Shown: one piece after another, positions 1 to 64,000 of the stretch
How the letters are laid out: each line of letters starts with the position of its first letter
Position numbering within the stretch: the first letter of the stretch is position 1
From: Setophaga petechia
Taxonomy: Eukaryota > Chordata > Aves > Passeriformes > Parulidae
Direction of reading: 5' to 3'
Assembly (NCBI GenBank): GCA_024362935.1
Contig: JANCRA010000065.1
Span: 186,001 to 250,000, forward strand
DNA: 64,000 nt
Position numbers and translations under genes: made by a program
The notes under the pieces: model-generated
The model's input: only the letters and a program-made list of their open reading frames with translations
The model's database searches: none
What the model was told of the DNA's origin: nothing

Positions 1-1560
1 CCAAAAGAACCAAGGGGCCGTTGTGACACTCTGCAGCTGTGGAGACCCTGAGAGGCATTCCCTGGGTTAGGGAGACACAAGAAGCTTCCCTCAAAAGCTG
101 TTCAACCCCATTGGCTCCTTCCCCTTGTTCTGTGCCACTCAGCCACTCCCTCCCCATTCCCCCATTGCTCCCCATCTTTGTACTGCCCTGATGGCACTGA
201 TCAGCCCCTACCTCTGGAGATACAGAAACCTGGACTCCCCCCAGGAGTCCTGCCTTGTGACCCTCAACATCTCACTGCACGGCTGAATCAAACATCTGTG
301 GGTACCATGCAAAGGCCCTTTGTGCTTCCCTACCCTGGGCTTTATTAGCAGCTAATTTGGATGAAGCAATGGTCCCTTATGGCAGTGTGGACCCAAGGAC
401 CCCATGGTGACACTATGGGACCTCATGGAACCAAGGGGCCATTGTGACACTGAAGAACATCACAGAACCTAGGGTCCATTGTGACACAGCAGGGCCTCAT
501 TGGAACAAAGGAATCATTGCTGACAGTACAGAAACTCATGGAACCAAGGGGCCATGGTGACACAGCAGGGCCACCTGGAACCCAGGAGACCAGTGACATT
601 TAGGGACTTAATGGAACCAGGATCCATTATGACACTGCAGAAACAAGGAGACCATTGCTGATGCTATGGAAGCTCATGGAACCAAGCAGACCATTGTGAC
701 ACTCCAGGGCCTCGTTGAACCAGGCAGACCAGTGTGACACCACAGAACATCATGGCACTAAGGTTTTATTGTGACACAGCAGGGGCCATGGAGCCGATTG
801 TCGGTTGTGACAATGTGGATCCGAGGAGACCATGGTGACACTATGGAAACTCATGGAGCCACGGGTCCATTGTGACAAAGCAAGGCCTTGTGGAACCAAG
901 GAGACCATTGTGACATCATGGAACCTTGTGGAGCCAAGGAGACTATTGTCACAGTCCAGAACCAAGGAGACCATTGTGACAGTACAGAATCTCACAGGAC
1001 CAAGATTCCATTGTTATGCAGTGTGGCTTCATGGAACCAAGGAGCCACTGTGACACAGCAGGGCCACATGAAAACAATGGTCCATAGAGATACTGTGGAT
1101 CCAAGGAGACCATGGTGATGCTGTGGAACCTCATGGAGCCAAGGGGCTGTTGTGACACTGTGGGGCCACATGGAGCTAAATACTCATGGTGACACAGCGG
1201 GGCTGCTTGTGACCAACTGTCTATTGTGACACTGCAGGGCCCCGTGGAACCAAATACTTATGGTGACACAGCAGGGCTGCTTGTGACCAACTGTCCATTG
1301 TGACACTGCAGATGCAAGAAACCAGGGTGACGTTATGGCAGTTCATGGAACCAAGGGGCTGTTGTGACACACCAAGGACTCATGGAACCAAGGAGAGCAT
1401 TGTGGCAGTGCAGAACCAAGGAGGCCATTTTGACAGTACAGAACCCAATGGAACCAAGGGTCCATTGTTATACAGCAGGGCCTCATGGAACCAAGGGGCC
1501 ATTGTGAAACTGTGGGGCATAATGGAGTCAAGGACACCACTGATGCTGAAATCCACTGCA
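1..1560 (+). repeat. Degenerate minisatellite, GGAACCAAGG...CCATTGTGACAC family
   Basis: The block consists of diverged tandem units of about 45-60 bases. Each unit carries the core words GGAACCAAGG, CCATTGTGACAC and a variable spacer often reading CTGTGGGGCC or CAGCAGGGCC. Units become clear from about 380 onward. Short open frames over the block are translations of the repeat and are not genes. The same family returns near 16.3, 20.0, 28.9, 29.9, 30.5 and 31.8 kb, and in reverse orientation near 27.3, 38.8 and 43.0 kb. Confidence 0.85.
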
Positions 1561-2689
1561 TAGAAACTTCTTAACAGAGTTTTGAGTATTTGAAAGCAGG
1601 TATTTATTACAGCATGGTGGTCACTTGGGCCATCCTTCCTCCATTCAAGTGCACTGAGCATTAAATGAACAGAGTTTTTATCACACACACTGATTATGTA
1701 TCCATTAGCTATCCCCACTTCCTTGGAGTTTATTTTACACAGTTGCACCCCTTATGACAAATCCTTTTATGGTTCTTTGGGGTCTGTCTTCCACATCCAA
1801 TGTCCGTTTTAGGTGGCTGTTCCTTGACCCCTCCTTTAGAGTAAGGGCAATAATATTGTTTTGCATAACTTCTGTTTTGTCAGCCTTGCAGAGCTGAGCT
1901 GGCATCCTGCTTGCATTTTGTGTGACTTCAGTTTGCCAGAGGTACATCCTCAATCAGTTTCTCCAAGGCTGTGCTGTTCTGTTCTACTGTCCTTGACAAG
2001 AGTAAATGTTGTTCTGTTCTCCTGTCCTTGTCTCAGTGCTCGCCCCTCATGAGGCGTCTGCAACCGCCCAACCGATGGGCCTGGGGTGGGCAAGTGTTCC
2101 TGGGGAACAGGGATGGGACAGCTGGGCTGGACTGACCCAAGGGATGTTCCATTCCATGTCACACCATGATCAGCAATCAACTGAGAGAAGCGGGGGGACA
2201 AGAGGGGATAAGGGATTAATTTCTTTTTTCAGACATTTTTCTTTCAAAACAGCACCAACACATACAGAATCCTCTCCTGCCACAAGGTGGTTAAATATTT
2301 TCTGCTGATAAGAGATTTCCTGTGAATTTGCTTTTCTTCTGTTTGTGACCTTTTCTTTTTGTGGTTGGTTTGTTTGTGGGTTTTTTGTTTTGTTGTGGGT
2401 GGGTCATGCTTTGTTTTTTTTTTTTTGTTTGACTTTGGGTTTTTCCCTATTGAACTGCCTTTCTTCTGATGCATAAGTTTTTTCTGCCCTTTCTTGTGGC
2501 TTGCTTGGCACCTGATGGCAAGAAAAATTTACCCAACTCACTCATCCTGACCAATTCCGTTTGGGAGTCACCATTGACTCAATGAGTTCAGTCACAGACT
2601 CCCTGCAATTTGGTAGCATCCAAAAGGGATTGAAAGTTCATTTCATGCCATTGTACAGACAATAGAAATGTTCCCCAGCAGTGGTCAAG
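1561..2689. other. Unassigned spacer with a T/G-rich tract
   Basis: No gene is recognised here. The stretch around 2330-2450 is T-rich and low complexity. The part around 2090-2200 resembles interspersed-repeat sequence but I cannot name the family. Confidence 0.4.
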
Positions 2690-2912
2690 GGCTGGTCACT
2701 GAGGGATGTCACCAGGGCGTGGCTGCCAAGAGGACTCTGTCCAATGGATGACATTTGACCCTCATTGTTCAGCCGAATTCCCACCCAGCCCATGTTCCAC
2801 TCCTTCAGCCCAGCTCTCTCCAGTCTGGCTCTGAGGAGACCACAGCAGAGCCTGTCCCAGGCCTGGCTGAAGTCTGGGCACACAACATCCCCTTCTTTTC
2901 CCTCCCACGTGG
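2690..2912 (-). mobile_element. CR1 LINE fragment (reverse transcriptase region)
   Basis: On the minus strand the sequence resembles the central part of an avian CR1 reverse transcriptase frame, recognised from the plus-strand phrases around GGCTGAAGTCTGGGCACACAAC and the preceding GTTCAGCC. The frame is broken and both ends are missing, so this is an old inactive copy. Recognition is by eye from general knowledge of CR1 and was not aligned. Confidence 0.5.
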
Positions 2913-4454
2913 GTTCTGCAGGCCCTGCCCTGTCCTGCCAGTGCCTGGAATGGCTGCAGGAGGATTTGCCACATCCCCTTCCCTGCTGAGCCTGACCAGG
3001 CTGTGACTCTCCCAGTCCCCCTCCCTGCCCTGTTTGCAGACTGGTTCCACGTCTGCCCTTCCCAAGTGCCCAGGACCCTCTGGGCTGGCTCTGGCCTTTC
3101 CAAGGGGTTGGAGAGAGGTGCCACAGTGACACTGCCCAGCCTTCTCAACAGCCCTGACACCAAAGGCCTTTTCCACATCCCTCAGTTCCAGGTCAGTGCC
3201 CAGAACACAGCACAGCCCTGTCCAGGTCCTGGGGCTGCTTCAGAAGGGAGGCAGCTCTGATTTCTCCCCACAGACCCTCCTCTATCCAATGTCTCTCTGT
3301 GCAGTCCATGGCTGCCCTGAGCATTTTTTCCTGGAGCCTCCCTGCCTGGGATGTTTCTCTCCATGCAGTCCTAACCACAACCCAGCAAAGAATTCAGGTG
3401 CTTTCCCAGAGGACGTTACTCTCAGAGTGAAGTGCCCTCAAGGCTCTGTTTGTGCCACTGGAATTGTGCCAGCCCTGTGTGCTGCTGATGGTGTTTGTGC
3501 TCACTGGGGTTCATCTCCCCACACACACACGATGCACTGCTGAGATCTCCTCAGCACACAGCAAACATGGCCTGCTGGCCTGGTCACTTGGTGTCCCTCC
3601 GTGCAGGGACAAACAACCTCCTGCAGGTGGGGACAGGCCAGTGCTGGCAATGGTGGTTGCAGGGGCTGGTGTGGGACAATTGCCCTGGGGCACCTTCCCA
3701 GGCTGTCCCAGAACAAAGACACAGCCCAGGCCCTGCTCTGCGGCTGCCTCAGGTCCCTGCCAGGAGCTGTGGCTGTGCCAGGACACTGCTGTGAGCCCCC
3801 CCTGCACACTCCCCCCTGCCCCAGGCACTGGGCTCTGCTGTGCCAGGGCATGCCTGGAGCACATTGCTGACAGCAGCTCTGGAGGGGAGCAAAGCCTCCC
3901 TGCCCTGCCCTCAGGAGATGCCCTTTGCTGATGGAGCTGCTGTGCCAGAGCCCAGCTGTGTCCCAGCAGTGCCCATGGCCTGGCCCTGCCTGTGGCCACA
4001 GCAGGGACACGCAGCAGGACAGTGACCAAGCTGCCAGAGCACTCGGGCCTTACAGCCACAGCAGGGCTGGCAAGGACAGGCTGGAGTTGGGCAGAGCAGA
4101 TGGGGGAAGAGCCAAAGCCATTGTCCCTGGCTGTGCTGCTGTGCTGGGAGTCTCTTCCCTCCACCTCTGCTCACAGGCACTGCCCCTGCAGAGACAGAGA
4201 AGGGCTCAGAAAGAATTCTGGACACACAGGTCAGGGTAAGCACTTGTTTTTATTTAAATGCACAGGCAACAGACCTCTTGTAAGTCTTTGTGCTTCAAAT
4301 AGTATAGATATTTAATGAAGAAATGCAAAGAGTATTACTAGAGTATTTTGCAAAAAACAAAACAGTAGTCAAAGAAGTTACAGAATAAAAATGGACAAAT
4401 AGGGAAAAAGTCTGAGATTACATTCTAAAGGCTCTGCAACAAAAAAGAGAGAGT
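2913..4454. other. GC-rich spacer downstream of the first OR gene
   Basis: No gene is recognised. The stretch to about 4200 is GC-rich and open in several frames at once, which is a composition effect. The last 200 bases are AT-rich and lie directly 3' of the OR gene on the minus strand. Confidence 0.4.
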
Positions 4455-5387
4455 TTAATGCTTCTGAAAGTATAGAGTAATCAATTTCCTCAGGGCCTCC
4501 TTGAGCTGCTGGTTCCTCAGGCTGTAGATTAGAGGGTTCAGGGCTGGAGGCACCACCGAGTACAGAACTGACAGGGCCAGATCCAGGGATGGGGAGGACA
4601 TGGAGTGAGGCTTCAGGTAGGCAAATACTGCAGTGCTGACAAACAGAGAGACCACGGCCAGGTGAGGGAGGCAGGTGGAAAAGGCTTTCTGCTGTCCCTG
4701 CTCATAGGGGATCCTCAGCACAGCCCTGAAGATCTGCACATAGGAGAAAACAATGAACACAAAACAACCAAAACCTAAGGATGCACCAGCCACAATGAGC
4801 CCAAATTTCCTGAGGTAGGATTTGGAGCAGGAGAGCTTGAGGATCTGTGGGATTTCACAGAAGAACTGGCCCAGGGCATTGCCATGGCACAGGGGCAGGG
4901 AAAATGTATTGGCTGTGTGCATGAGAGAATTGAGAAAGGCACTGGCCCAGGCAGCTGCTGCCATGTGGGCACAAGCTCTGCTGCCCAGGAGGGTCCCGTA
5001 GTGCAGGGGTTGGCAGATGGACACGTAGCGGTCGTAGCACATGATGGTCAGCAGGGAAAGCTCTGCTCCAATGAAGAATACAAAGAAAAAGAGCTGTGTT
5101 GCACATCCAGTGTAGGAGATGTCCCTGGTGTCCCAGAGGGAATTGTGCATGGCTTTGGGGACAGTGGTGCAGATGGAGCCCAGGTCGCTGAGGGCCAGGT
5201 TGAGCAGGAAGAAGAACATGGGCGTGTGCAGGTGGTGGCCGCAGGCTACGGCGCTGATGATGAGGCCGTTGCCCAGGAGGGCAGCCAGGGAGATGCCCAG
5301 CAAGAGGCAGAAGTGCAGGAGCTGCAGCTGCCGCGTGTCTGCCAATGCCAGCAGGAGGAAGTGCCTGATGGAGCTGCTGTTGGACAT
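4455..5387 (-). CDS. Olfactory receptor, OR14-like (bird-expanded class)
   Basis: This intact frame of 310 residues encodes a seven-transmembrane odorant receptor of the plasma membrane that would signal through an olfactory G protein. Visible class motifs, in order, are an N-terminal NSS glycosylation site, the TM1 GN pair, PMFFFLLNLAL in TM2, MCYDRYVSIC after TM3, [10 protein letters not shown] in TM6 and [12 protein letters not shown] in TM7. The length is usual for the family. I chose the ATG at 5387 (MSNSS...) rather than the in-frame ATG at 5426, because a polypyrimidine tract and AG splice acceptor lie between them (acceptor at 5412-5414) and the paralogue at 36305 starts at the same residue. 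It is one of two intact paralogues in the window, in inverted orientation. The ligand is unknown. Confidence 0.93.
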   Translation of the reverse strand: MSNSSSIRHFLLLALADTRQLQLLHFCLLLGISLAALLGNGLIISAVACGHHLHTPMFFFLLNLALSDLGSICTTVPKAMHNSLWDTRDISYTGCATQLFFFVFFIGAELSLLTIMCYDRYVSICQPLHYGTLLGSRACAHMAAAAWASAFLNSLMHTANTFSLPLCHGNALGQFFCEIPQILKLSCSKSYLRKFGLIVAGASLGFGCFVFIVFSYVQIFRAVLRIPYEQGQQKAFSTCLPHLAVVSLFVSTAVFAYLKPHSMSSPSLDLALSVLYSVVPPALNPLIYSLRNQQLKEALRKLITLYFQKH

Positions 5388-5410
5388 TTGTTTCTGCCTT
5401 GGCACGGGAA

Positions 5411-6215
5411 TCTGTAAGAAAAGCAATCATGGAATAGTTGGGTTTGGAGAGGACTTGAAATATCCCAGCACAGCCTGGGGGCACTTTCCCCTCACTGCCT
5501 GCCCAGGGCTCTGCTGCCTGGAGCTGTCCCTGCCTGCAGCTGCTTCCCTGTGCCCAGGGCTGGGCCCTGCCAGTGCTGCCAGAGCCCAGCCCAGCCCTGG
5601 GGGCTCAGCTCTGCCCTGCAGACCCCTCCCAGCTCAGGCACTGCCCAGGGGCAGCTCTGGCTCTGCAGGCTCTGATGGCAACATCAGTTCAACCCTGAGG
5701 AGGCTGGAAAAGGAACACTGATGTTGCCTCTAAGGAGTCCTGTGATAATTTCTGTCACTGCGTGGTTTAGTAACATCGCAGAGACTTTTTTAAATTTTCT
5801 CAACCTGAACCGAGACATGAATATCTATTTGCAATTTCCCACCCAGGCAACCCAGAGCAGTAGATTTAAAAAGCAGATATTTCCCTTTTATACAGCCCCT
5901 GCCTCACTGTGCTCTCTGTATAATCTACTTGGAAATATTCTGGAGGTAAATTTCATGCTGGGAGCAGTCCTGAACAATGCAGCACCCTCCCCACACAAGG
6001 AGAACACTCCCAGGCCTGACCAGCTGTCTCCTCCCACCCAGTTCTTGTCCCCCAGTGCTGGGAGCAGCTGCCAGGGCTGGCTGAGAGCTGTCCCTGGCAG
6101 GCAGCAGAGTCCCTGCCCCAGCACAGCGCCCTGGGCTGCAGGACCCTGCTCTGCAGGACAGCCCTGGGCACCCCTGCCTGCTCTGCACAAGAGACAATCA
6201 GAGAATGTACTCACA
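5411..6215 (-). other. Probable intron between a 5' noncoding exon and the OR coding exon
   Basis: On the minus strand a GTGAGT donor lies at 6214-6209, just after the words TGCAGAGCCT, and a CTTTTCTTACAG acceptor ends at 5412, 24 bases before the OR start codon. The same donor and a matching acceptor (AACAG at 36279-36283) are kept in the paralogous copy. OR genes commonly have one or more 5' noncoding exons spliced to a single coding exon. The use of these sites is inferred only. Confidence 0.45.
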
Positions 6216-6949
6216 GGCTCTGCAGGCATTGGGATGTTCCAGCTTTAGGAGATGGCTCCAGGAGCTGCAGCTGCATTGTCCTGCAGCCAGAGGCTCCTGT
6301 GCCAAGGGCTGGCAGTGATTGTGCCCCAGGCACTTCTCAGCACCTTCCCAGCCCTGACTGATTGAAGCTCTCTGTGCCTCTGTGCTGTTCCCGGGCTGGC
6401 TGCAGGCAGTGCCCCAGCCCTGCTGGGCTGGCAGAAGAGCTGCTCATCAAGAGAAATGTGCTTTTGAAGCTCTTCTTGCTTACCAGGAGCTGCCTCTGTG
6501 CCAGGAGCCCAGCCCAGCTCAGCAGCACAGACACAGCACCAGGACTTTAATGAGCCTCTGGGGCTTTGTGCTCAGGCCCTGAACATCAGTCCCTGAGAGG
6601 GAGCTGAAGAAACCTCTCCAGAACTCCAAGGCACAATCCAACTCCAAACTTTCTTGGACTTTTAATGGGTCCCACTGAGGGACACGACTGAGAAAGTGTC
6701 CCCAGGCCCCAGGCAGAGCAGAGAACTGCAGGCAGTGATGACAGGTGGGGACAAAGAGAAGCCAAGTCTTGGTGCCCTGGGCCACAGCAGGGTCTGTGCC
6801 ACCAAGGGCTGGGAGGAGACACCTTGTCCTGAGGCCCTGGGGCCTCCTGGCACAGCCTCAGCCAGGCTGGGCACGGTCAGCCCCTTGTCCTGCCCTCAGC
6901 ATCCCCCCCTAGCCCACATGCCAGTGGCCTCAAGGATCTGCTGGAAGGA
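6216..6949. other. OR 5' flank, duplicated module
   Basis: No coding gene is seen. This sequence has clear inverted counterparts at about 34.8-35.45 kb and partial counterparts at 18.6-19.4, 45.9-46.2 and 54.65-55.3 kb, recognisable from the shared phrase GAGAAAGTGTCCCCAGG. It may hold the OR promoter, but I see no convincing core promoter motif. Confidence 0.5.
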
Positions 6950-7450
6950 GTCCCTGGGGAGCCTTGCTCAGCAATGGCCCTGGGGGCTCCTCAATGCTCC
7001 CTGCAGGGACTGCAGCTTTTTCAAAGGACTTTGGCTTTGGCTTTTGCCTTGGAGTCTCTGAGAGGTTTGTGCAATCATGGCCTCCAATGATCTGCTGTAA
7101 TTAGTCCCTGGAGAGGCTTTGTCAGTAACAACACTCAGTAGGCTCATTAATACTTCATGATACTTCAGTTATTTTAAGGTACTTGGTGTTTCCATTTTCA
7201 GACAGACTCTAGGAGAGATTTGTGCAATCATGGCCCCAATTATGTGCTTTAATGAGTCCCTTGAGAGCTTTGTACTGACACTCAGTAAGGCTCATTAATG
7301 CCTTGAGATACTCAAGGTTTTTAAGGTACTTTATGGATTTAAGAATACCTTTAGGTACTTGTAAAGATTTTCCTTCCTACACTGAGTGTCCAAGAGGTTT
7401 TTGTGACATCCCGGCTTCCAGTTCTCTCCTCCAAAGAGTCCATGAGGAGC
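6950..7450 (-). repeat. About 165-bp degenerate tandem repeat
   Basis: Around three diverged units are visible on the minus strand, each with words close to ATTAATGAGCC, GGGACTCATTA, GCCATGATTGCACAAACCTCT and a spacer containing AAGTACCT. The paralogous block is at 34.26-34.80 kb on the plus strand. A lone unit-like stretch also appears near 28.6-28.7 kb. The family is not known to me. Confidence 0.6.
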
Positions 7451-7539
7451 CTGTGTTGGGTATCTTCCCTCTTTCTGTTTTACAACAAAGATAGAACTGA
7501 ACGAATTTTGTAAGACTTTCTAAAAGCATCCAAACAAAC

Positions 7540-7860
7540 ATGGGACAATTAACAACAGAACAACAACCACTAATATAATTAAATGTCCTGTTTTTGATAC
7601 ACATCATCCAACCCCTTAGTCCTCAGGATTGGAATAGTTTATTGACCCAGTGTTTGTTTCCCACTTGAAGCTTCTTGAACCCTTCCTTCAGTACCTGAAT
7701 GCTGTTTTGGATTGACTCGCTGTGGCTGGAGAGGTTAATGCAACACATGCCCTCAGAGTCTACACAGCCATGCCCATGTGCCCAGAGTAAAAACTCTCTT
7801 GCTGTTCTGCAAGGTGGCATGTCTGATGGTCTCTATGTCTGAGAGCAGGCCACTCAACGT
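7540..7860 (-). pseudogene. env: ERV env TM fragment (alpha/beta-type)
   Basis: The minus-strand frame 7820-7623 shows the retroviral TM core LLWAHGHGC followed by six residues and a CC pair, i.e. a CX6CC motif, then a heptad-like helix ([15 protein letters not shown]). In retroviral TM proteins this region joins the immunosuppressive-like helix to the chain-reversal loop. The frame is lost before the membrane anchor. SU is absent. This is a remnant only. Confidence 0.7.
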
Positions 7861-7916
7861 GAGGGAGGCAGCATTGGTTTGCTTCCTTAACAGGCACCCA
7901 AGATGGTCTCATTGTC

Positions 7917-8258
7917 CTAAAGCTTTAGCTGCAGCCACCCAAGGTAGTCCAAGCTGGGAGTGCTACCATCCAATACCTGGATTAAAGCTTTCAAAGCCAT
8001 CTCTTTGATATCATCCAATACTTCTCTGGGGATACCTGCTGCTTGATCATCTGGTAGGCTGTGTTGTCCTTCTCCAGCTAGATGGTTGATTGTCAATTCC
8101 ACCCTTGCCTCATTATTAGCATAGTCTGCTATTAATTGACTTAGTAAACACTTCCATTCCCCTTCCCACAGGGTGTATTCTGTAGGTGACAACAACATGG
8201 TCATGATATATTTTAAATCATAGGGGGTTGAGACATGAGCTGTAAACATGGCCCTCAT
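7917..8258 (-). pseudogene. gag: ERV gag capsid (CA N-terminal) fragment
   Basis: About 113 codons remain open. The words LLSPTEYTLWEGEWKCLLSQL and the following IPREVLDDIKEMALKAL fit the N-terminal domain of a betaretrovirus-like capsid. The major homology region and nucleocapsid are missing. The paralogous fragment at 33464-33805 aligns residue for residue with few changes. Confidence 0.65.
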
Positions 8259-8396
8259 TAGGCCATTAAATCAAGTTAAGTTCTTCCTATGGTCTTTACC
8301 TGCCCTACACAGATCCTTGTTTTCCCTGTGAACCAGTGGCTGTTACCTGGGATTCTGCCCCCTTCTTTCATAACATACGGAGAAAACGAGGAGTTT

Positions 8397-8582
8397 TTAG
8401 ACTATTTGCCAGTCTTCCTCCTTAACTGCTTCTTTCTGGATCCTTTCGTAGGGATCTTCAGGGGTTGAGGGGTGAGGTGGCTCTGCGGAGTCCAAACTGT
8501 CTTCTGGGGAGGAAGAATAACTTGGAGCAGAAACATTCCGATTAGAAATAGTGTGACAGATGGGTTTAGTAGCTTTGACCAT
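8397..8582 (-). pseudogene. gag: ERV gag inter-domain fragment
   Basis: About 61 codons between MA and CA are rich in Ser, Pro and Glu (SSPEDSLDS...PPHPSTPEDPYERIQ) and end in EEDWQIV. This composition is typical of the spacer between matrix and capsid. It is recognised from position between MA and CA and from the matching copy at 33089-33325. Confidence 0.5.
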
Positions 8583-8771
8583 GGGGTTATATTGTGTCCG
8601 GAGGGTGAGGCAAAAGGCCCTGCTGTTTTGTCAGGTGTTGGAGAGGAAGGGCCTTGATTTAGGATGGCGGACTTCCAGGGTGGAGTTCTGGAGGCATGGC
8701 CCAGGGTGGAGGTGGAATGATTGACAGTGGGGCATGACCTGCAGTCGTGGGGGTGGAGTCTGGAGGTTCAT

Positions 8772-8981
8772 TCAGGGTGGAAGAGAAGGTTGTGGTAGCA
8801 GGAAGTGGAGGAACCAAATCGAGGGAGGACAGTCAGGCTCAGGGGCATCTGGAAAATTTTTAATGATCCACCACATGATTGATTTTAATTCATTCTTTGA
8901 AAATATTTTCTCATGATCAGTGAGAATTAACATAAAGCATCCATATATGTTTCTTTCTACTTTGGACATCTGGCTGCCCAT
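8772..8981 (-). pseudogene. gag: ERV gag matrix (MA) fragment
   Basis: The frame reads MGSQMSKVERNIYGCFMLIL... and then a short helix-rich region, fitting the N-terminus of a betaretrovirus-like matrix protein. The initiating Met at 8981 is chosen because it matches the start in the paralogous copy (32742) and carries the MG pair expected of a myristoylated matrix. The frame ends early after about 70 residues. Confidence 0.6.
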
Positions 8982-9282
8982 TTTTCTCTTTCTCCGCCTT
9001 AGGGGGAACAGACACCAGAACACACCGAATCAATAGTGGGATTTGGGTGCACATTGAAAAACACAGTGGCAAAATGGGCAATAAATGTCTTGCATTTCCC
9101 CAAACCCACCTGCAATCATATGCAGGTGAAACCGTCATTGTCCCTGCAGATTCTGGCCGAGGTCCCTTGAAGCAACGATGGATCTGCCAGGCCCGGCACA
9201 ATCCAAAATCCCGGGGAGCACTGGCCTATCCATCAGCTAACCCCAGCTGACGTGACTGACACAGGGAGCCCTGAGTGTCATG

Positions 9283-9300
9283 GTCCCTGTTTGGGCACCA
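9283..9300 (-). promoter_or_regulatory. Primer binding site, tRNA-Lys-like (ERV copy A)
   Basis: The minus strand reads TGGTGCCCAAACAGGGAC directly downstream of the LTR end with a two-base gap. This is close to the complement of the 3' end of tRNA-Lys, as used by many beta- and lentiviruses. The copy at 32423-32440 is identical. Confidence 0.7.
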
Positions 9301-9302
9301 AA

Positions 9303-9607
9303 TGTCACAATGAGGGTGATTGTGACAAACCTCTCAGGTTCCCTGACTTCAGGGCAAGGGTGGCAAATATTAAAAAAGGAGAAGGATCAATGGAGTCGTT
9401 AAAAGGAACTTTAATAACAGGGTGAAAAACAATAAACATGGAGAAGTGGAGCACAGTATGAGGGGCAGGATCCAAAGACCTGAGACAAAGGGGAAGCAAC
9501 AACACTTGGGGGTAGAAACCTAGAATAATAACCATATAGAAGAAACAAGCACCCAATAAACCAATAGGGGAGTAGAACTTGGACAACTTAGCATAACACT
9601 AAAGGCT
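9303..9607 (-). mobile_element. Partial 5' LTR of ERV copy A
   Basis: The plus-strand start TGTCACAATG corresponds to a minus-strand LTR end in CA. The other LTR end is missing because the LTR of the neighbouring ERV begins at 9608. The paralogous LTR at about 31994-32419 continues past this break, which places the insertion of the second ERV after the duplication. Confidence 0.7.
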
Positions 9608-9999
9608 TGTTGGAGAAGGGAGACGTGACACCAGATGGTTCATCAACGTAGCTCGTTTATTGATCTCCATTGACAGGTTAAATACACTTCTTAATTAGTC
9701 TCATACATATTGCAAAAGCTGAGCTCATTATTGGTCAGAAGGCATTTGCGTCAATATCTGCAACATAGTTATATTTCTGCAACATAGTTATACTTCTGTA
9801 TTCCTGTTGTTCACTAGCTATGATTCCTACAGCACGTCTGCTAGGTTCAGGCCAAGTTGTTTTGCTGACAAGGGCACTGTGATCACAGAGCTACCCTTGG
9901 TTCCCACAGCTACCCTTGCCCTATTTACTGCTCATATTGATCATCTTATAGCCACTGTGGCCTTTCTCATCAAGCCACTCAGCAATTAGGCTCACTACA
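9608..9999 (-). mobile_element. 3' LTR of the alpha/beta-like ERV
   Basis: On the minus strand it starts TGTAGTGAGCC at 9999 and ends CTCCAACA at 9608. A polyadenylation signal AATAAA is at 9661-9656 (minus). The purine-rich tract at 10000-10015 lies directly upstream, as expected for a 3' LTR. Confidence 0.88.
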
Positions 10000-10328
10000 C
10001 TTCCCCCGTTTCCTGTCTGCACAAGCAAATTAGTCTTCCATGTTCTTTCAATCATATTCTGCATCATGTTTTGAATACAACTGCAAGCACAAGGCAAAAT
10101 TAACAGTAGCAATAAAATCACTCCTAATAACCCTATCACATGTAACCATGGCCCAAGTCCCAGACTTCTTAACCATTCATCGATTCCTAGCTCTTTTTCC
10201 TCCTTCAACTTACAGAGTCCTTCTCGAAGCTCTTTAATCTTGCTGTGAATTGAAAGAGAGTGATCAGAAAGGTTCATACAGCACATTCTTTCAAACTCCT
10301 CACAGCCGTGGCCTTGCGCTAAAAGCAA
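9921..10328 (-). pseudogene. env: ERV env transmembrane subunit fragment
   Basis: The 135-codon frame has, in order, the TM core LLAQGHGC with a CX6CC motif (CEEFERMCC), a heptad helix (HSLSIHSKIKELREGL), an amphipathic stretch ending in WLHVIG, a hydrophobic membrane anchor (LLGVILLLLLILPCACSC) and a tail that runs into the 3' LTR. The order is that of an alpha/betaretrovirus-type TM protein. SU and the fusion peptide are missing upstream, so no functional glycoprotein is encoded. Confidence 0.8.
10000..10015 (-). promoter_or_regulatory. Polypurine tract
   Basis: The minus strand reads GGAAACGGGGGAAG immediately before the 3' LTR. This is the expected primer site for plus-strand DNA synthesis. 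Confidence 0.75.
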
Positions 10329-10977
10329 AAAAAAAAATCTATAGCAGCTTTATTCTAAAGCATTGCATAATAAGCATTTTACACATCTATAGTAAGCATA
10401 TCTAAAATCTGTGATTTCTTATTCTGTTTTGTGAAGTTTCTTATCTGCCATACTTCCAGGTAAAATAGTTGCTACTACTACTTAATGCAGCTTAGTCTAA
10501 AAACCTAAATTCTTCTATGTTTAACTATTACTTGTGTTTTTACACCCTTACATTAGGAAAGATACATTAAGATGGAACAGTGATAGTTTTCTCAAATAAT
10601 ACGACCCCCCTTGCGGGTTGCCTGCAAGGCTGGCATTTGCAGTCTCAAAGAGAACTGATTCTTCTGGGGGAGAGTGTGTGTTCAAGGACAGAATGAACTC
10701 ACACTGCTGGCATCCATCCTGTTTGCTTTGATGTTGGCAACGGGCCGAAAAAGACAAGTTTTTTACATAAACTACTACTGTTCCCAAAAACCACTAAATT
10801 CCCCTGGAAACCAAACAGGTGAATTTATAAAACAAGTTCGAAAAAGATTAGTAACTCTTCTTAAACTAAAGCAAAGTGATGATTGATTAGCTCTTGTAAT
10901 CTGATCAAGCACTGATCCAGCTCTTTATCGGGATCGCTGCCAATTGGTCCTACCATGGAATGCTGTGTTATGGATAC

Positions 10978-11593
10978 TGTGAAAAATGCATGTATTTTAT
11001 AATTGGCTTTTTGCAAATATCAAAATGAACACCACATGTGTTGTGTTAGGAAGTAATGCTGTATTAATTCCCTTAAGTACTGTGTTAAACATAGTTCTAA
11101 GTTATAGAAATCATTAAAATAGAAACTATGCTATGTAAGATGCTTTGTTAAACAGAAAGGCCTTGTAGTGAGATAGCAGCTACAGGACACATAAATCTTT
11201 CTGAGAAAGGAAATTTACTGCCTTCTTATCAGAAGAAACTAACTTTTTTCCCGCTTTGAAGGCACTGTTAGGATTAGAAGGAAGAAGTTAACACTAACCA
11301 GACAGAATCCTCTGTTTGAATGGAATCCACGCAGCATGTATGAAGTGTAAAAGTATGCAACAGGCCATTGTTTTGAAGGGTTAATTCTTTGTTAACATGT
11401 ATCCTTCTTCGGGCTCGTGATGCCCAGGAAAAAGTACTTGGATGTCTGCAACTCTTTGCTTTTATTGTCTCATATTGTCTTGCTTTAAATTGTCCAAATT
11501 ACTATATCTCCAATTGTATTACTATTTTTATAACCATTTTATTACTATTAAACTTTTAATAATTTCACAAGCAAGTGATTGGCATTTTTCACA
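10978..11593 (+). mobile_element. Nested solo LTR-like element, 616 bp
   Basis: The ends TGTGAAAAATGC and GCATTTTTCACA form a perfect 12-base inverted terminal repeat with TG...CA termini. An ATTAAA signal lies about 50 bases before the right end. The element sits inside the degraded internal part of the larger ERV, in the opposite orientation. I do not see a clean target-site duplication. It is unrelated by eye to the other LTRs in this window. Confidence 0.65.
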
Positions 11594-12056
11594 ATTGTAC
11601 TAATTGTCCATACTTCGCAGAGACAATATGAGACTTACTCTGAGCTGTAGCCCTTTCAAAGATATGCTTTAGTTCTTAACAATAACAAATTAGGACCTTT
11701 TGCTCAGGTGTTTTAAAAGGTCTAAAGCTAGATTGACTCTTAATCTTGTTTGTTCTTGTAGCTCTCTCTGCTAGTCGTTAAAATTATGGTTAAACACGCA
11801 CTTGTTACACTACAATTCGCATACTACAGACTGTTCTATCGAAAAAGTTTTACCACACACCTGCAATACAAAGTTACTCAGGCAGCACAATACAGGTTAT
11901 TACAGTCAAGACATTTTTGACCCACTGGACCCCGAATGTAAAATTCCAACAGAGACCCAACAGTTGTAACCAGTCCCCCAAAGGTTCGGCAGCAGACCAC
12001 AGTCCCGTTGACAGCCTTCGAGTGTCCTTTCAGCTGTAACAGCAGCAGTCGTAGGA

Positions 12057-12335
12057 TCAGTCTGCTTTGTCAGTCACTGCATCAAGAACAGGCTTAGTCC
12101 ACCCGGCAGGTACCCACACAGCCCCTGTATCCAAATTAGGATCTTTTGCAACCAAGTCGGTGCTCCAAGGAGGTATTTGGGACCGTGCCAAATTGTCAGG
12201 TGCATAGACAACTCTGTGTCCCGCCGATAAACTTGTCCTTGAGTAACACAGTGCATAATTTGCTGAAAAATGTGCTGCTGCTCTGAAATAATACAGATCG
12301 AACTTGTCGGGTCTGTGTCTTAAAGAAGTGGACAT
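12057..12335 (-). pseudogene. Unassigned ERV internal fragment
   Basis: An open frame of about 92 codons lies just downstream (minus strand) of the dUTPase-like fragment. It contains DTGAVWVPAGWTKPV near its end. I do not recognise the domain with confidence. Position suggests a relic of pol or of the start of env. Confidence 0.35.
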
Positions 12336-12562
12336 AAACCATCCAGCAGCCTGTTCGATATTCCAAACAATAGCTCCTTGTTAATTTGAAGTGGTGGAAA
12401 GGGAGTGTATACCATAACTATAATTTTCCCGGTAAAATCCACAATAATAACTCCAGGTAAAACAAATAATCCAAGTATAGAGGAATCCACATTAATAACT
12501 CCAGGTAAAACAAATAATCCAAGTATAGAGGCAGATGATCTCCTTAAAAGCAGTGCATCCAT
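12320..12562 (-). pseudogene. dUTPase-like fragment of a retroviral pro region
   Basis: About 80 codons include RRSSASILGLFVLPGV and VDFTGKIIVMVY, which resemble the central motifs of trimeric dUTPases found in the protease region of betaretroviruses. A 48-bp in-frame direct duplication repeats the GLFVLPGVI segment (copies at about 12445 and 12493), which would disrupt the fold. Catalytic motifs at both ends are missing. Confidence 0.6.
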
Positions 12563-12642
12563 CGCTTGACCTTGTATAACAATAGGTCCTTTAACCTCGT
12601 CAGGATGTTTTTCGTGGGTGCGGAGTCATCAGCGTGATTTCA

Positions 12643-13887
12643 TCAGCATCGAGTTCCAGATCCTAAACGTTCCGCAGGGGTGCTGGCCATTGCCGTAGGA
12701 GCTCGGAGAGGTGCAAGAGGCGCTAATACCTGCGCTTGGGAAACCCTTGCCTGCTCCTGTAACCTTAACCCCAGCTGTTTGATAGCATCTACCAAAAATG
12801 CTTTTGATCCTACCGGCATCTGAGCTATTCTCCCTAATGCCTCTTTTATGGCCCAATTCGCACCTAACGTGTTAAGCACATTCCTCGCAGCCTGCCTGCT
12901 GTCCTGAAGAGCACACTGTTTCAACATAGCCTCTGCCGTATAATCACATACCCCTACTTTCTCTATCGCGGCAGCAACTTGATCTATAAACAAACCAAAA
13001 GATTCTTCCTGGCCCTGCTTAATTCCACATGCTTTTACTCTGTCTATAGCCAGTCTAACCAATCTCATCGCCTCTTGGTACTTATCTGGTCCTGTCAGAG
13101 CCTGAGGTTCAGTGCAAAGAAACACTCTCAGCCCCATAAACTCATCTGCTGTCACTCCAACCTGACTAACTCCCGATTGCAACTTCGATAGCAACTTCCA
13201 GTCCAGAGCAGATGTTATTGCTCGCAGACCTCCCCCCGCCTGAGTTGGAAAAGTCACCGGGCATGTTATTTGTGTAGCCGCATTAATTGCAACATCCCCT
13301 TTCTCCAAGCCTTCTTTCGCCAGCACAGCCCAAGCCTCCCCCCGTCCCGTGGCAGTGGCCCCCGCTAGGTCGCTGTCCACCCCAGGGATCGGCTCACTGC
13401 TCAGAGGGAGGGCAGCCGGGGCCGGTTTCGGCCATGAATCATTCTCTCCGGGGGGTGCAGATGGCTCACTCACTGCCTCGGTACCAGAATTAAAAGGCGG
13501 TGGTGCCGGAGGAGGCAAAGACACCCTATTAAACACAGGGGGTAATATAGTGTCTTGGGATAAATCTCCCTCATAGGTTCTGTTTTTTGTATGAGCAGCC
13601 GATGCCTGCACCGCTGCTTTCTGTTCTGCCTGATACTGCAGAAACTCATTAAGAATCACTCTCCAAAGTTTTTCTATCTTTTCAGCTGTCCTATCATTAC
13701 GAATCACTCTCCAAAGTTTTCCTATCTTTTCAGCTGTCCTATCATCATCTAAAGTATGAAGGTTAACAAAACAGCCCTTAGCATATCCCCATGCTAGTAA
13801 TCCTGGTAATTCCTTCTTATCCACCCCTTTTACTCCCTTTTTCTCTAGGGTGGTAAAAAATAAATCATATGCTGCTTGCCTGACCAT
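12643..13887 (-). pseudogene. gag: ERV gag: MA, proline-rich linker and CA; NC missing
   Basis: The frame is open from 13995, but I prefer the Met at 13887 (MVRQAAYDLF...) as start. Numbering from 13995, residues 37-150 look like matrix, 150-170 hold a PPPAPPPF late-domain-like stretch, and 255-410 look like capsid with a major homology region (QGQEESFGLF...) near 327. Residues 85-100 and 101-116 are a direct 48-bp tandem duplication (DRTAEKI...). The frame ends without CCHC knuckles, so nucleocapsid is lost. Gag would assemble virus-like particles in the cytoplasm, but this copy is defective. Confidence 0.8.
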
Positions 13888-14074
13888 TTTTATGCGTCGA
13901 CGCTGTTGCGGCTCTTCAGCTTCGGCAGCACGTACGGCCCAAAACCACCTCTGTGATCTTTGGGGGTGCCTTCCCTTTCCCTTTTTTGGCACCACTCCGG
14001 CCGCTTCAGAGCCCGACCCAACTTCTCCGACCGTGGCGTGTCGAGACCCGCTTTCCCCCGTTTCCTTTAGCAGG

Positions 14075-14092
14075 CCTTTTTCGGCGTCACCA
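14075..14092 (-). promoter_or_regulatory. Primer binding site, tRNA-Trp-like
   Basis: Three bases downstream of the 5' LTR end, the minus strand reads TGGTGACGCCGAAAAAGG. The first half resembles the tRNA-Trp primer site used by alpharetroviruses; the second half diverges. The assignment is tentative. Confidence 0.5.
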
Positions 14093-14095
14093 TTT

Positions 14096-14488
14096 TGTCG
14101 GAGAAGGGAGACGTGACACCATATGGTTCATCAACGTAGCTCGATTTATTGATCTCCATTGACAGGTTAAATACACTTCTTAATTAGTCTCATACATATT
14201 GCAAAAGCTGAGCTCATTATTGGTCAGAAGGCATTTGCGTCAATATCTGCAACATAGTTATATTTCTGCAACATAGTTATACTTCTGTATTCCTGTTGCT
14301 CGCTAGCTATGATTCCTACAGCACGTATGCTAGGTTCAGGCCAAGTTGTTTTGCTGACAAGGGCACTGTGATCACAGAGCTACCCTTGGTTCCCACAGCG
14401 ACCCTTGCCCTATTTACTGCTCATATTGATCATCTTATAGCCACTGTGGCCTTTCTCATCAAGCCACTCAGCAATTAGGCTCTCTACA
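14096..14488 (-). mobile_element. 5' LTR of the alpha/beta-like ERV
   Basis: On the minus strand it runs from TGTAGAGAGCC at 14488 to CTCCGACA at 14096, 393 bp. An AATAAA signal lies at 14150-14145. It is closer to the solo LTR at 22730 than to its own 3' partner at a few sites (for example the GCTCTCTACA end), which hints at recombination between elements. Confidence 0.88.
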
Positions 14489-15340
14489 GGTTCCAAGTTT
14501 CATCGGTTCCTACATACCTCCAGCTCAGTTGCCAGCAGGTTCCAATAAAAGAAAAGTGGAATCTTGGCCCAATATAGATTATTAAAAGGAAGGAAAAGCT
14601 CTGCGCTGCTGACACAAAGATGACAGGGACAAAGAGAAAAATGATTCTCATATTTGGCAAATCCCCCAAGCCTGGGAATACGGGAGGTATTTGGAAATTT
14701 AACTACTGGAGCTGGGCTTCTTGTGAGACTTTCAGCAGCCTTGTGTTCCTCACCGTGGAGTGAAGAAACCTTGTCAGTCTCGCTGGTATCATTTGCTCCC
14801 TTTCCTCCAGTGATTTTAACAAACTTTTCAAGGAAGGACAACCAAATATTTTCTTTACACTGGCCACAACAACAGCCATTTTCCTCACTATTTCTCCCAT
14901 AAGTAGCCCAGAGGAGGCTGCATCAAAGTTTCCCAGAGTTCCTCCAGAGAGAACCACCAGTGCCTCAGAAAAGGGAACCATGCTGTTGTCAAAGGCACTT
15001 GGGGTCAGTGAACAGTGCCCTGAACTCACTGTGTCAAAATAATTTTGCAATTTGGTTAAGAATATTATTACAGAGGTGGCTCTGCCCCAATTAAGGTGCT
15101 ACATGAGACCAAATCCAAAGTGGATTTTATTGAACAGTAAATGTGAGGTAGAGAGAGAGATGGAAAGAAAGAGAAAAACGGGTGACAGCAAGGGAGTGAC
15201 AGGGACAGAGACCACCCCTGGGGCAGGGCAAGTGTGACACTGTCCCCTGTGTGTGTGGCCTTCCCAGGGTGGGGGTTTTACACCTGAGCCAGTTTGGGTA
15301 AGGGTGGTGGTGTTCACCCCCTGAGCAGGGATTACCCCAC
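14489..15340. other. Unassigned flank
   Basis: No gene or named repeat is recognised. Short open frames exist on both strands without recognisable domains. Confidence 0.35.
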
Positions 15341-15900
15341 TGTTTCAGGTTGCAATGGAAGATGGAACCAAATACATGTTTTCAATCCCCATCTTCATCA
15401 ACTGCTATAAACAGGTGGGGCAGTGTTCTTTATCTCTTGCATGACTCAGCCCTGATAACGCCCTCCAGGGGAGATATCTTCTGTGAATGGGCCATTGAGT
15501 GTCACTACAGGACTGATCAAATTCCATCATCCCATTGTGGGATGCTCTGCCCAGGGGGAGGATCCAAGCATTCCTACATGGATATAAGCTGAGCCTTGCA
15601 ACACCAGGAGCACCTTGCCTACTGGATTTCCAGAGGACAAGAGCTCCAGAACCACCACTGGACCTTCAGAGGAAGATTGGACCCTTCTGCAGGATCACTG
15701 CTTGGACAGAATCACGTTCATCACTCCAACAGGACTGCAGGCACCATTTAATGGGACTGCTGCCACCACCCTGACCAACAGGGTGTCAGGTTATATCCTG
15801 ACTCTGTCAGTTTAAGGCAGTGTTTCTGTATCATTGCCTTGATCTTCATTTTCTTATTAAGTTGTAATTCTGACTAAGACTCTCCCCGTGGTTTGCCTTC
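15341..15900 (+). other. Possible old LTR or other interspersed repeat
   Basis: The stretch has a regular texture, with a TATA-like GGATATAAGC at about 15580. Its style is that of an LTR, but I cannot fix TG...CA ends or a target duplication. This is a weak call. Confidence 0.25.
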
Positions 15901-16259
15901 AAACCAGAACAAAAGACAATGTGCACACCCTTTGTTTTCTTCCCGGAACTGGATCTCCCATTCCCAAATCTTGATTGGATGGAGGAGGAGGCTGCGAGGA
16001 AGAGGAAGGAGCCCAGGGATACCTAGAGAGGTGAGGAGGAAGTCAGTGCCCCTTTCCCCCTCTCTCCTGCTCCATCTCCCAGCCCAGCACTGCCCCTGTC
16101 TGCAGGATCACCCCAATGCCAATGCCATCCTGCTGGGGATGCACTGGGGGGATCTCCTTCTCCTTCCCTCTGGCACGGAGACAAATCTCATCCTCTCCTT
16201 GTCCTCCCAACCCCAGAAAAGGAGCTGAGGATGGAGACCATGGAGGAAAAATCTCCATG

Positions 16260-16904
16260 GCCGAACCTCATGGAAGAGGGACTCTGCAGGGCCTCATGGA
16301 ACCAAGGAGACCCTTCTGACATTGCGAGTCCCCATGGAACCAAGGATCCAGTGTGACACCATGGAACCAAGGAGACAGTTGTTGGCAGTACAAAAGCTCA
16401 TGGAACCAAAAGTCCATTATGGAGACTGATATGACATTTCAGGACCCACTGGAACAAAGGGGCCACTGTGACACCACAGGACCTCAGAGAACCAAGGCAA
16501 CTGTCATACTGCAAAGTCTCATGGAAGCAAGGGGCCATTGTGACACTATGGGCCCCCAAGGAAGCAAGGGGCCAGTGTAACACATCCAGGCCTGGTGGAA
16601 CCAAGGCACCATTGTGATCCTGGGGAACCCAAGAGAACCAAGGGGCCAATTTGAGACTCTGTGACCTCATGGAACCAATGGGCCACTGTGGCATTGCGCA
16701 GTCCCATAAAACCAAGGAAACTACTTTGACACTGCAAGGCCTCATGGAAGCAAGGAGCGATTGTGCCACTGTGGAGCCAAGGAGACCATTGTTATATCAC
16801 TGGGCCTCATGGAAACAAAGATCTGTTGTGATCCTACAGGGACTCATGGAACCAAGGGACCATTGTGATGCTGCAGGGCCCCAAGGATCCAAGAACATGG
16901 AACA
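16260..16904 (+). repeat. Minisatellite, GGAACCAAGG...CCATTGTGACAC family
   Basis: Diverged units of about 45-60 bases continue for about 640 bases and pass directly into the ~190-bp repeat at about 16905. No genes are present. Confidence 0.85.
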
Positions 16905-17587
16905 GGTCTGGCTGGCTGGGCCTCCTGGGGGCTGCCTGACTGGTCCAGCTGATCTTGGCATATTGAGGGTTGCTTCTCATCAGCCCCTGAAACCCTGGAG
17001 TTCTGTGCTTTCCTTCCTGTGGGAAAGAATTGTCCTTCTCCTCCAGGGGTTCATGGCGAAATTGGGATTTCTCCTCCAAATTTGATTGTATCCAAGGACT
17101 ATTCTCATATGAAACCTGCCAGGACAGACATCTCTGGCTGGATTTGGCCTCTTGGGGGCCACCTCTCATCTGCTTTCAAAGCACTGGGAGCCTTTCCTTT
17201 TCTTCCCATGGAAAAAAACATCTTTCACATCCAGGGCGCCATGGCCAAAATTGAGAATCTGCCTCTAGAATTCCTTATATCTCCCAGACAAAAGCTGCCA
17301 GGACTGTCCAGGTTCCATTGGCTTCCTGCAGACCAGCGCTCATCTGCCTTTGAAACACTGGGGATCTGTAATTTCCTTCTTATGGAAAAGAACTGTCCAT
17401 CTTGTCCTGATGCCCATAGACAAAGGTGGGGTTTGGCCTCCCAAATTCTGTCTCTCCAAGGATTCTTCCCTGACAACAGGTCGGACTGGCCTTGGCCTCA
17501 CTGGGGCTGCCTCTAATCAGCCTTTGAAACACTGGGACTCCACCCTTTCCTTCCTATGGAGAACTGTCATTCCAGTCCAGGAATGAC
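16905..17587 (+). repeat. ~190-bp tandem satellite repeat
   Basis: Recurring landmarks are CTTTCCTTCCTATGG, AAAGAACTGTCC, TTGGGATTTC.CCTCCAAA, ATATCCAAGGA and TGCCAGGACAGAC. Taking the GGAAAAGAACTG landmark, successive copies lie near 17018, 17208, 17386 and 17556, a period of roughly 170-190. The array is interrupted by mitochondrial DNA at 17588. Confidence 0.8.
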
Positions 17588-18339
17588 AGTTTTCTTCTTG
17601 CTTTAAGGGTATGTATAGTATGCATTACACTCTTTGCCCCATCAGACAGGCTATGTAATGTAGGATAATCCAAGGTATATGTAATGTTCTTCCATCATAA
17701 ACCCAAACATTATCTCCAAAACACACTCTAATCCGGCCAATACACTCCCAGGCACATTCTTGCTTCAGGTACCATATAGCCCAAATGCTCCTACCTACAG
17801 CCAAGGAGCAAGCGTTACCCAAAGACCCAGAAACTTATCTACTATGCCAAACATCCACCAAGCGAACGAGGAATGTCCCAGTACACCTTTGAATTCCCCT
17901 AGTCTACTGAATTCGCCCACCTCCTAGGTAATATTCTCAGCCAACAGCCTTCAAGAACTCCCAAGCCAGAGGACATGGTTATCTATTGATCGCGCTTCTC
18001 ACGAGAACCGAGCTACTCAACGTCGTATGTACCCTAGGTTCTTGCACTGCAGGCGCATACATCTCCTACTCTTGCTCTTTTGCGCTATTGGTTGTAACTT
18101 CAGGAACATGACCCTAATAACTCCCTCCTACTTGCTCTTCACTGATACAAGTGGTCGGTTGAATACTCCTCCCTACCTTCGTTATCGCGGCATACCGACC
18201 TCTTACACTTGTTTTTTCTTAGCGTCTCTTCAATAAGCCCCTCAAGTGCAGAGCAGGTGTTATCTTCCTCATGACATGTCCATCACATGACCGGCGAGCA
18301 TATGAATCCCCTAACACCCAGAATGTCATGGTTTGACGG
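17588..18339 (+). other. NUMT: nuclear copy of avian mitochondrial control region
   Basis: About 750 bases match, from memory of general structure, a passerine mitochondrial D-loop: the GGGTATGTATAG and GGCTATGTAATG landmarks of domain I, the central block with CTCACGAGAACCGAGCTACT, then the part containing CAATAAGCCCCTCAAGTGC and GACATGTCCATCACATGACC. The order and spacing are colinear, so it is one insertion. It lies inside the ~190-bp satellite, which resumes at about 18340. It has no coding role. Boundaries are good to about ten bases. Confidence 0.9.
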
Positions 18340-18560
18340 CTGAAATGGAATTCCACCCCCAAAATTCCCCATATATCCAAGGGTTGCTTTCAGATATCCA
18401 AAGGTTGCTTTCAGACAAAAACTGCAAGGACAGACAGGTCTGATTGGCCTTGGCCTCTGGTGACTGTTTCTCATCTGCCTTTAAACCCTGGGGTTCTGTG
18501 GTTTCCTTGCTATAGAAAAGATCTGTCCCTCTTGTCCAGGTGCTCTTGGCCTCAAGTGCT
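18340..18560 (+). repeat. ~190-bp satellite, continuation after NUMT
   Basis: The landmarks ATATATCCAAGGGTTGC, TTTCAGACAAAAACTGC and AGGACAGACAGGTCTG resume after the mitochondrial insertion. A short internal duplication (ATCCAAGGGTTGCTTTCAG, twice) is visible at about 18372-18420. Confidence 0.75.
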
Positions 18561-19440
18561 TGACCGCTCTATAGGGAAAAATGAGCTCTGTGCTCAGTGG
18601 AGTGGAGACTGAGGACAGAAGAGGAGATCCCTGGGAGGGACTGAAGGGTGGTTTCAGAGGTGGAGGATCCTTTTGACATAGTAGAGAAGAGTAGGAGAAA
18701 GGAAGAAATAATGCCAGGTGCATCTGGGGAAGGCCAGACTGGACATGACAAGAAAGGAATTTCCCTGCCAGGGCAGGGCTGTGGTGCAACACGTCCAACA
18801 GAAGGAGCCTGGAGCAGCCCAAGGCTTTGTGTGGGCAGGCAGGGGCAGGCAGGAGGCAGAGCTGTCAGCAAAGGAAGGGCCCAGCCAGGTGGGGTAGCCG
18901 GGCGATGCCGACAGCCTGCAGGGACAGAGGCGCAGGGCAGGGACACCGTGGGACAGCCTGGGCTGCACAGGGCACAGGGATGGGCAGCAGCTGCAAGACA
19001 GCCCTGACAGAGCCAACTTGGGCAGCACTTTGGCCATGGCTGCTGGGCCTGGGCCTGAGGCCACAAGGGGACAAGTGACCCTTGCAGGCCTGGGGCCTCA
19101 TTGCCTCCTTGTCCCTGCTCAGCAGCCTGGCAGGGGCCGCCCCATGCTCCTGCCCTTGGCATTGCCCATCCCCACATGCCAGTGCCCATCCCGGGAAGAG
19201 CCCTGAGCAAGGAGGGAGGGACAGGATCTGCCTGGCCAGGGGCTGGGGCTCAGGCCTTGGCCCTTTGCATTCCTGAAACACATCCAGGTTTGCTCAGCAC
19301 CAGAGACACCTTTGCCTTGCTTGTCCCCAACTGTCATCACTGCCTCCAGTGTTCTGTTCTAGCTGGAATCTGGGGACACTTTCTCAGTTGTGTCCCTGAT
19401 AGGGATCTCTTCAAAGTACAAGAGACTTCAATGTTGCAAT
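18561..19440. other. Duplicated GC-rich module (left copy)
   Basis: This stretch has an inverted counterpart at 54.65-55.29 kb, next to the young provirus, and related sequence in the OR 5' flanks at 6.66-6.9 and 34.8-35.1 kb. Long frames here are caused by GC-rich composition. No gene is recognised. Confidence 0.6.
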
Positions 19441-19860
19441 GTAATTGAGTTCTTGGGGGTTTTGTGACATCACTGAGGGAGTTGTGACATCACAGAGCTG
19501 GCTGCGACATCACATAGTAGGATGTGAGGCCATATAGCAGACTCCACCATAATAGAGTGTGTCTCTGTGGCATCAGAGAGAGGGGTTGTGACATCACTGG
19601 GTGGCTGTGTAACATCATAGAGCAGGTTGTGACATTGCAGAAAAGACTGTGACATTACAGGTTCACTTTGTGACAACACAGACTTTTATGACATTACAGG
19701 GTAATATAGCAGAGATTGCTCTGTGACATCACAGGAACTGTCTGACATCACAGGTGTTGTATGACGTCACATGGGTAGTGTGACATTACAGAGAAGGCTG
19801 TGTGACATCACCAGGGGGCTATGTGACATCAGAGGAGCTGTGTGAGGTCACTGACAAGGT
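19441..19860 (+). repeat. GACATCAC array (CRE-like minisatellite), left copy
   Basis: Words of the type TGTGACATCACAG recur about every 20-30 bases. One copy is the full palindrome TGACGTCA at 19762-19769, the consensus cyclic-AMP response element. The inverted counterpart array is at 45.54-45.85 kb. Whether any factor binds is unknown. Confidence 0.75.
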
Positions 19861-20030
19861 CAATCCTCCCCACCCCCCCTCACAGTTTACCCCAGAGAAG
19901 TCCAACGCTGCTCGTGTGCAGTGGGGTCCCCTGTCCCCCCACGTCCCCTCCACTAGTTTCACAATGATCCCTACATTCCATGGAACCACACACCTCTATT
20001 CCATGTGAGGAATGCCAGCTGTTTGGCTCC

Positions 20031-20800
20031 ATGGAGTGTAGGGATCATTGTGACACTGAGAGGCCCCATCAAAGCAAGGGTCCATTGTGACACGACGGGA
20101 CCTAATGGAGCTGTGGAGACCATTGTGACACTTTGGGGTGTCATGGAACCAAGGGACCATTGTGACGCTGTGGGATCTCACGGAGCCAAAGATTCATTGT
20201 GACATTGCAAGGCCTCATGGAACCATGGACAGACCATTAGGACACTTCACAGCCTCCTGGAACACTGTGAGGCACCATGGAACAAAGGAGACCATTGTGA
20301 CACTGTGAGGCCACATGGAACCAGTGAGACCATTGTGACCCTGGGGGTCCCCACAGAACCAGAGGAACATTGTGATACTGTGGGGTCTCGTGAAACCAAG
20401 AGGCCTTTGTGACACTGCAGGGCTACATGGAACCAAAGGTGCATTGTGACACAGCAGGGCCTCGTGTCATCAGAGGTCCATTGTGACACTGGGCAACTAA
20501 AGGAGACCACTGTGACACTGCAAACCCCCAGGGTCCAAAGGTCCATTGTGACATTGCATGGCTCGTGGAACAGAGGAGTCACGTCACATTGTGGGGCCTG
20601 GGGAACCACGGAGACCGTTGTGACACTGCAAAGCCTCATGGAATTGTTGGGACAACTGTGACACTGCAAGGCCTTCTGGAACCTAAGTGCCATTATGAAA
20701 CTGTGGGACCCCATAGAAACAAGTCACCATATGGCACTGTGGGGCCTCATGGATCCAAGGCACCATTGTGACACTGTGGGGCCCCACAAAACCAAGGGAA
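20031..20800 (+). repeat. Minisatellite, GGAACCAAGG...CCATTGTGACAC family
   Basis: Clear diverged units run from 20031 to about 20800 and then pass into the ~190-bp repeat. The inverted counterpart is 43.01-44.09 kb, with several units aligning in order, for example the unit with GTCATCAGAGGTCCATTG. Confidence 0.85.
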
Positions 20801-21400
20801 CATGGAACAAGTTTGGCTGATTTGGCCTCCCAGGGGCCACCTGACTGGTCCAGTTGACCTTGCCATGTTCAAGGTCTCTTCTCTTCTGCGAAAGAAACAG
20901 TGGAGCTCCATACTTTCGCTTCTATGGAAAAGATCTGTCCTTACCCTCCAAAAACCCATGGTCAGAATTGGGATTTCACCTCCAAATTTCCTAATGTCCA
21001 GGGAGTGTTCCCATAGGAATATTGCCAGGAGAAGTCTGTCTTGAAGTGGTTTCACAAGGGTCAGCTCTCATCTGTCCCCAAAACACTGGGGAAGACTCCA
21101 TGCTCTCCTTCCTATGGGAAAGAACTGTCCTGCTTCTCCAGAAACCCATGGCTGAGATTGGGCTTCCACCTCCAAAATTCCCTATATCCAAAGACTGCTT
21201 GCAGACAAAATATGCCATTTTGTCAGACTTGTCAGTACAAGCCTGGCTGGCCTTGGCCTAGTGAGGCTCTCACCTGCCTTCTAAACACTGGGGCTCTGTT
21301 CTTTCCTTCCTATGGAAAAGAACTGTCCTTCTAGTCCAGGTGCCTATGGCCAGAATTGGGATTTCACCTCCAACATTCCCTTTTGTGACAGACTGGAGGA
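20801..21400 (+). repeat. ~190-bp tandem satellite repeat
   Basis: About three units, with the GGAAAAGATCTGTCC-type landmark near 20929, 21111 and 21310 (spacing 182 and 199). It always follows the minisatellite in this window, as here. Confidence 0.8.
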
Positions 21401-22729
21401 GATTGTTGGCTCAAAACATTTCATGTGTGTGGGGGAGGAAGGGGCAGGTCCAGCCTTGCCCTGCCCTGGAACCCCAGCCCTGCCCTGCCCTGGAACCCCA
21501 ATCCCCCCAGAGCCTCTATCCCAGCCCAGCAGTGGCTGCCAGTCCCTGGCACAGCACAGGCAATGCTCCACAGCCACCTCTGCAGCCCCAGCCCAGCTCC
21601 TGAGGGACCAAATGAGCCCAAGCCCCACCTGGGGGAAGGGCCCAGGAAGACCAAGGGCTATTGAAGGCTGACCACAAGGCAAGCACACATCTTGACCCTG
21701 CATCCTCTTGGAATTTCCATCTGAACACTCCTGGAATGCAGCAGTTTGTAGCTCTGTGTGTGTGCTCCTCTGTATCTTTTTTGTCTTTCTCTCTTTCTGT
21801 GTCTTCTTCAAATTCCCTTCTCTTGCAAATTTTGAGTAACTTAAAATTGAATGACGTAAGAATTTGTGAAGTTGAATTTGCCACGTCAATGCTTTGAGAA
21901 ATGTTTAAATGCTTATTGAATGTCCTACTAAACCATTTGCCAAGTTTCTCTAATTTCCTAAAATTGCCAGTAAAGGCAGTTTTGTTCTTTGACCTCTTGA
22001 GGATCTTATGTCAGTATTTCTCCAGTGAGTCCAACTCAGAATACAAAAACGTAATTTCTTTTAAATGTCTCCTTGAGAGAGTTGTTTGAGGGATGGGAGT
22101 CAGGGCTTGTGTGTCCTGCTTGGCCCAGCCCAGGCAGGGCTTTCCCAGCCACATCCCACACTCCATTGCCCAGCTGGAGCCGCTGCTGCCTCTGAGTTGT
22201 GCTGCCCCAGCCCCAGGGACGCTCTCCTTGTCTGCCCATTGCCCCACGCTCTCTGGGCAGGGATGGCCTCAGTGGGGGCTGCTGACATCCTCAGCACCTT
22301 GGAGGCTGCTGCTGAATGTTCCTGCTGCAGAGGCTTCTTCAGCCTTCAGCTCTTGAGTGCAGGAATTCAGTGTCCCAGGGCTCATTAACATTCAGAACAG
22401 CTTAACAAGACAAGCCTCAGGGAATAATTTAATTTAATTTTCCAAATCACTTGATCAGCCTTCAGCTCTTGAGTGCAGGAATTCAGTGTACCAGGGCTCA
22501 TTAACATTCAGAATACCTTACCAAGCCAAGCCTCTGGGAATAATTTGATTTCAGTTTTCAAATCATTTGTGGTTAATTTGACCGATTTCAATAGTGTGTT
22601 CAAATGGAATGTATTCTATTTACAAAGACAGTGAGAAAAATTTTTGGGTCCTGTTTATTATATTATTTTATTATTTTATTCCCGTTCATAAATCAATATG
22701 TGTAGTCTCCAATTGCCATTGAATCCAAG
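21401..22729. other. Duplicated segment (left copy)
   Basis: This segment is paralogous, in inverted order, to 42.27-42.78 kb plus 40.08-40.79 kb. No gene is recognised. It ends at the target site of the solo LTR. Confidence 0.6.
22340..22572 (+). repeat. 116-bp tandem duplication
   Basis: The stretch beginning CAGCCTTCAGCTCTTGAGTG occurs twice in tandem, 116 bases apart. The paralogous copy near 40.33-40.41 kb has a single unit, so the duplication arose in this copy after the segmental duplication. Confidence 0.8.
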
Positions 22730-23122
22730 TGTAGAGAGCCTAATTGCTGAGTGGCTTGATGAGAAAGGCCACAGTGGCTATAAGATGATCAATATGAGCA
22801 GTAAATAGGGCAAGGGTCGCTGTGGGAACCAAGGGTAGCTCTGTGATCACAGTGCCCTTGTCAGCAAAACAACTTGGCCTGAACCTAGCAGACGTGCTGT
22901 AGGAATCATAGCTAGTGAGCAACAGGAATACAGAAGTATAACTATGTTGCAGAAATATAACTATGTTGCAGATATTGACGCAAATGCCTTCTGACCAATA
23001 ATGAGCTCAGCTTTTGCAATATGTATGAGACTAATTAAGAAGTGTATTTAACCTGTCAATGGAGATCAATAAATCGAGCTACGTTGATGAACCATATGGT
23101 GTCACGTCTCCCTTCTCCGACA
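22730..23122 (+). mobile_element. Solo LTR of the alpha/beta-like ERV family
   Basis: The 393-bp LTR runs from TGTAGAGAGCC to CTCCGACA and is flanked by a perfect 6-bp target duplication TCCAAG (22724-22729 and 23123-23128). An AATAAA signal is at 23068-23073. It is nearly identical to the LTRs at 9608 and 14096. The inverted paralogue at about 40.16 kb carries the empty site (on the opposite strand, GAATCCAGGTACC), confirming a clean insertion followed by LTR-LTR recombination. Confidence 0.95.
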
Positions 23123-24740
23123 TCCAAGTACCTCCCCATGCAGTTGGAATAGATATGAAAATCAAGACCCTTCATGGCTGACAATCAATCAGACTCTGTC
23201 CCTACCCCCACCCCACCATTTCCCCCATCCCAGCCCTGGCAATCAGAGCAGCCTTGTGCAAATCTGAGCTCCCTCCAGCCCAGGCTGCACCTGCAGCTTT
23301 CAGCTCCTTGGCTCCAACTCCCACCTGCTTTCCTTGCAGAAGGAGCTGCCCAAGACACAGAGGAATGTTCATTTCTTGTCAGCCAACAAAGCCAAGTGGC
23401 AGCACAGCTCCATCAAATGCAAAAGTCATTCTTCAACCTGGCTCTGTCCTGCCTCTGATCCCCACAGCCTGCCCTGTTTCCTTCATCCTTCCTTTGTCAG
23501 GGGATCTCTGGGGCAAGGGAGCTCTGCTCTGGCCATGGAGGGAGTTCCAAGTGCAGCCAGTGCAGTGGGAACCACAACTCATCAGGTTTGTGTCCTTTGA
23601 GGGAGCAGGAACTGGTGAGACTCAGACAGATTCAAAGGTTTCTCTTCATGGCCAGCAAAAAAATGTGAACATGATAAAATTTTATAAATCTCAAAACACT
23701 TCCCTCAGCTCCTTCTGATATCATAGCAACATCTGATATGCCCACCACCCTCAAGGGATTGCCATAAAGGAAGGATTTTAGACAAAGACATAAGAAGATG
23801 AGATATAAAAGATAAAAATACAACTAAGATGCTGACTAAGGTGTTATTTCAACTTCCGTTGGTATTGGTATCTGAAAAATTGGCCATCTCCCTGAAGTAA
23901 AAAGCATGAAGCCACTCAAGGGAACAGAGAGGCCGGCCAGGGCCTGAGCCCTGCAGGAGGATGGAGCTGGGCCACAGCCAAACTCAGCCCAGGCCAAAGC
24001 TGGGCTCAGCAGCCAGGGCTGCCAAGGGCTGGGCACAGAGGCTGGTGCTGACAAATGTCCTGGGCCCCTCCCTGCTCTGTCCATGCCACCAAGGGCACAG
24101 AGCAGCCTCCTCTCTGGGCCACTTGCCTGTTTGCAATGCCTTGCACAGGCGCTGGCCCTGCCCCACAAGGCCTGGCCTGAGTCCTGCCCCTGCACGCTCA
24201 GCCAGGCTGAGATGGACACTGATGGTTTCTGGGCCGGGCTCTCTGAGCCCAGCCCAGCTCCCTGCAAGCTCTGCCAGCTGCCCTGAGCTCTGGCCAGCAC
24301 CAAGGGCCTCTCTGATCCCAGCCCAGCCCAGCCGGCTCTGGCCCCACAGCTCTGCTCAGCCCAGGCTGCTCTGCCCACTGGCCCCACGGCCTCAGCTCCT
24401 GCCGAGGCCACAGCAGCAGCTGCAGCTGCCGCAGGACTCAGCCCCAGCCATGGGGGAAGGTGCTTGGCCAAGGCCAAAGGAGGCTCCCTGGCTGCCCTGC
24501 TGCCCTCGGCCTGAGGTGCTGAGAGCTCTGCAGCCCCTGCTGCCATCCGATCTGCCCAGGGCAGCACAAGAGCCCCGGCCTTGGGGCCCTCAAGAGCTGC
24601 TCCTGCTCCAGGCCCATGGCCCATGCCAAAGCTGTGGCAGCCACAAAGCTGTGCCCATTTCTATTCATTGCTGCTCTAATGGCAATAGTAGAAGAATAAC
24701 ACACCTATTGTTGCAAGTTCTTATATTTCAAATAAATGGA
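23123..24740. other. Flanking sequence, no gene recognised
   Basis: The first 100 bases continue the duplicated segment. The GC-rich part 23.95-24.65 kb is open in both directions for over 250 codons, but the translations are low-complexity Ala/Pro/Leu-rich and have no domain, so I do not call a gene. Confidence 0.4.
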
Positions 24741-24885
24741 GTGTAAGACTCCTCATTTACATGAATATTCTGGGTCACAAAAAGGGAGATAATTTTATAT
24801 TGGAAGTAACGAATACCATCTGTGCTTTGAAGACAACAGCATCAGAAATGGAAGAAATATAAATAAGGAGAGACTTGGCCTGTGA

Positions 24886-25485
24886 TTATGTGCACTTAGA
24901 GCCAATGACAGAACAATGTAGGCAGTGTGTGGCAGCTGAAAAGCATACAGACAGCAGTCTCCTGAGAGCTTTCTTGAGCTCCTGATTCCTCAGGCTGTAG
25001 ATGAGGGGGTTCAGGGCTGGAGGTACCACCGAGTACAGAACTGACAGGACCACATCCAGGGATGGGGAGAACATGGAGGGGGGCTTCAGTTTAGCAAAAT
25101 AATAGTGCTGACAAACAGGGAGACCACAGCCAGGTGAGGGAGGCAGGTGGAAAAGGCTTTGTGCCATCCCTGCTCAGAGGGGATCCTCAGCACAGCCCTG
25201 AAGATCTGCACATAGGAGAAAACAATGAACACAAAACAGCCAAATACCAAACAGACACTAATTGAACTGAGCCCAAGTTCCCTGAGACAAGATTTGGAGC
25301 AGGAGAGCTTGAGGATCTGTGGGATTTCACAGAAGAACTGGCCCAGGGCATTGCCATGGCACAGGGGCAGGGAAAATGTATTGGCTGTGTGCATGAGAGC
25401 ATGGAGAAAGGCACTGGCCCAGGCAGCTGCTGCCATGTGGGCACAAGCTCTGCTGCCCAGGAGGGTCCCGTAGTGCAGGGGTTTT
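24886..25485 (-). pseudogene. OR14-like olfactory receptor pseudogene, 5'-truncated and frameshifted
   Basis: The minus strand keeps the receptor from just after the TM3 motif (KPLHYGTLL) through TM4-TM6 ([10 protein letters not shown]) in one frame, and TM7 ([12 protein letters not shown]) and the tail in another, with a small indel near 25.1 kb. The N-terminus to TM3 is absent because the sequence is joined to a zinc-finger array at about 25485. It is closely related to the two intact receptors in the window. Confidence 0.9.
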
Positions 25486-26302
25486 AGGCAGAGCTCCCAC
25501 ATGATTCAGCACCAGATGATCCACAATGGGGAATGGGCCTACAAGCATGGGGAATGTGGGAAAGACTTCAGCTGCAGATCCAGCCTTTTGACCCACCAAT
25601 GCAACCACACAGCAGAGAGGCCCTACAAGTCCACCCAGTGTGGGAAGAGGTTTCAGACCAGCTCCCATCTCCTCCGCTGCCAGCAGATTCACTCAGAGGA
25701 GAGGCCCTTCTGCTGCCCCGACTGCGGAAAGGGCTTCAAGTGCAACTCCCAACTCATCAGGCACCAGCACATCCACACTGGGGAGAGGTCCTATGAGTGT
25801 GGGGAGTGTGGGATGAGCTTCAGGTGGAACTTCAGCCTGATCTGCCACCAGAGGATCCACAATGGGGAAAGGCCATACAAGTGTGAGGAATGTGAGATGA
25901 CCTTCAGTCGTAGGCCCCAGCTGATCATCCACCAAATGATCCACACTGGGAAGAGGCCCCACAAGTGTCCCCAGTGTCAGAAGAGGTTTCAGAGCAGCTC
26001 AACTCTCCCCCACCACCAGCGGATTCACACTGTGGAGAGGCCCATCCAATGCCCTGAATGCAGGAAGGGCTTCAAGCACAAATCCACCCTCATCACCCAC
26101 CGGCGCATCCACACTGGGGAGAGGCCCTACGAGTGCCCTCAGTGTGGGAAGAGCTTCACCCAGAGCTCTCACTTGACCCAACACCAACGGAGGCACCGGT
26201 AAGGGAAGCTCTGCCAATGCCCCAACTGCTGGAAGAGCTTCACGCACTGCTCCAGCTTCATCCCCCATGGGAGGATCCACACTGGGAAGAGTCCTGGTGA
26301 CC
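25486..26302 (+). pseudogene. C2H2 zinc-finger array, truncated, with internal stop
   Basis: The frame starts inside a finger helix (SSH-MIQHQMIH) at the OR junction and holds eight more finger positions before a TAA at 26200-26202. A ninth intact-looking finger (CPNCWKSF...HGRIH) follows in the same frame. The first two complete fingers have lost ligands (first Cys replaced by His or Ser, first His replaced by Cys in the second). Fingers three to eight have all C2H2 ligands and TGERPY-type linkers. There is no KRAB, SCAN or BTB domain because the 5' part is missing. Zinc-finger proteins of this type bind DNA in the nucleus, but this copy is probably a pseudogene; a 233-codon frame from the ATG at 25501 remains open. 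Confidence 0.85.
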
Positions 26303-26821
26303 CACATTCCCAGTGATCTGCACTGGGAGGACACCTGGCTGGTTATCCTTTTGGTTTGGCCCCAATTTCATCTTGATTTTTCTTCATCACTTTATAACAC
26401 CTGAAATAGGAGTAAAAAGAAAGAAATTTATCAATGTGTCTAAAGTTCCATCAGTTAACAGTTATTTGAGCAGGAATTTATGGTTTTGGGACATATTCTG
26501 GAAAATTTGTGGGTTCTTGGGGGATTTCCAGAAGTATTCTCCATATCTTTGCACTGCAAAAGTAAAGATGGACTGATCTGTCACTTCACAATGACTCAGT
26601 CCCACTGAAAACAAGTCAATCTTAGCCTCAAGGGGCTCAATCCCACTTAAAATTGTCTTGTCCCCACTTCAAAAAACTCAGTCCCATGCCAAAATTACTC
26701 AATTCCACAGCCTCCAGGATGAGATGGGTTTGGAAAGAGATTGGGAGAAGTGGAATCCAAATTTGAGGGTGTGGGATGGGGATTATGAAAGTCTGGGTGT
26801 GTGTGATCTATTTTGATAGTA

Positions 26822-26827
26822 AATAAA
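26822..26827 (+). terminator. Polyadenylation signal of the former zinc-finger gene
   Basis: AATAAA lies about 520 bases after the last finger in sequence that reads like a 3' UTR. Use is not shown. Confidence 0.4.
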
Positions 26828-26839
26828 ACTTGCAGAACT

Positions 26840-27299
26840 GCTGATTTCTGTCCAAATCATTTTCCAACAGTTCCAGTTTTGTCAGAGTGCCACCTTCTCA
26901 GCTGATTGTGTTTGTGTCCTGCTTTCTCTCCTGCCTCTCTTTCCCTGCCCTGTTTCTCACTCAGTGTCTCCCTTGACCCAGGGCAGCTCCCACCAAAGAC
27001 CCTGCCCTGATTTAATTCCCAGTCCAGGAGCTACAACAACCATGGCTGAAGTTATAAAGGCTGGCAGTGAAATGTCACTGTAAGATCTTGCTCCACTTGG
27101 CTTTTGGCTCCTTCTTGAGAGCTTTGCTTTCCAAGGCAGGAACATCTTTTCCTGTCTGAGAACTGGAATTCCAGCCCCTGGCAGTGTGTGCCATGGATCC
27201 CAGAGGGGCATTCCCGAGGCTCCCAGGGTGCTGCTCCTGCTGTGCCTCCCAAGGAGCTGTGCAGGGCCAGGGGACAAGGTCCAGCAGCTCTGTTGGTTC
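26840..27299. other. Unassigned spacer
   Basis: No gene or named repeat is recognised. Confidence 0.35.
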
Positions 27300-27735
27300 T
27301 GCAGTGCCACAAGGGCCCCTGGTTCCATGAGTTTCCCTACTGCCAACAGCAGTTCCTTGGTTCCCATGATGCCCTGCTGCTGTGTCACCATGGATATTTG
27401 GTGCCACGAAGTTCTTCAGTGTCACAATGGCCTCCCTCGCTCCATGAGCTTCCACAGTGTCACAATGGACTCCTTGGATGGGCGGTGTCACCATGGACCA
27501 TTGGCTCCATGCAGCCTCACTGGGTCACCATGGACTCCTTGGTTCCATGAGGTTCTGGGGGTGTCTCCATGGTCTCCTTGGATCCACATTGTCACAATGG
27601 ACCACTGGATCCACGTGGCCCTGCTGTGTCACCATGGCCCCTTGGTTCCATGGCACCCCAGGGTCACAATTGACTCCTTGCTTCCACGTCACCCCCTCAG
27701 TGCCAAAATGGCCCCTTCATTCCATGAGGAACACA
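27300..27735 (-). repeat. Minisatellite, reverse orientation
   Basis: The units read GTGTCACCATGG...CCTTGGTTCCATG on the plus strand, the reverse complement of the family elsewhere. Confidence 0.85.
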
Positions 27736-28890
27736 AAAGTTTTGTAGAAACATTGAGCAAATCCTGCTGAACACACCTGGGAACATCTGTTTGCATTCCA
27801 AAGAGAGAGGTTAAAGTTGAGGATGGTACCAGCAGCTTCCATCTGCAACAGAGATCCAGGGAAAGGACAGGGACAGAGAATTCAGCTGCAAGACTCAGAG
27901 AATTCTGCATCCAGAGATCATTTCTGCTCACACTGTCCCTTGGAGAAAGATGACACCATTCCAGGCAGCCTGGACTGAGCAGGTGGTTCCTGAGTGGGGT
28001 TTGTTGTTTAGGAAACCTGCTCAGGCTTTTCCAGTCTTTCCTTCCCAACAGGAAAACTTCTCCGGGGCCTATGTGCAGGCAGAGCCCTGAGGAGAGCAGG
28101 TGGGACACGGTGCAATGGGCTGGGACATGGAGCTGCAGAGCTCAGGGGACAAGGCTCTGCTGCAGGGCACAGGGATGTCAGTCCCAGGTGGGCCATGTCA
28201 GACATGGTGAGGCTGGGAGTGATGAGGAGCTTGTCCAAACAGGCTCAGCCCTCAAGGGGCTCATTCTTCTCTGTGCCCAGACCTCCTAAGGAGACATTCA
28301 GCATCAAGATTACCCAGGGAATACTTTCATCAGCTCTTCTCTGAACTGGAAGATAAAAAAAATACTCATTTGATTTAAGAAAAAAATCTCATAAGGTGTA
28401 CTTTGAAAACGTCATTCTTAAAGAACTACAAGCAGCTGACTCCAATCAGCTGCGCAAGTCCTGGAGAGGTGAAGACAATTTCAGGAATAGAAAGAGCCCC
28501 TGAGAGCTATCTATATTTTATTGAGCCCTTCGATGGATTTGGGGCTGAGTCCAGGACACTCAGGCACTGAGAGAAGGGTGAAGAAGCTGCTCAAGGAATC
28601 AGAAGCAAAACTCCAAGTCCCTTGGAGCATCACTGAGCCCCACTGAGGGCAGGGGCTGCCAAAGGCTCCCCCGGGACTGCTGAGAGCAGATCCTTGAGGC
28701 CAGGATTGCAGGGAGCCCAAGGCTCTGAGCAGGGAACTGCAATGCTGAGCAAGGCCTGGGCTGGCTAGGGGAAGCAGAAAGGCCAAGCCCTGAGCCCAGC
28801 CTGGGACAGCAGGGCCTGTCCCTCACGGGTGGCTCGGGGCTGTTTGTGGGGCACTGGGATGTGAGGGGCAGCAAGGACAAATGTCATAAA
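27736..28890. other. Unassigned spacer with one ~165-bp repeat-like unit
   Basis: No gene is recognised. The part around 28600-28720 resembles the degenerate repeat found beside the ORs, from the words CACTGAG, GGGACTGCTGAGAGCAGATCC and TTGAGGCCAGGATTG. Confidence 0.4.
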
Positions 28891-29000
28891 CCTGTGTGAC
28901 ACTGCAGATCCTCATGGAACCAAGGGGTCAATGGGACACTGTGGGGCCTCATGGAAACAAGAGGCCATTGTGAGCTTGCAGGGCTGGAATACCCAAGAAC
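28891..29000 (+). repeat. Short minisatellite block
   Basis: Two to three units of the GGAACCAAGG family are present. Confidence 0.7.
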
Positions 29001-29084
29001 ACTGAAATGCTGGGGGTAACCAAAGGTTCCTTGACTTGAGTTTGGTGCACACAAGAAACACCAACCAGGTATTCTCAACATTGG

Positions 29085-29225
29085 GTGATGCAAGGAATAT
29101 TCTTGGTAGGAAGGTTCCCACAAGGATCATCGTGTCCAGCTCTTAAGTGAATGGCCCACACAGGGATTGAACCCAAAGCCTTGGTGATACCAGCACCATG
29201 CTCTAACCAACTGAGCTAAGAGGTC
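29085..29225 (-). mobile_element. tRNA-Ile-derived SINE with CR1-like 3' tail
   Basis: On the minus strand bases 29225-29152 fold as a tRNA-like head. It has an A box (TAGCTCAGTTGG) and a B box (GGTTCAATCC) for RNA polymerase III and overall similarity to tRNA-Ile, but the anticodon position reads GGT. It is followed by a tail resembling the CR1 3' end (GAGCTGGACACGATGATCC...). This is the design of a SINE moved by CR1 machinery, as reported for passerine SINEs. It is diverged and single. Confidence 0.75.
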
Positions 29226-29870
29226 AAAATGACCAAATTTTACTGGCAAAATATAGACAATCAATGAATTTTGGCAAAGGGTTTAATACAACATCCACTT
29301 CAATATAAAACTCTTATCATAGCATTAACTTAATTAACTTAGCCCATTTAACCTAAAAACCTTTAACCCTTAAGATCTTTAGTTACCCAACAATGTTTCA
29401 AGTAAGTAAGATTAGAAGGAGAAGAAGTAGAGAACATCAGAAAGACAGAAGATCCATAGAAAGACACGTACATAGGTACCAACTGCATGTGTTCCAGCAT
29501 CACCAACAGAGGAACCCCAGGGGAAAGCAGGATCCAGACCCTGGGCTGGTCTCGTGCTCCGGCTTTTAACCCCCTGGACGCTCATGGGCCCACCCCTGGA
29601 TGGGACTGCCAGTTGCTTGTCCAATCAGAGCCAGGGTAGCACCAGCTGCTAGTGTGTGATTGATTGACAGATCAGCCCAAACAGAGCTGGGTTAGCACAG
29701 TGTCTGCTACGTGATTGACAGCTCTGCAAGGCCAGGTCAGCGCTGGGGAGGGGCGGGGGGATGCTCTGTCCCACCACAAAGCAAGGCCTGACCCAGCCCT
29801 GGCCCCACACGGGCATTCCGAGCATCCCAAGGTGTCTCAGGACATTGATCTCATCCAGCCTCTGACAGTG
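29226..29870. other. Unassigned spacer
   Basis: The first part is AT-rich, the second GC-rich with two repeated GTGATTGACAG phrases near 29.65-29.72 kb. No gene is recognised. Confidence 0.35.
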
Positions 29871-30195
29871 ACCACGGTGACACTGTGGAACCTCATGGAA
29901 CGGTGTCTCCGTTGTGACAATGGAGATCCAGTGAAACTATGGTGAAACTGTAGAACCTCATGGAATCAAGGAGACCATTGTGCAACTCAGGGGCCCTATG
30001 GATGCAAGGGTCAGTAATCAAACCTTGGGGCTCATAGAAACAAGGAGCCATTGTGACACAGCAGGGCCACATGGAGCCAAGGGAACCCTGTGACTCTGCT
30101 GGGTCTCATGAAACCAAGAAGCCATTGTGACATTGCAAGACCTCATATTACCAAGGAGAATATCGTGACAGTGTGGGGACCCATTGAATCAAGGG
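29871..30195 (+). repeat. Minisatellite, GGAACCAAGG...CCATTGTGACAC family
   Basis: Diverged units lead directly into a ~190-bp repeat. Confidence 0.8.
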
Positions 30196-30500
30196 AACAT
30201 GGAACAGGTCTGCCTGGTTTGGCCTCCTGGGGACTGTCTGACAGGTTCCACTGAATTTGACATGTCAAGGACTACTTCACGTCTGACTGTGAAGCACTGG
30301 GGCTCCATGCTTTTGTTCCTATGGAAAAGAACTGTCTTGTCTAGGCTCACATGGCTGAAATTAGGATTCCACCTCTAAAATTCCCTATATCCAAGGGTTT
30401 TCTCTCAAACAAAATCTGCCAATACAGTCAAATCTGGCTAGCCTTGGTCTCTGGTGACTGCCTCATCTGCCCCAGGGCTCGGTTGTTTCCTTCCTATGGA
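30196..30500 (+). repeat. ~190-bp satellite repeat
   Basis: About one and a half units with the landmarks ATGGAAAAGAACTGTC, CACCTCTAAAATTCCCTATATCC and CTGCCAATACAG. Confidence 0.75.
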
Positions 30501-31330
30501 GACCACTTAGACACTGCAGGGTGTTGTGGAGCCAAAGGGCATTGTTACACTGTAGGAACTTGTGGAACCAAGGGGATCATTGTGACACTGTGGGTACCAT
30601 GGATCCAAGGGGCCATTGTGACATTGTGGGGTCTTGAGGTACCATGGAGACCATTGTGACACTTTGGGGTCTTCTGAAATGCAGAGGACATTGTGACACT
30701 GCAGAGTACCATGGATCCAAGAGACCATTGTGACACTGTGGAGACCCATGGAACCAAGGACATCAGTGTGGTTCTGTTGGGCTGCATGGTCCCAAGGGAC
30801 CAGTGTGAAGCAGCAGGCCTTTGTGGAGCCAAGAGACAATTGTAGCACTTCAGAGCCTCATGGAGCCAAATGGCTGTTGTGATCCTGCAGGGCACCGTGG
30901 ATCCATGGAGAGCATTGTGGCACTGCAAGGCCCCATGGAATCATGGAGACCGTTGTGACACTGTGGAGCCCCATGGAACCAAAGGAACATTGTGACACTA
31001 TGGGCCTCGTGGAAGCACGGGGCCATTGTGACACTACGAGAACTTGTGGAACCAAAGGGATCATTGTTCCACAACTGGGCCCCAATGGAACCAAGGGGCC
31101 ATTGTGACACAGCGAGGCTTCATGGAAGCAATTGATCATTATGGCACTGTGGGGCCTTGTGGAACCATGGAGACCATTAAGATCCTTAATGACTTGTGTA
31201 ACCAAGGGGCCATTATGACACCACAGGACATGATGGAAGCAAGACAACCATTGTGACATTGCAAGGCCTCATGGAAGCAGGGAGCTACTGTGTCACTGCA
31301 AGTCTCTGTGGAACCAAGGGAACATGAAAT
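30501..31330 (+). repeat. Minisatellite, GGAACCAAGG...CCATTGTGACAC family
   Basis: The most regular plus-strand block of the family in the window; units of about 45-60 bases with CATTGTGACACTGTGG. Confidence 0.88.
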
Positions 31331-31810
31331 AGGTGTGGCTGCCTTGGCCTCCCACGGGTCACCTGACACGTCTGGCTGACCTGGAATGTGGAAGGCCACT
31401 CCCATCTGCCCCTGAAACACTGGGGCTCTGAGCTTTTCTTTGTATGGAAAAGAACTGTCCATTTTTTCCAGGCATACGTGGCCAAAATTTGGATTCCACC
31501 TCCAAATTTATGTCTATCCAAGGATTGCTCCCAGACAAAAGTTGCCAGGACAGACAAGTCTGGCTGGTCTTTGACTCCTGAGGGGCAGCATTCACCTATT
31601 TTCCAAACACTGGAAAGGCCTCTGTGCTTTTCTTTTGATGAAAAAAATACCCCATCCCTCTTCTCCAGGCACAAATGTTTTATATTAGGACTCCACATTC
31701 ATAATTTTGAATATCCAAGGGTTGCAAACCTTCCAGGACAAACAGGTCAGGCTTGCCTTGACCTCTGGTGGTTTCTGTTTATCAGCTCCTGAAGTATGAG
31801 GGCTCCGTGG
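31331..31810 (+). repeat. ~190-bp satellite repeat
   Basis: About two and a half units; GGAAAAGAACTGTCC-type landmarks near 31441, 31636 and 31822. Confidence 0.8.
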
Positions 31811-31993
31811 TTTCCTTCCTGTGGAGACCAATGTGACATTTGGGAGCCTTGTGAAATGAAGGGGCCATTGTGACACTGCAGAGCACCATGGTTCCAAGGG
31901 TCCATTGTGACATTGAGGGGCCTCATGGAACCAAGGACATCATTGTGGCTCTGTTGGGCCGCATGGTCCCAAGGGGTCAGTGCAAAGGAGTGG
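31811..31993 (+). repeat. Short minisatellite block
   Basis: Three to four units, ending at the LTR of the next ERV. Confidence 0.75.
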
Positions 31994-32418
31994 TGTGGGA
32001 GTTAGCCCAGCTGTAACTCAGAGTCACCCAGATTTTACCCCGGAAGAATTGGATGTGAGTTTCAAGTCCTAGGAATCCTTTGTTTAACTTAGGATGAGCT
32101 TGAGAGTTCCCCCATAAGCCTTTAGTGTTATGCTAAGTTGTCCAAGTTCTACTCCCCTATTGGTTTATTGGGTGCTTGTTTCTTCTATATGGTTATTATT
32201 CTAGGTTTCTACCCCCAAGTGTTGTTGCTTCCCCTTTGTCTCAGGTCTTTGGATCCTGCCCCTCATACTGTGCTCGACTTCTCCATGTTTATTGTTTTTC
32301 ACCCTGTTATTAAAGTTCCTTTTAACGACTCCATTGATCCTTCTCCTTTTTTAATATTTGCCACCCTTGCCCTGAAGTCAGGGAACCTGAGAGGTTTGTC
32401 ACAATCGCCCTCATTGTG
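31994..32418 (+). mobile_element. 5' LTR of ERV copy A'
   Basis: It ends with ATTGTGAC just before the primer site; a base of the terminal CA pair seen in copy A has been lost. An ATTAAA polyadenylation-like signal lies at 32309-32314. The start is uncertain by a few tens of bases. Confidence 0.6.
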
Positions 32419-32422
32419 ACTT

Positions 32423-32440
32423 TGGTGCCCAAACAGGGAC
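32423..32440 (+). promoter_or_regulatory. Primer binding site, tRNA-Lys-like
   Basis: TGGTGCCCAAACAGGGAC, identical to that in the inverted copy at 9283-9300. Confidence 0.7.
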
Positions 32441-32741
32441 CATGACACTCAGGGCTCCCTGTGTCAGTCACGTCAGCTGGGGTTAGCTGATGGATAGGCC
32501 AGTGCTCCCCGGGATTTTGGATTGTGCCAGGCCTGCTGGATCCATCGTTGCTTCAAGGGACCTCGGCCAGAATCTGCAGGGACAACGACTGTTTCACCTG
32601 CATATGATTGCAGGTGGGTTTGGGGAAATGCAAGACATTTATTGCCCATTTTGCCACTGTGTTTTTCAATGTGCACCCAAATCCCATTATTGATTCGGTG
32701 TATTCTGGTGTCTGTTCCCCCTAAGGCGGAGAAAGAGAAAA

Positions 32742-32951
32742 ATGGGCAGCCAGATGTCCAAAGTAGAAAGAAACATATATGGATGCTTTATGTTAATTCT
32801 CACTGATCATGAGAAAATATTTTCAAAGAATGAATTAAAATCAATCATGTGGTGTATCATTAAAAATTTTCCAGATGCCCCTGAGCCTGACTGTCCTCCC
32901 TCGATTTGGTTCCTCCACTTCCTGCTACCACAACCTTCTCTTCCTCCCTGA
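32742..32951 (+). pseudogene. gag: ERV gag matrix (MA) fragment
   Basis: The frame begins MGSQMSKVERNIYGCF and closes after 69 residues. It is nearly identical to the minus-strand copy starting at 8981. The MG start suits an N-myristoylated matrix protein. Confidence 0.6.
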
Positions 32952-33088
32952 ATGAACCTCCAGACTCCACCCCCACGACTGCAGGTCATGCCCCACTGTC
33001 AATCATTCCACCTCCACCCTGGGCCATGCCTCCAGAACTCCACCCTGGAGGTCCGCCATCCTAAATCAAGGCCCTTCCTCTCCAACAC

Positions 33089-33325
33089 TTGACAAAAAAG
33101 CAGGGCCTTTTGCCTCACCTTTGGACACAATATAACCCCATGGTCAAAGCTACTAAACCCATCTGTCACACTATTTCTAATCGGAATGTTTCTGCTCCAA
33201 GTTATTCTTCCTCCCCAGAAGACAGTTTGGACTCCTCAGAGCCACCTCACCCCTCAACCCCTGAAGATCCCTATGAAAGGATCCAGAAAGAAGCAGTTAA
33301 GGAGGAAGACTGGCAAATAGTCTAA
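33089..33325 (+). pseudogene. gag: ERV gag inter-domain fragment
   Basis: The Ser/Pro/Glu-rich spacer ending in EEDWQIV, matching 8397-8582. Slightly longer open frame than in the other copy. Confidence 0.5.
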
Positions 33326-33463
33326 AAACTCCTCGTTTTCCCCGTATGTTATGAAAGAAGAGGGCAGAATCCCAGGTAACAGCCACTGGATTACAGGGAA
33401 GTCAAGGATCTGTGTAGGGCAGCTAAAGACCATAGGAAGGACTTATCTTGTTTTAATGGCCTG

Positions 33464-33805
33464 ATGAGGGCCATGTTTACAGCACATGTCTCAACCCTCT
33501 ATGAGTTAAAATATATTATGTCCATGTTGTTGTCACCTATAGAATACACCCTGTGCAAAGGCGGATGGAAGTGTTTACTAAGTCAATTAATAGCAGACTA
33601 TGCTAATAAGGAGGCAAGGGTGGAAATGACAATCAACCATCCACCTGGAGAAGGACAACACAGCCTACCAGATGATCAAGCAGCAGGTATCCCCAGAGAA
33701 GTATTGGATGATATCAAAGAGATGGCTTTGAAAGCTTTAATCCAGGTATCGGATGGTAGCACCCCCAGCTTGGACTACCTTGGGTGGCTGCAGCTAAAGC
33801 TTTAG
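33464..33805 (+). pseudogene. gag: ERV gag capsid fragment
   Basis: Capsid N-terminal-domain-like frame of 113 codons containing YELKYIMSMLLSP and IPREVLDDIKEMALKAL. The C-terminal capsid domain and nucleocapsid are absent; env TM sequence follows within 70 bases. Confidence 0.65.
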
Positions 33806-33868
33806 GACAATTAGACCATCTTGGGTGCCTGTTAAGTAAGCAAACCAATGCTACCTCCCTCACATTGA

Positions 33869-34200
33869 GTGGCCTGCTCTCAGACACAGAGACCATCAGA
33901 CATGCCACCTTGCAGAACAGCCATAGAGTTTTTACTCTGGGCACATGGGCATGGCTGTGTAGACTCTGAGGGCATGTGTTGCATGAACCTCTCCAGGCAC
34001 AGCGAGTCAATCCACAAGAGCATTCAGGTACTGAAGGAAGGGTTAAGAATCTTCAAGTGGAAAACAAAGACCGGTTCAATAAACTCTTCCAATCCAAGGG
34101 ACTAAAGGGTTGGATGATGTCTACTAAAACAGGGCTATTAATTCTCTTAGTGGTTGTTGTTGTATTGTTAATTGTCCTATGTTTGTTTGGATGCTTTTAG
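33869..34200 (+). pseudogene. env: ERV env TM fragment with membrane segment
   Basis: One frame carries HGHGC and a CX6CC motif (CVDSEGMCC) with a heptad helix; a second frame (33976-34200) carries the membrane anchor TGLLILLVVVVVLLIVLCLF and the stop. A frameshift separates them, so no functional product is expected. Confidence 0.7.
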
Positions 34201-34238
34201 AAAGTCTTTCAAAATTCTTTCAGTTCCATCTTTGTTGT

Positions 34239-34256
34239 AAAACAGAAAGGGGGAAG
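34239..34256 (+). promoter_or_regulatory. Polypurine tract without a following LTR
   Basis: AAAACAGAAAGGGGGAAG is a good polypurine tract, but the next bases are ATACCCAACACAGG, not an LTR start. Confidence 0.55.
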
Positions 34257-34800
34257 ATACCCAACACAGGATCCTCATGGACTCCTTGGAGGAGAGAATT
34301 GGAGGCCAGGATTACACAAGAACCTCTCAGAGACTCAGTGTGGGAAGGAAAATCTTTAAAATTATGTAAAAGTATTCTTAAATCCATAAAGTACCTTAAA
34401 AACCTTGAGTATCTCAAAGCATTAATGAGCCCTACTGAGTGTCAGTACAAAGCTCTCAAGGGACTCGTTAAAGCAGATAATTGGGGCCATGATTGCACAA
34501 ACCTCTCACAGAGTCTGTATCAAAAGGGAAACACCAAGTACCTGAAAATAACTGAAGTACCTTGAAGTATTAATGAGCCGCACTGAGTGTTGTTACTGAC
34601 AAAGCCTCTCCTGGGACTAATTACAGCAGATAATTGGAGGCCATGATTGCACAAACCTCTCAGAGACTCCAAGGCAAAAGCCAAAGTCCTTTGAAAAAGC
34701 TGCAGTCCCTGCAGGGAGCATTCAGGAGCCCCCAGGGCCATTGTTGAGCAAGGCTCCCCAGGGACTCCTTCCAGCAGATCCTTGAGGCCACTGGGATGTG
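34257..34800 (+). repeat. ~165-bp degenerate tandem repeat
   Basis: About three units with ATTAATGAGCC, GGCCATGATTGCACAAACCTCT and AAGTACCT words; inverted paralogue of 6.95-7.45 kb. Confidence 0.65.
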
Positions 34801-35480
34801 GGCTAGGGGGGGATGCTGAGGGCAGGACAAGGGGCTGACAGTGCCCAGCTTGGCTGGGGCTGTGCCAGGAGGCCCCAGGGCCTCAGCCCTTGGTGGCACA
34901 GACCCTGCTGTGGCCCAGGGCACCAAGACTTGGCTTCTCTTTGTCCCCACCTGTCAGCACTGCCTGCAGTTCTCTGCTCTGCCTGGGGCCTGGGGACACT
35001 TTCTCAGTGGTGTCCCTCAGTGGGACCCATTAAAAGTCCAAGAAAGTTTGGAGTTGGATTCTGACTTGGAGTTCTGGAGAAGTTTCTTCAGCTGCCTCTC
35101 AGGGACTGATGTTCAGGGCCTGAGCACAAAGCCCCAGAGGCTCATTAAAGTCCTTGTGCTGTGTCTGTGCTGCTGAGCTGGGCTGGGCTCCTGGCACAGA
35201 GGCAGCTCCTGGTAAGCAAGAAGAGCTTCAAAAGCACATTTCTCTTGATGAGCAGCTCTTCTGGCAGCCCAGCAGGGCTGGGGCACTGCCTGCAGCCAGC
35301 CCGGGCACAGCCCAGAGGCACAGAGAGCTTCAATCAGTCAGGGCTGGGAAGGTGCTGAGAAGTGCCTGGGGCACAATCACTGCCAGCCCTTGGCACAGGA
35401 ACCTCTGGCTGCAGGACAATGCAGCTGCAGCTCCTGGAGCCATCTCCTAAAGCTGGAACATCCCAATGCCTGCAGAGCCT
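34801..35480 (+). other. OR 5' flank and possible noncoding first exon
   Basis: Paralogous to 6.2-6.95 kb. It ends with the words TGCAGAGCCT followed by a GTGAGT donor at 35481-35486, the same donor as in the other OR copy. The transcription start is not identified. Confidence 0.4.
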
Positions 35481-36283
35481 GTGAGTACATTCTCTGATTG
35501 TCTCTTGTGCAGAGCAGCCAGGGGTGCCCAGGGCTGTCCTGCAGAGCAGGGTCCTGCAGCCCAGGGCGCTGTGCTGGGGCAGGGACTCTGCTGCCTGCCA
35601 GGGACAGCTCTCAGCCAGCCCTGGCAGCTGCTCCCAGCTCTGGGGGACAAGATCTGGGTGGGAGGAGACAGCTGGTCAGGCTTGGAAGTGTTCTCCTTGT
35701 GTGGGGAGGATGCTGCATTGTTCAGGACTGCTCCCAGCATGGCATTTAACTGTAGAACATTTCCAAGCAGATTACGCAGGGAACACAGCAAGGCAGGGGC
35801 TGCATGAAAGGGAAAATCCTGATTTTTAATCTACTACTGTGGATTGCCACGAAAGGAAATTACACATAGATATTCAACTCTCAGTTCATGCTGAGATAAA
35901 TAAAAACATTTTTTTCTCAGTTCGGAATAAACCAGGTAATGACAGAAAACAGCACAGTGTCCCTCACAGGCAGCATCAGTGTCGCTTTTCCAGCCTCCTC
36001 TGGGTTGTTCTGATGTTGCCATCAGAGCCTGCAGAGCCAGAGCTGCCCCTGGGCAGTGCCTGAGCTGGGAGGGCTCTGCAGGGCAGAGCTGAGCCCCCAG
36101 GGCTGGGCTGGGCTCTGGCAGCACTGGCAGGGCCCAGCCCTGGGCACAGGGAAGCAGCTGCTGGCAGGGACAGCTCCAGGCAGCAGAGCCCTGGGCAGGC
36201 AGTGGGGGGAAAGTGCCCCCAGGCTGTGCTGGGATATTTCAAGTCCTCTCCAAACCCAACTATTCCATGATTACTTTTAACAG
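35481..36283 (+). other. Probable intron upstream of the OR coding exon
   Basis: Donor GTGAGT at 35481, acceptor TTTTAACAG ending at 36283, 21 bases before the OR start codon. Both sites are conserved in position in the inverted paralogue. Confidence 0.45.
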
Positions 36284-36304
36284 ATCCCCAAGGCATCACA
36301 GCAA

Positions 36305-37234
36305 ATGTCCAACAGCAGCTCCATCAGGCACTTCCTCCTGCTGGCATTGGCAGACACGTGGCAGCTGCAGCTCCTGCACTTCTGCCTCTTGCTGGGCATC
36401 TCCCTGGCTGCCCTCCTGGGCAACGGCCTCATCATCAGCGCCGTAGCCTGCGGCCACCACCTGCACACGCCCATGTTCTTCTTCCTGCTCAACCTGGCCC
36501 TCACTGACCTGGGCTCCATCTGCACCACTGTCCCCAAAGCCATGCACAATTCCCTCTGGGACACCAGGGACATCTCCTACACAGGATGTGCTGCACAGGT
36601 TTTTCTAGTTTTCTTCTTTCTTGGATCAGAATATTTCCTCTTGACCATCATGTGCTACGACCGCTACGTGTCCCTCTGCAAACCCCTGCACTACGGGACC
36701 CTCCTGGGCAGCAGAGCTTGTGCCCACATGGCAGCAGCTGCCTGGGCCAGCGCCTTTCTCAATGCTCTCATGCACACAGCCAATACATTTTCCCTGCCCC
36801 TGTGCCATGGCAATGCCCTTGGCCAGTTCTTCTGTGAAATCCCACAGATCCTCAAGCTCTCCTGCTCCAACACCCACCTCAGGGAACTGGAGCTCATTGC
36901 TCTGAGTGCGAACTTGGGATTTGGCTGTTTTGTTTTCATAGCTTTCTCCTATGTACAGATCTTCAGAGCCGTGCTGAGGATCCCCTCTGAGCAGGGAAGG
37001 CACAAAGCCTTTTCCACCTGCCTCCCTCACTTGGCCGTGCTCTCCTTGTTCTTCAGCACCTCATTTTTTACCTATCTGAATCCCCCCTCCATGTCCTCCC
37101 CATCCCTGGATCTCACAGTGTCAGTTCTTTACTCAGTGGTGCCTCCCGCCCTGAACCCCCTCATCTACAGTCTGAGGAACCAGGAGCTCAAGGCTGCAGT
37201 GTGGAGAATGATGACTGGATTACCGAAACATTAA
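36305..37234 (+). CDS. Olfactory receptor, OR14-like (bird-expanded class)
   Basis: Intact 309-residue seven-transmembrane receptor, highly similar to the one at 4455-5387. It has the NSS glycosylation site, [31 protein letters not shown] and [12 protein letters not shown] motifs. Differences from its paralogue cluster in TM3, TM5, TM6 and the C-terminal tail, positions that in OR families contribute to ligand choice, so the two receptors may have different odorant ranges. The start is fixed by the upstream splice acceptor and by the paralogue. It is expected at the ciliary membrane of olfactory neurons, coupled to an olfactory G protein. No disabling change is seen. Confidence 0.94.
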   Translation: MSNSSSIRHFLLLALADTWQLQLLHFCLLLGISLAALLGNGLIISAVACGHHLHTPMFFFLLNLALTDLGSICTTVPKAMHNSLWDTRDISYTGCAAQVFLVFFFLGSEYFLLTIMCYDRYVSLCKPLHYGTLLGSRACAHMAAAAWASAFLNALMHTANTFSLPLCHGNALGQFFCEIPQILKLSCSNTHLRELELIALSANLGFGCFVFIAFSYVQIFRAVLRIPSEQGRHKAFSTCLPHLAVLSLFFSTSFFTYLNPPSMSSPSLDLTVSVLYSVVPPALNPLIYSLRNQELKAAVWRMMTGLPKH

Positions 37235-38429
37235 ACTGCTGGCCAATTTCTGCAAATGCCTTGTTGTAAAAGTAACCTTTGATAATTTTTCTTCATTTCC
37301 TTTTGGAGGTTCTTTTCCTTTGTTTTACATTTTTAATATTATCCCCAAAGAAATGTCATTGTTTGTGCCATTTCTCATTTTGTTTCTCTCCGCCTTCCCT
37401 GTGGCCACACACTGTGTCAATGAGGGGCTGCACTCTTGCTGCTATTAAAGTAATTAAAGGATGCCCCAGCAAAGTTTTCTGCAAAGATGCCCTTCTGTTG
37501 CCTTCTCTGGAGCTGCAGCAGCAATGTCTGTGTGCAGAGCTGGGGGCAGATCAGTGCTGGCCCAGTAGCTGTGCCCAGCAGCAGCAGCAGCACTTGGTGT
37601 TGCCAGTGCTGCTGTCGTGGCCCTGCCCTGGTGCCCTGGTGGCCCTGGTGTTGCTGCAGGGCCTGAGTGCTCTCGGGGCTGGGCACAGCCCTGGGGGTGG
37701 CAGTGCCAGGGCTGCAGCAGGGACAGGCCATGGGCACTGCTGGGGCAGCGCTGACGCCTCAGGCCAGGCCCTGGGGGCTCCAGGCTCCTTGCCCAGGCTC
37801 TCTCCAGAACACGGCCAGGCCAATGCTCAGCACAGAAAACCCCCGTGAGCAGCCCCAGGCTGGCCGTGGGCAGGCTGGGGGCAAACAGCATGGCTGGGGC
37901 TCTGCAAGGGCCCTGGGGCACACGGGAAGGAGCAGCAGAGCAGGGGCTGATCCATCCCCAGTGCACTGCACAGCCCAGGGCAGCGTCCCAGAGCGTCCTG
38001 ATGGAGCTGCCAACAACATCCCCCCTCTGCAGCCCTGACCTCTGCCCCAGCTCACACAGGTGCCCCATCCTTGCAGGCACAGACACGGCAGCACTGGCTC
38101 AGCAGCCCCTGTTTGCATTGCACACAGCAGGCGGGAGCACCCCCATGCTGGTGCTGTGGGGACATGAACCTGAGGCAGCACAAATGCCATCAGCCCCTGG
38201 GGCCAGCAAGGGCTGGGGGGACACCAGGGAAAGCACTCAGCTTTGTCCTGGCCTCTGCACTCAGCCAGAAAGTTTGTTCCCATCAGCTGGGAGTTTCCTG
38301 TGCCACTGCAGACGCTGTTGCTCAGAGCAAGGGCTGCCTGGAAACCAGGAAACTGCCTTGAACATTTCCTTTTCTTCACCTTTCCTTACTTTACTCTTCC
38401 TGCTACAAATTTATTTCTCTTGCTCACTC
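37235..38429. other. Spacer 3' of the second OR gene
   Basis: AT-rich for about 250 bases (likely OR 3' UTR), then GC-rich. Long frames in both directions over 37.45-38.4 kb lack domains. No gene is called. Confidence 0.4.
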
Positions 38430-38825
38430 CAGGGGACCCAGAACTGGACAGAACATTTTAGGCACTGCCCCAGCAGTGCCAAGCACAGGGGAAGAATCCC
38501 TGCCCTGCTCCTGCTGGCCACACCATTCCTGATCCCGGCCAGGAGCCATTGCCCTTCTTGACCACCTGGGCACACTGCTGCCTCATGTCCAGCCTGCTGT
38601 CCATCAGACCCTGCAGGTCCCTTTCTGCCTGGCTGCTCTCCAGCCACTCTGTCCCCAGCCTGTAGTGCTGCAGTTGTGGTTGTGGCCAAAGTGCAGGACC
38701 CAGCACTAGGACTTGTTAAACCTCACCTTGTTGGATTTGGGCCCTGGATCCAACCTGTCCAGGGCCCTGTGCAGAGCCCTCCTACCCTCCAGCAGATCAA
38801 CACTCCCAGACAACTTGGTATCACC
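38430..38825 (-). mobile_element. CR1 LINE fragment (upstream reverse transcriptase part)
   Basis: The plus strand shows reverse-complement CR1 landmarks such as GACCACCTGGGCACACTGCTG, CAGGTCCCTTTCTGCCTGGC and CCAGCAGATCAACACTCCC. The frame is broken. It overlaps in CR1 coordinates by about 90 bases with the next fragment, so it is a separate copy. Confidence 0.75.
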
Positions 38826-39450
38826 ACGGTTCCATGAGGCTCCAGAATGTCCCAATTGTTTCCATGATTCCATGAGAACTCCCAGTGTCACAATGTCCCT
38901 TTGGTTCCATGGGACCCCTTGGTGTCACAAAGTCCCTTGGATCCTTGGGCCCCACAGTCTCACAATGGCTCTTGGTCCCCCAAGGCCCTGCAGTGTCACA
39001 ATGGATCCTTGGTTCCATGAGGTCTGGCAGTGCAGCAATGCTACCCTTGGTTCCACAGTGTCACAATGGCCTCTTGGTCCGAAGTGTCACCACGGTATCC
39101 AACATGTTTCCTTCATTCCAGGAGTCCCTGAGGAACAGCACTGGCCCCTTGGTTCCATGGGGCCCTGCAGTGTCACAATGGCCCCATCATGACACCAGGT
39201 CCTGCTCTGTCACAATGCTCTGCATGGTTCCACAAGGCCCTGCAGGGTCACAGTGGCCTCTGTGGTTTCAGCAGGACCCAGACTGTCACCATGGTCTCCT
39301 TGCTTCCATTCAGACCCACAGTGTCACAGTGGCCCCATGGCTCTGTGCTGCCATGTTGTACACAGTGTCACCATGGTCCTCTTTGTGTCACCAGGCCCTG
39401 CAGTGTCACAATGGCCCCTTGCTTCCCCAGGGCCCTGCAGTGTCACAATC
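38826..39450 (-). repeat. Minisatellite between two CR1 fragments, reverse orientation
   Basis: Units read CAGTGTCACAATGG...CTTGGTTCCATG. Long open frames through the block (over 200 codons) are translations of the repeat. Confidence 0.85.
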
Positions 39451-40030
39451 ATCAGAGAATCAACCAGGCTGGAAAAGACCTTGGAGAGCATCAAGTCCAA
39501 CCTGGGACCCAACACCACCCTTTCACCCAGGCCATGGCACTGAGTGTCACATCCAGTCTTTCCTGAAACACCTCCAGGGATGGTGACTCATCTACCTCCC
39601 TGGGCAACCCATTCCAATGCCCAACCAGCCTTTGTGTGAAGAATATTTCCTAATGTACAGCCCAAACATGCCCTGGTGCAGCTGAAGGCTGTGTCCTCTT
39701 GTTCTGTCCCTGTTCCCTGGGAGAAGAGCCTGACCCCCACCTGGCTGCACCCTCCTGTCAGGGAGTTGTAGAGAGTGATGAGGTCTCCCCTGAGCCTCCT
39801 CTTCTCCAGGATAAACAACCCCAGCTCCCTCAGCTGCTCCTCACAGGACTTGTGTTCCAGACACCTCCCAAGCCTTGTTGCCCTTCTCTGGACACGCTGC
39901 AGCCCCTCCATGTCCTTCCGAAATTGGGTGCCCAGAACTGGACACAGCACTCAAGGTGCTGCCCAAACCAGTGCTGAGCACAGGGGAAGAATCACTGCCC
40001 TGCTCCTGCTGGCCACACCATTCCTTATCC
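39451..40030 (-). mobile_element. CR1 LINE 3' end
   Basis: Reverse complement of the CR1 3' end: it begins near 39451 with AATCAACCAGGCTGGAAAAGACC and runs into the C-terminal part of the reverse transcriptase frame. On the minus strand 39950-39588 still encodes RVQRRATRLGRCLEHKSCEEQLRELGLF and LRGDLITLYNSLTGGC-like words. It is 5'-truncated, as most CR1 copies are. Confidence 0.85.
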
Positions 40031-40789
40031 ATAGGAATGCCAGGGGTTGGATGAGGGAAATGGTGGGGAGGGGGTAGGGACAGAGTCTGATTGATTGTCA
40101 GCCATAAAGCGTCTTGATTTTCATATTTATTCCAACTGCAGGAGAAGGTACCTGGATTCAATGTCAATTGGAGATTGCACTTATCAATGTATCAACAGGA
40201 ACAGAAAACCTAAATAGGACCTAAACAATCTTTTCTCAGTGTCTTTTTAAATGTAATGCATTCACTTAGAACACACTACTGAAATCTGTCGAATTAACCA
40301 CAAAGGATTTGGAAATTAAAATCCAATTATTCCCAGAGGCTTGGCTTGTTAAGGTGTTCTGAATGTTAATGAGCCCTGGGACACTGAATTCCTGCACTCA
40401 AGAGCTGAAGGCTGAACAAGCCTCTGCAGCAGGAAAATTCAGCAGCAGCCTCCAAGGTGCTGAGGATGTCAGCAGCCCCCACTGAGGCCATTCCTGCCCA
40501 GAGAGCGTGGGGGAATGGGCAGACAAGGAGAGCGTCCCTGGGGCTGGGGCAGCACAACTCAGAGGCACCAGCGGCTCCAGCTGGGCAATGGAGTGTGGGA
40601 TGTGGCTGGGAAAGCCCTGCCTGGGCTGGGCCAAGCAGGACACACAAGCCCTGACTCCCATCCCCCAAACAACTCTCTCAAGGAGACATTTTAAAGGAAT
40701 TACAATTGTTTGTGTACTCTGAGTTGGACTCCCTAGAGAAATACCAACAAGAGATTCTCAGGAGCTCAAAACAGCAAAACAGCCTTTTG
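40031..40789. other. Duplicated segment (right copy) with empty LTR target
   Basis: Inverted paralogue of 22.04-23.22 kb. It lacks the solo LTR, has one unit of the 116-bp repeat, and carries the uninterrupted target around 40.16 kb. Confidence 0.7.
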
Positions 40790-42270
40790 GTTTTTTAATT
40801 TAGGATTTTTCTAATTTTGAGATTTCTTAAATAATGTACTGATGAGTGTGGTAGGTTTTAGTGTCAGTTATTTATGTATTTATTTTGTTATGACAATAGA
40901 TTATGTTAAAGGTAAAGTAGGCTTAAAATTTTAGAAGGGTATAAAGAAATTTTTTTTAAAAGTAAATAAAATAGAAAAGGTAGTAAGAAATAAATTCTTT
41001 AAAACACTTGTTTTTCTTTTCCACTTTTTTTTAACTGGCAATGTAAGGAAACAATACTTAAAATTTCTAGTTTGCTTACTATTTCTAGAATAGTCTTTTT
41101 TTAGTTTACTTTGGGAGAGAAGTTTATCTTGTTAAGGTTATGGAGTTTTTCATGAGAGAAGAAAATAATTTTTTGTGGTTCTTAATTCTGTCATGGATAG
41201 CAGTTGTCTGGGGAACATTGTAATTGTGAAGTTGTTTTTACTGCTACAACTTTTTTTACAGCTTTTGGATGGGCCATGTTGACTTATGGGGTATTGTTTT
41301 AAAGAGTTATTTAAAGGTAAAATTTGTATTATTTTCTTTTAAAATTATTCTTATCTCTGGGAATAGAGATCTTCTTTTGGGGGTACTGGCTTACTTTTTT
41401 TCTTTCTGCTTAAATTTTTTATGAAATTACATACTTTTAAAAATTTGTATATTTTAATATGGAGGGTTTGTTTTGATATTATTTTGAATATTCTATTTTT
41501 TTTATTGATTTATGTGTAAAAAAAGAAAAAGGTTTTTTTCTTTATAATTTATGAGAGGATTTTAATTTTAGGTTTAAAATATTTTTTTCTTTTTATTTGG
41601 GATCTAATTTCTTCTTTACTGACTTTGATTTTTTTATGGTTTATTTTTTAAATGTTTGTATTTTGGTTTTTTCCCTTACTTGAGGGAGGATTGAAGTATT
41701 GAAAGGATTTATATTTGACCCACTGGTAATTTGTGGTGGAAGTTGTCGTTGGATTGTGTTAGGATTGGTTTTATGGTTGGTTTTTGAGGGTTTTTGTGTT
41801 TAATTTTCATTGTAGGGTTATTTTGTATTGGTTGTAGGTTGTAGGAGTTTTTTGTTTGTATTGTGTTGGGGAGAGGGGACTTGATGGTAAGATTTTAATA
41901 GCTGTGGCTGGCTTTGTTCTGGTTGGGGTTTTGTAGCCTCTTTTGTTTTCCTGTTTGGAAGTTTTTGGGGTTTCGTTTGGTTAGAATGGGGTAAATGGAG
42001 GGAGGGGCAGCCTGGGAAGGGGGGAAGGGGCTCAGCCCAGGGCAGGGTTGCTTGGTTTGGTTTGGTTTGGTTTGGTTTGGTTTGGTTTGGTTGAGATGGG
42101 GGCTGGGGCTGGGGCCCACTGCTTCTTTATTGACTGGAAAAGAAAGAGGAGGTTCCTGGGTTTTTTCATCTTTAACATTTGTGTTTCACAGAGGTGTGTT
42201 CAGTATCTTAGTGTTTTAAGAGATTGTCAGTTACACAAAACGTTTTGTATTACTTTTTAAAGTTCTTCTC
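40790..42270. mobile_element. 1.5-kb C-depleted insertion of unknown type
   Basis: This stretch is absent from the paralogous position near 21.9-22.0 kb, so it is an insertion. The plus strand is T/G-rich and poor in C; in 41701-41880 a hand count gives about 7 C against 59 G. On the minus strand this means few G and many A, the pattern left by cytidine deamination of minus-strand cDNA. I find no open frame, LTR or named family. Boundaries are approximate. Confidence 0.5.
42052..42092 (+). repeat. (TTTGG)n microsatellite
   Basis: About eight perfect copies of TTTGG lie inside the insertion, next to a G-rich stretch. Confidence 0.95.
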
Positions 42271-42780
42271 ATGTCAAACTACAAAAGACAGTCAATCAAC
42301 AATAAACACTTCTCAAAGAATTGACTTGGCCCATTCAACTTCACAAACTCTAAATCTGTTCAAATTAATGTTTATCAAAATTTGCATGATCATAGTAACA
42401 GAAGAAGAAGACCCAGAAAGAGAGAAGGACAAAAAAAGATAGAGAGAGGAGCAGCACACAGCTGCCAACTCCTGGATTCCAGTGAAGTTCAGATGGAAAT
42501 TCCAAGAGGAGGTAGGGTTAAGATGTGTGCTTGCCTTGTGGTCAGCCTTCAATACCCCTTGGTCTTTCTGGGCCCTTCCCCCAGGTGGGGCTTGGGCTCA
42601 TTTGGTCCCTCAGGAGCTGGGCTGGGGGCTGCAGAGGTGGCTGTGGAGCATTGCCTGTGCTGTGCCAGGGACTGGCAGCCACTGCTGGGCTGGGGTAGAG
42701 GCTCTGGGGGGATTGGGGTTCCAGGGCAGGGCAGGGCAGGGCTGGACCTGCCCCTTCCTCCCCCACACATGAAATGTTTC
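42271..42780. other. Duplicated segment (right copy), continued
   Basis: Inverted paralogue of about 21.40-21.9 kb, including GC-rich sequence with GGGCAGGGCAGGGC repeats. No gene is recognised. Confidence 0.6.
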
Positions 42781-43000
42781 AAGACAACAATCTCCTCCAG
42801 TCTGTCACAATGGGGAATATTGGAGGTGAAATCCCAATTCTGGCCATGGGCACCTGGACTAGAAGGACAGTTCTTTTCCATAGCAAGTAAAGCATGGAGC
42901 CCCAGTTTTTGGAAGGCAGATGAGAAGAGACCCTCAACATGCCATAGTCAGCTAGATCAGTAAGGAGGCCCAGGAGGCCAAAGCAGCCAGACCTGTTTCA
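42781..43000 (-). repeat. ~190-bp satellite repeat, reverse orientation
   Basis: About one unit, with landmarks GGAGGTGAAATCCCAATTC and GGACAGTTCTTTTCCATAG. Confidence 0.75.
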
Positions 43001-43009
43001 TATTCCGTT

Positions 43010-44090
43010 GGTTTTATGGTGCCCTATAGTGTCACAATGACACCTTGGTTCCATGAGGCCCCACAGTGTCACAATGGTCTCCGTGGCTCCCCAGGTCCCA
43101 CAATGTCACGTGACAATTCTGTTCCATGAGCCCTGCAATGTCACAATGGACCTTTGGACCCTGGGGGTTTGCAGTGTCACAATGGTCTCCTTTGGCTCCA
43201 CAGTGTCACAATGGACCATTGATGACAGGAGGCCCCTCTGTGTCACCCTGGAGCTTTGGTTCCATGCAACCCTGCAGTGTCACAATGATCCCTTGGTTTG
43301 ATAGGGTTCCACAATGTCACCATGGCCCCTTGGTTCCATGCTGTTCTGCACTGTCCCAGTGGTTTCCTTTGGCTCCACAGTGTCACAATGGACTACTGAT
43401 GACATGAGGCCCTGCAATGTCACAATGGACTTTTGGTTCCATGCAGCCCTGCAGTGTCACAAAGGTCTCTTGGATTCACGAGGCCCCACAGAATCACAAT
43501 GGTCCTCTTGGTTCTGTGGGGACCCCGAGGGTCACAATGGTCTCACTGGTTCTATGAAGCCTCACAGTGTCACAATGCTTTGCTTATTCCTTGGGGCCTC
43601 ACAGCATCACAATGGTCTCCATGATTCCCTGAGTCCCTTCAGTGTCACAGTGGCCCCTTGGTTCCATGAGGCTGTGAAGTGTCTTAGTGGTGTCCTCATA
43701 GTTCCATGAGGCCTGGCAATGTCTCAATGGACCTTTGTCTCCATGGAGTCTCGCAGTGTCACAATGTCCCCTTGGTTCCATGACACCCCACAGTGTCACA
43801 ATGGTCTCCACAGTTCCATGAGGCTCCACAGTGTCACAAATGGACCCTTGGTTTGATGGGGACTCACAGTGTCACAATGATCCCTACATTCCATGGAGCC
43901 ACAAAGTGTCAAAATGGTCCCTTTAGTCTCACAAGGCCCCAGAGTGTCAAAATGGTCCCTTGGTCTCACAGTGCTCCACAGTGTCACAATGGCCCCCTTG
44001 GTCTCACAGGGCCCCACAGTGTCACAGTGGTCCCTTGGTCTCACAGGGCCCCACAGTGTCACAATGGTCCCTTTGTTCCATGGGCCCTGT
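43010..44090 (-). repeat. Minisatellite, reverse orientation
   Basis: Over 1 kb of units of the form CCACAGTGTCACAATGG...CCTTGGTTCCATG; inverted counterpart of 20.03-20.80 kb. The end near 43.9-44.06 kb has a more homogeneous variant with CTTGGTCTCACAGGGCCCC, suggesting recent local amplification. Confidence 0.88.
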
Positions 44091-45540
44091 GCTGCTGCGT
44101 TCCCCCCTCCCCTTCTCAGCCCGCCCTGCCAGCTGAGAAATGCTCCTTGGGGCTCGGCCTTGGCCAACAGCCCCTGGGCTCAGCTCCTCTGCAGCTCATC
44201 ACAAACACTGTCTGCTCCAGCCACTGCTGCTGCCCAACCAGCTCCTGCTTTCTGCAGGAGCAGCCCTGGGAACTGCTTTTGTTCCCTCCGTGGCACAACA
44301 TCCCTGTTCTCACACTGCCAAAGAAAGCTGTTGGTGCCAAGTGCGGCCAGGATGAACCATGGCTGGGACTGCAGCCCCTCTCTTGGGGCCCTGCACACAG
44401 CGCTCCAAAAGGAGCCCTTGGAGCTCTCCTGGGCCAGCGACTCCCTCTGAGTGGGGCCTCTCCCAGCCGGGAACTCTCCCGTTTGCTGCACTCGGGGATC
44501 CCCAACAACGACGGAGCCTGGGCTGATCCCCCCCCTCCTCCAGGCTCAACCCTTCACCCGCTGGGGAGATGGCAAAGGATCCACAGGGAGCATTTCCTGC
44601 CCTCAGGGGAATTTCTCCCAGGTGCCTTGCACTGACTCTTTGTGTCTGTGTGCACACAGGAGTGCCTGTGCTGGGGAAATGTGGCAGAAATGCTGCTCTC
44701 TGAGGGGTTTGAGTGCCTTGGGTAGCTGAGTCAGTCAGATACCCAGATATCAGAAAGAAGGTTAAGTCACGAGGTGTAAGCTTAGTTAAATGTGGCTAAG
44801 AGTTGTTCTTTTGCTTAATTGTTACATTTAATTTATTAGCTGTTAAATATTGTTAATGTTATCCCTGTGTTAAATCATTAAGTCATAGGTTTTAAGTTAG
44901 GTTAAATAGTGATAAGTGATGTTCTTTTGCCAAATTGTGATGTGGAAAGTATCAGTTTAGGCTAAGTTTTAAGTTAAGTCCTGTTAAGTTTGAGCTCTGT
45001 TTAGCTTTTAGGCCGTATCCCTTTCATCCTTGCCCTCACTGTCCTTGTGTCTCACACACACACAGGGACTGATCTTGGTTCATTTCTGGTTTGATTGCCT
45101 GGATTTGGTTTGGTTTTGTTGTTGCTTTGTTTCCTTGCTGTGCCTGAAGTGTCCAATCTGGAGCAGAGTGACTCGTGCCAAGGAATTTTGTGCTGCTGTT
45201 CCTTAATATTCAATCTGGTTTTTGCTGCTCCCTTGCTGGGGATTTTTTCAGTACTCTCAAGGCCTTGTTCGTAACAGGGTGAAGGAGCCCTGGCCCAGGC
45301 TCTGGCCCTGGGGGACACGGGGACGCTGCCAGGGGGGTCCCTGTCCCCCTGTGCCACCCCCAGGGCCCCGGCCCCCTGTCCCCGTGTCAGGCTCTGGGGT
45401 CGATCTCGTGGAACATCCTCTGGGGGAGGCTGCGGGGCCGGGGGCGGGGGAACCCGGGGGGACAGGGGACCCCGCTGTGCACGAGCAGGGTTGGACTGCT
45501 CTGGGGGGAGCTGTGAGGGGGGCCGGGGCAGAGTGACCTC
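44091..45540. other. Unassigned spacer
   Basis: GC-rich to 44.7 kb, then AT-rich with recurring GTTAAG/TTAAGTTAG words to about 45.0 kb, then the inverted counterpart of 19.86-19.95 kb near 45.43-45.53 kb. No gene is recognised. Confidence 0.4.
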
Positions 45541-45850
45541 CGCAGTGACCTCACACAGCCCCTGTGATGTCACACAGCCCCTGTGATGTCACACACCTAT
45601 TTCTGTGATGTCACACTGCCCCTGTGATGTCACACTGCCCCTGTGATGTCACACTGCCATCTGTGATGTCACACAGCCCCTGTTATGTCACACAGTCCCT
45701 GTGTGATGTCACAGAATCCCCTCTATGATGGTGTAGCTGCACAATGACCTCACACAACAAACTCTGTGATGTCACAGCCCAATCTGTGACCTCACACAGC
45801 CCACTCTGTGATGTCACACAGCCCCTTGCTGACATCACAGCTGCTCTGTG
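45541..45850 (-). repeat. TGATGTCACAC array (CRE-like minisatellite), right copy
   Basis: CCCCTGTGATGTCACAC units recur about every 20-22 bases, at least ten times. TGATGTCA differs from the cyclic-AMP response element TGACGTCA by a single CpG-to-TpG change. Inverted counterpart of the array at 19.44-19.86 kb. Confidence 0.8.
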
Positions 45851-46201
45851 CCTCTATGACACAGCCCCAGAGGTGCTGCTGTGACACAGCCCCCTCTGGG
45901 CCGTGCCACAGCCCCTGCCAGTGCTGAGCCCCTGTGAGCTCTGTCTGTGCCCTGCTGGTGTCCCTGAGGGGCCCTGGCAGTGCCCCAGCCCTGCTGGGCT
46001 GTGCACAGGAGCTGCTCTTGGCCAGAGCTGTCTCTCTGCAGCGCTGCCCTTGCCAGGAGCTGCCTCTGGGCCAGGAGCCCGGCCCAGCTCAGCAGCACAG
46101 ACACAGCACAAGGACTTTAATGACCCTCTGGGGCTTTGGTGCTCTTTGCATCAGACCCAGTCCCTCAGAATGTGCTCAAAGAACTTCTCAAGTGCTCAAA
46201 G
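45851..46201. other. Duplicated OR-flank module interrupted by the young provirus
   Basis: Similar to 6.42-6.6 kb and 35.1-35.3 kb. The last four bases (AAAG, 46198-46201) are the target duplication of the provirus. Confidence 0.6.
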
Positions 46202-46628
46202 TGTTGCCCGATAGATAAAGGACACAAAACTCGGCAAAGTTTTGTGCGGTGCTTTATTGAGGGCCCCCGAGGGTCCGTGGACTCACGTCCCAAGCCAGAG
46301 CCCCCTTTTCTCGGGTACAGGTGCTCTTCTTTATACACATAATCCATAACAAAATATCCAAGAAACAGTTCAGCTTGAATAACCGACAAACCCCCCTTAC
46401 AATACAATCCTAAGTTCAAAACAAAATCATCCATCTTATACCTATCATATTGTACTGCCTCAGAAAAACTGGCTAGACTTGTTATCTTCCCTATACTAGT
46501 TAATTATTTATCAAGTTCTCATGACTACCTGCTAAGTTACACACAAACTCAACACACAGCTTCCACAAAAAACCGATTCACACAACTCATAATTAAATAT
46601 TTTGCTAAATTTCATTTCTTTTCCAACA
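46202..46628 (-). mobile_element. 3' LTR of the young provirus
   Basis: TGTTGGAAAAG...CGGGCAACA, 427 bp, identical to the 5' LTR. It includes a TATAAA box (46335-46330) and an AATAAA signal (46258-46253). Confidence 0.97.
46253..46258 (-). terminator. Polyadenylation signal in the 3' LTR
   Basis: AATAAA on the minus strand, about 75 bases after the TATA box. The downstream GCCGAGTTTTGTGTCC is a plausible GU-rich element. Confidence 0.75.
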
Positions 46629-46641
46629 TTTCCCCCCTTTT
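46629..46641 (-). promoter_or_regulatory. Polypurine tract of the young provirus
   Basis: AAAAGGGGGGAAA on the minus strand, directly abutting the 3' LTR. Confidence 0.9.
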
Positions 46642-46671
46642 GAGCATCCTTCAGCCCTGCTGCAAGGATGC

Positions 46672-48780
46672 TCAACTAACAGTATTGACAGTGACGTCTT
46701 CGTAATGAGGTGGGGAGTGTTCTTCATTCTGCCGCCCACGGGTCATTGCCTTCAGCAGCCGGAGAGATCGCTTCCTTTCCCTTTCGATCACACCTAAAAG
46801 GCATCTATATACAATCCATGTAATCACTAAAAATACCAAAAACATTAGTGCATACTCTATGACAGACGTAATCCAGCCAGATAGGTGAAGCCCCAAGGAA
46901 TCAAATACTGCTCCTATCCAATTATGCTGTGCTTCCTTTTCAATTTCCTTGGTTTTTGTTTCCACTTCTGCCAATTGGGAAATATCTTTCTCAACTTCAA
47001 GTGTAACATTTGGAATATGCACACAGCAATGATCTATGCTCCTACTCAGGTAACCACAAACTCCGTGTTCTTTTAACAGTAACAAATCCAATGCCATTCT
47101 GTTTTGTAGGGTCATTCTTGATGTGGCTTGCAATTGCAAATTTAAATCTTTAAATCCCTTCTTAGTAGCTGCTGCCAACCTTTCTGTCTGTCCTAACAAG
47201 TTGTCAAGCATTTCCCTATTTCGATATGTCGCAATTGGAGGGAATAATGACTCTAATATCCATCCAAATTTTACTCCTGAGCCAGGTTCATGCCACTGCT
47301 CCTCTAGGGAGCTTTCCCTCTTTTTGAGCCCTTTCCTTTGGGTCAATTTATTCTGTTTCCAGTACGGACACAATGTGGGAACCCCTAGGGTGATTTGTGT
47401 TACTGATCCATCTAGGGGTAAATGTGTGGTCCACTGTCCGTGTCCCAACACCCAAACCAAATTTCCAGGGCTGTGCACAGCAGTATATCTGCAATCTATA
47501 GGCCCATTCATAGACTCCTGGCTCACCGTGTGATCATATCCCCTACACTCACATCCCCATTTTAATGCCATTTTCACCGGTACCAATCCGATTCGGTCTT
47601 CCGGTGTATCACACGTAAAAACCTCAGTACAATTCCAATCCTCTTTCTGCGGCCTAAACTCTCGGGAAGATGTAGACGTGACAATGGCTCTATAATGTGA
47701 CTGATTCTTTACTCCTGACCATTGAATACACCATTGCACTTCCCCAAGGTAACTATAATGTTCCAAAATACTGGGTCCCCATAATGTCTTCCAGCTTTTC
47801 CAGGTGTCAAAATTCTGTGTGACATTCTGACAACTCATCTCATTTTGCTGAGATTTCGTTTTTATTCGTATTGTATTGCATGGCTCATCTACTGGGGTTG
47901 CAATCAAACACTTCCTGGTATTTTGAATCCATCCATAATAAGTAGGTTTCTTTTCACATTCCTCTTTAGTCATAACCCGAACAGTCATACACAAATCCTT
48001 CCATACCTCTACCGATTTGGGAACTGACTGGCAAGACCATGAAACATTCTTAAATGATTCAGGCATTTTGGTTACCGGTATGATCCCCCAGGGAATTGGT
48101 TCACCTGCAGCCTGTGGTAATGGCAAACAAGCTGTTATTTTAGTCACATTCTGCATAATCCCAAAATCTTTAATCAATCCTACCACTAAATTCTCCTGCT
48201 CAGCACTTCGTTCTATTGTGTTGTTAGCCTCCCGTCTACTCCTTCTACCGTGTCTCTGTAAGGATAACATCATTCTGTCATGCCCCCCCCATGCATCTTT
48301 AGCTGCCCAACACCAATATTCTCCTGTATCGTTTGTGGTTACCTTGGTAAGATTCAGTACCGTGTTTCCTTGTTGTTTATCCTGATCCCCGCCGACACCT
48401 TTCTTGCCTCGGCTTCTTTCGGCCCCCCGTTGCCATATTGCAATAACTTCACCGGCCTCAACTTTCTGGCTGTCAAGTATAACACAAGTTAATTGAACAT
48501 CCATCCCTGTAACCTTTGTTTCTTCAGCCTGTACTAAAGTAGACCCTTGAATGGGTATTAGTCTCATGATCACCAGCAGCAGTATAATTAAGAAGGCGGC
48601 TTTGCGCGGAAGATCATCCTGGTTGGAAACAGTATCTGGGTTTCCCATCGGAGCGGTGCCTTCTTTACCCTGGTGTAATGGATCCAAGCATCCATCCCCT
48701 GGACCTTCACCGCCGTGTAGGTCGTCATCATCACCTGGTGGGGTCCGCTCCATGATTCCCGCAGCGGGTCCGTGATCCAC
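46672..48780 (-). CDS. env: Env glycoprotein with N-terminal Ig V-like domain
   Basis: An open frame of 702 codons, overlapping the end of pol by 193 bases. The likely start may be the Met at residue 45 (48648), giving a signal peptide with the hydrophobic core AAFLIILLLV at residues 61-70. Residues 86-175 look like an Ig V-set domain: Cys99, Trp116 and DTGEYWC ending at Cys157. A polybasic RRSRR follows at 179-183. A Cys-rich SU region with many N-glycosylation sites follows (about 184-490). TM has a heptad region, LLLLKEHGVC and a C-X9-CC loop (575-586) in place of the usual CX6CC, and a membrane anchor at about 644-661. No strong second furin site is seen at the SU/TM boundary; KKR at 486-488 is a weak candidate. 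Retroviral Env mediates receptor binding and membrane fusion; the role of the Ig domain is unknown. Confidence 0.88.
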   Translation of the reverse strand: MDHGPAAGIMERTPPGDDDDLHGGEGPGDGCLDPLHQGKEGTAPMGNPDTVSNQDDLPRKAAFLIILLLVIMRLIPIQGSTLVQAEETKVTGMDVQLTCVILDSQKVEAGEVIAIWQRGAERSRGKKGVGGDQDKQQGNTVLNLTKVTTNDTGEYWCWAAKDAWGGHDRMMLSLQRHGRRSRREANNTIERSAEQENLVVGLIKDFGIMQNVTKITACLPLPQAAGEPIPWGIIPVTKMPESFKNVSWSCQSVPKSVEVWKDLCMTVRVMTKEECEKKPTYYGWIQNTRKCLIATPVDEPCNTIRIKTKSQQNEMSCQNVTQNFDTWKSWKTLWGPSILEHYSYLGEVQWCIQWSGVKNQSHYRAIVTSTSSREFRPQKEDWNCTEVFTCDTPEDRIGLVPVKMALKWGCECRGYDHTVSQESMNGPIDCRYTAVHSPGNLVWVLGHGQWTTHLPLDGSVTQITLGVPTLCPYWKQNKLTQRKGLKKRESSLEEQWHEPGSGVKFGWILESLFPPIATYRNREMLDNLLGQTERLAAATKKGFKDLNLQLQATSRMTLQNRMALDLLLLKEHGVCGYLSRSIDHCCVHIPNVTLEVEKDISQLAEVETKTKEIEKEAQHNWIGAVFDSLGLHLSGWITSVIEYALMFLVFLVITWIVYRCLLGVIERERKRSLRLLKAMTRGRQNEEHSPPHYEDVTVNTVS

Positions 48781-51700
48781 TTCTTGACGTACACCTGGTC
48801 CCCAGGCTGAATGTCGTGGACAGGGTTCTCCAGCGTGAGTGGTCTATTCCACTGCAGCGTATTTCTTAAAGAGTTCAAAATCTTATTCAGTGACATAACA
48901 TACTCTGCAATTGCCTGGTCCCCGCTCACATGTACCTCCCCTTTTAATACAGTTGCATGATATGGTTTGCCATATAGTATCTCATATGGACTTACACCTA
49001 CCTTTTCCCTTGGTTTTATTCGAATCCTGAGTAGGGCCAAAGGCAAAGCTTGAGGCCAGTGCAGTTTAGCTTCCTGGCAAATCTTTTTAATTTGCCCTTT
49101 CAGGGTTTGGTTCATTCTTTCCACCTTCCCACTAGACTGAGGTCTCCAGGGGGTATGCAAATCCCAGTTTATATCCAACATTCGTGCTACATCCTGCACT
49201 ACCCCAGCTATAAAGTGCGGTCCCCTATCTGATGACAATCCTAAAGGTACTCCAAATCTTGGTATTATTTCTTTTAACAGGGTTTTTACCACCTCCTTTG
49301 CCTGATTAGTTCTACATGGAAAAGCTTCTGGCCACCCTGAAAATGTACATACGTACACTAACAAGTATCTGTACCCTTGTGCCCTAGGCAATTCAGAAAA
49401 ATCGACTTGCCAGTAATCTCCTGGTTGTGGCCCAATTTGCAATCTTCCCATCTGTACCTGTCTCCTTACTACTGGATTATTTTTCAAACATACCGGGCAC
49501 ATTGCATTAACTCTCTTTGCCATTGTTAACATCTGATTAGAGATTATTTCATTCTTCAAAAATTTTACCAATACTTCTGCCCCCCAATGGCATTTATTGT
49601 GTTCTGTTTCCAAAATAAATTTCATTATGCAGGTAGGTACCACTATTTGTCCCATTGGTGTAACGTACCACCCGAGTTGGTTCCTCTGTGCTCCTAGCAA
49701 GTTTATTAGCTTTCCATCTTCTATTGAATATTTGGGCTCTTGATTCAGGTACGGGGTAGCTGGATTTGTTCTTACCGGTATCAATGCCATTTGAGTCCAT
49801 ACTTCCCGTGCCACTTGCCGTGCTGTAACATCAGCAAATCGATTTCCTCTGTAAACGTCTCCCTCCGCAGTCTGATGTCCCCTGACATGCATCACTGCAA
49901 CTGCTTTGGGACAATGTACCGCATCCAGTAGCTGTAGCACTTCTTCCCGGTGCTTGATGTTAGCTCCCTGTGAATTCAAAAGCCCCCTTTCTTTCCATAA
50001 TGCCCCATGTACATGGACCACACCAAAGGCGTATTTAGAATCTGTCCAGATATTAACCCTTTTGTCCTTGCTCAAATACAGAGCTCTGGTAAGTCCAATC
50101 ACCTCTGCTTTCTGGGCCGAAGTTCCAGGTAACAGAGCCTTTGCTTCTATTACCTGATCCAAAGTTACCACTGCATATCCAGCGTAGCGAGTCCCATTCT
50201 CGACAAAACTGGATCCATCAGTGTATAGTTCCCATTCAGGTTCTTCCAATGGCTCATCCTTTAGGTCAGGTCTGCTGGCATATACTTGTTCAATCACCTC
50301 CACGCAATCGTGCACCAGTTCCCCAGCCTCCTGGTCACTGCGTAGAAACTCTGCTGGATTGACATGATTAGTAGTCCTTATTTCAATATCATCCTGCTCT
50401 CTCAGGACGGCCTGGTATTGCAACATTCGGTTTGATGATAGCCAGTGACCCCCCTTTTGCTCCAAAACAGCCATGACCATATGGGGAACAAACACTTTCA
50501 TTTTTGCCCCCAAAGTCAATTTCCGGGCCTCTTGAATAAGGATTATTGTTGCTGCCACGGCCCGTAAGCACGAAGGCCATCCGGAACTTACCGAATCCAG
50601 TTGTTTAGAGAAGTATCCTACTGGCCTCTTCCATGATCCCACCTTCTGGGTGAGGACCCCCAATGCCAGTTTTTGCCTCTCATTCACATACAACTGGAAT
50701 TCCTTGGTCAGGTCAGGGAGTCCCAAGGCTGGGGCCTCTTTCAGTGCCTGCTTCAGCTCCTGGAAGGCCTTCTTTCGCTGTGTTGTCCACTCCAGCTGAT
50801 GCTGCTTCAGGGCCTCATACAGTGGCTTGGCTAGGAGACCGAAATTCATGATCCACAGTCGACACCATCCCACCATTCCTAGAAAAGATCTCAATTCTTG
50901 ATGACTACGAGGCAAAGGAATAGCACATATTGCTTCTATTCGGTTTACTCCCAAACGTCTCTGTCCCTGTGTGATCTCGCAACCGAGATAAATGACGCTA
51001 TTTTTAAGCAGTTGAGCTTTTTCCTTAGAGACCCGGTACCCTGCTTGGCCCAGCATGTTGAGTAATTTAATTGTTAATTCCACACATATTTCCCTTTCCT
51101 TAGTAGCCAAAAAGATGTCGTCCACGTACTGCAGGACTATATACAAGGATGGGGATATTGTTACCTGGGTTGTCTTCCACACCTCTAGCTCCTTGGCCAG
51201 TTGTTTTCCAAAAATAGTAGGGCTGTGTCGGTACCCTTGTGGTAATCTCGACCACGTAAGCTGCTTCTTCCTCCCAGAATCAGGATCTTCCCACTCGAAG
51301 GCAAAATATTTCCTACTCTCTACTGCCAGTGGGATGCAGAAGAAGGCATCTTTAAGGTCAATCACTGAAAACCATTTAAACTCCTCCGATACAGATGTTA
51401 ACAAGGTATAAGGATTTGCAACAACTGGGTGTATGTCTTTCACTATTTCATTAATAGCCCTTAGGTCCTGTACCAAACGATACTTACCATTAGGCTTCTT
51501 CACTGGAAAAATTGGAGTATTATACTCCGATTCACATTCCTGTAATATTCCTTGAGCCAAAAACTGTTTAATCAACGGGGCTACTCCCCTCCTTGCCTCA
51601 AGCTTCAAGGGGTATTGCTTTACCCTCACTGGTTGGGCCCCTTCCTTTAGTTCCACTTTTACTGGCTGTGCTGCTTTAGATTTTCCAGGGGCCCCTGACT

Positions 51701-52103
51701 CCCATACCCAGGGTACTACAGCCTGCTCAATTTCTTCTGGAATAGGAGAAACATCCACTTCCTTGATCACAAAAAGGCCTGCTATTTGTTCCTCAGGTAT
51801 TTCCAATTTTACCCTTCCCTTTTCAAATATTATTTTCACATTAAGTCGGGACAACAGGTCCCTGCCAAGAAGGGGTGTGGGGCAATTTGGCATATACAAA
51901 AATTGGTGATCTAATTGTTTCCCCCCAAACCTAAGATTTAAAGGTTGTAAAAATGGTTGTTTCTCCAGCTTCCCCGTTGCCCCTACCACCTGTACCATTG
52001 TATCACTCAAAGGTCCCAGTCGTTTATTAAGTACAGAATATGTGGCTCCAGTATCTACCATAAATTCTTGATCCTTTCCATTTATTTCTAAAACTACCCT
52101 CAA
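48588..52103 (-). CDS. pol: Pol: protease, reverse transcriptase, RNase H, integrase
   Basis: The frame is open for 1171 codons and is in phase with gag, four codons after the gag stop. Numbering within it: protease with DTGA at 17-20; reverse transcriptase with SVIDLKDAF around 245-254 and YVDD at 326-329; RNase H with YTDG (Asp629), Glu667, Asp688 and Asp758; integrase with an N-terminal zinc site (His835, His839, Cys869, Cys872) and the catalytic triad Asp901, Asp959, Glu995 with the exact 35-residue spacing. All key catalytic residues are present. It would be made as a Gag-Pol fusion through read-through of TGA and would act in cytoplasmic particles and the nucleus. The LPQG motif before YVDD is typical of the gamma group. 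Confidence 0.95.
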   Translation of the reverse strand: MRVVLEINGKDQEFMVDTGATYSVLNKRLGPLSDTMVQVVGATGKLEKQPFLQPLNLRFGGKQLDHQFLYMPNCPTPLLGRDLLSRLNVKIIFEKGRVKLEIPEEQIAGLFVIKEVDVSPIPEEIEQAVVPWVWESGAPGKSKAAQPVKVELKEGAQPVRVKQYPLKLEARRGVAPLIKQFLAQGILQECESEYNTPIFPVKKPNGKYRLVQDLRAINEIVKDIHPVVANPYTLLTSVSEEFKWFSVIDLKDAFFCIPLAVESRKYFAFEWEDPDSGRKKQLTWSRLPQGYRHSPTIFGKQLAKELEVWKTTQVTISPSLYIVLQYVDDIFLATKEREICVELTIKLLNMLGQAGYRVSKEKAQLLKNSVIYLGCEITQGQRRLGVNRIEAICAIPLPRSHQELRSFLGMVGWCRLWIMNFGLLAKPLYEALKQHQLEWTTQRKKAFQELKQALKEAPALGLPDLTKEFQLYVNERQKLALGVLTQKVGSWKRPVGYFSKQLDSVSSGWPSCLRAVAATIILIQEARKLTLGAKMKVFVPHMVMAVLEQKGGHWLSSNRMLQYQAVLREQDDIEIRTTNHVNPAEFLRSDQEAGELVHDCVEVIEQVYASRPDLKDEPLEEPEWELYTDGSSFVENGTRYAGYAVVTLDQVIEAKALLPGTSAQKAEVIGLTRALYLSKDKRVNIWTDSKYAFGVVHVHGALWKERGLLNSQGANIKHREEVLQLLDAVHCPKAVAVMHVRGHQTAEGDVYRGNRFADVTARQVAREVWTQMALIPVRTNPATPYLNQEPKYSIEDGKLINLLGAQRNQLGWYVTPMGQIVVPTCIMKFILETEHNKCHWGAEVLVKFLKNEIISNQMLTMAKRVNAMCPVCLKNNPVVRRQVQMGRLQIGPQPGDYWQVDFSELPRAQGYRYLLVYVCTFSGWPEAFPCRTNQAKEVVKTLLKEIIPRFGVPLGLSSDRGPHFIAGVVQDVARMLDINWDLHTPWRPQSSGKVERMNQTLKGQIKKICQEAKLHWPQALPLALLRIRIKPREKVGVSPYEILYGKPYHATVLKGEVHVSGDQAIAEYVMSLNKILNSLRNTLQWNRPLTLENPVHDIQPGDQVYVKKWITDPLRESWSGPHQVMMTTYTAVKVQGMDAWIHYTRVKKAPLRWETQILFPTRMIFRAKPPS

Positions 52104-52111
52104 ATCCCGTT

Positions 52112-52118
52112 CTAGTCA
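52112..52118 (-). promoter_or_regulatory. Gag stop in read-through context TGACTAG
   Basis: On the minus strand the gag stop TGA is followed by CTAG, the context best known for efficient translational read-through in animal genes. Gag and pol are in the same frame across it. Gammaretroviruses make Gag-Pol by read-through, usually at TAG. Confidence 0.7.
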
Positions 52119-53099
52119 GCTCTGGTTCTGATAGTTTCCCAAAACTAATGCTTGAGCAGCATCGACTGGTCCTCCCGCAGAAGCATTCCCCATTGCCCTT
52201 ATTCCCACGTTTCCCATGCCCATTCCTCCCCTGACTGGGCATTCATTTTTCCAGTGTCCTAATTGTCGGCAAAACGCACACTGGTTTGGATCCAACCTCC
52301 CCGTGTTAGGTGCAAACCCAAATCCTCCCCGACCTCTTGCAATCCCCCTCTGTCCACGATTTGCTCCTCCCCGACCTCGGCCCCGAAAGCCTGCCCCTGT
52401 CACCACAGCCAAAATACCAGCTTGTTGTCTTTTTGCAGTTTCTTTTTCCCTATTATTATATACCTTCCATGCTACCTCCAGCATTTTATCCAAACTCCTG
52501 GTATCCTCCCCTTCCAACTTTTGTAACTTTTTCCTAATATCCTCTTGCGATTGCCCCATAAACAACAATGCCAATTGAAGTTTTCCTGATTGCTCCTCTA
52601 CATCTAAATTTGTAAACTTCCGAGCCGCATCCTTTAACCGTTCCAAAAAAGCAGAAGGAGACTCATTCTTGTCCTGCTTAACCGAATACAACTTAGACCA
52701 ATTCATAGTTTTAGGTATTCCTGTTCTGATTCCTTCCACCAGCATTTCCTGATATCGTTTCACAGCCCTTATTCCTCCTGTAGAGTTCGGATCCCATTTG
52801 GGTTCCTCACTCGGTACCAACTCATCAACTGTTTCATTTAATTGTCTCAACCGAATCTCCTCCCGGGCCTTTTCCCGAGTGGCTTTAATAACCATTTCCT
52901 TTTCAGTAGAGTCCATTATAGTATCTAATAATACCTGTAAATCATTCCAGTCTGGATTCTGAGTTTTTATCACCATTTTAACCACCCTAGCCACTCTCTC
53001 CGGGTCCTCCCGGTAACTCCCTGCTGATTGTTTCCATATTACCAAATCCCCAGGGGAGAAAGGTACTTTTATAAGTATCCTTTCCCCCTGTGGTCCCAC
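52116..53099 (-). pseudogene. gag: gag, 3' part: capsid and nucleocapsid
   Basis: This 327-codon frame covers capsid (VPFSPGDLVIWKQSAG near the start; QNPDWNDLQVLLDTIM; FLERLKDAARKFTNLD in the homology region) and a nucleocapsid with one CX2CX4HX4C knuckle (CAFCRQLGHWKNEC, residues about 274-287) after an Arg/Gly-rich stretch. This is the gammaretrovirus pattern. It is shifted by one base relative to the upstream matrix part, with the break in a G-rich tract at about 53.10-53.23 kb. It may be a real one-base lesion or a homopolymer sequencing error. Confidence 0.88.
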
Positions 53100-53739
53100 A
53101 GCTTCCCTTAAAGGTGCAATTAACTGTGGTTGCCCCTTCTGCCCCCTTCCTCCCCTTGCGAGTTCGCTCCGCTAACGGAGTTCTTTTAACATCCTCCTTT
53201 TTTTCATCATCATCATCAATATCGCTGTCACTGGAGCCCGTTTTTATAAATATGTCAGCAGGGGGAGGACAAGGCACGCCAGGAGCAACCGAAACCCTCG
53301 GAGGGGCTACACAATAAGACAGCTCTTCATCAATTGAAGGATACAAATTACTCTCCTTTCTCTCTTTGCATGCCAAACATTCTCTCTCATCATTCACTTC
53401 CAAAACCAAAATACCACACTCTTTTTGCCATTCCTCTTTCCGATACAACACAAAAAACAAATCTAAGTACGGTATTTCATCCAATTTCTCATTTCTCCTT
53501 AAAAACTGCATCAAAGATTCCATTATTTTCAATTCCACAGTACCATTTACCGGCCAACCCCTTTCCCCAATCTCATATTCAGGCCACCAACGATTACAAT
53601 AATCTATCATTTTACTTTTATCCAATTCTTGATAATACCCTTCACTTTTCCACCGCTTCAATATACACCCCAATGGAGTATTTTCAGGTATTTTACCATT
53701 GGCTTGCACTAACGTTTTGAAAGTTTTAAGAGACATCAT
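52987..53739 (-). pseudogene. gag: gag, 5' part: matrix and p12-like region
   Basis: The 250-codon frame starts MMSLKTFKTLV right after the leader repeats. It has a matrix-like helical region to about residue 130 (including RWWPEYEIGERGWP), then a Pro-rich and acidic segment (SSDSDIDDDDEKKEDVKR). It lacks the N-terminal Gly that a myristoylated matrix would need. The last ~50 codons are out of frame with the capsid part because of the frameshift. Confidence 0.85.
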
Positions 53740-53746
53740 ATTACAA

Positions 53747-53931
53747 CAATTCCACCTTTAGTCCCAATAAACCAGTATCACAGCAGTTCCACCTTTAGTT
53801 CCAATGAACCAATATCACAGCAATTCCACCTTTAGTTCCAATAAACCAATATCACAGAAATTCCACCTTTAATTCCAATAAACCAATATTACAGAAATTC
53901 CACCTTTAATTCCAATAAACCAATATTACCA
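53747..53931 (-). repeat. Five 37-bp tandem repeats in the proviral leader
   Basis: The plus-strand word TTCCACCTTTA recurs at 53750, 53787, 53824, 53861 and 53898, exactly 37 bases apart, with the rest of each unit also conserved (CCAATAAACCAATATCACAG). The array ends only a few bases before the gag start, where retroviral packaging and translation signals usually lie. Its function is unknown. Confidence 0.92.
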
Positions 53932-54072
53932 TCTCGCCTTCCTTCCCAAAAACCAAATAGGAGGCGAGTCCTGATCCTGCGTACTTAAACGTACGTCTTA
54001 TGGTCAGGGCCTAGGCTTTTCCACCACCAAATCCAAATCCAATTACCACCTTTTAATATAAAGCACCTTCGG

Positions 54073-54079
54073 GCTTACC
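54073..54079 (-). promoter_or_regulatory. Candidate major splice donor
   Basis: Minus strand AAAG/GTAAGC, close to the consensus, about 140 bases after the LTR end and upstream of gag. Retroviruses make env mRNA from such a leader donor. The acceptor is not identified with confidence. Confidence 0.5.
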
Positions 54080-54195
54080 TTTGCAGCTTGTCCGACAGGC
54101 GCGGGGGGTCGGAGCACGGATCGATGGCTCCTCCGAGAAGCGCTCGGTGCCGGCTGGAGTAATCGAGGCGTGAGCCGCCCCGGCTGCCTTCGGAG

Positions 54196-54213
54196 TCCTG
54201 CCGCGGGTCGCCA
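54196..54213 (-). promoter_or_regulatory. Putative primer binding site, tRNA not assigned
   Basis: The minus strand reads TGGCGACCCGCGGCAGGA, starting seven bases after the LTR end. It begins with the expected TGG and its first eight bases fit some tRNA-Arg ends, but the rest does not match a tRNA I can name. Confidence 0.5.
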
Positions 54214-54220
54214 AAGAAGC

Positions 54221-54647
54221 TGTTGCCCGATAGATAAAGGACACAAAACTCGGCAAAGTTTTGTGCGGTGCTTTATTGAGGGCCCCCGAGGGTCCGTGGA
54301 CTCACGTCCCAAGCCAGAGCCCCCTTTTCTCGGGTACAGGTGCTCTTCTTTATACACATAATCCATAACAAAATATCCAAGAAACAGTTCAGCTTGAATA
54401 ACCGACAAACCCCCCTTACAATACAATCCTAAGTTCAAAACAAAATCATCCATCTTATACCTATCATATTGTACTGCCTCAGAAAAACTGGCTAGACTTG
54501 TTATCTTCCCTATACTAGTTAATTATTTATCAAGTTCTCATGACTACCTGCTAAGTTACACACAAACTCAACACACAGCTTCCACAAAAAACCGATTCAC
54601 ACAACTCATAATTAAATATTTTGCTAAATTTCATTTCTTTTCCAACA
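54221..54647 (-). mobile_element. 5' LTR of the young provirus
   Basis: 427 bp, TG...CA, identical by eye to the 3' LTR. U3 is AT-rich; the TATA box is at 54354-54349 and AATAAA at 54277-54272. Confidence 0.97.
54349..54354 (-). promoter_or_regulatory. TATA box of the 5' LTR promoter
   Basis: TATAAA on the minus strand, about 77 bases upstream of the AATAAA, placing the transcription start at about 54.32 kb. Confidence 0.7.
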
Positions 54648-55290
54648 AAAGTGAGATTGAAATACTGAAGTTTCTTGTACTTTAAAGAGATCCCTGTGAG
54701 GGACAGGCCTGAGAAAGTGTCCCCAGGTTCCGGGGAGAGCAGAAGACTGCAGGCAGTGATAACAGCTGGGAACAAACAAGGCAAAAGTGTCACTGGTGCT
54801 GAGCAAACCTGGATGTGTGTCGGGAATGCAAAGGGCCAAGGCCTGAGCCCCAGACCCTGGCCAGGCAGATCCTGTCCCTCCCTCCTTGCTCAGGGCTCTT
54901 CCCAGGATGGGCACTGGCATGTGGGGATGGGCAATGCCAAGGGCAGGAGCATGGGGCGGCCCCTGCCAGGCTGCTGAGCAGGGACAAGGAGGCAATGAGG
55001 CCCCAGGCCTGCAAGGGTCACTTGTCCCCTCGTGGCCTCAGGCCCAGGCCCAGCAGCCATGGCCAAAGTGCTGCCCAAGTTGGCTCTGTCAGGGCTGCCT
55101 TGCAGCTGCTGCCCATCCCTGTGCCCTGTGCAGCCCAGGCTGTCCCACGCTGTCCCTGCCCTGCGCCTCTGTCCCTGCAGGCTGTCGGCATCCCCCGGCT
55201 GCCCCACCTGGCTGGGCCCTTCCTTTGCTGACAGCTCTGCCTCCTGCCTGCCTCTGCCTGCCCACACAGAGCCTTGGCCTTGATACCAAA
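54648..55290. other. Duplicated GC-rich module (right copy)
   Basis: Inverted paralogue of 18.56-19.44 kb. Its first four bases AAAG are the right target duplication of the provirus. No gene is recognised. Confidence 0.65.
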
Positions 55291-55519
55291 AGTTTTAATT
55301 AAGTTTTTACTGTGCCTGTGAACTTCTAGCACAGGAACAAGGTATTCAGGGGCGGCCTTCCCAGCAGAAATGGTTGGAAGAGAACAAAAAGACATCTGGT
55401 TCAAGGGAGAAGTGATAGAAAAAAGAAGGACTGAATCTGGGAACTTGGGATGGGTTTTATGGTAATGGGTAAATTGCATAAATAATACACGTTTAGCGAC
55501 GCTGGTAGAATTACATGTC

Positions 55520-55911
55520 TGTTGTCGGTGGTAGCAGGGGTTTGTTAGAGGATGGATGAGACAGGCTCTTAATTCCATGATCAGAAGGCTAGATTTATTA
55601 TATTGTGATATATATACAGCATTATAACTATGCTACATAAAGATAGAAAGGGCAAGAGCTTCTCCAGAAGCTGCTTTGCTAAGAGAGAGATATAGAAAGA
55701 ATGAATAACAACGTCTGTGTCTCAGCACAGAGCGATAGCAGCCCTCCTGTGAATGGTCAGCAGATATAAACATCTACAGGGGACCAATCACAGGTGGACT
55801 TGTTGCATTCCACAGCAGCAGATAATAATTGTTTACATTTACTGCTGAGCCTCTGAGCTCCAGCAGGGAAAAATCCTAAGAAAGGATTTTTCAAGAAGAA
55901 TGTCTACGACA
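55520..55911 (-). mobile_element. 3' LTR of the gag-only element
   Basis: On the minus strand TGTCGTAGACATTC at 55911 begins the LTR; the end near 55520 is less certain. It shares with the other LTR the words GGGGACCAATCAC, GTTGCATTCCACAGCAGCAG and AAATCCTAAGAAAGGATTTTTC. Confidence 0.75.
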
Positions 55912-56691
55912 TTTCACCTTTCTTTATTTAGTTAAAAAGAAAAAATGCTGGTGTGGAATGCACAGGGAATATCTTCACCTGTAGAATATACAATTCTATT
56001 ATATTACTAAAACTATTTTACAATATAAGAAAATGCCAAAACCAATGCAAAGACAATTCAAGTCCAAGCAGCTGAGTTTCAGGAAAAGTCCAAAGTGAAG
56101 ATGTTCCTCTTTGGCATATCTGGAAGTCCTTTTTGTCCTGAAACAAGCTTCTTACAGAAAAGGTCCATCAATAGTCATCAAACAATACCAAACAATTTAA
56201 ACAACTTCTAGAGTGTCCTGCCACAACCCTTAACTTGGGCTGAATGTGAATTTTGGCCCTTCAATCCTTTTGAGCTGCTGCCAGCTGGTTCAACCCTTTT
56301 TATTTAATTTAATTTTTTTTTTGTTTTGTTTTGTTTTTTTTGTTTGTTTTGTTTTGTGAATCAGAAAAAACAGCAGCAGCGGTGGCCAGAGAAAGGCCCT
56401 GGGGGCCCTGGCCCATGAGGAAGGATCAAGAACCCCAGACCTGGCCCACAGAAAGGTAGTCCAGGACCAGAAGGGAGAAGCAACACCCCCAAAACCAACA
56501 GAAGGCCGGGAGGTGGACCTGGGCCAAGGAGCCAAGCTAAACAGCCCAGGCCCAGGCCCCGAGATAGGGTCAGTATTCCCAAAGCCTGGCATTTTGCTGC
56601 CAGTACAGTGGCACAGTGGGTGGCCAAACACTTTCTCCCCCCAAAATCGAGCCATGCCGGCAGTGGGGGGACAGGAGGTCTCCCAAAAATG
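55912..56691. other. 3' internal region of the gag-only element
   Basis: A purine-rich AAAGAAAGGTGAAA (minus) abuts the LTR. The next 350 bases are AT-rich and noncoding. A poly-T/TTTTG tract (56.30-56.36 kb) and a GC-rich stretch follow, without a recognised domain. Confidence 0.4.
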
Positions 56692-58173
56692 CTATTTCGG
56701 GTCTAGCAATGTTTGCTCCCCACAGCAAATGAGGGATGGTCGCTTCAGGCTGTGCCCTCTGCCTCTGCAATGCATCACCCCACCCCTTTTGGGCTGGGGA
56801 GCAGAGGCAGGCTTTTCGGAACACACAGCTTCCTTGCCGCTGGAGGAGCTCACCAGGGGTGGCAGAGATACCAATCTGCAAGGGGCGACCCCTGAAAAAA
56901 CACCCCACAACCCGCCGAGAAAGCTGACTTTGAAAACCGGCAGTCGGGCTGCACACACAGTGAGCTGCCAAGCCACGCCTCCTCCTCGGAAGGAGAGGCC
57001 GGCTGCTGGCACCGCCTCCGCAGATGGCCCGGGACGGTCTGAATTCGAACAAACCGCCAATCCCAGGGCAGCTGGTGCGGCCGGTGGGGCCGGCGGGGGC
57101 GAGCGGGAACATGCCGCTGTTGGGTCACTCGTTTCCGGGAGCGGCAGCGGAGGCGGGGAGTCTGCCTCCGAGGAAACCAGCTCGGCGGGAGGCAGCACGG
57201 GTTCAGCAGCGCCGGGGGGCGGTGGCGGCGGCGGCTCACTCTGCTCAGCTGCAAGGCTGTCGCCTAGCAACCTCGGCGCGGCCGCGGGCAGCGGCGCCCG
57301 CTGCCCTCTCAGCGCTGGCTGGGGGGCAGCCGTAGGAGGGACCCGACAGGGAAGCACCCGCGGGGCGGGTCGGAGCGGCCCCTCCGGCCCAGGAGGCGGG
57401 GTTTGCTGCCGTGCCCTTGGCGCCGGCTGGGGCGGCACTCACGGGGCGGGTCGGGGCGGCCCCGCGATGTCGGGAGGCGTGACCCCGTGCACCGGTGCCA
57501 CCCGCAGTTCTGGCTGGGGCGGGGTCCACAGGACTGGCCGAAGCAGCGCCGCCCACTCTTCATCCCCCGGAGAGAAGGAAGGGGGGGAAAGAGACGAGTC
57601 TTCCTGAGGTCCGGCAGAAATTCGGCCCTCCTGCTTGGGTTCAGGGGGTCTCAGAAGTAGCAGTTCATCTCCCTCCAAAGGGTCTCCTCCCGCGGAAGTC
57701 GGGGGAAACGGAGCTAGGCCGTAGCAGTTAGCAATCCAGGGAAAAACAGCTGCTCTCCGTTCTAACACCGGGAAAAGAGCTTTAAATGGTAAATAAATTT
57801 GAGGATATTCCAAGCCTCGATCCAAAGCAAATTGGAAAATGGAGTCCATGCACTCCCATACGAACACGTCTGGGGCATACAGCACCTTTGTAAAAAAACC
57901 AAAAAGCTTTGCCCATCGAAAGAATTCATATAAATGTCTCTCGGATCGGAAAATTCCAAGAATTCCATCCTCTTCACCCCATTTTTGCCAGAGGGCAATA
58001 AGTTTCTCCTCTGAAGGGGAGAATGGAACCTCAGCCTCTGGGGGACAAAATCTCCAGAGTAGCAGCCACAAACTATGAATGGCCACATCTTCAGGAGGGG
58101 AAAAGCTAACAGTACTTTGAGACAGTGTCCAACACTCACCTGGCTGCATGGTGCTGCTAGGCTTTCCAAACAT
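56692..58173 (-). pseudogene. gag: Gag-like frame of the short LTR element, one internal TGA
   Basis: From the Met at 58173 the frame is open for 244 codons, meets TGA at 57441-57439, and continues in the same frame for about 248 more codons to 56692. The first 190 residues look like a folded matrix-type domain (EEKLIALWQKWGEEDG; FRWAKLFGFFTKVLY; LPFKALFPVLERRAAVFPW). The rest is rich in Pro, Ala and Ser. I see no major homology region and no CCHC knuckle. The assignment to Gag rests on position after LTR and primer site. The GC-rich antisense strand is also open over 364 codons but has no domain. Confidence 0.6.
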
Positions 58174-58292
58174 CTTCCAGGAGGCTTTTCAGGTTCTCTC
58201 TGTGGTTAGCCTTGGCTGTGAACTCTGTCCAAAATCAGGATCTTCAGTTCTTTAGCTCCTGGCTAGAATCCACTTCTGTGATGAGTGTCCTC

Positions 58293-58310
58293 TTCAGTCG
58301 AGGGTCACCA
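58293..58310 (-). promoter_or_regulatory. Primer binding site, tRNA-Trp-like
   Basis: Minus strand TGGTGACCCTCGACTGAA, two bases after the LTR end. The start resembles a tRNA-Trp primer site. Confidence 0.5.
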
Positions 58311-58312
58311 GC

Positions 58313-58696
58313 TGTGACAGTGGTCACAGGGGTTTTTAGAGGATGGAAGAGTCAGGGATCTTGATTCCATGATCAGAAGGCTTGATTTATTATATTATGA
58401 TATAACATTATAACTATAATACACAGGACTAGAAAGGAAAGGAGCTTCTTCAGAAGCTGGTTAAGCTAAGAATAGAATAGGAAGAATAATAACAAAGGTC
58501 TGTCTCTTGGCAGAGAGCAAGAGCAGCCCTGCCATGAGTGGTCAGTAGATCCAAGCATCCACAGGGGACCAATCACGGATCCACCTGTTGCATTCCACAG
58601 CAGCAGATAACCATTGTTTACATTTGTTGCTGAAACCTCTAAGCTCCAGCAGGAAAAATCCTAAGAAAGGATTTTTCACAAAAGGTGCCTACGACA
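58313..58696 (-). mobile_element. 5' LTR of the gag-only element
   Basis: Minus strand TGTCGTAGGCACC...CCACTGTCACA, 384 bp. An AATAAA signal lies at 58391-58386. Confidence 0.78.
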
Positions 58697-58781
58697 GAAG
58701 GAGAGTCATTGTATCCCTGATATGATTCCAGCAAAATAGTGAGTGATCTTTGGGTTCCTTTCTTTCTGTTTTTCTGCTCAG

Positions 58782-58902
58782 GACAATGTTGGTGTTGCCC
58801 CTGATTCTTCAGGAGGGGAGCCTGTGAACAGAGCTGCAGCAGAGGAAGCTGCATCTGGCACCGAGAGCTGCAGGAACAGTTCCCAGGAGCCCGAGGAGTC
58901 TG
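58782..58902 (+). other. Candidate coding exon of an unidentified host gene
   Basis: A good polypyrimidine tract and acceptor (TTTTTCTGCTCAG) precede 58782 and a good donor (CTG/GTAAGG) follows 58902. The 121-base interval is open in the frame reading DNVGVAPDSSGGEPVNRAA, a Ser/Glu/Ala-rich disordered segment. The adjacent LTR element would then sit in an intron. I do not know the gene; chance occurrence of splice-like sites is possible. Confidence 0.35.
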
Positions 58903-59990
58903 GTAAGGACAGAGCCCACACTGGTTTAGAGAGCTGTGAGATGGCTGCTCTGAGCAGGGTTGGTGCTTCCTGGTGCCTTTAGTTCAAATCCTGCACTGGC
59001 ACAACCTCCCTGAGCCCTGCCCTCCACGCTGCTCCAGAGGCTCTGACACTGACTCCTCTGCTGGGGCAAGAGAGCAGGGAATAAACCTGACCTTGTGGGA
59101 GTTGTGTCACCAAGCCGGGTGTCCCAGCTTTGTGCTGAAGTTGGTGGATAAATTTGCTGCAGGGTGCCAGGGGAGGCCAGGCTGAGCGACTCTTGAAGGA
59201 ACAGGGGAAAAAAAGAGCAAAAAGTCAGGGTAGAAGTCCAGAGCATTGACTGAATATAGTACCAGTCTGCTGGTATTGGTCCTGACCCACAAGAAAAACA
59301 AGGAGCACAACATCAGAGGCCAACCAATTGAAAAATCACAGTAACTCCAGTATCAGAAGGAAAAGCTTGAATGACCCCTGATTAGGGAGGCCTAAGAGGA
59401 GAGAAGGAGCACTTTGGATCCATTCCTTAGCCAAGCTGGTGCAGCCTGCAGGCCTCGTAGGGAGCTCTGTCCCTCCCAGCCCTTCCTGCCAGAGCTGATG
59501 GTCGAGTTGGAGCAGCTGCTGCTCACTGCAGAGGGCAGTTTGTAGATGGTAGGTAATGGAGCTGGTTCATGACTCAGCTCCCAGCCCCTTCAACTTCAGC
59601 CATTTCAATGAGGACTGAGGTCTCTCTGTCAGCACAGAGAAAGAACAAGACTGGGCTTCCTTGTGGCAGCTGGGACAGTCTGTGTTTCAATCTCTCCTGG
59701 GTGACCTTGCACTGCAGGGGCTGAGACTTTATTGAGATACTTCAATGTTTTGAAGCACACTTTTGAACACTTGGAATGGTCCCTGTTCTTTTAAGGGCAC
59801 ATTGCTTCAAACTGCCAAGTGAGAGTCTGCCTTTCAGGCCATCTTTGACAGCCCCTGGTAGAAGGACAATTGCTGCCCAAGGGAAAGGTGCAGAAGGGCC
59901 AATATTGACTGAGCGTTCCCTTTGCTTCCCAGATGCCATCTGAGCAACATCTCCAGGAGGGCTGCCCTGCATGGCAGGAAGAGACAGGGG
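58903..59990. other. Unassigned, possible intron
   Basis: No repeat or gene is recognised. Another weak acceptor-like TTGCTTCCCAG lies at about 59.93 kb. Confidence 0.3.
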
Positions 59991-60345
59991 AGAGCCTGTG
60001 ACCATCGGGCAGGTAGAACCCCTCTGTTTGTAGATATGTTTGTAGATTTCTATGGTTCTATTTATTAGTGGTTATAGTTCCATTTATAGATGATAGTGTT
60101 CTATTTATATGGAAATACATTGATAGATCTGTATAGTTAAATGTGGATATGTATATAGTTACAGATGTGATATAATTATATTTTATTATATATTTACATG
60201 TATAGATTTTCAGAGTTAGATTTTTATATGTGTAGAGTAAAATATTTATATATATATATACATATGTATGAAGTTACATTAATGAACGTGTATAGTTATA
60301 TAGTAAGAGGAATAGGAATGTTTAGATGGAGAGATTGATGGATAG
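59991..60345. repeat. AT-rich low-complexity tract
   Basis: Recurring TATAGTT, TATATGT and TAGATAT words; a short TATATATATA run near 60250. Confidence 0.8.
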
Positions 60346-60700
60346 ACTGCTGTTGGTGTAGGCCTAGGCTGCATTTGTAGCTCTTTCCCCCCTCGGCTGC
60401 CTTTTTCACCTCTTGCTTTTCCCCCGGTGCCCCCTGTGTCCCCTGTCCCTGTGCTGGGTCCGAGCTGGCGCCGGGCCGGGCGGAGCAGCGCTTGCAGCCC
60501 CGGCTGTCCCTGGAGCGGGGGGAGCTGCCGCTGGCCCCAGGCACTGTCCCCTGAGGAGCTGCTGAAGGACGGTGTGATAAATAGGTATGATTCGTGCTGA
60601 TAAAATTGAAACAATAATCAATATTGGTACAGTAATTATATTAATTATTATATTAATTGGGAATAATAAAAATAGTTAAAAGTGGTAACGCCAAAGAAGA
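60346..60700. other. GC-rich to AT-rich transition, unassigned
   Basis: A GC-rich stretch with GGCGCCGGGCCGGGCGG near 60.47 kb, then AT-rich sequence. No gene is recognised. Confidence 0.3.
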
Positions 60701-61342
60701 GAGGGAGAGGAGGGGCTCCACCCCCCCCAGCAGATGTTCACAAGGACAGGAGGAAAGAAGCCGAAGATACAGTTGCTAAAAATGAGTAGAAAGGAAGCAA
60801 AACCTGGTTGGGTCCCAGAAAATGCTAATTATAAGGGATTTATTGCTTTGATATGAAGATATAGAGATATGTTAGTTTTGGCTTACATTGTACTGGCTTG
60901 GTGCGCATGTGTAACCCAAAGGTGAATAAAAGGACACAGAGGAAGACTACGAAATCTTCATCAGACAACCCTCAAAAGACTTGTGCGACCACCAAACCGA
61001 GTGGTGGCGCATGCGCGGTAAAGGTGATAATGAGGGCGGAGATAGAAATATGACGAACCGAAAATAGGAGGAGATGGTATTAACCCATGGCATATAAGGG
61101 GGTAATTTTTACTTGGCAAGCTTGTACGTGAGGTGGCAAGGGTCCCAGAACCCTGCACTCCGTACCCCGCGGTTATCTTTTGCTTATGCGCTATTATTTG
61201 AACCAAATTATCCTTTATTTTGATTCAATTGTATTGTATCCAATTTTATAATTTTTGTTATTTCAAATACTCAATTAAAACTACTACTACTTTAAAATAA
61301 TGTTTGGTTTTTTTATGATGAGATAATTGGGCAAACATAACA
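60700..61342 (+). mobile_element. LTR (5' LTR of a truncated ERV); left end uncertain
   Basis: The right end CATAACA at 61342 is fixed by the primer site that follows. A TATAAG box at 61093-61098 and an ATTAAA signal at 61274-61279 are in the right order. The left boundary was not found. No second LTR is seen, so the element is truncated. Confidence 0.65.
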
Positions 61343-61346
61343 ATTT

Positions 61347-61364
61347 TGGTGCCGAGACCCGGGA
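61347..61364 (+). promoter_or_regulatory. Primer binding site, tRNA-His-like
   Basis: TGGTGCCGAGACCCGGGA, four bases after the LTR end. By eye it agrees with a tRNA-His primer site at about 14 of 18 positions. Confidence 0.55.
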
Positions 61365-62415
61365 CCCTCTTGACCCCGTGGAGTGTGGATAGTTCCTGGG
61401 AAGGAGCTCCCCACCAGACTTTTAAGTGGTCCCAGGGCTAGACCACTCTCCCTTGGGAAAAGAGAGTCTTTATTACAATAACGCATAAGCAAATTAGTTA
61501 TTGAAAGCGCGCAAGAGAGGCTCCCATCAGAGTGCCGGCTTATAGGAGAGAGTACCCATAGAAAACTTCTTTGTGCACCAAGACCCTCGTGAGAAAAGGA
61601 GGCTGTGAGTATCATGGGGTTTTGGGTCGGGGGGCGGCTGTATGCATGTGTGAGTGTGTGTGGAGTATCTGAGACGGGGGCTGGGCAGTCCCGGACCCCC
61701 GAAGCGAGTGGGACCTCCCGGTACCGCGGTTCCGAGATCTCCGCGAGGAGACCGGCCGGGAAAGGAGGGAAGCGAGAGAAAAGTGAATGAGTGGGGACCC
61801 CGGGAGGGTTTGACCCAGGGGGAAGGAGAAGGTCCCTGGTCCAGGCACCTGTGGCCCTGAGAGGGTCATTAAAGTTTTCCTAGTCCTGTTATGGAGAAAG
61901 ATTTCAAAGAGCAGTAATAAAATATACATTCCAATTTTAAAGGTTGTCTTTTATTAAATTTCTCTGTAGAGCAGAGGTGATTGCAGCATTCTGTGATTGA
62001 TACTGACCCAGGGTCTCTCCTCAGCAGCTCTGGCCTGCTCACAGAAGCTGTGCCTGGAGCTCTGACCCAGTGTGGACAACCTTGCCCCACATTGTCCAGC
62101 CCCATCCTGTCTGTCCTCACTGCCCTGGGACCTGCTGTGCTTGCAGAGCTGGCTGCACCCAGCCTAGGAGGGGTTTTCCCTTTTTGTACTTTTTGCAGCA
62201 ACCTCAAACTCCTGAGTTTCCCCACTGCAAACAGACACACTGCTCAGGTGTGTGCCAGCCCCAGGTGCCACCAAAGGCACTGCAGAGCTGCCCTGGGCCA
62301 GCTGTGAGGGTGGATCATCAGCCCAAGCTGCACTGGGCCCCTGCAAGGGCTGTGGCCATGGGCACTGCACTGACCCCCCTGCTGGGTTTGGCTGCCACGG
62401 CCACCGTGAGAAATT
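61365..62415. other. ERV leader and unassigned sequence
   Basis: The ERV leader runs to about 61.8 kb, with an ATG at 61614 opening only a short frame. The rest shows no gene. Confidence 0.35.
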
Positions 62416-62760
62416 AAACTGTGCCTGGGAACACTGGGGAGGACTGGAACATGCTGGGGAACACTGGGAACGCTGTGGGAGTCACTGGGCGATACTGGGA
62501 CAAACTGGGAGTGACACTGGGGGATACGGTGCAAACTGGGGACACTGGGGCCATTGCAGAGGAGACTGGGGACACTGGGGCTACCTGTGGATGACATTGG
62601 GGTGAACTGGGAGGTACTGGGAATAAACTCGGGTGTATTGGGGGGAACTGGGCTGTACTGGGAGGGACTGGCGGGGCAGTGGGCTTCTACTGGGTTCTAC
62701 TTGGGATGAACTGGGCTGTACTGGGGATGAACTGGTCTGTACTGGGACGTACAGAGGAGG
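62416..62760 (+). repeat. ACTGGG minisatellite
   Basis: ACTGGG or ACTGGGG recurs roughly every 10-20 bases (GGGAACACTGGGG, GTACTGGGA). It is a simple degenerate minisatellite. Confidence 0.85.
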
Positions 62761-62879
62761 CTGTTCCCGCCTCCACCGCATCCCATTTGCCGAGGCTCCC
62801 GCCCATCTCCGCCCAAAGCCAATCAGCGCTGGGATCGGGGCCTCGGCGGCGGTGCCTAGGGTGGGCGACGTCATCTTTT

Positions 62880-63530
62880 TGCCTACAACCCCCGTCATGC
62901 CCCGCGGCCCAAATGAGCCCTAACGGAGCCGGGACTACAACGACCGTCATGCCCCGCGCTCCACAGAACCCCCGGGATCCGCCCCCCTTTGTCCCTTAAG
63001 GGTCCCCCAGACCCTCCAGGATACCTCAGAGCCCTTTCGGGAACCCCCCAAAAGCGTCACCGGACCCCCTGACTGCTCCCGACCCCACAGGTGCCCGGTA
63101 CAGCCACTTCTGGGAATTCATCTCCTCTCATCCCCCGCTGCCCCAGAGCCCCTCAAAACACGGTCCCGCGCCTAGAACTCCTGGTTTGCCCCGCGCCCTA
63201 AAGAGCCCGTTTAGAGCTCCCCGCAAGTGCTCCCAAACAGTTTACTTTCTCCGAGGATCTCAGCCCGCGGCATGGACGCAGAAGTGTTCGCCAAGCGCTT
63301 TCCGGAACCCCCAAACGCTGCGTTCGAGCCACTTCCGGGACTACGGCTTCCATCATGCTCCGCGGCGCCCCTCTTTCGCTGTTTCAGCTGGGACTTCATT
63401 TCCCGTCATGCCCTGCGCCCCACCGAGAGCCATTGCAGCTGCGCCTCAAACTCCCGTGATGCTCCACGGCCCCGTGTTAAACCGTATTAGACCCGCGCCT
63501 ACAACTCCCATCACCCCCCGCGCCCCAGAG
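62880..63530 (+). repeat. ~52-bp repeat carrying a ZNF143/Staf-like motif
   Basis: Eight positions resemble CTACAACTCCCRTCATGCCCCGCG: near 62883, 62934, 63171, 63340, 63393, 63445 and 63498, plus a weak one near 63.11 kb. Adjacent good copies are 51-53 bases apart. The word is close to the ACTACAAYTCCCAGCATGC motif bound by ZNF143/Staf. CpG content is high. Confidence 0.65.
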
Positions 63531-63540
63531 AGCCCTGTAA

Positions 63541-63790
63541 GAGCCCCCCCAAGGGCACGCCCGTATCCCGAAGGGCCCCAAATTCCCCTCCCTGGCCTCC
63601 AAGGGCCGCCCTGGACCCCCAAGTGCTGCCCCGGACCCCGAACTGTCCCTCAGAATCCCTGAGGGCTCCTTTCAAGTGCTCACCCGGCTCCCCCAAGTCT
63701 CCTCCAGACCCTCAAGTTCTCTCTGAATTCCCTCCCCAGACCCAAAACTGCCCCAAATGTGCCCCAGAAAGTTCTCCACGGACCCCGAAG
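63541..63790 (+). repeat. Degenerate Pro/Cys-codon-like GC-rich repeat
   Basis: Phrases like GGACCCCCAAGTGCTGCCCC and CCAGACCCTCAAG recur about every 25-30 bases. Probably the decayed continuation of the neighbouring minisatellite. Confidence 0.45.
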
Positions 63791-64000
63791 TGGCCCCTTT
63801 TATCCTGTCTGTGAAAATGATAAAAAAGCTGACAAAAGGATTGAAAACAGGACTAATTAGCATAAAGAAGGAGAAATCAATAGCCACACTGGTCAATGAA
63901 TTAATGTAGTGAATTGTGTTACTTAGAACCAATGACCAATAAATTTTTTGCTTGCTAAAAAATATATGGACTTAATAATATAAATACTAAAATTTGGTAA
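63791..64000. other. AT-rich end of the window
   Basis: No gene. It might be the beginning of an LTR (TGTGAAAATG at about 63808) cut by the window edge. Confidence 0.25.

What the first reader, a model, noticed from the sequence alone, without database searches (positions are those of the whole stretch)
48232..48525. Retroviral Env with an N-terminal immunoglobulin V-like domain and its own polybasic site
Seen in the sequence: residues 86-175 of the env frame have the Cys...Trp...DxGxYxC layout of a V-set domain (Cys99, Trp116, DTGEYWC to Cys157). The YWC ending recalls CD300/pIgR/TREM-type receptors. An RRSRR cleavage-like site follows at 179-183, ahead of the normal Cys-rich SU region. Known: retroviral Env proteins do not normally carry an Ig fold. 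Inference: the virus captured a host Ig exon or evolved an Ig-like receptor-binding or decoy module that can be released by furin. The frame is open and the provirus young, so selection may have kept it.
Basis: partly seen in the sequence, partly recalled or inferred. Interest (0 to 1): 0.88.

Follow-up and report, generated by a model that had tools for sequence, protein, structure and literature searches.

The report
Bird retrovirus envelope with captured immune-ligand domain
A young virus fossil in a bird genome carries a cell-entry protein with an antibody-like domain at its front; relatives in many birds carry up to three such domains, the first resembling immune-checkpoint ligands such as PD-L1, and a bird poxvirus protein resembles the whole set.

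The parts
46202..54647 (-). Provirus of a gamma-type-like bird endogenous retrovirus, 8446 bp, flanked by AAAG at 46198-46201 and 54648-54651
   Evidence: LTR pair and duplication
54221..54647 (-). 5' LTR
   Evidence: 427 of 427 bases identical to the 3' LTR
46202..46628 (-). 3' LTR, preceded in sense by a purine tract
52119..53739 (-). gag region, read in two overlapping ORFs; the second holds Gag_p30 (1.5e-39) and a zinc knuckle just under its cut-off
48591..52103 (-). pro-pol, one open frame: protease, RT, RNase H, integrase with MLV-type C-terminal domain
46672..48648 (-). env, open, 658 aa from ATG 48648 (an earlier in-frame ATG is at 48753; the frame overlaps the end of pol)
48547..48648 (-). 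Env leader and signal-peptide region (residues 1-34)
   Evidence: helix 10-29 in the model; sequence
48247..48546 (-). Ig domain (residues 35-134)
   Evidence: Pfam V-set, fold match 35-133
48316..48546 (-). Front of the Ig domain (residues 35-111), derived from domain Ig1 of the three-Ig module
   Evidence: Ig1 profile 49 bits against Ig3 profile 9 bits; 27/64 identical to P0001 86-149
48247..48315 (-). End of the Ig domain (residues 112-134, starting WCWAAKD), derived from domain Ig3
   Evidence: Ig3 profile 18 bits, no Ig1 match above 8 bits; with the basic site 15/29 identical to P0001 361-389 and 18/27 to P0027 215-241
48232..48246 (-). RRSRR, furin-type site between Ig domain and SU core (residues 135-139)
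   Evidence: RxxR within 40 aa before the SU core in 30 of 36 rows (window included), against 15% of 40-aa windows in the rest of the same proteins
47317..48195 (-). SU core, from ENLVVGLIKDFG (residue 152) to about residue 444; no CXXC motif
   Evidence: end placed by eye at LKKR
46675..47316 (-). TM subunit, p15E-like, with the cysteine motif CX9CC
   Evidence: TLV_coat, MLV/filovirus/syncytin TM chains
47023..47058 (-). CGYLSRSIDHCC (CX9CC) in place of CX6CC

Best explanation
Shown by sequence and models: this Env belongs to a bird retroviral family in which up to three Ig domains (Ig1 B7-like V-set, Ig2 a V-like domain, Ig3 I-set-like) sit between signal peptide and a gamma-type-like SU/TM protein and are mostly followed by an RxxR site. 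The window copy, like an annotated protein of the warbler Geothlypis, keeps one hybrid domain: the front of Ig1 joined in frame to the last strands of Ig3 inside the motif that both share before the second Cys, so Ig2 and most of Ig1's back and Ig3's front are gone. Inferred: the full module is a captured, B7/PD-L-like ligand that works on its own as an immune modulator. It is made as the first part of Env and freed, or held only loosely, after cleavage at RxxR. A bird poxvirus carries a homologue of the whole module as a separate protein of about that size, which fits independent action. Inferred for the window copy: having lost the Asp-Tyr strand and two domains, it probably no longer binds the ancestral partner and serves as a smaller cap or spacer on SU, or is being lost.
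For: Ig domain and fold. Hybrid origin: each half matches a different domain profile, and P0034 (Geothlypis trichas) has the same junction at 93.6% identity over all 658 residues. Close relatives show other collapses: P0005 keeps whole Ig1 then the tail of Ig3, P0038 joins Ig2 to the tail of Ig3. Family: of 45 proteins 6 show three Ig domains (3 complete, 3 cut at the front of Ig1), 5 Ig1+Ig2, 1 Ig1 plus part of Ig2, 1 Ig1+Ig3, 8 Ig1 only, 5 a truncated Ig1, 1 Ig2 only, 1 the hybrid, 17 none, of which at least 11 lack the start of SU and so say nothing (for the 11). P0014 is predicted as three Ig domains, pLDDT blocks 65-92 over 71-380. B7 affinity of Ig1: an 11-sequence profile finds CD276 1.1e-29 (8.7e-10 for its best single domain), PD-L2 from 5e-12, PD-L1 from 1.2e-10, while the Ig3 profile finds titin, CEA/CEACAM and contactins and Ig2 little. 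A single relative's Ig1 also finds CD276 and PD-L1 first. Asp-Tyr after the second Cys: 22 of 25 proteins with that strand; PD-L1 Asp122 and Tyr123 are PD-1-binding hot spots (PMC10974325, passages). RxxR in 30 of 36 rows. The Ig part holds only its own two cysteines. Poxvirus homologue SWPV1-183, 332 aa, 42% identity over 339 columns to P0014, E 2.6e-44, next hit 13%; its paper lists it with canarypox CNPV081, 'Ig-like domain protein', 54% (PMC5390406, passages). Ig region as conserved as the rest between window and P0034: 94.0% against 94.8% SU and 93.1% TM; leader 85.3%.
Against: No binding, cleavage or shedding was tested. No host donor was found: of 806 word-limited candidates 6 passed, none a B7 gene. 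The window copy lacks the PD-L-like strand, and its own region, searched alone, finds CEA/CEACAM1, pIgR, titin and antibodies, with no PD-L1, PD-L2 or CD276 among the 60 of 166 rows shown. In the Ig1 search non-B7 multi-Ig chains (DIP-alpha, CEA) rank among the B7 rows, and 1802 sequences passed with 60 shown. Structure alone does not single out B7: PD-L2 (14.2 A over 177 residues, two domains) and B7-H6 are tied with many Ig chains. Six of 36 rows have no RxxR, two of them Ig-less; four of the 30 share one Hirundo sequence there, and in P0007, P0026 and P0032 the only match is RELR. LTR identity dates the copy, not selection; no DNA of relatives was at hand for dN/dS. Domain counts from annotated genes may be affected by predicted introns.
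Confidence: 0.5

Rival explanations
1. The Ig module is the receptor-binding head of Env: it recognises the entry receptor, possibly a B7 partner on lymphocytes, and stays non-covalently on SU after cleavage.
For: Receptor-binding domains of gamma-type Envs lie in the N-terminal half of SU (PMC9967133, section 14). The module is N-terminal and varied in number and sequence. A profile of SU/TM regions matched solved viral chains only in TM, so the usual head may be missing or diverged.
Against: Relatives without Ig exist (P0024, P0037, P0042, P0045; the first two are annotated gene models), so the SU core seems able to do without it. Repeated in-frame losses suit an accessory better than the only receptor head. 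The poxvirus homologue stands alone. The SU core is itself a confidently modelled beta-rich region (pLDDT blocks mostly 76-93 over 191-420, with a dip to 53).
Confidence: 0.3
2. In the window copy the hybrid domain is a passenger: a deletion product in an element spreading inside germ cells, with no function left.
For: It lost two domains, a three-residue stretch ahead of the first Cys and the Asp-Tyr strand; the gag frame is split; neighbouring lineages show several different collapses.
Against: Cys, Trp and frame are kept, and the Ig region differs from P0034 no more than SU or TM (6 of 100 residues, 15 of 290, 15 of 217).
Confidence: 0.2
3. The domain is Env's own receptor-binding domain, which has an Ig-like core in MLV (recalled), drifted into a V-set look; nothing was captured.
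For: The Ig-like core of the MLV receptor-binding domain is recalled knowledge.
Against: V-set and B7 sequence matches, three tandem domains of different Ig types, no retroviral receptor-binding domain among the PDB rows shown (60 each), and relatives without the stretch.
Confidence: 0.03
4. Assembly or gene-model artefact: an Ig exon wrongly joined to env.
For: Several relatives are automatic gene models that may contain introns.
Against: In the window the frame is continuous in one young provirus; the Geothlypis protein repeats the junction; several unnamed short-contig proteins (P0005, P0014, P0040) carry Ig plus SU.
Confidence: 0.02

Closest known systems
Gamma-type retroviral Env (MLV, ALV, syncytins; filovirus GP2 by TM)
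   Same: TM profile match (TLV_coat, MLV p15E, GP2, syncytins); basic site between SU and TM
   Different: CX9CC instead of CX6CC, no CXXC in SU; extra N-terminal Ig module with its own RxxR
Dolphin gammaherpesvirus De2, a PD-L1 homologue (PMC9514091; abstract and sections 20, 25 read)
   Same: Virus-borne B7/PD-L-type V domain
   Different: De2 is a free-standing host copy (71% overall, 93% in Ig1) shown to bind PD-1. Here the domain is distant, fused to Env, untested, and altered in the window copy. That paper's own searches found no other obvious viral PD-L1 homologue
CrocERV31 nectin3 capture (PMC4299795, passages)
   Same: Endogenous retrovirus carrying a three-Ig host-type protein
   Different: nectin3 replaces env there; here the Ig module is fused in front of a complete Env
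Avipoxvirus SWPV1-183 / canarypox CNPV081 Ig-like proteins (PMC5390406, abstract and passages)
   Same: SWPV1-183 matches the whole three-Ig module of P0014, 42% identity over 339 columns
   Different: Separate poxvirus gene without SU/TM; function not described in the passages seen
CD300/pIgR/TREM receptors
   Same: YWC ending; pIgR among PDB matches of the window region (2.2e-5)
   Different: That ending belongs to Ig3; the front is B7-like; no second disulfide in the window domain

Membership tests
Immunoglobulin superfamily, V-set | Profile match above the curated cut-off | tested here: met
   V-set 36.3 bits for the region, 26.7 for the whole protein, cut-off 26
Immunoglobulin superfamily, V-set | Ig sandwich with Cys-Cys and core Trp | tested here: met
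B7 family / PD-1 ligands | Sequence affinity of the V domain to B7 proteins (relatives' Ig1) | tested here: met
   CD276, PD-L2, PD-L1 lead among 177635 PDB sequences, though non-B7 multi-Ig chains (DIP-alpha, CEA) lie between them in the whole-chain ranking
B7 family / PD-1 ligands | Sequence affinity of the window's own hybrid domain to B7 proteins | tested here: inconclusive
   No PD-L1, PD-L2 or CD276 in the 60 of 166 rows shown
B7 family / PD-1 ligands | Asp-Tyr on the last strand, as in PD-L1 (window copy) | tested here: not met
   The window strand comes from Ig3; 22 of 25 relatives with the strand keep Asp-Tyr. The window copy is therefore not filed as a B7 member
B7 family / PD-1 ligands | Binding to PD-1, CD28 or another B7 partner | not testable with these tools
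   needs protein
Gamma-type Env | TM related to p15E/TLV_coat | tested here: met
   TLV_coat 23.8 bits, cut-off 22.5
Gamma-type Env | CX6CC motif in TM | tested here: not met
   CX9CC in 5 of 5 proteins checked; P0003 lacks the first Cys. So gamma-type-like, not filed as a canonical member
Gamma-type Env | CXXC in SU (absent in alpharetroviruses) | tested here: not met
   none in 5 of 5
CD300/pIgR/TREM receptors | Second intradomain disulfide (recalled) | tested here: not met
   Only Cys55 and Cys113 in the window domain
Avipoxvirus SWPV1-183-type protein | Alignable three-Ig module (relative P0014) | tested here: met
   42% over 339 columns; the poxvirus sequence itself was not fetched, and the window hybrid was not compared

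The most novel reading that the evidence does not exclude
A three-part retroviral Env (Ig module | SU | TM) in which the virus makes and releases a B7/PD-L-like checkpoint-ligand mimic as part of its entry protein, with the same module exchanged between bird retroviruses and avian poxviruses, and with repeated domain collapse in passerine lineages.
Probability: 0.35. Interest if true: 0.95.

Novelty: new variant of a known kind. Interest (0 to 1): 0.84.

Why it matters
Capture of a host gene by a retrovirus usually costs it viral genes (PMC4299795, passages). Here an immune-type module sits in front of a complete Env, recurs across many birds, and has a poxvirus counterpart. If it binds B7 partners it would be a retroviral case of checkpoint mimicry and a natural record of how such ligands evolve. 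The poxvirus match makes module exchange between two virus classes that share bird hosts directly testable by a tree. Ig-bearing env genes left in bird genomes could also have been co-opted.

Tried and rejected
CD300/pIgR/TREM origin: dropped, because the YWC ending belongs to Ig3 and the front to B7-like Ig1. Private capture by this virus: dropped. Donor gene: searched with a five-sequence module alignment; 6 hits of 806 candidates, five of them Env-family Ig sequences (one already known) and one a fish JAM2A at 4e-5; inconclusive because the search needs shared words. The wider Env search scored only the 7995 candidates sharing most words. Related DNA in viral contigs: three scans (Env, Ig3, Ig2) gave 25, 12 and 23 pattern matches and no relative. 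PHROGs: nothing. PDB match for SU by sequence: nothing outside TM; the fold search of the window model was filled by the Ig part, so SU's fold is untested. Ig-less state of duck P0022 and parrot P0031 left open: they look like gene-model fusions. Literature: no paper on an Ig domain in a retroviral Env surfaced among the rows listed in searches (17 of 19; 19 of 20; 20 of 135; 15 of 406; 2 of 2); PD-L1/B7 homologues of viruses: 79 (15 of 61); avipox Ig proteins: 115, 116. Searches served context. The library holds open-licence papers only.

Full report
WHAT IS THERE. The finding lies in env of a provirus on the minus strand at 46202-54647. Its LTRs are identical over 427 of 427 bases, it is flanked by AAAG, pol is open with an MLV-type integrase end, and gag reads in two overlapping frames. 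Env is open for 658 codons from ATG 48648 and further upstream to ATG 48753.

IT IS A HYBRID. Homologue searches gave 33, then 45 proteins in all; all that carry an organism name are from birds. Six carry three Ig domains ahead of SU; one of them, P0014, is predicted with three clear Ig domains at 66-378. Against profiles of the three domains the window's front half scores 49 bits for Ig1 and 9 for Ig3, and its end 18 bits for Ig3 with nothing above 8 for Ig1. The switch lies in the motif that both domains share before the second Cys. Geothlypis has the same switch. P0005 and P0038, also close, have different ones. So the domain was made by in-frame loss of the middle of a three-domain module.

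THE FAMILY. In one search, of 45 proteins 6 show three Ig domains (3 complete, 3 cut at the front of Ig1), 5 Ig1+Ig2, 1 Ig1 with part of Ig2, 1 Ig1+Ig3, 8 Ig1 alone, 5 a truncated Ig1, 1 Ig2 alone, 1 the hybrid, and 17 none. At least 11 of the 17 lack the start of SU and say nothing about the front. In a tree of 29 SU/TM cores (three of 32 rows were left out as shorter than 151 residues) one well-supported clade of 22 passerine, mousebird and unnamed rows all carry Ig sequence, whole or cut, with three-Ig members scattered through it. The other clade of 7 has one Ig-bearing member (Strigops) and members with none. The likeliest course is an early three-Ig state in the large clade and repeated loss; the root is a drawing midpoint only, and some annotated models may hide introns.

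THE BASIC SITE. RxxR lies within 40 residues before the SU core in 30 of 36 rows, the window included, against 15% of 40-residue windows in the rest of the same proteins. Rows are not independent: P0033, P0041 and P0043 share P0006's sequence there, and for P0007, P0026 and P0032 the only match is RELR. Some members without Ig have it too (P0024, P0037), others do not (P0042, P0045), so it is not simply part of the captured piece. The Ig domain has only its own two cysteines, so after cleavage nothing covalent would hold it (inference).

THE POXVIRUS MATCH. The three-Ig model's top hit among predicted viral structures is SWPV1-183 of Shearwaterpox virus: 42% identity over 339 columns, E 2.6e-44. 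The next hit has 13% at 5.5e-16. The genome paper lists it as 332 residues, 54% identical to canarypox CNPV081, 'Ig-like domain protein' (PMC5390406, abstract and passages). Its length leaves room for little beyond a signal peptide and three Ig domains, so it may be secreted (inference). I did not have its sequence, so direction and donor are open. CNPV081 occurs in one paper of the library, that one.

HOW IT MAY WORK. Three readings remain: a freed or loosely held immune-ligand mimic, a receptor-binding head, and, for the window copy, a passenger. The stand-alone poxvirus homologue, the cleavage site, the missing covalent link and the relatives without Ig favour the first for the full module. 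The loss of the Asp-Tyr strand argues that the window copy no longer has that activity. The Ig region is as conserved as SU and TM between the window and P0034 (94.0, 94.8, 93.1%; leader 85.3%), so it is not visibly decaying.

AGAINST WHAT IS KNOWN. De2 of a dolphin herpesvirus is a PD-L1 copy shown to bind PD-1, and its authors found no other obvious viral homologue (PMC9514091, abstract and sections 20, 25). CrocERV31 replaced env by nectin3, a three-Ig protein (PMC4299795, passages). A captured Ig module in front of a complete retroviral Env did not surface among the listed rows of my literature searches, which cover open-licence papers only; in PMC9967133 and PMC10536682, searched for the word, 'Ig-like' does not occur. 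The Env resembles gamma-type Envs in TM but has CX9CC for CX6CC and no CXXC, so I call it gamma-type-like.

Noticed in passing
window 53738-53926: A 37-bp unit repeated 5.1 times (92% match) in the provirus leader just ahead of gag.
   Followed up: no
window 47023-47058 and relatives: TM cysteine motif is CX9CC rather than CX6CC in all five Envs checked, which would change the loop that links SU and TM.
   Followed up: partly
window 52119-53739: gag reads in two overlapping ORFs although the LTRs are identical.
   Followed up: no
window 12646-13995 (-): A second retroviral gag-like ORF (Gag_p24_C 6e-5, below its cut-off) from another element.
   Followed up: no
window 4458-5426 (-) and 36305-37231 (+): Two very similar olfactory receptor ORFs on opposite strands (7tm_4, 1e-47 and 3e-47).
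   Followed up: no
window 25501-26199 (+): C2H2 zinc-finger ORF made largely of 84-bp repeats.
   Followed up: no
window 402-581, 20276-20491, 30540-31178, 43021-44087: What looks like the same 37-bp degenerate tandem repeat, on both strands.
   Followed up: no
P0022 (duck, annotated): Env of this family joined in the model to other retroviral sequence including RT; gene model or recombinant not resolved.
   Followed up: no
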